DNA from: a virus
Length of the DNA stretch: 29,867 bases
Direction: 5' to 3' (one strand)
Virus record (IMG/VR): IMGVR_UViG_3300021962_000448
Location: 1-29,867 of that record
This document shows, in pieces, positions 1 through 29,867 of the stretch (position 1 is its first letter; each line of letters begins with the position of its first letter). The translations under genes were made by a program, and so were the position numbers. The notes below the pieces were generated by a model. The model did not search any database, had not been told where the DNA came from, and was given only the letters and a program-made list of their open reading frames with translations.

Positions 1-1
1 T

Positions 2-67
2 ACGGTTACATCTTCGGGTGGCTACACAATCCATACCTTTACTTCGTCATCTACTTACAATGCTTAA
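2..67 (+). CDS. Tail fibre protein, C-terminal end (partial)
   Basis: The frame starting at base 2 is open from the window edge and ends at a TAA at 65-67. The visible 21 residues read TVTSSGGYTIHTFTSSSTYNA. A GGYxIHxFTSSxT ending is typical of the glycine-rich C-termini of phage tail fibre proteins, and the tailspike gene that follows fits that position. The stop overlaps the start of the next gene: the ATG at 60-62 lies 8 bases inside this gene, so the two are probably translationally coupled. The rest of the protein lies upstream of the window. The match is from a short tail only, so the family is likely but not certain. Confidence 0.6.
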   Translation, partial: TVTSSGGYTIHTFTSSSTYNA

Positions 68-1340
68 CGTCAAGGACTATGGCGCTGTCGGCAATGGTTT
101 AGTCGATGACTCTGCTGCTATTCAGGCAGCGCTTAGTACTGGGCAACACGTTTACATCCCGACGGGTTACTACTTAATCAACAGCCCGTTAACGTTTAGG
201 CAAGCTGGTCAAATGGTGTCAGGCGATGGGCGCAATCAATCTCGTCTAATCGTAAACTCAACATTTAATCTGTCTGCTCAAGGCGTATTGATTTTTGCAT
301 CAGGCGAAGAAGGCGCACAGCTTGAAGACTTTGGCATTTACTTTGACCAGCCTGATACTTCTGACCGCAACGCACTGACTCAATACCCTGTAGCTATCTA
401 CGCTGCAAACACAGCACGATTTACGCTCACAAGCCTAAAAATCACCAATGCTTATAACGGCATTGACATGACGGGCAACTGTGGCGGTGCGTTTATTAAC
501 CTGCTAGAAATGTCGGCTTACAACACAGGCATCCACATTGACGGCTCGCTAGACACAGTACGCATCAATCAGTTTCATTTCTGGTGCTTTGGAATGTCAT
601 CAAACCAGACCAACATCTTTTTTGGTTCAGCCAAAGCGCTAGACATTGGGCGTGTAGATGGCTTGATGCTGTCTGAGTTTTTGAACATCTCTAGCCTTGG
701 CATCAATATGTACAAGGGTGCAACGGGCGATCCGTGGGTGTACCTGTCGGATTCAGGCTTTGATACGTTTAACGCTATCAGAATGTCAGCAGGCTCGTTG
801 CAGGTCGTGAACTCATACATTACCCTTGCAAACACTCCTACGCTGCGTGGCGTACACCAAACAGGCGGCATTTTACAGTTTACGAATTGCTACTTCACAA
901 GCGGTCAGACTCAGCCCTTTATGCTGCTTGAGAACATGACAGGCGGAGCGTTACAAATTGACAACTGCTACTTCAACTACGCAGGCGGCGCACAAGTATC
1001 GGTGGGCGGTAATGCAAATGCCAACTCAATACAAATCTCTAACTCTAGATTCCAAGCCCAGTCAGGCGCATTTCAACTGTTGGGCGCAGCCGCTGGTACG
1101 AACAAGATTCACCTGTCAAACAACATTATTGAGACTGCCAACGTAGGCTACGGTCAACCAATCGTAGACGTTTACGGCGCTAATCGTGTGTACATGACGG
1201 GCAACCGTGTGAATGACGGGCATGGCAATTTTGTGCATATTCAGAACGACAACCCAAACTGGGTCAGCGGTAACATTGCATACGGATGGACGTATTTAAC
1301 GCCATCAGGGAAAATTGGGTTTTACGCAAATAATATTTGA
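60..1340 (+). CDS. Tailspike-like protein, pectate lyase superfamily beta-helix
   Basis: This 426-aa protein opens with MLNVKDYGAVGNGLVDDSAA, the N-terminal signature of the Pectate_lyase_3 / phage tailspike right-handed beta-helix family. The rest alternates short strands with Asn/Gly turns (for example SNNII, NNCYF and GNRV motifs), as expected for stacked helix coils. Such proteins bind or degrade host surface polysaccharide as receptor-binding spikes. No catalytic residues can be assigned by eye. The frame is open further upstream to a GTG at 18, but the ATG at 60 is preferred because homologues begin with this motif and it overlaps the preceding fibre gene's stop. The lysis genes follow 8 bases downstream. 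Substrate specificity is unknown. Confidence 0.82.
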   Translation: MLNVKDYGAVGNGLVDDSAAIQAALSTGQHVYIPTGYYLINSPLTFRQAGQMVSGDGRNQSRLIVNSTFNLSAQGVLIFASGEEGAQLEDFGIYFDQPDTSDRNALTQYPVAIYAANTARFTLTSLKITNAYNGIDMTGNCGGAFINLLEMSAYNTGIHIDGSLDTVRINQFHFWCFGMSSNQTNIFFGSAKALDIGRVDGLMLSEFLNISSLGINMYKGATGDPWVYLSDSGFDTFNAIRMSAGSLQVVNSYITLANTPTLRGVHQTGGILQFTNCYFTSGQTQPFMLLENMTGGALQIDNCYFNYAGGAQVSVGGNANANSIQISNSRFQAQSGAFQLLGAAAGTNKIHLSNNIIETANVGYGQPIVDVYGANRVYMTGNRVNDGHGNFVHIQNDNPNWVSGNIAYGWTYLTPSGKIGFYANNI

Positions 1341-1348
1341 GGCAGCAA

Positions 1349-1582
1349 ATGGATTGGCAGAACCTTATTAATTTAGTTGGCGGTGCAGCATTAGCTGTAA
1401 TTGGTTGGTTTGCCCGTCAATTATGGGATGCTGTCCAAAAATTAAAATCAGATATGAGTAGGCTTGAATTATCCATTTCTGACAACTACGTAAAAAAAGA
1501 CGATTTTAAAGATGGAATTAAAGAACTAAAAGATATGCTTGGAAAGATATTTGACAAACTCGACGACAAAGCTGATAGGTGA
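1349..1582 (+). CDS. Small membrane protein with coiled coil, lysis cassette
   Basis: This 77-aa protein has one hydrophobic N-terminal segment (about residues 6-24, LINLVGGAALAVIGWFA) followed by a charged, heptad-rich coiled coil (residues 28-75, with repeated KxxMxxL patterns and many Lys/Asp). The start is the ATG at 1349, with GAGG at 1339-1342 as ribosome binding site; the longer TTG start at 1337 overlaps that site and is less likely. It precedes and overlaps the holin and endolysin genes, so a role in lysis (accessory holin, antiholin or spanin-like) is plausible from context. It has no lipobox and no recognisable spanin motif. XhlA-type proteins have the opposite order (coiled coil, then membrane segment), so the family is uncertain. 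Confidence 0.6.
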   Translation: MDWQNLINLVGGAALAVIGWFARQLWDAVQKLKSDMSRLELSISDNYVKKDDFKDGIKELKDMLGKIFDKLDDKADR

Positions 1583-1952
1583 CATTATCGACCCACTAAC
1601 CATTCTTGCGGCACTCGGGCCGTTAGCAGTTGATCTTGGTAAAAGCCTCATCGGGCGTTTTATTCAAACCGACGTATACAAGCCGACCAACATCGCTGAG
1701 TACACACAGATGCGTCAGACCGATTTGGCGTTGTTCCAAGCAATGAATAACGCTGGGGGTGGTGGAACTACCTATCCGTGGGTTGAAGCGATTGTGCGCC
1801 TCATGCGCCCTGCTGTTGGGGCTATTGTGCTTGGTACATGGTCGTTCATGATGCTGACCGGTCAAGAAAACCCCGCAGTCAACAACTTTGCAAGTGCAGT
1901 CGGTTTCTATTTGTTCGGCGACCGCACGCTTTTTTACGCGCAGAAAAAATGA
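1551..1952 (+). CDS. Putative 3TM-type phage holin
   Basis: This protein of about 133 aa has an N-terminal hydrophobic segment (DPLTILAALGPLAVDLGKSL), a polar middle with a TxxRQTDLALFQAMNNAGGGG stretch, and two C-terminal hydrophobic segments (PAVGAIVLGTWSFMML and FASAVGFYLFG). This resembles the 3TM holin family (the GTA holin type), which forms lesions in the inner membrane to release endolysin. It sits immediately before the muramidase gene, with an ATGA overlap at 1949-1952. The start is uncertain: there is no ATG. TTG at 1551 has a GGAAAG site in front of it; TTG at 1539 is the alternative. Both starts overlap the preceding gene. Family assignment rests on topology and context. Confidence 0.65.
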   Translation: MTNSTTKLIGDIIDPLTILAALGPLAVDLGKSLIGRFIQTDVYKPTNIAEYTQMRQTDLALFQAMNNAGGGGTTYPWVEAIVRLMRPAVGAIVLGTWSFMMLTGQENPAVNNFASAVGFYLFGDRTLFYAQKK

Positions 1953-2485
1953 AACACAATTGGCAACAAGCGTTTGAGCAAATGTTAGCCTCAGAAGGCG
2001 GCTTCACAGACGACGAGCGTGATAACGGCAACAAGCTACCAGACGGGCGCAAAGGCTCGACCATGTTGGGCGTGACTCAATTTAACTGGGAACAACACGT
2101 TGGGCATCAAGTGACGCACGACGATATGCGGAAATTAACCGCTGCGGATGTTGAACCCCTGTACAAGAAGAAGTACTGGGACGTTGTGCGGGCGGATGAG
2201 CTGCCTTCTGGGATTGACTACCTAGTTTTTGATATGGGGGTAAATGCGGGTCCGGGTCGTTCCATAAAAATCATGCAAACCGCTTTGGGAGTAACTCCTG
2301 ATGGTGGGTTCGGTCCGATGACAATGGCTGCTGTGCAGGCTGCTGACCCTGTTGAACTGATTGAGAAATTTAGCGCAGAGAAAGAAGTGTTTTACCGTAG
2401 CCTTGATTCTTTTACTGTATACGGTACAGGCTGGCTTAATCGTGTTGCAGCAGTTAAACTGAAAGCCTCAAGTATGCTTGGGTAA
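1949..2485 (+). CDS. Endolysin, GH108-type N-acetylmuramidase
   Basis: This 178-aa protein cleaves peptidoglycan to lyse the host. The N-terminal half carries the GH108 signature ASEGGFTDD, with Glu16 as the expected catalytic acid, followed by the family's GVTQFNW and KKKYWDVVRADELPSGIDY patterns. The C-terminal part (about residues 105-178, ALGVTPDGGFGPMTMAAV) matches the peptidoglycan-binding domain usually joined to this fold. The length is typical of the family and no signal peptide is visible, so export should depend on the holin upstream. The ATG at 1949 overlaps the holin stop (ATGA); the frame is open further upstream but that part lies inside the holin gene. Its TAA (2483-2485) directly abuts the stop codon of the opposite-strand homing endonuclease. 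Confidence 0.88.
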   Translation: MKHNWQQAFEQMLASEGGFTDDERDNGNKLPDGRKGSTMLGVTQFNWEQHVGHQVTHDDMRKLTAADVEPLYKKKYWDVVRADELPSGIDYLVFDMGVNAGPGRSIKIMQTALGVTPDGGFGPMTMAAVQAADPVELIEKFSAEKEVFYRSLDSFTVYGTGWLNRVAAVKLKASSMLG

Positions 2486-3202
2486 CTAGATGAGACCTTT
2501 GCGTTTTGCCCATGACAATTTAAGTGCCGCAGATATTTTTGCTTGCACTTCGGGGCTACGCAATGTGGCAACACGTTTAGCTTTAATTGCAGGATCGCTG
2601 TTTAAAACTTTGTGGTACTCACGCATAGGGTTAGTTGGGTCAAGTAATTTTTGTCGGCGTTTTTCTTTAGACTCGTCAGAATGTATTGGTTTGCCTACTT
2701 TAGCAACACGTTGGCGCTCTTTGTATTCTGGGTCTTGCCATTTAGCTAATAGCTTTTCACGCACCTCTGGACGTTTAGCTGGATTGTTTTCACCCAACAT
2801 TTTTGATATGGCTTCGTCTGTTGAGTTTCTTACGGTTAATTTTGCACGAACTTCAGGTCGCTTAGAAGGGTTGTTTTCCCGCATTCTTGCGCTTAACTCT
2901 AATTTAGCTTTGTCGGACATGCTTGCAGTGCCTTCACCTCCGGGGCGTAAGTTGGTTAAAATTCCAGTGCCAAGCTGTATTCTTCCATGCTCAAGTATTA
3001 AACTGCGCTCCATTGATTGCGCTTCTTCTACGGTGGCTACAGTATGAGTTTCAACAACTACGTTAATGCGCCCAATGCGGTTAAGCATTTGTTTGCAAAG
3101 CCAGCCCCTCCCCCCTGCGTTCAATGGGTTGGTGCGACCTATAGCTTTAGTCATGCCGACATAGAACGGACTTCCCTCGTGTTTCCAGATGTATACAAAC
3201 AT
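2486..3202 (-). CDS. Free-standing homing endonuclease, GIY-YIG with NUMOD3 repeats
   Basis: This 238-aa protein has an N-terminal GIY-YIG nuclease domain: VYI at 3-5, FYVGMT at 13-18, a conserved Arg in the GRTNPL region, and a probable catalytic Glu65 in MERSLI, then GTGILTNLRPGGEG at about 78-91, common in this family. It is followed by NUMOD3-like DNA-binding repeats (SDKAKLELSARMRENNPSKR, then EAISKMLGENNPAKR and further basic repeats). Such enzymes cut related alleles lacking the gene and spread by repair. It is the only minus-strand gene in the late module and sits between two intact plus-strand genes, so it is free-standing and not intron-encoded. The ATG at 3202 has a good upstream site (AAGGAAG). 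Confidence 0.88.
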   Translation of the reverse strand: MFVYIWKHEGSPFYVGMTKAIGRTNPLNAGGRGWLCKQMLNRIGRINVVVETHTVATVEEAQSMERSLILEHGRIQLGTGILTNLRPGGEGTASMSDKAKLELSARMRENNPSKRPEVRAKLTVRNSTDEAISKMLGENNPAKRPEVREKLLAKWQDPEYKERQRVAKVGKPIHSDESKEKRRQKLLDPTNPMREYHKVLNSDPAIKAKRVATLRSPEVQAKISAALKLSWAKRKGLI

Positions 3203-3243
3203 GATATCTTCCTTGTTAATTGCTCAACAGGAGTGTAACACAA
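3203..3243. other. Short divergent spacer
   Basis: This 41-base gap separates the divergently read homing endonuclease and large structural gene. It holds a ribosome binding site for each: TTCCTT at 3209-3214 on the plus strand (AAGGAA for the minus gene) and CAGGAG at 3228-3233 for the plus gene. I see no convincing sigma-70 promoter for either direction, so expression of the endonuclease may depend on a promoter inside the next gene. Confidence 0.5.
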
Positions 3244-5148
3244 ATGCTCCAAAAAATTACGATGCGTCCGGGGGTCAACCGCGAGGGAACTAACTATTCC
3301 AATGAGGGAGGCTGGTTTGATTGCGACAATATTCGGTTTCGTTCTGGTTTTCCTGAAAAGATTGGCGGCTGGGTTCGTCTGTCTGCAAGCACGTTTAAAG
3401 GCGTTTGCCGCTCAATGTGGAATTGGGTTACCTTGGGTGGCGCTAATCTGCTCGGTCTCGGCACAAACTTAAAGTATTACATTGAGAACGGCGGCATCTA
3501 CTACGACATCACGCCTATCCGCAAGACAACAACAGGCACAGCAACTTTTGCAGCAACAAACGGATCAGCCGTACTAACAGTTACTGATGCTGCTCACGGC
3601 TGTCTTGTTGGTGACTTTGTAACTTACACGCTTGCTGTGTCTTTAGGCGGTGCAATTACTGCCACGGTACTTAACCAAGAGTATCAAATTGTCTCAGTAC
3701 TCACAGCAAATACTTACACCATCAACGTTGTAACCCTAGCCAATGCAAGCGACACAGGCAATGGCGGCGCAGCGACGGTAGCTAAGTACCAAATCAATTC
3801 AGGCACAGTTACAGAGATTCCACTTGTTGGATGGGGTGGTGGCGGTTGGGGTCTAGGCACTTGGGGTGTAGGTACAACATCAAACACTCAGATGCGCCTG
3901 TGGTCTAACGATAACTACGGGCAGGATTTGGTTCTTGCACCTAGAAACGGTGGTATTTATTACTGGGTAGCCAGTACAGGTGTAAGCGTTCGGGCGCAGG
4001 CTTTATCTGACTTAGCAACGCTAGAAGGCTTTGATGGCGACTATGTGCCAAATCAAACGCTTGAGGTATCTGCATCTTCTATCCAACGGTTTGTTATCGC
4101 CTTTGGTGCTAATGCGTACTTTGCAGGCGACCCAAATACTGAATTTAATCCAATGCTTGTGCGTTGGTCTGACCAAAATAATCCATACGAATGGGTTCCT
4201 GCTATTACAAATCAGTCTGGTGAGTTTCCCCTATCGCACGGTTCTTCTATCGTCTCATACATCAACACCCGCCAAGAGATTTTGATTTGGACTGACTCTG
4301 CTTTATATTCAATGCAGTATTTAGGACCGCCGTATGTGTGGGGTTTTAATATATTGATGGACAACATCTCCGTCATATCCCCAAACAGCATGATTACGGT
4401 TAACAACATCACTTACTGGATGGGCGTTGACAAGTTTTATATGTACTCTGGGCGTGTAGAAACCTTGCCTTGCTCATTGCGTCAGTACATTTTTAACGAC
4501 ATTAACATTGCTCAAGCGTACCAAGTGTTTTGTGGTGGCAACGAGGGTTACAACGAAGTCTGGTGGTTTTACTGCTCGACAGATTCAACGTCTGTGGATA
4601 AGTACGTCATCTATAACTACCTTGATAAAGCTTGGTATTACGGCTCAATGTCACGCACAGCATGGTTAGATTCTGGTTTGCGTCAGTACCCAATGGCTAC
4701 TAACTACGACAGCAGCGCGTTGACAGGCAGAACCCTATACCACGAAGCTAACGTGGATGACGTTGCTGGAACTACCCCTGTGCCAATTGAAGCCTACATT
4801 CAGTCTTCTGACTTTGATATTGGTGATGGTCACAACTTTGGGTTTGTCTGGCGCATCTTGCCTGACGTTAACTTTAACGGCTCAAACGTTAATAATCCTT
4901 ACGTCACAATGACCATTAAACCTCGTCAAAACGCTGGTTCGGCTTATGGCGCAGCAAACAGTCCTGAAGTGCAAAGCGCAGACAATTACGCAGTTAGTCG
5001 GTCATACAACATTCAGCTTTTTGATGGGCAGGTATATACCCGTCTGCGTGGTCGGCAAATGGCGTTTCGTATTGAGTCCAATGAACTGGGCGTGGCGTGG
5101 CAACTTGGCGCACCAAGAATTGACATCAGACCTGATGGGAAGAGGTAA
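3244..5148 (+). CDS. Large structural protein, possible head-to-tail/DNA-stabilisation protein
   Basis: This 634-aa protein begins MLQKITMRPGVNREGTNYSN and continues with a GWFDCDNIRFRSGFPEKIGG block, an N-terminal pattern shared by podovirus virion proteins in the position of P22 gp10-type tail/DNA-stabilisation proteins. The sequence is rich in Trp, Tyr, Gly and Asn and repeats beta-strand patterns (for example VGWGGGGWGLGTWGVG at about residues 195-210), which suggests a beta-propeller-like or tail-tube-closing fold. I cannot assign a catalytic function. The ATG at 3244 is chosen because CAGGAG lies 10 bases upstream; the TTG at 3220 has no such site. It heads a block of closely spaced virion genes. 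Structural role is likely; equivalence to gp10 is tentative. Confidence 0.6.
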   Translation: MLQKITMRPGVNREGTNYSNEGGWFDCDNIRFRSGFPEKIGGWVRLSASTFKGVCRSMWNWVTLGGANLLGLGTNLKYYIENGGIYYDITPIRKTTTGTATFAATNGSAVLTVTDAAHGCLVGDFVTYTLAVSLGGAITATVLNQEYQIVSVLTANTYTINVVTLANASDTGNGGAATVAKYQINSGTVTEIPLVGWGGGGWGLGTWGVGTTSNTQMRLWSNDNYGQDLVLAPRNGGIYYWVASTGVSVRAQALSDLATLEGFDGDYVPNQTLEVSASSIQRFVIAFGANAYFAGDPNTEFNPMLVRWSDQNNPYEWVPAITNQSGEFPLSHGSSIVSYINTRQEILIWTDSALYSMQYLGPPYVWGFNILMDNISVISPNSMITVNNITYWMGVDKFYMYSGRVETLPCSLRQYIFNDINIAQAYQVFCGGNEGYNEVWWFYCSTDSTSVDKYVIYNYLDKAWYYGSMSRTAWLDSGLRQYPMATNYDSSALTGRTLYHEANVDDVAGTTPVPIEAYIQSSDFDIGDGHNFGFVWRILPDVNFNGSNVNNPYVTMTIKPRQNAGSAYGAANSPEVQSADNYAVSRSYNIQLFDGQVYTRLRGRQMAFRIESNELGVAWQLGAPRIDIRPDGKR

Positions 5149-5159
5149 AGGAATACTTA

Positions 5160-5411
5160 ATGAGTACAGGCACAACTAAATCCCCAAACTTACCGGTTGC
5201 TCCACGCGAGTATGACGCAGTATTTTTTGAACAATTTACAAACGTCCTACGCCTGTATTTTGCACAGCTAGATAATCCGGGATTTTCTGCGGCAAGTGGT
5301 TTAAACTTGAATATAGACAAGCTTCCCACACAAACCAGCCTTGGTGCGCTGCGTTCTGGTGATGTATATCGGGATACTACTGCCGGTAATGTTTTAAAGG
5401 TTAAGGTATGA
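5160..5411 (+). CDS. Small conserved-type phage protein, unknown function
   Basis: This 83-aa protein has a Pro-rich start, a central amphipathic helix (EYDAVFFEQFTNVLRLYFAQ) and a C-terminal beta-like segment (TSLGALRSGDVYRDTTAGNV). There is no membrane segment, signal peptide or known motif. AAAGGAA precedes the ATG at 5160. It lies 11 bases after the large structural gene and its stop overlaps the next start (ATGA at 5408-5411), so it belongs to the virion operon. A minor structural or assembly role is inferred from context only. The GDVYRDTTAG segment resembles short segments found in phage tail-associated proteins, but this is weak. Confidence 0.6.
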   Translation: MSTGTTKSPNLPVAPREYDAVFFEQFTNVLRLYFAQLDNPGFSAASGLNLNIDKLPTQTSLGALRSGDVYRDTTAGNVLKVKV

Positions 5412-5737
5412 ATACCTACGTTCCAGTTGAACATGAATACATTGAGTTTGCAGAAGTTGATGATATTTGGGTTCGCGCTTACTCAATGGAAAAAGCTGAA
5501 AGCTATGCCGGTCAGCATATTCACGCACATGATCACATGACAATTGTTTCCCGTGGAACAGTCGAGGCTTGGCAAGACAGCAAGCTAATGGGCGTTTACA
5601 CAGCCCCTGCCATTATTAAAGTACAAGCTGGCAAGGCACACGCATTTAAAGCATTAACTGATGACGTAGTTTTCTGTTGCATACACAATCTTCGCGGCAC
5701 TGGTCTTGAGTCGCCTGAAATTATGGAAGGGTCTTAA
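5408..5737 (+). CDS. Cupin-like protein
   Basis: This 109-aa protein has a single cupin-like beta-barrel pattern. A His cluster GQHIHAHDHMTIVSRGTVEAW (His37, 39, 41, 43) resembles cupin motif 1 (G-x5-HxH-x3-4-E-x6-G), and the second motif region contains GKAHAFKAL with His78. The usual motif 1 Glu is not evident. Such domains bind a metal or a small ligand or act structurally; the reaction, if any, is unknown. The start overlaps the preceding stop, and 2 bases separate its stop from the next gene, so it is co-translated with virion genes. Cupin-like proteins in phage structural operons are known but uncharacterised; a chaperone or capsid decoration role would be speculation. Confidence 0.6.
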   Translation: MNTYVPVEHEYIEFAEVDDIWVRAYSMEKAESYAGQHIHAHDHMTIVSRGTVEAWQDSKLMGVYTAPAIIKVQAGKAHAFKALTDDVVFCCIHNLRGTGLESPEIMEGS

Positions 5738-5739
5738 TC

Positions 5740-7476
5740 ATGCCTATTATGTGGGGTTTAGCTATTGGTGCTGCAATGGGCGGTGGTATTGCTGCATTGC
5801 AAGGCAAAAAAATGGACGATGTGCTTAAAGGCGCTGTAATTGGTGGGGCTACTGGCGCTTTAGGTGGTGGTATATCTTCTCTTGCCAGTGCAGGTGCTGC
5901 GGGGGGTGTTGGTGCTGCGGGTGCTGGGGTTGCTAACGTTGCTCCTACAAACCTGTTGGCAAACAGTGCCGGTGCATCTACGGGCGTGCTTGGCGGTGAT
6001 GTTGGCTCATTTATAGCTGCCGACCAAGCTGCAAGCCAAGCAGCAAGCCAAGCAGCTCCCGTAGATACTGGATTTTTTGGTTCAGGCATAGGTAAATTTA
6101 TTTCCGACAACAAAATGCCTTTAGGTATTGGTGCGGCTGGTCTGTTGGCGTTAAATAAGCCAAGTAGCAGCAATCAAAGCGATCAGCAAACAGACAGCTA
6201 CATCCGCCCGTATGAGTTTAGTCAAGTTGAAAACCCCGATTACCAAGGTGCTGGTACACCTTACTTTAAACAATCGTACACAGCTAAAGCACCGATTAAA
6301 GCAAGTGAATTTGGCGCTACTACCGTTGCTAATGGCGGTGCTATTCGTATGGCTGAAGGTGGCGACCCAGCGGTTGCTACGACAGAACAACAACGTGAAA
6401 ACAGGACTAACCCTACGCTAGAAGCTTTAGCGGTAATGCAACAAGCACAACAGTCTTATCAACCTCCAGCACCTGCTGTATCTCAAGGCATTACACAGCC
6501 ACTAATTCAGCCACAAATGGCGGCTATTCAACAACAATATGCTGCACCGCAACGACAGGCCCCTGCTGCATTTCAATACCAAGCACCGGCATTTACTAAA
6601 TATGGGATTACCAGCTTAAATGGTGGTTCCGGCGGTGGAGACGGTGGCGGTGGATTAATTGATCCGGTTACAAAACAACCAGTAAAAAGTGCCGCTCAAA
6701 TTATTGCTGCTAAAGATAAACCTGCTGCCGGTAGCGGTGGTAGCAGCGGCGTTTTTGATACTTACGGCAACGAGATGGGTCCTAACGACATATATTCAGG
6801 ACCCGGATATTACGACAGATACCCTGTTGCTGAAGTTTATAACTACGAGACTAATCAGCCAACACGCCCTTTTAATCCAAACGAAGGCTCTCCTGAATTT
6901 AATGTGCCATCTAATCAACCCGTTGACCCATCCAGTGGATTAGCAGCTATACAACAACAATACGCCAATATGGGGTATACAGACTACACACCTCCAGCAA
7001 CATATGATCCGGGAAACACTGGAGACGCTGACGGTGGGTTAATAGCTGACAAACATCCTAGATATGCAATGGGTGGCGGAATTGGTGCTTACTACCCTGA
7101 ACCAGATGATGGTGACCGTCAGCTTGGCGTTGCCGGTTTAAACCAAGGTCCACAGTATCCGATGCAAGGTATTGGCTACGCTATGGGCGGTCATTTAGGC
7201 GGCTACTCTGATGGTGGTCAATTGCTAAAAGGACCCGGCGATGGAGTCAGTGATGATATTCCTGCTCAAATTGGTGACCGTCAGCCTGCTCGTCTTGCTG
7301 ATGGCGAGTTTGTCGTTCCTGCTCGGATTGTTTCTGAATTGGGAAATGGGTCTACAGATGCCGGTGCTAAAAGACTGTATGCCATGATGGATCGCATTCA
7401 AAAGAACAGAGGAAAGACTGTTGGAAAAGGCAAGGTTGCCATTAACTCTAAGTCAGATAAATACTTACCCGCATGA
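5740..7476 (+). CDS. Gly/Ala-rich virion-type protein with C-terminal DGEFVVPA domain
   Basis: This 578-aa protein starts with a glycine-zipper-like hydrophobic region (residues 1-75, AIGAAMGGGIAALQG and GAVIGGATGALGGGIS), which could insert in a membrane. A low-complexity Q/P/G/Y-rich middle follows. It contains several small-residue GG motifs (NGGAIRMAEGG at 198-208, DGGLIA at 431-436, AMGGGIG, AMGGHLGGYSDGGQ). The C-terminus from about residue 498 holds a compact conserved-looking segment, GPGDGVSDDIPAQIG, then LADGEFVVPARIV and GNGSTDAGAKRLYAMMDRI. I have seen this last block in many environmental phage proteins without an assigned function. It overlaps the GNAT gene by ATGA. An ejection or tail-tip role is inferred. 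Confidence 0.65.
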   Translation: MPIMWGLAIGAAMGGGIAALQGKKMDDVLKGAVIGGATGALGGGISSLASAGAAGGVGAAGAGVANVAPTNLLANSAGASTGVLGGDVGSFIAADQAASQAASQAAPVDTGFFGSGIGKFISDNKMPLGIGAAGLLALNKPSSSNQSDQQTDSYIRPYEFSQVENPDYQGAGTPYFKQSYTAKAPIKASEFGATTVANGGAIRMAEGGDPAVATTEQQRENRTNPTLEALAVMQQAQQSYQPPAPAVSQGITQPLIQPQMAAIQQQYAAPQRQAPAAFQYQAPAFTKYGITSLNGGSGGGDGGGGLIDPVTKQPVKSAAQIIAAKDKPAAGSGGSSGVFDTYGNEMGPNDIYSGPGYYDRYPVAEVYNYETNQPTRPFNPNEGSPEFNVPSNQPVDPSSGLAAIQQQYANMGYTDYTPPATYDPGNTGDADGGLIADKHPRYAMGGGIGAYYPEPDDGDRQLGVAGLNQGPQYPMQGIGYAMGGHLGGYSDGGQLLKGPGDGVSDDIPAQIGDRQPARLADGEFVVPARIVSELGNGSTDAGAKRLYAMMDRIQKNRGKTVGKGKVAINSKSDKYLPA

Positions 7477-7883
7477 ACGTACAGCATGTCCCAATACAGT
7501 ATGTGAACCAAACTTGGGGTGCTGTTTCAAGTTTTATTAAAGCGGCGATTGAGCAGCAGACTGGCGATACGGACTACACGCTAGAGCAAGTTCAGGCTTA
7601 TGTGACTGGCGGGCAGTGGATATTGTTGGTTGCAGTAGAAGAAGACAAAATTATTGGTGCAGCAACGGTTAATTTGTTTAACCGACCCAACCATCGTGTA
7701 GCGTTTATTACTTACATTGGTGGCAAGTTAATTGTTAGTAAAGAGTCGTTTAAACAGATGTGCCAAATATTACAAGGCTTTGGGGCTACATCTATAGAAG
7801 GTGCTGTTAATGATGCTGTTGCTAGGTTATGGCAACGCTTTGGGTTCGTTGAAAAATACAAAATTGTTGAGGTTACGCTATGA
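7473..7883 (+). CDS. GNAT-like protein, possible T7 gp13 analogue
   Basis: This 136-aa protein has the pattern of a GCN5-related acetyltransferase fold: a helical start, then WILLVAVEEDKIIGAATVNLF (strands beta2-beta4), then AFITYIGGKLI, a helix, and a C-terminal ARLWQRFGFVEKYKIVEVTL where GNATs have their GF-x-Y end. The acetyl-CoA binding R/Q-x-x-G-x-G/A loop is not clear, so catalysis is uncertain. It overlaps both neighbours by ATGA. In T7, internal virion protein gp13 has a GNAT-like fold and lies between tail and ejection genes, just as here. That makes a structural/assembly role as plausible as an enzymatic one. Confidence 0.65.
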   Translation: MNVQHVPIQYVNQTWGAVSSFIKAAIEQQTGDTDYTLEQVQAYVTGGQWILLVAVEEDKIIGAATVNLFNRPNHRVAFITYIGGKLIVSKESFKQMCQILQGFGATSIEGAVNDAVARLWQRFGFVEKYKIVEVTL

Positions 7884-9064
7884 AGTTCAACCATCTGGAT
7901 ATGTTACCCGAACGGGCTTTTATTAAAGTCGGTGGGCAAATTAAACCTCAAGGCGGCGGGGGTAGCGCACCAACTTCAACAACTGTTCAGAATACTAATA
8001 TTCCTGAGTATGCAAAACCTTATGTGGAAAGCACACTAGGTAAAGCCGCTGCGGTTACTGATCTTAATAACAATCCGTATCAGCCGTATAAAGGCGAGCA
8101 AGTTGCACAATTTACACCGATGCAGACCCAAGCGTTTCAAAACGTAGGAAGTCAGCAAATTGCTCCGCAGTTAACGGATGCGTCAAACATTGCCTATCAA
8201 ACAGGTCAATACGGTCTAGGCACACAAGGCACAGCGGCACAGCTTCAAAACGCATCGTTAGGTTATGGTGCAATGGCTGCGGGTGCAGGGAATCAATACG
8301 CACGACAAGCAACTAACCCTGCTGCCTCACAAGCGTACATGAACCCGTATTTGCAAGCTTCGCTTCAGCCTGCGTTACAAGAAGTCCAACGTCAGTATGG
8401 CATTACTGGCGCTCAAGAAATGGGCAACGCTACAAGGTCTGGTGCGTTTGGTGGAAGCCGTGAAGCTTTAATGGCAGCAGAGAATCAGCGTAATAAAAAC
8501 ATTGCCATGAACCAGATGATTGGTCAGGGTTACAACAATGCATTTCAGCAAGCACAACAAGCTCAACAGTTTGGCGCTAACCTCGGGCTTCAGGGTTTGC
8601 AAGCAGGGCAACAAGGCGTTCAAGGAGCTGTGGGTGCGGGTCAGTATGGACTTGCGGGTTTAGGTCAGGCAGGGGCTTCTGCCAGCACTCTTGGTCAGTT
8701 AGGTCAAACTCAGTTTGGACAAGAGCAAGCAGCTAATCAAGCTATGCTTGCAGCAGGTACTCAACAGCAACAACTTCAACAAAAAGCTTTGGATATAGAT
8801 TATCAAAAGTATCAGTCACAGCTTAACTACCCGTATCAACAGCTTGGCTTTATGTCTGACTTGTTGCGCGGTCTGCCATTGACTCAGCAATCAACATCTA
8901 TGTATCAAAACCCAAGCATGGTATCTCAAGCCGCTGGTCTAGGCACTGCGGGTATGGGTATGTACGGTATGTACAACATGATGAATAAAGCTGAAGGTGG
9001 TCAAATTAAAGGTGGTGATGGGCTTGACGCACTAGGCATGTACAACGCCATGAAAGGACATTGA
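7880..9064 (+). CDS. Q/A/G-rich putative ejection (internal virion) protein
   Basis: This 394-aa protein is dominated by Gln, Ala, Gly, Asn and Tyr, with long amphipathic helical stretches (NAFQQAQQAQQFGANLGLQG) and a hydrophobic Gly/Met segment near the end (AAGLGTAGMGMYGMYNMM). It has no catalytic motif. Such composition is typical of podovirus internal virion/ejection proteins that leave the capsid and line a channel across the periplasm. The motif GGQIK occurs at both ends (residues 18-22 and 373-377). The ATG at 7880 overlaps the previous stop. Function is inferred from composition and order (GNAT-like protein before, long virion protein after), the same order as T7 gp13-gp14-gp15-gp16. 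Confidence 0.55.
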   Translation: MKFNHLDMLPERAFIKVGGQIKPQGGGGSAPTSTTVQNTNIPEYAKPYVESTLGKAAAVTDLNNNPYQPYKGEQVAQFTPMQTQAFQNVGSQQIAPQLTDASNIAYQTGQYGLGTQGTAAQLQNASLGYGAMAAGAGNQYARQATNPAASQAYMNPYLQASLQPALQEVQRQYGITGAQEMGNATRSGAFGGSREALMAAENQRNKNIAMNQMIGQGYNNAFQQAQQAQQFGANLGLQGLQAGQQGVQGAVGAGQYGLAGLGQAGASASTLGQLGQTQFGQEQAANQAMLAAGTQQQQLQQKALDIDYQKYQSQLNYPYQQLGFMSDLLRGLPLTQQSTSMYQNPSMVSQAAGLGTAGMGMYGMYNMMNKAEGGQIKGGDGLDALGMYNAMKGH

Positions 9065-9065
9065 A

Positions 9066-10946
9066 ATGATTACTAGCATGATGGGTCGCATGGCTGACGC
9101 TGAAAAGTTGTCTATCCCACAGTTACAGCAAGCGATTAAAAACGGGACAATTCCCGCTTATGTTGGCGTCCCTCTTTTACAGGACAAAGTTAAACAACGC
9201 CAGCAAGCTATGGCTATGCAGCAGGCGCAACAAGGGCAAGGCCAGAATCAAGTACCCATTGCTGCACAAGTTATGCAGCAAGCAGATCAGTATCGTGGCA
9301 TAGATGAGTTACCTACAAACTTGCCTACCACAGAAGATGACCAAACTACAGATGACGTTTACGCTAGTGGTGGGATTATTGCGTTTGCTGAACCAACCGC
9401 AGAAAACAATAACAGTTTGGTAACTGATAAAGAACAACCTAGCACTTTTTCATCGCTGATGGGAAATATAAAAGGCGCGTACAAATATGCAACTGACCCA
9501 GCGTTCCGTGCGTTTGTAGAAGATGGTGGTGATAAAGGAGACACTTCTATTGAAGCGTATCGTGCATTAGGTAACGATGCTCCACCAAATACTGAAAAAG
9601 TTCAAGCTGTTAAAGACCAAATGGCTAAAGACTATACAGACAACGTTAATGAAATGACACCGTTTCAACGTACTGAAAACAGACCTATGCTAACTCCCAT
9701 GAGTGAGGGAATTAGCAATTTTTACAATAAAGTATTAAGACCAAAAGGAATAGATCAAACACTTAGAGAAGGTGAAAAACAAAGAGATGTTCCTGAAGGA
9801 CTTTACCCTTACGTTGATACTGGGATGTTTAGTCAAATGCCCGGCGGTACAGCGGGCATAGCTAGCGCCCCACCTACTGCTGTACCTCAAGAAAGATTAC
9901 CCGTTGCAGGAAGTGATACTGGCGCTTTTCAAACTGCGGATAGAGGTATAACAACGCTTCCTGCCGGACAGAACATTCGTACGTCACCTAATCAACCACC
10001 GGCTGGTCAACGTGGTGCGGCTCCTAATGGTACTACCACGGCTCCTACTGGTACTACAACTTCTGCTGGTGGTAGTCGTGAAAACGGTGCAGGCGGTAAT
10101 GTACCAAGTACTCTTAGAGAAGCTGAAGCTATTGCCGGTAAATCTCCTGCTGCTGCACAAGCTGTTAGTGCCGTAGATAGATACATGGCTATGCTTGAAA
10201 AGAGCGGCGAAAGTGTTGGGCGTGAGAAGAAAGAAGCTTTGTACATGGCGCTTATTAGTGGTGGTTTAGCAGCCGCTGGCGGTACATCGCCTAATGCTCT
10301 GGCTAATATTGCTGCGGGTATGGTTCCTGCTGCGCAACAGTATCAAAAAGCTATTGCTGATATTCGTAAAGATGATCGTGAGCGTATTGAGAAGCTCATG
10401 ACTGCTGGTATAAGTAAAGAGAAGTTAGCTCTTGAACTTAGAAAGCTTGGTATTGAAGAGAAGAAAGTTGATGCACTGGTTAATTACTACAATGCCCGTG
10501 CTGGTGCAGCAGGTTCTGGTGGAAGTGCGGCTGCTGATAAATTATCGCTTTTAGAACAGAAACAGTTAGAAGCGATGGAGTTAAAAGCTAGGCAGGAAGT
10601 TAGGACTGCTACAACTGCTATGAATAAAGATTTAGCCAATAACACTACTTATCAAATGAATTTAAGATTGGCTAATACTTCAAAAGACCCTAAACAAAGA
10701 GCAGAGGCGTTAGCTACTGTAAATAGTATAAAACAACCTTATCTGGACCTTATTAACGATGCTAGAGAATATGCTAATGTTTACTCTACTAGAAGGCGTG
10801 ATACAACTGGCGAAACTGATACGTCTGGGGGTTCAGGTAACGTAGCATTACCAAAAGGGATTCCAACTGGGTCAAGACTCGCTGGTAAATCTGGTGGTAA
10901 AGACGTATATGAAGCTCCAGATGGCAAACGATACATTGTTGATTAA
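9066..10946 (+). CDS. Putative internal virion protein with coiled coil
   Basis: This 626-aa protein begins with a helical, Gln-rich region (LSIPQLQQAIKNGTIPAYVG, then a QQAMAMQQAQQGQGQ run), followed by the motif YASGGIIAFAEP (residues 99-110). The middle is disordered and Thr/Gly/Pro-rich. From about residue 330 it is helical, with a small-residue hydrophobic stretch (ALISGGLAAAGGTSPNALAN) and a charged coiled coil (IRKDDRERIEKLMTAGISKE). The last residues, KDVYEAPDGKRYIVD, look like a small conserved end. AAAGGA lies 7 bases before the ATG. I do not recognise a characterised family. Its place between the Q-rich protein and the giant protein fits a T7 gp15-like ejection role, by inference. 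Confidence 0.5.
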   Translation: MITSMMGRMADAEKLSIPQLQQAIKNGTIPAYVGVPLLQDKVKQRQQAMAMQQAQQGQGQNQVPIAAQVMQQADQYRGIDELPTNLPTTEDDQTTDDVYASGGIIAFAEPTAENNNSLVTDKEQPSTFSSLMGNIKGAYKYATDPAFRAFVEDGGDKGDTSIEAYRALGNDAPPNTEKVQAVKDQMAKDYTDNVNEMTPFQRTENRPMLTPMSEGISNFYNKVLRPKGIDQTLREGEKQRDVPEGLYPYVDTGMFSQMPGGTAGIASAPPTAVPQERLPVAGSDTGAFQTADRGITTLPAGQNIRTSPNQPPAGQRGAAPNGTTTAPTGTTTSAGGSRENGAGGNVPSTLREAEAIAGKSPAAAQAVSAVDRYMAMLEKSGESVGREKKEALYMALISGGLAAAGGTSPNALANIAAGMVPAAQQYQKAIADIRKDDRERIEKLMTAGISKEKLALELRKLGIEEKKVDALVNYYNARAGAAGSGGSAAADKLSLLEQKQLEAMELKARQEVRTATTAMNKDLANNTTYQMNLRLANTSKDPKQRAEALATVNSIKQPYLDLINDAREYANVYSTRRRDTTGETDTSGGSGNVALPKGIPTGSRLAGKSGGKDVYEAPDGKRYIVD

Positions 10947-10955
10947 GGTGAAGAA

Positions 10956-13900
10956 ATGGCTGTTAAAGAATTTACTGGTCAGCTTGACGAGGAATACAGC
11001 GCACCTAGAGTCAGAGAATTTACTGGTAGGCTAGATGGTGAAGTAGAGCCACAAAAAGGTCCGATTCAGGCTGCTGAAGACGCGCCTGATTTTTCTCGCG
11101 GTTTTGGTAATATCATTCCGCAAATTAAATCTACTTACGGTGCTGCAAAAGCATTGACGGGTGTTGTCGCACAGAAACTTGGATTTGAAGATACCGGCAG
11201 AGGAATTATGCAGTCGGGTCTTGAGACTATGGAGAAGGGCGAAGCTGAGTCTATTGTTAAACCTACTGATGAATTAATTGGTGCTTGGGAAAAAGGCGGG
11301 GCTGGTGCAATCCTAACTGATTGGCTTCCGTATCAGATGGGCGCAGGGGTTGGTAACTTAGCTCAGACTCTTGGCTTTATGGCTATCGGTGCTGTAACCG
11401 GCGCAGGTGTAGCGTCTATTCCCGGCGCTGTAGCCGGTGCAGTGGGTAGGAATCTAATTAAAGACGGTATTATTGCTGAAGCTCAGGCCCTTGTTAAGAA
11501 AGGTGCTGAGATTGAAGCTAAAAATTTAGTTGAGACAGCGGCTAAGAAAGAGGTATCTGCGCTTGCTCGCGGTGCTACCGCAGGTATGGTTACGCAATCT
11601 GCTATGCAAGGTTTAGGTGAAGTTGGTGGTCGGGCGTTTCAAGAAGGTGAGAAACGTGGCGAGCGCCCTGAAGATGTTGACTTAGCTAGAGTATTACCAA
11701 TGGCTGGTGTTCACGCTATTGCTGATTTTGTTGCTGACAAGATTATGCTTGGCGCGTTCAAACCTATTACTAAAGAGGTGAAGAACGGACTTATTTTAGA
11801 GATAGGCAAGCGCATCCTCACTACTGGTACAAAAGAACTTTTGCCAGAAGAAGTCCAAACAATAGCTGAACGTTTTGGTGCTAAGTTGTCACTGACTGAT
11901 GCTGAAGCTATCAGAGATTATATTAATACCGCAGGCGCATCTTACGCCATGTCAGTTATTCCCGGTGGTGTCGGTGCTGTGCGCTCTAAATTATCTTCAC
12001 CTGTGTCTGAAGATAAAACTAAAACAACTGAAGATGCACTAATTAAAGCTGGCAAAACCACAACTGAAGCTGGTACAGAAACTGGACTACCGTTATTTAC
12101 GCCTGTTGAATTACCTGATGGTACGGTAGCTAGGTCTCAAGCTGACTTAGATGCGTTTAATTTAAACCCTGCTGCACCAGTAGGGGCGACCTCAGCGTCT
12201 GTAGATGCACTTACTGCTGAAATAGCAGCGATGGAAGCCGACAACGCTGATCGCGCTGAAAAATTAAAAAACAAAGAAGGTAACGCTAGAGAACAGGTAG
12301 GTAGAAAACGTAAATTTGATGAGATAAGAGCAAAGATAGACGCTAAGAAGGCAGAACTTGCTGCTGCAACCGTTGCACCTAGCGCAGATGGTGACGGTAC
12401 TAACTTAACGCCCGGTGCTAATGGGCAAGTAACGCCACCCGTTGCTTCAGTACCACCCGTTGCTTCAGTACCACCCGTTGCTTCAGTACCACCCGTTGCT
12501 TCAGTACCACCCGTTGCTCCAGTACCACCCGTTGCTCCAGTACCACCTGCTGCTCCAGTACCACCTGCAAGGGAATACACTGCTCCAGAACAAGCTGCTG
12601 TTGATTTAGTTAAAGCTGTTGATGCTGGTGGTGTACCAACCGATACTCGCAAGATAAACAAAATTGCAAGAGACCTTGGTCTAGAAGTTTCTACTAAAGC
12701 AAAACCAGAAGAAACATTAAATCGTATTAAAGAAGCTGTTGGTCGGATTGACACTACGCAGGCTGAAACTTCTGTTACGCCAGTAGCCACTGAAGTAGTT
12801 AAAGAAACTCCTCCTGCAAAGCGTATTACGCCTGTTAGAACCACTCAACCTGATGGTGGAGTACGTAGTGTTGTTACAAGAGAAGAAGGGGTAACAACTG
12901 ACAAGACGCGGTATACATATGATTTAACTGTTGATGATGAACCATCGCAAATTAAAATAGAGACAGATAATTTAACTGGAGAAACAGAAGCGTTTTTTGT
13001 AGTTGAAGGTAGGATGGTTGGTTCTGGGTTAGGTATAAAACAGCTTGTTGCTAATGGTATGTCTCCGTTAGATGCGGTTAAACGTATGTTGCCAGACTCG
13101 GATAATTTTAAATTATCAGAGCCAAAAGCACCTAAGCAAAAAACAACTGAACAGAAAGCACCTGCGGTTATAACACCTGCTGCTACAGCGCGGGCAGCTA
13201 CGCCTGAAGAACAGAACGCTATTAATCATATTGATGCTGTTGATGCTAAAGGTGCAAAGTTTTCACCAGCACAAGCAAGAAAGGTTGCCGAAGCAGTGGG
13301 TATTCAAATACCTAAAGCAACTAAAGAGAAGCCAGTTACTACTGAAGACATTAACCAAATCTTGCGTGAGTACGTTGGTAATCTTAAAGGTGTGTTGGCT
13401 GGGCGCATTCGTCAGATTGCGCCTAATGTATTTGAAGGCACTGACACTACAGTTACTACTAAGAAAGAAGAGCGTGTATCTTCAAAATTACCAACAGAAG
13501 AACCAGCAGGGCAAGTAGGTTCTACCGCAGGGCTTGACACAGAAGAAGATAAACCTAAGACAGTAGCGGAATTAACTGCTGCTGCTAACGTTGCGCGTGG
13601 CGATGCTAAGAAAAGTAAAGTCACTAAGGCTGGTACAGAAACAAAGGTTAACGCTGGTGTAAAAATTGCCAAGCCCGTTACATACGTAAAAGGTTACGAG
13701 CGCACTAAAGAACCATCTGCAAGTAATTTCTTAAACCAAAACGGTTATTACGGTGAAGAAGCTCCCATTACTGTTGAGCGTGGTATTGAGACCGGTGCAT
13801 TAGATGAAGCCTTTGATCTTATGGACTCAACGCTATGGGAGAAAGGAGTAGCTAAAGAGTTAAAGCAACTTGCTGCGGAATTCAATAAAGACAAGAAAGC

Positions 13901-16900
13901 AAAAGATAGAGTCACAGCTGAAAAACCTTTAGATTTTATGACGCTTGAACAGCTTATTAAAATCTACGAAAAGTATGTAGGTAAAGCTGCTTTTGATGCA
14001 GGCGGTGCAGCGCGGGTAGAGGCTCAGAAAAATAGGGCTGCGTTTATAAAGTCGTTAACACCTGAGCAGCGTAAGCTATTTGATGGGATTTTAACTAAAG
14101 CATTTAAGAATGAAGTTCGTACAGAAGCTTTAGGTCGGCGCGGCGCTACCGGCAAGGACAAACGCGCCCAACGAGCAGATGATCGTGCAAAGATAAAAAC
14201 TCAGAAGGACATAGATAAGTACTATGACGCTATAGAGCAGAGAAGGATTAACGCTGAGACAACAGAACGTGATCTTGAGCGCGAGGCGGCGTTAGATACT
14301 ATTGAAGAAGAACAAAGTTTATTAGTTGATGAGAAAGAAACAGAGCAAGCTGCAAAGGCTGGTAAAGAGACGACTATAGAAGACGTTGCGCCAGAGACTA
14401 CATCCGAAGAAGACTCAGATGTAAAAGCCGCTGACAAAATAGAAAATGTTGAAGCAGCCGGACCTGAAGCCTCAAAGCTCAATGCGCGGCGTAACACACG
14501 CACTTTGTCTGCGATCAACGATAGCGGGGATATTAAATCAGTCCTTGCCGAGTTAAGTGGCGGTGAGACTGATTACATATCGGTAGTTGCATCAAAACTA
14601 TCTAAGCTTTTAAAACACTTAGGTCTTACTGACCCGTTAGCAAAACGTATTTCGTTTAGCATGAACATACCTGAAGGTAAAGACGGTATGTTTGACCCTA
14701 AAAGAAATCGTATTTTTATCAGGGGTGAGAACGGTCAGTACACAGGGAAACGCCCTATAGAAGAAGTACTAGAGCATGAAATACTGCACTACTACACTGA
14801 CCACGTAGTTGATAACCGAACAGCTTACATACAGAGTTTACCTCCCGAGGAACGCCCTGCGGCAACGGCTGCACTTAACCGTTTAAATCTTAACTATCAA
14901 AGAGCCAAAGCTGCCCTAGGTGATCAATTTAATATTGATTCACTCAAAGAGTTTATTGCCGAGACATTCTCAAATAAAGAGTTTCAGAATGCTTTAAAGA
15001 AACTTGATGAAGCTGGTAAAACATACAAGCCTACTTCTAAAAGCAGTATGTTTAGAGAGTTTGTTAAAAACGTTATGGCAGCGTTTGGTCTTTCAGACCC
15101 AAGTTCTGCGGTTACATTTAAAGAAGTGTTTGAGGACATAGCGCAAATAATATCTGCGTCAGGAGATGGTATACGTGGTCGTGAAGTATCCTATGCAACT
15201 GGCAAATCTAAAAAGACTCAGCAAACAAAGAAAGCACCGACCCCGTTACGGACTGGCGATATTGGTATTGGTAAGAAAGGTGAAGCCAGCAATGCAGAGT
15301 ACATGCCGCCCGAGGATGTTGTGGGGCGTGATAAGGGTTTCTGGAAGAAGTTGTTTACAACTTCTGAAGGTTGGCAAAACGTTGCGCGGGTATTTCAGAA
15401 TGATCGCTACCCAATTAAGTCATGGCAAGATGTACTAGAGCTTGCTGGTGCAATTATTGACGACCTATCTAAAAACTTTAACAACATCTACACACAGATA
15501 ACGTTGTCATCTGGTCGTGCCAAAGATTTATACGAGCGTCACGTAGCGGGACCCGCTCAAGCTTTAGACACAGCAATTAATGACTTTGCTAAAGCAACAG
15601 GTCTAGATATAAAGAGCGCGATTGCACAGCTTCATATGATTACTGAAGCAATTCACGAAAAAGAACGCCGTGAAGCAAAGTACATAATGCTTGTCCCACT
15701 TAGCCAAAGAGCGGTGGTACGGTTTAACGGTAAATTAATTTCTCCTGCCGCACGTAGGCAGCAGATTGTTGGCGAGCATGACAAGAACATTAAAGGTGAG
15801 TTAGATAACCCGAAGCTGACTGTTGCAGAGGCAAAGCAGTTACGTGCTGAACTTAATTTCCTTGTTGAGAAATACACAGACGAGACTGGGTATAGCCCGT
15901 CAGGTATTAAAGTTGCTGTAGATGGTAACAAGCGTAAAAATACAGATATAAAAAATGAAGCTTATAACGTGGTGGGTGTTGATCCTGACACTGCTGAAGC
16001 ACGTCGAGTTGAGATTGCAGGCAGTAAATTTAAACCACAGATTGATGCTGTGTCTGCTGCGCTTAAAGGTTTGCATGATGCTACTAAAACGCTTGATATG
16101 CAGTCGAATTATTGGTCTAAGCCTGTTAGTAACCGTGTAGCGTTTTACGGGTTTGAGAATTACATCCCGTTAAAAGGTAGGAAAGGCGAGAAGGTTACAA
16201 CGATTGATGAGATGTTAGACTTTACTAGCTCGCGCATGGGCAGTGAAGTTGACAAGCCACAGAGCGCGTTTGGTGGTCGTATGAGTGTAGCTACAAACCC
16301 ACTGTTGCAGAGTATGTCTGATGCAACCCGCTCTGCTCTTCGCGCCGGGCGTAAGAACATTACGCAGTCAATTATTAATGCAATTGACCAAGGGTTGCTC
16401 AATGGTAAAGCTGAGTATAAAAAAGAGCCTATTCCCTTTGAGCAACGCTATGCCGTAGTTCCCGATGAAAATACAATCTTTCATTACGCTGAGAACGGCG
16501 ACATCACGCTTATTAAAATTAAAGATAAACTTCTCTTAAATTCTATTCGTCGCACATACAAAGCAGTTAACCCGTTGGTTGATATTGCAAACAACATCAC
16601 AAGTATGATTGGGCAGTTTCACACACGGTATAACTATTCATTCGGTCCGATGAACTTTGTGCGAGACATTCTTACCAATGCCTTTACTATGGGTGCGGAC
16701 CTTGGGCCAACAAAGTCATTAGCTTTAATTGGTGATATTTCGGCTAAGGTAGCCAACGGTGGGCTGGGTAAAGCCATGCAGTTTATAGCTTTATACAACC
16801 GCAAAGATTTTGCTAGTATTGAAAACCTTGCTAAGAAAGACCCGTTCGTAAGAGACATGCTTGACTTCTACACAGAGGGCGGCATGGTGACGTACATTGA

Positions 16901-18401
16901 CGGTATTGCTATCAAGTCTAATTTTGAGTCTTTGCAAAAAGAACTTGGGCGCGGTGGCATTATGAAGACTAAAGAGCAGGTGGATAAGTTTGTTGATATT
17001 TGGACAAACATGTTTGAGCTTGCAAGTCGTGCTTCTGCTTATGGTGTAGCCAAGCGTAGTTTTATGGCAGACGGTATGGCTGAGCAGCCTGCACGAACTA
17101 AGGCTGCTGCCTACGCTAAGAACCTTGCTAACTTTGAACAGGTTGGTCAGGTTGGTAAGACGATGGGCGCGTTCTATATGTTCTTTAGACCCGCCGCAAC
17201 GGGTGCTGTTCGTGCAATTGAAGCCTTAACACCAGCGTTCCGTTCGCTAGACTCTGCGCTAAAGAGCTTACCTCAAGCTATTCAGATTGGTGCAACACCA
17301 GAAGCTAAGGCGCAGCGTGATACGTTTGTTAAAAACTACAAACAAAAGCAGAAGAACGCTCGAATTATGACGGGTGCATTGTTTGGGTTAGGTATGACAG
17401 CTTACGCTATGTCTATGGCTATGTCGCCTGAAGATGAGTTAGGGCGCAATAAAGTCATGACAGACAACATGCAGCAGTGGTCGCGCTATGCACGGTTCCA
17501 CTTACCTGATGGGTTAGGGTTAGGTAAAGACGTTGTGTTCCAAATCCCTTGGGGCTTCGGTCTAGGCGCGTTTGCTGCTGCTGGGGCGCAGATGGCGGCT
17601 GTTATGTTTGGTAAGAGTACCGTTGCTGATGCAGCGGCTAACATCGCGTTGCAGATTTCACTCGACTCGTTTATCCCAATCCCTGTGTCTAAGATGAACC
17701 CGCTAGAAGACCCGCTTAACTTTGCGCTAGATTCAATTGCGCCAAGCACTGTAAGGCCCATCTTAGAGTTTGCGTTAAATAAGAATGGTCTAGGTCAAAG
17801 TATTTATAACGACTCTAATCGTCGTATTGGTGATGCGTATGTGGGCGGAGATAACATTCCCCAAGTCTACAAAGACATAGCACGTACGTTTGCACAAATT
17901 ACTAACGGCGGCGTAGATTGGAGTCCAAACAGTATGTATTTCTTAGCTAATAGTTACGCTGATGGTGTGTCGCGCATTTTTGAAACAACTTACGGTTTGA
18001 CTGATCTTGCTAGTGGTAGAAAAGAATTTAACGCTAAGACTGATCTACCGTTGGCTGGTTCTTTCTTTGGTACTCGCTCAAACGTAGACTCAAGAGAGTT
18101 CTCTTCTGTCGAGAAAAAAATCTTAGCTAAAGAGCAGCGGTTAAATATGTTTAAGGGTGATCCGCAAGCAATGATGAAGTATCACTCAGAGTACCCGATG
18201 GATGAGGCAATAGTTAAGCATTTTAATACTATGGTTAACGGCGAGCTTAAACGTCTGCGTACTGAAGCAAAGAGTTTTCGTTTGATGGAAGGTATCTCTC
18301 CTAAAGAACGTGAAGCAATGGTTAAGATGCTTACCCTCCAGCAAAACTTAATCAAACACAACATCATTGAGACGTTTAAGGCGTACGACATTAAGCCCTA
18401 G
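10956..18401 (+). CDS. Giant polyvalent virion-type protein with zincin (HEXXH) motif
   Basis: This 2481-aa protein is probably carried in the virion and ejected, as T7 gp16 is. Parts in order: a twice-repeated EFTGxLDxE motif (5-13, 21-29); a Gly/Ala-rich hydrophobic region (about 130-165); a proline-rich tandem repeat (494-535); two related ~60-residue modules (about 543-600 and 749-812); charged helical linkers; a zinc metallopeptidase motif LEHEILHYY with His1274, Glu1275 and His1278, and a candidate third ligand Glu1332 or Glu1336 in EFIAE; then a long C-terminal region (about 1870-2480) resembling the LPD38-type domain of large polyvalent proteins, with hydrophobic segments near 2136 and 2190. 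AAGGTG precedes the ATG. Protein-level work is needed to know whether the peptidase is active. Confidence 0.75.
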   Translation: MAVKEFTGQLDEEYSAPRVREFTGRLDGEVEPQKGPIQAAEDAPDFSRGFGNIIPQIKSTYGAAKALTGVVAQKLGFEDTGRGIMQSGLETMEKGEAESIVKPTDELIGAWEKGGAGAILTDWLPYQMGAGVGNLAQTLGFMAIGAVTGAGVASIPGAVAGAVGRNLIKDGIIAEAQALVKKGAEIEAKNLVETAAKKEVSALARGATAGMVTQSAMQGLGEVGGRAFQEGEKRGERPEDVDLARVLPMAGVHAIADFVADKIMLGAFKPITKEVKNGLILEIGKRILTTGTKELLPEEVQTIAERFGAKLSLTDAEAIRDYINTAGASYAMSVIPGGVGAVRSKLSSPVSEDKTKTTEDALIKAGKTTTEAGTETGLPLFTPVELPDGTVARSQADLDAFNLNPAAPVGATSASVDALTAEIAAMEADNADRAEKLKNKEGNAREQVGRKRKFDEIRAKIDAKKAELAAATVAPSADGDGTNLTPGANGQVTPPVASVPPVASVPPVASVPPVASVPPVAPVPPVAPVPPAAPVPPAREYTAPEQAAVDLVKAVDAGGVPTDTRKINKIARDLGLEVSTKAKPEETLNRIKEAVGRIDTTQAETSVTPVATEVVKETPPAKRITPVRTTQPDGGVRSVVTREEGVTTDKTRYTYDLTVDDEPSQIKIETDNLTGETEAFFVVEGRMVGSGLGIKQLVANGMSPLDAVKRMLPDSDNFKLSEPKAPKQKTTEQKAPAVITPAATARAATPEEQNAINHIDAVDAKGAKFSPAQARKVAEAVGIQIPKATKEKPVTTEDINQILREYVGNLKGVLAGRIRQIAPNVFEGTDTTVTTKKEERVSSKLPTEEPAGQVGSTAGLDTEEDKPKTVAELTAAANVARGDAKKSKVTKAGTETKVNAGVKIAKPVTYVKGYERTKEPSASNFLNQNGYYGEEAPITVERGIETGALDEAFDLMDSTLWEKGVAKELKQLAAEFNKDKKAKDRVTAEKPLDFMTLEQLIKIYEKYVGKAAFDAGGAARVEAQKNRAAFIKSLTPEQRKLFDGILTKAFKNEVRTEALGRRGATGKDKRAQRADDRAKIKTQKDIDKYYDAIEQRRINAETTERDLEREAALDTIEEEQSLLVDEKETEQAAKAGKETTIEDVAPETTSEEDSDVKAADKIENVEAAGPEASKLNARRNTRTLSAINDSGDIKSVLAELSGGETDYISVVASKLSKLLKHLGLTDPLAKRISFSMNIPEGKDGMFDPKRNRIFIRGENGQYTGKRPIEEVLEHEILHYYTDHVVDNRTAYIQSLPPEERPAATAALNRLNLNYQRAKAALGDQFNIDSLKEFIAETFSNKEFQNALKKLDEAGKTYKPTSKSSMFREFVKNVMAAFGLSDPSSAVTFKEVFEDIAQIISASGDGIRGREVSYATGKSKKTQQTKKAPTPLRTGDIGIGKKGEASNAEYMPPEDVVGRDKGFWKKLFTTSEGWQNVARVFQNDRYPIKSWQDVLELAGAIIDDLSKNFNNIYTQITLSSGRAKDLYERHVAGPAQALDTAINDFAKATGLDIKSAIAQLHMITEAIHEKERREAKYIMLVPLSQRAVVRFNGKLISPAARRQQIVGEHDKNIKGELDNPKLTVAEAKQLRAELNFLVEKYTDETGYSPSGIKVAVDGNKRKNTDIKNEAYNVVGVDPDTAEARRVEIAGSKFKPQIDAVSAALKGLHDATKTLDMQSNYWSKPVSNRVAFYGFENYIPLKGRKGEKVTTIDEMLDFTSSRMGSEVDKPQSAFGGRMSVATNPLLQSMSDATRSALRAGRKNITQSIINAIDQGLLNGKAEYKKEPIPFEQRYAVVPDENTIFHYAENGDITLIKIKDKLLLNSIRRTYKAVNPLVDIANNITSMIGQFHTRYNYSFGPMNFVRDILTNAFTMGADLGPTKSLALIGDISAKVANGGLGKAMQFIALYNRKDFASIENLAKKDPFVRDMLDFYTEGGMVTYIDGIAIKSNFESLQKELGRGGIMKTKEQVDKFVDIWTNMFELASRASAYGVAKRSFMADGMAEQPARTKAAAYAKNLANFEQVGQVGKTMGAFYMFFRPAATGAVRAIEALTPAFRSLDSALKSLPQAIQIGATPEAKAQRDTFVKNYKQKQKNARIMTGALFGLGMTAYAMSMAMSPEDELGRNKVMTDNMQQWSRYARFHLPDGLGLGKDVVFQIPWGFGLGAFAAAGAQMAAVMFGKSTVADAAANIALQISLDSFIPIPVSKMNPLEDPLNFALDSIAPSTVRPILEFALNKNGLGQSIYNDSNRRIGDAYVGGDNIPQVYKDIARTFAQITNGGVDWSPNSMYFLANSYADGVSRIFETTYGLTDLASGRKEFNAKTDLPLAGSFFGTRSNVDSREFSSVEKKILAKEQRLNMFKGDPQAMMKYHSEYPMDEAIVKHFNTMVNGELKRLRTEAKSFRLMEGISPKEREAMVKMLTLQQNLIKHNIIETFKAYDIKP
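12435..12560 (+). repeat. 18-bp tandem repeat coding PPVASV units
   Basis: Seven consecutive 18-base units lie in frame inside the giant gene. The first four are CCACCCGTTGCTTCAGTA (Pro-Pro-Val-Ala-Ser-Val), the next two change one base (CTTCAG to CTCCAG, giving PPVAPV), and the seventh reads PPAAPV. A partial unit follows. The identity of the first four units points to recent slippage or unequal recombination. The encoded segment would be an extended proline-rich spacer between the N-terminal region and the downstream modules. Confidence 0.95.
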
Positions 18402-18604
18402 GATACGCGCCAAGACCTGACACCAAGGTGACCATCTTTACTTGCAACAAAAGATTTCATCTTGATGCCAGCTTTCTTGGAGCCGCTGTCTATCATGTAG
18501 ATTAATTCGGCAGGGCGCAAGGTGGGGATAAAAAAACTATCCCCAACTTTCATATGTTCCATAGGGAACAGCCACTCCGGTTCTAAAATCTTATCGGGCG
18601 TCAT
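18398..18604 (-). CDS. Small protein of unknown function downstream of primase-helicase
   Basis: This 68-aa protein reads from an ATG overlapping the primase-helicase stop (ATGA at 18601-18604), so it is the last gene of the minus-strand module. It has a central VGDSFFIPTLRPAELIYMID segment, a basic stretch (SKKAGIKMKSF) and an ending GHLGVRSWRVS that looks like a small beta-rich nucleic-acid-binding fold. I do not recognise its family. Its stop codon shares CTAG (18398-18401) with the stop of the convergent giant gene. A role linked to replication is inferred from co-translation with the primase-helicase. Confidence 0.7.
   Translation of the reverse strand: MTPDKILEPEWLFPMEHMKVGDSFFIPTLRPAELIYMIDSGSKKAGIKMKSFVASKDGHLGVRSWRVS
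18523..18545. other. Perfect 8-bp inverted repeat inside the 68-aa gene
   Basis: TGGGGATA (18523-18530) and TATCCCCA (18538-18545) flank a 7-base A-rich loop. It lies 122 bases from the point where the two transcription units converge. Neither strand has a following T-run, so it is not a standard intrinsic terminator, but it is the clearest hairpin near the convergence. Confidence 0.35.
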
Positions 18605-21465
18605 TCTTCTTTACTGAATAAACCATCAATCTCTTCGGGGTTGAAGTGATAACACCACACGTTGCCACCACCGCCGCTACCCTTCCAGCCTTTGTTCAAC
18701 CGACTACGTACAGAGCCGATCAAGCGTGGCTTCTTGGTATCACCGCCAATATAAATCTGTTTCATCTCACGTTCAAAGTTTGCCGAGCTTACCTGCAACT
18801 CAGCAAGGTACTTCTTAAAGTGAGTGACCGACACCTGCAAGATACCCTCCTCAATATCAAAACGCGCAGCGAGTTCGTTACGTGGCGCGTTCTTAACTGT
18901 GTCGCCCTCCAGCACAAGGATGTTTTGGATATTGCTGTTGATGTATTCATTCAAAATTGATGGGTAATCAGTTGTGTGCTTAGGCGCTACGTTGTCACGG
19001 ATGTTAATCATCTCATGTAATACTTTGTTGTACACACGTTCAAGATTAACTTCGATGATGCCTGCCTCTACAGCAATCTCGCCGCCACCGAAGGCTGCAC
19101 CGATTAAGTTTTGAAAAAACCGTTGCTCAGGTGGGTCGCCGAAGTCTTTAATAAATCGTGCAATCCATCTGTCTACAGCTTCATAGACTGCCTTGTCACC
19201 AATCTCATAGAGCCGTTGAACGTACATCACACCAGCATGACCGTAGTTGTAATTCATCGGGTCAAATATCTCTCTGCCGAGAGTGCCTGTAAGAAACGGA
19301 ATTTTCTTGACTTCAAACTCAACCAAACGCGCTGCTTCACCAACAGGGGTTTTCTTCCATGCCATTAGCTTCGCATACATCGGATGGTTTGCAGTCATGA
19401 AGTTGATTAGAGATGCTGCTAACTCAAATTCACGTTCAGCGTTCACGGACCCCTGCATCTTGATCTTGGCTTTACCGTTAGATACTTTATGCACAAGCAT
19501 CGCAATTGATTCTGGCTTCTTGTCGCCAACTTCATCAACGCCAAGCATAATGTTATGCAATGCAAGATACCTGCCTGTCATACCGTTGTCGGTTGCATCA
19601 AACACACTGAGGTCTTTTGGGTTACCAAAGATACTAAGTCCCGCATACATCGCGCCAGTCTTTGCTGAACCTGACGGACCTGTGAAGCATACTGATATAC
19701 CTGCCGTAGATGTATATTCCATGAGAGGCGAACCAAACCCGCACAACAGCCCAAAGATTTGCATATCAAGCTGCCCGTCAGGGCGCTCTAACTGATCCAT
19801 GCACCAACGCCATTTAGCGTACGTGCCTTTTGGCTCTACGTGTTTTGCTACGCCTTTAATCATGGGCGACACAGCAGAGTCTACTAACTTGCCATCTTCA
19901 TCAATTTCTTTGTGACCTAACACAAATGCTCTCTTCGGCGGGTTTATAGAATCACGGTCAAGCTTTTCTGTCCAACCAAGTTGAGTACGTATTTGGTCTG
20001 CCTTGTATACATTTATCATATATTGATACCATTTGTTAATGTAGTTGTAGAGCCTTTGTGATTCTTTGGGTTCACAAGGGACACCTTGAAATACCACCAT
20101 CTTTCTTAAATCCTCAGCCGATTGCGCGATTGGGATTAAGAATTCTCTTGCAGGATCGTTTGGCAATTCAAGACGCATCAACATACACTCACCGTCTATC
20201 TTGCCGTACACCCTGCGGATAGGCCAAAAATCATGTGCCAAGAACAGCACAGGATCAGGTTGTGTTTTCTTCTTTGTTTCTTTATCGAATGTTGCAGCGG
20301 GCATGTAATATATGCCACCGTTCTCGCCACGCACGAATGGCTTTAAGAATCCCGGAAGTTCCTGAAGCTTTTTGGTATCCGGTTTCTCCCAAACTGTGTC
20401 CTCTTTATGCGTGGTTGCCGCAGGTATAAACTCTCTTCCAAGCTCAATTGGTCCTGTGATTCGTCCTCTATGAATACATCCTTCGCAGAGACTTGGTTCA
20501 TCTCGCGCAAATCCTTCGCACGTTCGGATAGAATCAAAAGACTTGGCTTTTGCAATTGTTTTTTCAGGTGTGTAGTCACGATGACCCTCGGATATTAATT
20601 GGATTGCTTCTTCGCCATCTTCGCAGCGTATGGCAACTGCCAGCGCCCCAGTCCATGATGTGTAGGGTGGGTTCTGTGGGTTCATTGCGACTTCTGCAAT
20701 TTGTTTGCAGCCTTCGCCCTCAAGACTTTTGATAACAATGGTTCTGAAGTTGTACTTGAAGTTATCAAGCTTCTTGAACGCTATGGTATCTTCGTCTAAG
20801 CCTTTCGGTATTGATGCAAGAATATCGTTGACTGGTTCAACTTCTTCACTGCTACCAAGAAAATCTTTGAATGATGAGAAAGAATACGTGGTTAATTCTG
20901 TGCTGATTAACCCAGTTGGGCTAGGCGGGTCTGTTTTGTAGTTGAGCGAGTCTGCATAACGCATGATCCGCGCCATGTCTGCCATCACCGCAGGGTCACA
21001 GAATAACTTGGGGGTGCAATACTCTTTAAATAACTGAGCAATAGGCAGGTACTCTGCTGCCGGTACATCTTCATCCAACAACCAATATGCATGAACCCCA
21101 CGCCCTGAACTAACGCGCACAGGCTCGGGTAACCCACTCTCCGCGATGAACGTATCAAGCGCAACAAGTGCGGCGTCAGCATCAACGTAGCCTTTGTTTT
21201 CTGCTGCCTTCTCTTCGCCTACATCTAGATCAATAAATAACGATCTACAGAACAAAGCGTCTTTCGCCTTCCTACTAAACTCATCGAACGTGCTTACAGC
21301 TATAAATATGTTTTGCTTTCGCTTTTTGAAGTCCTCAACTAAATCAAATATCTCGTCAAACGTCTCTGTAAACTTATTCCTAGTTGCCCCTGTTGCCGGA
21401 TCAATGCCGGTAACACAGTAGACGCCCTGTGTTGGCAACGCCTTCTCATAAAATTGTTTTATCAT
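18601..21465 (-). CDS. Primase-helicase: AEP primase fused to a P-loop helicase
   Basis: This 954-aa protein primes and unwinds DNA at the phage fork. The N-terminal archaeo-eukaryotic primase domain shows FIDLD (Asp79, Asp81), SSGRGVHAYW (His125) and ARIMRYADSLNYK (about 165-177), the three AEP motifs. A cysteine group C316, C327, C330 may bind zinc. The C-terminal half is a DUF927-like helicase/ATPase with Walker A GPSGSAKT (596-603) and a Walker B-like MLGVDEVGD. The frame is open to a GTG at 21501, but that codon lies inside a terminator hairpin, so the ATG at 21465 is preferred; its ribosome site is weak. It overlaps the small downstream gene by ATGA. No separate helicase loader or DnaG-type primase is seen in the window. 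Confidence 0.85.
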   Translation of the reverse strand: MIKQFYEKALPTQGVYCVTGIDPATGATRNKFTETFDEIFDLVEDFKKRKQNIFIAVSTFDEFSRKAKDALFCRSLFIDLDVGEEKAAENKGYVDADAALVALDTFIAESGLPEPVRVSSGRGVHAYWLLDEDVPAAEYLPIAQLFKEYCTPKLFCDPAVMADMARIMRYADSLNYKTDPPSPTGLISTELTTYSFSSFKDFLGSSEEVEPVNDILASIPKGLDEDTIAFKKLDNFKYNFRTIVIKSLEGEGCKQIAEVAMNPQNPPYTSWTGALAVAIRCEDGEEAIQLISEGHRDYTPEKTIAKAKSFDSIRTCEGFARDEPSLCEGCIHRGRITGPIELGREFIPAATTHKEDTVWEKPDTKKLQELPGFLKPFVRGENGGIYYMPAATFDKETKKKTQPDPVLFLAHDFWPIRRVYGKIDGECMLMRLELPNDPAREFLIPIAQSAEDLRKMVVFQGVPCEPKESQRLYNYINKWYQYMINVYKADQIRTQLGWTEKLDRDSINPPKRAFVLGHKEIDEDGKLVDSAVSPMIKGVAKHVEPKGTYAKWRWCMDQLERPDGQLDMQIFGLLCGFGSPLMEYTSTAGISVCFTGPSGSAKTGAMYAGLSIFGNPKDLSVFDATDNGMTGRYLALHNIMLGVDEVGDKKPESIAMLVHKVSNGKAKIKMQGSVNAEREFELAASLINFMTANHPMYAKLMAWKKTPVGEAARLVEFEVKKIPFLTGTLGREIFDPMNYNYGHAGVMYVQRLYEIGDKAVYEAVDRWIARFIKDFGDPPEQRFFQNLIGAAFGGGEIAVEAGIIEVNLERVYNKVLHEMINIRDNVAPKHTTDYPSILNEYINSNIQNILVLEGDTVKNAPRNELAARFDIEEGILQVSVTHFKKYLAELQVSSANFEREMKQIYIGGDTKKPRLIGSVRSRLNKGWKGSGGGGNVWCYHFNPEEIDGLFSKEE

Positions 21466-21481
21466 TTCTTGAGTAGAGTCT

Positions 21482-21506
21482 AAAAAAGCGTGAGTGATCA
21501 CGCTTT
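21482..21506 (-). terminator. Intrinsic terminator just before the primase-helicase gene
   Basis: On the minus strand AAAGCGTGA, a TCAC loop and TCACGCTTT form a perfect 9-bp stem, running into six T in total (21487-21482). The primase-helicase ATG at 21465 follows after 16 bases. Transcripts from the upstream HTH gene must pass this signal to reach the primase-helicase gene. Confidence 0.75.
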
Positions 21507-21517
21507 GGTGTGGGGGT

Positions 21518-21543
21518 TAGGGGGCATGACACCCCCTATTTTT
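21518..21543 (+). terminator. G+C-rich hairpin with plus-strand T-run
   Basis: TAGGGGG (21518-21524) and CCCCCTA (21532-21538) form a 7-bp stem with a 7-base loop, followed on the plus strand by TTTTT (21539-21543). In that orientation it is a textbook intrinsic terminator, although no plus-strand gene ends here. On the minus strand it lies directly behind the stop of the HTH gene (21542) and in front of the second hairpin, so the pair may act in both directions, blocking antisense transcripts as well. Confidence 0.6.
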
Positions 21544-21856
21544 ACTGTAGTTCTTGACCGATCATATCCTCAATGTATTTTTTAGCCGCTAGAGTATTAC
21601 GTGCAGGTAGAACACCATTCTGCAAGTCTTTCTCAACAAGGTCAATAAACACTTCTACTATATGCTCGTTCTTCTCGCGGATGGGTCTGCCACGGAACCA
21701 GCTATACAATGACATACGGGAAACATTTAACGCAACCGCTACGTACTTGGCTGGTAAATTTGCTTTGACGCAGGATTTCGCAAGCGTAACCCCAATCCTT
21801 CGGGGATTACCCTTATGCATCGCAATTAAAAACTTTTCGCTATATGTCCGTGGCAT
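21542..21856 (-). CDS. Small helix-turn-helix DNA-binding protein
   Basis: This 104-aa basic protein contains an HTH pattern at about residues 33-58 (NLPAKYVAVALNVSRMSLYSWFRG): helix, turn, then a recognition helix with Ser, Arg and Trp exposed, as in phage regulators of the transposase/Fis-like type. The remainder is helical and charged. The ATG at 21856 has a strong AAGGAG site 5 bases away. Two hairpins, one an intrinsic terminator, lie right behind the stop, so the gene can end a transcript. A regulator of early transcription, or of the terminator behind it, is an inference. Target sites are unknown. Confidence 0.7.
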   Translation of the reverse strand: MPRTYSEKFLIAMHKGNPRRIGVTLAKSCVKANLPAKYVAVALNVSRMSLYSWFRGRPIREKNEHIVEVFIDLVEKDLQNGVLPARNTLAAKKYIEDMIGQELQ

Positions 21857-21865
21857 TCCTGCTCC

Positions 21866-22732
21866 TTATTTCTTAGACCATTTCTTCATAACATCAACAA
21901 CGTTCTTCTCAGCGTCACCCTCTGAGGCTGGCTTTGATTCGCGCTTGATAGGCTCGTTCTCTTTTGCTAACTGCTCAAAACCACCATCGTCTGCGGATGC
22001 TTCATTGCTAGTATCAGCTTGGTAGACGCTCATCTTAATAGCTGCTTCTGCTGCTGCACTCTTAGCCTGCTGTGCGATGATTGGCAATACATCATCAGGT
22101 GTTGCGCTGTCAGGAGAGAACACAACTTTCGGCGTAGGTGACTTTGTATCGAACGCCATACGGGTCACAACGCGCCCAGCACTTACGTTGTTAGCCGCCA
22201 AGTGCTGAATGTACGGACGGAAAGGACGACGACCATTATCCTCTTTGCCGAACGCTGACGTAGCAGGCAACACCAACTGCATCACATCCCCTGCGGGGTC
22301 ATTAGGCAATACAACAGCAGTGCGCCATGACAATCGGCACTTAGTACCCGTACCACTGTCGCCTGAACCCTTAACGCTGTACTGACACTCGTTACAAGAT
22401 TTAGCTGGCGGGTTCTTCACTTCTGCATCAGGTGCTTCAGAGTCACTTGACCAACAAGCGGGGCTAACCTTCTCGCCTTCCTTGTAGCCTTGCATATACA
22501 ACTGGCGCGATGCCTTGTGTGCCATCTTAACGAAGATGACATTCATAAAGCGGTCTTCAATCGTGCCAACTTCTTTACCACCCGCATACTTGCGGAACAC
22601 GCCACCTTTAATGGAGATGCGTTTAACACCACCACGCCCTGCGCCACCTGCAACGGCAAGGGTATCTTCATCAAGACCTTCTACGGTTAGTGATGTGTTT
22701 TGGGATAGCAATGTGATTAGATCGTTACTCAT
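21866..22732 (-). CDS. Putative single-stranded DNA-binding protein with zinc motif
   Basis: This 288-aa protein lies between replication genes in the place where comparable phages carry their ssDNA-binding protein. It has a Gly-rich, basic beta-like N-terminal half (KRISIKGGVFRKYAGGKEVG) and four cysteines in a zinc-ribbon arrangement (Cys93, Cys113, Cys116, Cys132). The C-terminal third is Ala/Glu/Ser-rich and disordered, ending DVMKKWSKK. An acidic tip like that of classical SSBs is absent. AAAGGAAA precedes the ATG at 22732. The SSB role is inferred from position and composition; a recombination mediator is an alternative. Confidence 0.5.
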   Translation of the reverse strand: MSNDLITLLSQNTSLTVEGLDEDTLAVAGGAGRGGVKRISIKGGVFRKYAGGKEVGTIEDRFMNVIFVKMAHKASRQLYMQGYKEGEKVSPACWSSDSEAPDAEVKNPPAKSCNECQYSVKGSGDSGTGTKCRLSWRTAVVLPNDPAGDVMQLVLPATSAFGKEDNGRRPFRPYIQHLAANNVSAGRVVTRMAFDTKSPTPKVVFSPDSATPDDVLPIIAQQAKSAAAEAAIKMSVYQADTSNEASADDGGFEQLAKENEPIKRESKPASEGDAEKNVVDVMKKWSKK

Positions 22733-22756
22733 TTAATTTCCTTTGACTGAATTTGA

Positions 22757-23158
22757 CTATTTAGATGTAGGCTTACGTACCGTGATGCCAAACTCGCGCA
22801 TCACATTTACGCCGGGGGGTAGACCATCTTCTTTGTGTTCCGACATAAATTCTTTGAAGTTGCCTTGGTGTATACGACGCTCAAATAAATCAACCGCCTG
22901 ATGCTCCAAAATAAACTTCTTAAAGTTGTCCCAATCGTTGCAGTAAAAACGCTCGTTCATCTTGCGAATCACTGTTCCGTTTTGGGTTTTAATACTGTCT
23001 GCATTAGTATCATTGCAGATTGAAAGCATCGACTGCTCTAGGACTGCCAGCTCTTCCTTTAGCACCTTGTCTTTGGTTTCATACTCGTTGAGTATCTTTT
23101 CACGTTCACTTCTTATTGTCAAGTATATTTGTACTAATTCTTCAAGATTCATCTTCAT
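22757..23158 (-). CDS. Coiled-coil phage protein of replication/recombination cluster
   Basis: This protein of about 133 aa starts with an N-terminal coiled coil (residues 5-55, LVQIYLTIRSEREKILNEYE and EELAVLEQSML), followed by a compact domain with SIKTQNGTVIRKMN, a DWDNF motif and an ending LPPGVNVMREFGITVRK. I recall this arrangement from small proteins next to SSB or recombinase genes in many phages; Gam/Gp157-like nuclease inhibitors are superficially similar but not proven. Two ATGs (23158 and 23152) are possible starts; a GGAA lies at 23159-23162. Both overlap the end of the SNF2 helicase gene. A longer start (23227) would lie well inside the helicase and is unlikely. Confidence 0.65.
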   Translation of the reverse strand: MKMNLEELVQIYLTIRSEREKILNEYETKDKVLKEELAVLEQSMLSICNDTNADSIKTQNGTVIRKMNERFYCNDWDNFKKFILEHQAVDLFERRIHQGNFKEFMSEHKEDGLPPGVNVMREFGITVRKPTSK

Positions 23159-24716
23159 TTCCGATAGTTTGTTTATATAGATCAACCAGCTTCTCATGCG
23201 AATCGACTTTGCCTTGAAGCATCTCATACATCTTGCGTTCCACTTCCGACCCCTGTAGGTGTACGACAGTCATACTGTTTTTCTGACCCACTCGGTCTAT
23301 TCGGGCAACGCATTGCAAGTATGTTTCTACGCTCATCACAGGCGACCAAAACACTACGGTATTCGCAGCAGTTAGTGTCACACCATGCGAGGCAGATTGC
23401 GGTTGAATGACTAAGACCCTTGGTGACTCTGCGGTTTGAAACCTATTGATAATTTCGGCCCGCTCCCTTGCTGTTACATCTCCGTTTATTATTTCATTGC
23501 TGACTCCTTGTTCTGTTAAATACCGGGCCACTACACTGATCGTATGTCGGTAGGGTACAAAAACTATGACCTTATGTTCGGTCTCATCTAGTACTTCTGA
23601 CAATGTGTTCAGTCGTGGGCTAACATCAAACTCAATTACATCGTGTTTATCGGTGTAGACAGCACCACCTGATATTTGTAACAACTTACTTAACTTCGCA
23701 GCGGCATTGACTGCGCTGATTTCTTCGCCTGCTGCCTCAACTAGCAACTGACTCTTTAAAATTCTGTAGTACTTGTTCGCCTGTGCGGTAAGCGGAACTA
23801 AGCGGGTTTGATACATAACCTCGGGCAAGTCCAAACACTCAGCCTTGGTAAATCGGATGGCGGGTTGCAACGCCTCGTACACAGATTGCTTGGAAGTTGG
23901 TTTAGCTACCCAACTGAACCTAGACACAGGGTGCATCACCTTATCGCGCCAAGCCGTGAAGAACTTTGGTACGTTGGCAGGAGCTACAAGTCGTGCAAGA
24001 CCAAACGCATCAAGCGGGGACTGCGAAGCAGGAGTGCCAGTCAGCATCCATAGTCTTGTGTTTGGCTTTAAAAGTTTTGCTAGAGTTTTCCAACGGCGGG
24101 TCGTGGCTGTTTTATAAGCGTTCGCTTCATCGACCACAATCAGGTCGAACCCTAGCTTGAGTATTTCGTCCTGCACGATGCCAACACCATCGTAGTTGAT
24201 GATGACAAACTCGTACGCACCGTTGATGATTTTCTTACGCCGCTTTGCGTCACCGTAGGCAACTGCAACGCTTCTGTGCATGGCGGTTTTAAATATATCC
24301 GCTTGCCATGCTGAGTACATAATTGATAGAGGGCAGATCACCAACACACGCTTGACTAACTTTTGTGTCATTAGATAGTCAGCAGCCCAAATCACTGAGG
24401 AGGTCTTGCCTGTGCCTGCCTCGTTAAAGCAAAACGCCCGATCACGCAAAGTCAAAAACGCTGCGGTTGTTATCTGATGTTTGAATGGGGTGAAGAGGCC
24501 CGGAAACTTATAGTCTCGCGTGATTGGAGAAGGTATTTGATCATGGTCGTATATCTTTGTGAGGGTCTGCATCTCTTCGAGACCCCAATGCACAAGCAAG
24601 TCGGCATGGTCATCACTAGAGTACAGTATCTCGCTCTTCTCTATATTACGCATTGCTGCGTGTGCTGACTCTACATCTAGAACTAATCTTACCGCACTAT
24701 TATCGACTATTTTCAC
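23142..24716 (-). CDS. SNF2-type superfamily 2 helicase/ATPase
   Basis: This 524-aa protein has the complete SF2 motif set: a Q-motif-like FKHQITTAAF (78-87), Walker A GTGKT (101-105), DEAN box (196-199), TGTP motif III (226-229), and motif VI QCVARIDRVGQ (468-478). The arrangement with a single compact core and VGQ ending is that of small phage SNF2 helicases such as those near PolA in podoviruses. It should remodel or unwind DNA at forks or during recombination. It starts at GTG (24716) with AAGGA 6 bases away. An intrinsic terminator lies just upstream of that ribosome site. The 3' end overlaps the coiled-coil gene. Confidence 0.9.
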   Translation of the reverse strand: MKIVDNSAVRLVLDVESAHAAMRNIEKSEILYSSDDHADLLVHWGLEEMQTLTKIYDHDQIPSPITRDYKFPGLFTPFKHQITTAAFLTLRDRAFCFNEAGTGKTSSVIWAADYLMTQKLVKRVLVICPLSIMYSAWQADIFKTAMHRSVAVAYGDAKRRKKIINGAYEFVIINYDGVGIVQDEILKLGFDLIVVDEANAYKTATTRRWKTLAKLLKPNTRLWMLTGTPASQSPLDAFGLARLVAPANVPKFFTAWRDKVMHPVSRFSWVAKPTSKQSVYEALQPAIRFTKAECLDLPEVMYQTRLVPLTAQANKYYRILKSQLLVEAAGEEISAVNAAAKLSKLLQISGGAVYTDKHDVIEFDVSPRLNTLSEVLDETEHKVIVFVPYRHTISVVARYLTEQGVSNEIINGDVTARERAEIINRFQTAESPRVLVIQPQSASHGVTLTAANTVVFWSPVMSVETYLQCVARIDRVGQKNSMTVVHLQGSEVERKMYEMLQGKVDSHEKLVDLYKQTIGNEDES

Positions 24717-24881
24717 AATTATCCTTGACTAAAAATACCCCTTACGGGGGTAAGTCGGTTGAGCCTGACGCGCTGGAGAAGTCGGAAAACCTTTTAAGCA
24801 CCGCCCAACTGACACGGTTAATGGGTCAAGCAAACTTCCAAAGCCACCCCCCGCCGCACACTCATGCCTAACTGCGGCGTA
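24717..24881 (-). promoter_or_regulatory. 165-base leader in front of the SNF2 helicase gene
   Basis: This is one of the largest non-coding gaps in the window. On the minus strand it begins with an inverted repeat (TGCGGCG/CGCCGCA at 24852-24858 and 24873-24879) directly behind the previous gene's stop, continues with two CCGACTT direct repeats, and ends in an intrinsic terminator followed by the helicase ribosome site. I see no convincing sigma-70 promoter. A 28-codon open frame starting at GTG (about 24808-24814) runs through the terminator, without a clear ribosome site. A regulatory leader or small RNA is possible but unproven. Confidence 0.45.
24731..24752 (-). terminator. Intrinsic terminator before the SNF2 helicase
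   Basis: On the minus strand TACCCC, a CGTAA loop and GGGGTA form a 6-bp stem followed by TTTTT (24735-24731). The helicase GTG start at 24716 comes only 14 bases later, with AAGGA between. The signal therefore sits inside the operon, in front of a gene and not at the end of the cluster. Confidence 0.7.
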
Positions 24882-25193
24882 TTATTTCTTACGTTCTTTC
24901 TTACTCACTTCTGAAACCAAATTACCTTTTGAGTCGCGCTTAAACGAACGGTTCTTTGCCGCGCTCTCAATCCGCAAACCATTCTTATTAGAGCCACCTT
25001 TATCAAGTGCTTTAACGTGTGCAACATCCTTACCCTCACGTGCATCGGCTTTACCGTTACCATTACCGTCAGGCATTTCTTTGTCTAACTTACGCCGACC
25101 ACGTTGGCGCTCCATGCGGCGATCATTTTCACCTCTAGCTAGTTGCTGTTGGTATTCTTTTGCATACGGGCGGGGCTTATTGACGTAGGGCAT
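24882..25193 (-). CDS. Small basic HNH-like protein
   Basis: This 103-aa, strongly basic protein carries KDVAHVKALDKGGSNKNGLR followed by an IESAAKNRSF segment, which matches the core of HNH nucleases: His59 for the first metal/catalytic site, the GG turn (66-67), Asn71, and Asn81 where the third His normally lies, so it is an H-N-N variant. The N-terminal half is Arg/Gln/Lys-rich and probably binds DNA. It starts at ATG 25193 with AAGGAAAG upstream and shares one base with the stop of the nuclease gene before it (TAATG). A longer frame upstream lies inside that gene and is rejected. Nuclease activity is likely but not certain because the cysteines of many HNH proteins are missing. Confidence 0.6.
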   Translation of the reverse strand: MPYVNKPRPYAKEYQQQLARGENDRRMERQRGRRKLDKEMPDGNGNGKADAREGKDVAHVKALDKGGSNKNGLRIESAAKNRSFKRDSKGNLVSEVSKKERKK

Positions 25194-25849
25194 TATCTTT
25201 CCTTGTGATAGTCGCAGGTTCGCACCGGACACCATCCGCACAGAGGCGTGGGATTGGGCATCCACGCATCATTTTCGTACGACATTTGCATCCGCGCAAG
25301 GTCACCGCTAAAACTATTCCAGAGTTCTTTAATCTGGCTACGCTTGTACTCTTCATCAATAAAAGTATCATGCATGACGAACAGCAGCCCAGCCTTGATA
25401 TGGTTAACTTCAGGGAAGTGGGCAAACACCATAAGTGCCATAAGTTTCAACTGTTTTGGGTCAGGGTACTTATTGCTGCCTGTCTTGTAGTCAACAATGT
25501 ATGCCACATCCCTATCAATAATCAGTAAATCCGCGATACCCCGTACCCACCGTTCTTTACTGTTGTACTCACAGGCATTGCCGCCTTGGTCAAGAGCCAT
25601 CTTATGTTCAGGATAGCGTGTGCCATAAATATCAAGCAGGGTATCAAGCATCCCTGAAAACCGTTTATAGTTCTCAGCAAGGGGTGTGCCATCTTTGACA
25701 TAATTTTCAAGAGCCTTATGCACTTCGTTACCGTAAGTCATCTCAGGAGTCATACGTTTGAAGAAACGCTTTAGTACTTTAACTTCCTGATATTGCTTAG
25801 GACAGTTAACGTATTCCTTTAACGACGAGAACGACCATGTGAAGTCCAT
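25193..25849 (-). CDS. PD-(D/E)XK nuclease, Cas4/RecB-like, with probable Fe-S cluster
   Basis: This 218-aa protein is an exonuclease-type member of the PD-(D/E)XK family. It shows the N-terminal FSSLKEYVNCPKQY motif, GNEVHKALE (His44, Glu48), GIADLL (Asp107), IVDYKTG (Asp120, Lys122) and a QLKLMAL motif with Gln133. Cys16 together with Cys204, Cys207 and Cys212 in the C-terminal CGWCPVRTC matches the four cysteines that hold a 4Fe-4S cluster in Cas4 and AddB-type nucleases. No CRISPR genes are nearby; its place beside PolA points to DNA degradation, recombination or replication. AAAGGG precedes the ATG and a possible promoter lies just upstream. Confidence 0.88.
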   Translation of the reverse strand: MDFTWSFSSLKEYVNCPKQYQEVKVLKRFFKRMTPEMTYGNEVHKALENYVKDGTPLAENYKRFSGMLDTLLDIYGTRYPEHKMALDQGGNACEYNSKERWVRGIADLLIIDRDVAYIVDYKTGSNKYPDPKQLKLMALMVFAHFPEVNHIKAGLLFVMHDTFIDEEYKRSQIKELWNSFSGDLARMQMSYENDAWMPNPTPLCGWCPVRTCDYHKER

Positions 25850-25877
25850 AACTACCCTTTGAAAAGTTTATCTATAC

Positions 25878-25906
25878 ATATTACACAGAAATTGTGCGCT
25901 CGGCAA
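25878..25906 (-). promoter_or_regulatory. Possible sigma-70 promoter for the Cas4-like nuclease
   Basis: In the gap of 75 bases behind polA, the minus strand has TTGCCG (25906-25901) and TAATAT (25883-25878) with a 17-base spacer. Each box matches the consensus at four of six positions. The start site would lie near 25870, about 20 bases before the nuclease ATG. The rest of the gap holds no gene. Confidence 0.35.
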
Positions 25907-25924
25907 TGCATCCTGCAACTATAT

Positions 25925-27796
25925 TTAGCACTCGCCATATGAATCCCCGTACTTAGCTTCACAAGCCACGGGTAAACCCTTAGCCCACTCGGGCGCGATA
26001 GACATAACTTGGGTAATAAACCCAATCGCTTCTTGGACTTCCCCCGCTGGCACAACACATACAGCCGCATCGTGTACCGTGAGAACTACCTTGTACCTTT
26101 TTTGGATTTCGAGCATCTGCTGCCCGACGATGATCCTCGCCAACGCCTGCACTACGTTCTCTACTACTGTGCCGCCCCATAGATGTACCGTTCCTTTGCG
26201 TGATGTGTATGCATATTTAGGTTTGCCATCTTCGCTTACATCCTTTAGATCAGGGTAGCGTATATACAGCCCGTTGGGTAGGCGTATACCTTCTTTGCAC
26301 ACTCGCAAGCAATTGTGCTTGCCGTACCATACCTCCTTGGATTTCTCGTCATTCCAACCCGCTATCTTAGTTAGCATCTTGTCGCCATCACGCCACAGCG
26401 TAATGATCTTGTCGTTTGTGTTGCGGTATAGCTCAACAATATCTAAACACTTGCTCTCCTCAAGGTCTACTCCCGGGGGCGTGGTCTTCAAGGTGTGTTG
26501 TAGTTTTAACGCTCCTGTTCCGTAACCAAGCCCCAGAATACAAGTTTTACCCACAAACCGCTCAACAGGGTCAGCTTTAGAGATTTCACGCTTGTATATC
26601 TTTGATGCAAACACGGAGTACACATCTTCACCGTTAGCAAATGATGTGACCAAATCTTCTTGACCTGCCAACCATGCAAGCACCCGCGCCTCAATCTGTG
26701 AGGAGTCACAGTTAATCACCACATGACCGTAGGGCGCGATGATAGCGTTCTTCAGCGTTTTCTTTTTCTTGTCACGGCTTGGCAAGTTCTGAAAATTTAC
26801 CTTGTCCACCCCTGACCACCGACCTGTGTGTGCGCCGTAGTATTTAAGTGGGATGGGTAGCCGGCTTTTGTTGCGAGCGCCAACGCCTATGAATCTCTCT
26901 ATTCTTGACTCTTCGATGGTGGATTTAGTCCCAAGCCTTACTGCACACAACTGTTGAATGAACGGGTCTTCATGGGCGGTAAGCAATATAAAGCCTTCAT
27001 CGTTTTTTGCAAGTGCAAGCGTCTGTTTGCCTGTGGTCTTGCTTAACTTCATCGGGGGTTCGACGCCATACTCTTTTAATAACTCAGCGAACTGTTTATT
27101 GCTTGCGAGCTTTTTGCGTACATATTCTTCAGTCTCGCATTTTAATTTCTCCATCAATGTGCCAAGCATAGCCAGCTTTTCTTGGCGAACCTCACTCAGT
27201 CGATCTTCAAGCATCGCGTCATCAACCTCAAGCACAGGGTCGATGAACATCCGCAACGTCATGTCAATCAGCGAAAGTTCCTCGTCGGGATAATTAGATG
27301 CCAGTTCCCTAAATAGTGCCTTCGTGAGGTCAACGTCATTCTTGCAGTACTCGCCATACTGCGCTAAGTCCTCGGGCGTGAAGTCTTTGCGCTTTTTACC
27401 CTTGGCGTCATTCACCTCAGTACCCTTCGCACCCAGTTCATAGCGTTCAGCAAGAGCCTTGAGCGACCCACCCGCATCCACCCCATGTATGGATCGCGCC
27501 ATGCACAGAGTGTCATAATAGAAAGCGGGTCTGATATTAAACTTCCATGCAAGGATTGCACCATCAAACATTGTGTTGTGGCACAGCAAAGCACTCTCAG
27601 CCCAATCAAACTGCATCAGGAATGACTTTGTTTCCTCACGACTGCCTGAGAACCAGACGGCTGGCGCATCGTCAATCTTCACACCTACGCCGATTACTTC
27701 AAACTTAGTTTTGTTAATATACTCTTCAGTAGTCAACTTGCTAAGTGTGTAGTCTTGGGCGTAGTACGTCTCAAAGTCTAGTGTGATGAAGCTCAT
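25925..27796 (-). CDS. polA: Family A DNA polymerase with 3'-5' exonuclease
   Basis: This 623-aa protein replicates the phage genome. The N-terminal exonuclease has motif I LDFET (Asp7, Glu9), motif II HNTMFD and motif III YCKND, so proofreading looks intact. Polymerase motif A is CDSSQIEAR (Asp364), motif B is RFVGKTCILGLGYG (Arg413, Lys417, Tyr425), and motif C is VHDA (Asp576). The residue equivalent to E. coli Phe762 is Leu421; Tyr or Phe are the main alternatives in other phages. Motif A has Ala where E. coli has Leu711. No 5'-3' exonuclease domain is present, as usual in phage PolA. AGGA precedes the ATG, which overlaps the upstream 34-aa gene (ATGA). Confidence 0.95.
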   Translation of the reverse strand: MSFITLDFETYYAQDYTLSKLTTEEYINKTKFEVIGVGVKIDDAPAVWFSGSREETKSFLMQFDWAESALLCHNTMFDGAILAWKFNIRPAFYYDTLCMARSIHGVDAGGSLKALAERYELGAKGTEVNDAKGKKRKDFTPEDLAQYGEYCKNDVDLTKALFRELASNYPDEELSLIDMTLRMFIDPVLEVDDAMLEDRLSEVRQEKLAMLGTLMEKLKCETEEYVRKKLASNKQFAELLKEYGVEPPMKLSKTTGKQTLALAKNDEGFILLTAHEDPFIQQLCAVRLGTKSTIEESRIERFIGVGARNKSRLPIPLKYYGAHTGRWSGVDKVNFQNLPSRDKKKKTLKNAIIAPYGHVVINCDSSQIEARVLAWLAGQEDLVTSFANGEDVYSVFASKIYKREISKADPVERFVGKTCILGLGYGTGALKLQHTLKTTPPGVDLEESKCLDIVELYRNTNDKIITLWRDGDKMLTKIAGWNDEKSKEVWYGKHNCLRVCKEGIRLPNGLYIRYPDLKDVSEDGKPKYAYTSRKGTVHLWGGTVVENVVQALARIIVGQQMLEIQKRYKVVLTVHDAAVCVVPAGEVQEAIGFITQVMSIAPEWAKGLPVACEAKYGDSYGEC

Positions 27797-27897
27797 TTAA
27801 ATCCTAAACCTTTAGCAAAGTCGCCTGTATAACCATTAGCAAATTCTTCAGGGTGGGTCTTGGTTCTTTCGATTAGGATTGCTACTGCTGATAACAC
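27793..27897 (-). CDS. 34-aa protein translationally coupled to polA
   Basis: Starting at GTG 27897 with GGAG 6 bases upstream, this frame encodes 34 residues beginning MLSAVAILIERTKTHPEEFA and ending GYTGDFAKGLGFK. Its TGA overlaps the polA ATG (ATGA at 27793-27796), so the two should be coupled. The first segment is hydrophobic, then HPEEF leads into a Gly-rich end. A TTG start four codons earlier is possible but has no ribosome site. The overlap, ribosome site and protein-like sequence argue it is real; function is unknown. Confidence 0.55.
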   Translation of the reverse strand: MLSAVAILIERTKTHPEEFANGYTGDFAKGLGFK

Positions 27898-27957
27898 GGC
27901 GTTCTCCAATTACTGATCAGGGGTAGGTGAGATGCTAAATAAGCATTTCGTACAGGT
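27898..27957 (-). promoter_or_regulatory. Leader region between terminator and polA operon
   Basis: These 60 bases follow the terminator and precede the small gene. They contain a short inverted repeat ATGCT/AGCAT (27932-27936, 27942-27946) and a poor promoter candidate: TTTACC and TAGCAT on the minus strand with 17 bases between, four of six matches in each box. A promoter restarting transcription of polA here is possible, not proven. Confidence 0.25.
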
Positions 27958-27983
27958 AAAAAAGGGGGCGCAACGCGCCACCC
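27958..27983 (-). terminator. Intrinsic terminator after the HTH-DUF3310 gene
   Basis: On the minus strand GGGTGGCGC, a GTT loop and GCGCCCCCT form a GC-rich stem with one internal mismatch and a terminal wobble pair, followed by TTTTTT (27963-27958). It lies 9 bases behind the stop of the DUF3310 gene and in front of the 34-aa gene and polA. Confidence 0.75.
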
Positions 27984-27992
27984 TAGTACTGA

Positions 27993-28487
27993 TTACTTCT
28001 TAAGATTATTTATTTCACGATTCAAATACCACTGAGCTTTCTCAAGGTCTTTCAACTTGTCACCCTTGTGTTCGCTGCGTGTAATGTACTTGATCACGTT
28101 GCCAAGGTTGTACCCCAACTCTTTTGCCTCAATGAAGTCGATGGTCTCAATGCCCCCTGTGGTGTAGTGCGGAGGGTTGTTCACCATATCAGTACTATAG
28201 GGCTTTACTACATTTGTAGTAGGCGACACCTGCATCCTAATTTTATTGATGTGTTGCGTTACCGACTCGCCCCGCGCCTTGGCTAGAGCATCTCTTAAAC
28301 CAATCTCTGACATAGTGAGTGACTTAATTTTAACTTTAGCTTTGGGCTTGGCTTCGATCTCAGCTTTGTGCTTGCTACGAACATTGTAGACATAGCTTTT
28401 TGATAGCCCTGTCTTTTTAATGATCTCAGCAGGGGTAAGACCTTGCTTGCACAACTCAATAACTTGTTCGGTTTTATTGCGTTTCAT
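27993..28487 (-). CDS. HTH domain fused to DUF3310 protein
   Basis: This 164-aa protein has two parts. Residues 5-40 form a helix-turn-helix (EQVIELCKQGLTPAEIIKKT, then GLSKSYVYNVRS) like that of resolvase/terminase small-subunit type DNA-binding proteins. Residues 103-160 match DUF3310, with NNPPHYTTGGIETIDFIEA, LGNVIKYITR and KDLEKAQWYLNREI. DUF3310 is common in phage early regions; it has been annotated as nucleotide kinase-like, without firm support known to me. A basic linker (KPKAKVKIKS) joins them. AGGAGAAG precedes the ATG. The gene lies last before an intrinsic terminator, so it can end the first early transcript. The fusion suggests a DNA-bound regulatory role (inference). Confidence 0.82.
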   Translation of the reverse strand: MKRNKTEQVIELCKQGLTPAEIIKKTGLSKSYVYNVRSKHKAEIEAKPKAKVKIKSLTMSEIGLRDALAKARGESVTQHINKIRMQVSPTTNVVKPYSTDMVNNPPHYTTGGIETIDFIEAKELGYNLGNVIKYITRSEHKGDKLKDLEKAQWYLNREINNLKK

Positions 28488-28488
28488 T

Positions 28489-28695
28489 TTACTTCTCCTG
28501 TTTTGTGTACTTACGTTTAATTGCTGTAATACCCACTTCGGGTTCTTCCTCGGCGTACTTCGCCTTAATCATTGCATCGGCTAGGACATAGCACCACTTA
28601 GCAACACGTGGCTCACTACCATCCATAACACCCCTACTAGCCAATCCCATTAAAGCCAACCCCGCAAACAAATCTCTTAGGTCTTCGTCATTCAT
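28489..28695 (-). CDS. Small phage early protein, unknown function
   Basis: This 68-aa protein has an N-terminal acidic, amphipathic helix (DEDLRDLFAGLALMGLASRG), a second helix (VAKWCYVLADAMIKAKYAEE) and a short basic tail (AIKRKYTKQEK). Such small helical proteins with a MNDEDLRDLFAGLALMGL start are frequent in phage early clusters but have no assigned role. It overlaps the preceding 54-aa gene by 8 bases and is separated by one base from the next gene. A Shine-Dalgarno site directly before it is weak (GGAGG 12 bases away), so coupling is likely. Confidence 0.75.
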   Translation of the reverse strand: MNDEDLRDLFAGLALMGLASRGVMDGSEPRVAKWCYVLADAMIKAKYAEEEPEVGITAIKRKYTKQEK

Positions 28696-28852
28696 CCAGT
28701 TCTAGTGCCTCCCGATTGTATTTAAAGGCATAGTCATTGCGGTACTCTGAGGGCGGAGTCCAACCATACTTGCGCCACACGGCTTGTACATCTGCACCGC
28801 TTACGTATTTAAATGCTGAGTTAGATAGGTTGTTCTGATTCTGCTGTTCCAT
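28688..28852 (-). CDS. 54-aa phage protein between nuclease and small helical protein
   Basis: This frame starts at ATG 28852, with AGGA 8 bases upstream, and runs 54 codons to a TGA at 28690-28688. The protein starts MEQQNQNNLSNSAFKYVSGA and continues with VWRKYGWTPPSEYR and a Tyr/Asn-rich end. The WRKYGWTPPSEYR core is very protein-like and I recall similar small phage proteins. It overlaps the VRR-NUC gene by 32 bases and the next gene by 8 bases, so it fills a stretch that would otherwise be empty. Function is unknown; a DNA- or protein-binding role is speculation. Confidence 0.7.
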   Translation of the reverse strand: MEQQNQNNLSNSAFKYVSGADVQAVWRKYGWTPPSEYRNDYAFKYNREALELDE

Positions 28853-29126
28853 TTAATAAGTCCTCTAGTATTGAGATGTTTGCTTCGTTAATTACATACG
28901 ACATACCACCTGCTTTTCTAATATCCAATAAGGCTTTCTCCTGTAACGCTGTGGTCTTACCTTTCCCGGCCTTGCACTCTAAGCCGATAAACAGACCGTT
29001 ATAACAAACTAGGAAGTCAGGTACGCCTGACACACCATAGCCACCAGTTACGGGCATTGCATAATACGCGCCCATTGCTATCAACAACTTCTTTACACGA
29101 TCTTTAACTTTTGCTTCGGGGGTCAT
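28821..29126 (-). CDS. VRR-NUC domain nuclease
   Basis: This 101-aa protein is a stand-alone VRR-NUC domain of the PD-(D/E)XK superfamily. It shows GVSGVPDFLV (Asp of the PD motif), LECKAGKG (Glu and Lys of ExK) and a TTALQEKAL segment with the conserved Gln. Such enzymes cut branched or replication-fork DNA and are common in phage early regions. The ATG at 29126 is preferred: AAGGA lies 7 bases upstream, and it overlaps the stop of the preceding gene (ATGA). The ATG six codons earlier has no ribosome site. The 3' end overlaps the 54-aa gene by 32 bases. Confidence 0.85.
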   Translation of the reverse strand: MTPEAKVKDRVKKLLIAMGAYYAMPVTGGYGVSGVPDFLVCYNGLFIGLECKAGKGKTTALQEKALLDIRKAGGMSYVINEANISILEDLLNGTAESEQPI

Positions 29127-29443
29127 ACTGGATTCCTTAACCATGCTGCTGCCACATCGGGGCGTGGGATAAATACTTCTTTGCTGTTTACCATGACAGG
29201 TTCGCGTGCATCATCACCGTCACCCCAATACCATACTCTTGATACTTGCCCACGCTTGTTGAGTTCGTAAGCACCAATGTGAATCTTGCTCTGTTGATAT
29301 AACGTCTTGAGCGTAGATAACACAGACTTAATTGGTCTGCCCGTTAACTTAACCAACTTACTAGCCGTAGCATGATTAACCTTCTGCAAAACCTTTGCTA
29401 CCGTTGAGCCTTTGACTGTTGTGAATTTTGCTACGTCACTCAT
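29123..29443 (-). CDS. Winged-helix DNA-binding protein
   Basis: This 106-aa protein has a winged-helix pattern: helices VAKVLQKVNHATASKLVKLT and IKSVLSTLKTLYQQSKIHI, then a wing with ELNKRGQVSRVWYWGDGDD. The wing sequence with WYWG-D-G-D is typical of small phage winged-helix proteins of the type that control early transcription or help replication. It overlaps the following VRR-NUC gene by ATGA, and its start (ATG 29443, GGAG 9 bases away) overlaps the coiled-coil gene upstream by 8 bases. Target DNA is unknown. Confidence 0.7.
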   Translation of the reverse strand: MSDVAKFTTVKGSTVAKVLQKVNHATASKLVKLTGRPIKSVLSTLKTLYQQSKIHIGAYELNKRGQVSRVWYWGDGDDAREPVMVNSKEVFIPRPDVAAAWLRNPV

Positions 29444-29645
29444 CTTTTAATTTCTCCTCTAAGTATTCAATCACACCCTTGAGTTTTATACCCCGCGCAT
29501 ACGCCGATTCTAGTTCACGACTTTGCTTTGTTCGTGCGTTAAATTCTTCCATCCATTGTTTGTGTAAATCTGCATTTTCTTCTTTTAGGGTAGCTATTTC
29601 AGCTTTTGCTTGGCGTAGCTGTGCTGCTAGGTTCTTAGTTGCCAT
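29436..29645 (-). CDS. Small coiled-coil protein
   Basis: This 69-aa protein is almost entirely one coiled coil (LAAQLRQAKAEIATLKEEN, ADLHKQWMEEFNARTKQS, VIEYLEEKL). The ATG at 29645 has AGAGGAAG 5 bases upstream; the longer frame to 29687 overlaps the previous gene and is less likely. It overlaps the preceding gene by 11 bases and the winged-helix gene by 8. No enzyme motif is present. Oligomerisation or partner binding is the only inference I can support. Confidence 0.7.
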   Translation of the reverse strand: MATKNLAAQLRQAKAEIATLKEENADLHKQWMEEFNARTKQSRELESAYARGIKLKGVIEYLEEKLKDE

Positions 29646-29850
29646 CGCGCTTCCTCTGTTCTGTATACATACCTGCACGATAGCCAATCTCGTATGCCTT
29701 GCGTAATGTCATCATGCCTAGTTCGATTGAATCAATATCCGATATGAAGTTCAACGCACTCTCTTGTGCTGCGCGGCGTACGCTGTCCTCGACCTTCTGC
29801 TGTTGTGCGCGTTCGATATCTTCAAAGGCTTCGTCTTCTTCGGTCTTCAT
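29635..29850 (-). CDS. Small helical acidic protein
   Basis: This 71-aa protein starts at ATG 29850 with GGAG 6 bases upstream, and ends inside the next gene by 11 bases. It has an acidic helix (EEDEAFEDIERAQQQK), a central segment (SALNFISDIDSIELGMMTLR) and a basic end (GYRAGMYTEQRKRDGN). I do not recognise its family. It is the first gene of the minus-strand module in this window, so the promoter of the module must lie beyond the right edge. Confidence 0.65.
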   Translation of the reverse strand: MKTEEDEAFEDIERAQQQKVEDSVRRAAQESALNFISDIDSIELGMMTLRKAYEIGYRAGMYTEQRKRDGN

Positions 29851-29867
29851 CTTCGGCTCCGCTCTTG

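Follow-up and report, generated by a model that had tools for sequence, protein, structure and literature searches.

A structured RNA ahead of an SNF2 helicase gene and a conserved terminator ahead of a primase gene in the replication operon of uncultivated aquatic phages

The DNA analysed here, referred to as the window over its whole length, is a linear IMG/VR virus record of 29.9 kb whose plus strand carries late genes and whose minus strand carries a replication operon. The operon comprises, in order, a nucleotide-kinase-like gene, polA, a RecB-like nuclease, a small gene, an SNF2 helicase, two small genes, an HTH-like gene and a primase-helicase. The genes that matter for the following are:

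27993-28487, minus strand: nucleotide-kinase-like gene, upstream of the first terminator
23142-24716, minus strand: SNF2-family helicase of 524 aa (phrog_62, E = 1.7e-104), start codon GTG at 24716
21542-21856, minus strand: HTH-like gene of 104 aa, preceding the primase leader, with a normal Shine-Dalgarno sequence
18601-21465, minus strand: primase-helicase with a DUF927 domain (PF06048, E = 4.5e-19), start codon ATG at 21465

This gene order matches that of the virioplankton PolA Leu762 Group I, found beside RecB-like and SNF2-like genes (PMC6302109), and the window PolA motif, K-T-C-I-L-G-L-G-Y-G as read from the sequence, has leucine at the Leu762 place. Among cultured phages no near DNA relative of the window was found, and the closest SNF2 and primase proteins from that source are less than 60% identical. 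Relatives were collected by SNF2 (at least 80 loci) and by primase (47 loci), with identities down to about 40%; the MIKQF start of the primase-helicase is kept among them. The HTH-like gene has relatives in 109 fetched loci and gave no match in Pfam and PHROG searches. The product of 22757-23167 bears the PHROGs label 'minor head protein'; a sub-threshold likeness to the Mu Gam/Sipho_Gp157 domain, of the end-protection type, hints faintly at an identity that would suit a replication operon better. On the plus strand, positions 10956-18401 encode a late protein of 2481 aa whose sole recognised part is a C-terminal LPD38 domain (large polyvalent protein) and which is without PDB, PHROG or NCBIfam match. 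The idea that it is a virion RNA polymerase reading hairpin promoters was rejected, as PHROG, NCBIfam and PDB sequences gave no match beyond the LPD38 domain.

An earlier note on this DNA described three intrinsic terminators along the minus-strand operon, before polA, SNF2 and the primase-helicase, and reasoned that helicase and primase must be expressed by read-through. The three hairpins are indeed present and clean, each with five or six T behind it: 27984-27963 before polA (site 1, -14.8 kcal/mol, then T6), 24752-24736 before SNF2 (site 2, -8.2 kcal/mol, then T5) and 21506-21485 before the primase (site 3, -10.6 kcal/mol, then T6). The spacing was also described correctly, the T-run ending 14 nt upstream of GTG 24716 and 16 nt upstream of ATG 21465, and a sequence scan found no sigma-70-like promoter between terminator and start codon. 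Counted as a class, terminator-like sites are no more frequent in the window than chance predicts (17 observed, 16.8 expected), so that relatives had to decide. Judged by this comparison, the three hairpins are three unrelated features: an ordinary terminator, the last hairpin of a structured RNA and a conserved primase terminator.

At site 1 (27958-27984, minus strand: hairpin and T6, an ordinary terminator behind the nucleotide-kinase-like gene), the upstream neighbours of polA differ from phage to phage. About one sixth of the polA junctions in relatives have a terminator, with differing hairpins, where a non-replication gene ends. The comparison thus identifies the hairpin as an ordinary signal at a gene end, gained and lost together with the gene upstream, and a role in operon control, as proposed before, is not borne out, since it is not conserved at polA. 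Close by, a tiny ORF of 34-38 aa (27793-27909) has a C-terminal end (AKGLGFK) in common with a different, longer gene upstream of polA in the relative L001. It may be a gene remnant, because only its tail matches longer genes in relatives.

The leader of SNF2 offers a different picture. Over the 100-200 nt before this gene, 63 distinct relatives share GTTAGGCATGAGTG, AACCATGTCAGT, CCGACT and xCCCC-CGTAA-GGGGx in fixed order. Their arrangement in the window, where element position i corresponds to coordinate 24881 - i, is as follows:

24734-24880, minus strand: whole structured SNF2 leader RNA, about 147 nt (covariance model R1, 128 bits; covariation)
24852-24879, minus strand: P1 hairpin, stem 24879-24873 / 24858-24852 with the 14-nt loop GTTAGGCATGAGTG, double-sided changes in 7/7 pairs
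24811-24868, minus strand: pseudoknot between GGCATG of the P1 loop (24868-24863) and CGTGTC (24816-24811)
24823-24852, minus strand: P2, a variable hairpin, typically GGGG..CCCC, missing in some relatives (alignment A1) and left out of covariation scoring
24758-24809, minus strand: P3, 24809-24803/24764-24758 and 24801-24798/24773-24770, double-sided changes in 11/11 pairs, end loop variable and pyrimidine-rich
24736-24752, minus strand: P4 hairpin TACCCC-CGTAA-GGGGTA, the second 'terminator' of the earlier note
24722-24726, minus strand: SNF2 Shine-Dalgarno sequence AAGGA

The element fills the gap before SNF2, a gap of its own that directly follows the preceding stop codon. From the end of P4 to the start codon there are 19 nt in the window and 19-30 nt overall, and the Shine-Dalgarno sequence is matched over at least 4 nt in 57 of 58 relatives.

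Folded as a single sequence, the 174 nt before SNF2 are just as stable as shuffles (z = -0.04), which implies that the structure is missed by this approach. Comparative analysis revealed it. For an alignment of 42 leaders (A1), a structure of 30 pairs was named (P1, pseudoknot, two-part P3, P4), in which 93.4% of cells are paired compared with 31-41% when the partners are slid by 1-3 columns. Double-sided changes occur at 25 of the 30 pairs, and none of 500 shuffles was as good. A wider alignment (A2, 63 distinct rows) gave 375 double-change cells over 28 pairs against 120.6 in shuffles. The pseudoknot is paired in 98% of cells in A1 and 98.9% in A2, even though R1, whose E-values are rough, was built without it. 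Its downstream partner reads CATGTC in the 42-leader structure, and covarying versions include GGTGTG/CGCATC, GGTGCA/TGCATC, AACATG/CATGTT and GGCATG/CATGCC. A competing GTC/CGAC pairing at the base of P3 was discarded, as it shows one-sided changes only, none of them compensatory, whereas the pseudoknot covaries. A switch in which the GGGG of P2 pairs with the CCCC of P4 was likewise dismissed: inspection of A1 by eye found P2 without GGGG in L016 and L026 and absent in L024 and L025. Wobble pairs also report on the nature of the molecule. G-U outnumbers A-C by 209 to 39 cells, and by 74 to 1 in the pseudoknot, which indicates that the element works as sense-strand RNA rather than as DNA. It shows the mark of a cis-regulatory structured RNA, a conserved, covarying fold in a leader near the start codon of one gene.

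P4, a hairpin of 5-7 G+C-rich pairs with a CGTAA or CGCAA loop (GNRA-type), is present in 60 of the 63 distinct leaders. The T-run behind it, to which it owed its likeness to a terminator, is not conserved: only 12 of the 60 have five T in the 8 nt behind the stem, and apart from the window, L003 and L025 none has a real run. It is missing in L001, L002 and L056, two of which (L001 and L056) have SNF2 proteins 97% identical to that of the window, and most relatives continue with mixed sequence such as CACGTTTTAACA. Because the hairpin is part of a larger RNA fold and the T-run is nearly always absent, site 2 cannot be a shared terminator that needs antitermination. Covariation across related leaders, suggested earlier as a check on the terminators, is thus strong in front of SNF2, and there it supports the larger fold rather than a terminator.

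How widely is this RNA distributed? In a scan with R1, matches above 50 bits were obtained in 74 of 80 SNF2 loci, among the matches listed, and in 36 primase loci, one per locus and immediately upstream of SNF2; these loci do not count as independent events. Six of the 80 leaders, again among the matches listed, are without the element. One of the SNF2 leaders (L057) retains P4 alone, and in another phage (L011) SNF2 has lost the element, while a different small gene of this phage is preceded by a degenerate copy that ends beside the Shine-Dalgarno sequence of that gene. When 2.9 million viral contigs were scanned with a pattern made of two conserved boxes, 48 matched, all 48 directly before SNF2. 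The same pattern matched a single site in bacterial genomes, in Methylophilales bacterium HTCC2181, where a 75.9-bit copy lies in a gap 112 nt upstream of a UvrD/helicase-IV-like gene and has the 3' end GGGCTTTATTTTATT. A second Methylophilaceae genome (G754) has a 58.5-bit copy about 80 nt upstream of a DedA-like gene, with the 3' end GGGGTATTTTTATT. Both chromosomal copies are free-standing with a T-rich tail. A 30-bit match in a genome of the order (G003, L179:1080-1186) is a weak but plausible distant relative in which P1, P3 and a perfect GGCGTG/CACGCC pseudoknot are retained; the strong hairpin that follows is a different one, and a tRNA gene is close by. The chromosomal copies L180:3318-3441 and L183:6511-6642 lie in a variable region about 3 kb from relatives of one small gene (L180:287-544, L183:9832-10083); that gene is also present in seven other Methylophilaceae genomes, whose near-syntenic regions lack the RNA even in a filter-free search. 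Genome searches were positive in 2 of 187 Methylophilaceae and, weakly (30 bits, G003), in one of 300 genomes of the order. No further copy was found in 398 genomes of the phylum with strict filters, the use of which makes absence in these large searches a soft result. Viral contigs and plasmids contained no distant copies of the G003 variant. Among cultured relatives the element is absent; Rollin, RHph_TM27A, Effie and Xp15 have no gap of such size before SNF2, and a blastn search of INPHARED with the element was negative. Given the chromosomal copies, the RNA can in principle exist apart from SNF2; phages nearly always have the two together.

In Rfam 15 the window had no match at E <= 5, seven relatives had none at the gathering threshold, and the chromosomal copies had none either, short slices giving chance matches only. 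A literature search, which reached few subscription papers and preprints, found no description of the element, and for this reason we regard it only provisionally as a new, uncatalogued RNA. Known systems provide some orientation. The leader of T4 gene 32 mRNA folds into a pseudoknot that serves autogenous translational control. Here, too, a phage replication gene has a pseudoknot in its leader, ahead of the Shine-Dalgarno sequence, but the SNF2 element is much larger (P1-P4), differs in sequence, topology and gene, and also occurs in bacterial chromosomes. The ssNA-helicase motif of Weinberg et al. 2017 is reportedly a candidate structured element that precedes helicase genes in metagenomic sequence. 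It resembles the present RNA in just these respects; the window and the relatives scanned match no Rfam 15 family, a library in which inclusion of that motif is unconfirmed. The motif is named in PMC10044938. The methylophage Melnitz carries a glutamine riboswitch, an example of a phage-borne riboswitch (PMC9004378). Both are structured RNAs of phages of aquatic bacteria including Methylophilaceae, that of Melnitz acting in cis, but the SNF2 element matches neither the glutamine riboswitch nor another Rfam family, and its P4 has no conserved switching partner.

The leader of the primase-helicase contains a feature of another kind:

21518-21538, minus strand: G-rich hairpin ahead of the primase terminator; relatives often have a G-run..C-run hairpin at this place that ends in ACCC
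21482-21506, minus strand: conserved intrinsic terminator, stem 21506-21485, T6 21487-21482
21473-21480, minus strand: conserved box GACTCTAC between T-run and ATG, CTCTAC in the window and ACTCTGC in most relatives

The 80 nt before the primase are more stable than shuffles (z = -4.5), and a strong hairpin with a U-run, ending 15-25 nt before the ATG, is found in 72 of 78 distinct leaders of this gene; in L013 and L014 the terminator is present below threshold. The same test applied to control genes was positive in 1/85 (ssDNA-binding-like), 0/79 (HTH), 0/85 (gene before SNF2) and 1/68 (nuclease). The stems have no common sequence (AAGCGTGA, GGCAGGA, GGGCAGAGC, GGCGGGAG and others), and such turnover is the trace expected from selection for a terminator alone. 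On these comparisons site 3 is a real, gene-specific terminator. A Shine-Dalgarno match of 4 nt exists in only 1 of 69 primase leaders, compared with all leaders (80/80 and 77/77) of the two genes upstream. The CTCTGC box occurs as a leader element once per locus and only before the primase, for which reason a repeated phage promoter was rejected. Further upstream, positions 21518-21538 look terminator-like on the plus strand itself (TAGGGGGCATGACACCCCCTA TTTTT), so that two divergent hairpins stand back to back; L084 has a weaker T-run. In L094, L095, L100, L102, L125, L015, L027 and L123 a stretch GGGG(G)AAAGC...(variable)...GAGTACCCCACCC lies between HTH gene and primase terminator, and the AAA/GAGTA inside it looks loop-E-like. 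This stretch may be an additional RNA domain; at the corresponding place the window shows no more than a short G5/C5 hairpin. A comparable arrangement is known from Escherichia coli, whose dnaG has a weak ribosome binding site. The rpsU-dnaG-rpoD operon contains an internal terminator, T1, between rpsU and dnaG (PMC7863352). In both cases a conserved Rho-independent terminator directly precedes a primase gene with a poor ribosome binding site within an operon, the differences being the phage operon, the unrelated DUF927-type primase-helicase and the extra conserved CTCTGC box.

Taken together, the comparisons make it rather probable that the locus combines a cis-acting leader RNA on SNF2, a true intrinsic terminator acting as attenuator before the primase and an ordinary terminator near polA. 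The SNF2 leader, with its pseudoknotted P1, P2, P3 and GNRA-type P4, would act as RNA and most likely in cis, a role favoured by the fixed position, the distance of P4 from the start codon and the intact Shine-Dalgarno sequence. Binding of a protein or ligand could then set or regulate the translation, or the stability, of the SNF2 mRNA. A search for a conserved alternative pairing partner of P4 found none, and a classical switch is therefore not evident. The P3 loop (TCCTT) is complementary to the Shine-Dalgarno sequence in 21 of 58 leaders, with 6.9 expected, and this complementarity is missing in the window; an anti-Shine-Dalgarno role of P3 was set aside, the complementarity being enriched and not universal.

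The free-standing chromosomal copies make a trans-acting small RNA, which in phages would be cut from the operon transcript or have a promoter of its own, a serious rival, if an unlikely one. The copies in HTCC2181 and G754 have terminator-like ends, the weak match in G003 has a strong hairpin of its own, and the phage element occupies its own gap right behind a stop codon. In contrast, phage copies are tied to SNF2 and end beside its Shine-Dalgarno sequence in 48/48 contigs, mostly without a terminator at the 3' end, and no promoter was seen upstream of the element.

For the primase, read-through of the terminator is the simplest explanation, as the terminator is conserved at about 40% primase identity in a leader with neither promoter signature nor Shine-Dalgarno sequence. 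The terminator would be a constitutive or regulated attenuator and, with the missing Shine-Dalgarno sequence, may keep the primase-helicase low relative to the upstream ssDNA-binding-like and HTH genes. In its simplest reading, primase synthesis would be low and dependent on read-through. The read-through expected by the earlier note is thus upheld for the primase and not for SNF2, where relatives mostly have no T-run; of its three terminators, those before polA and the primase stand as an ordinary and a conserved one. It also seems unlikely that the hairpin and U-run serve translation, in a non-Shine-Dalgarno start with the U-rich stretch as standby site and the CTCTGC box, termination being incidental. 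Such a start would explain why 68 of 69 leaders do without a Shine-Dalgarno sequence and why L055, having lost the hairpin, keeps the box and a U-rich stretch (the box reads CACTGC in L108/L109), but the stems change completely and always stay G+C-rich hairpins that abut the U-run, the arrangement of a terminator.

The original proposal, three terminators with helicase and primase expressed by antitermination through modification of RNA polymerase by a phage or host factor, now appears improbable. A genuine terminator with no promoter behind it precedes the primase, where regulated antitermination is possible, and P4 carries T5 in this window. Against the proposal as a whole, relatives keep the site-2 hairpin and have lost the T-run in nearly all cases, and site 1 is unconserved at polA. 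No put/boxA-like element was recognised on reading the window, and the families matched include no known antiterminator. The HTH protein, put forward as controller, is encoded by what appears to be merely a conserved neighbour. A self-cleaving ribozyme, suggested by the compact pseudoknotted fold and the invariant residues in its loops, is very improbable with no match to an Rfam ribozyme family. A role as DNA, for instance as a single-strand origin or a loading site for primase, would suit the replication gene cluster and is the least credible reading, given the wobble bias and an orientation that is invariably that of the gene.

These results carry a caution, in that a hairpin with a T-run in a single genome can be a piece of a larger conserved RNA. 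The primase terminator parallels T1-dnaG of E. coli, unrelated primase operons in which a terminator is combined with a weak start site. Few large structured RNAs are found in phage leaders, and the SNF2 element, absent from Rfam, occurs in uncultivated aquatic phages of a common group (PolA Leu762, RecB-like nuclease, SNF2). With such strong covariation its secondary structure can be fixed for direct biochemical tests. We tentatively suggest that it could represent a new class of pseudoknotted, GNRA-capped RNA, fixed before SNF2 in a large group of aquatic phages and sporadically free-standing in host-type chromosomes, that might sense a replication-linked protein or metabolite and would thereby control helicase synthesis during infection.
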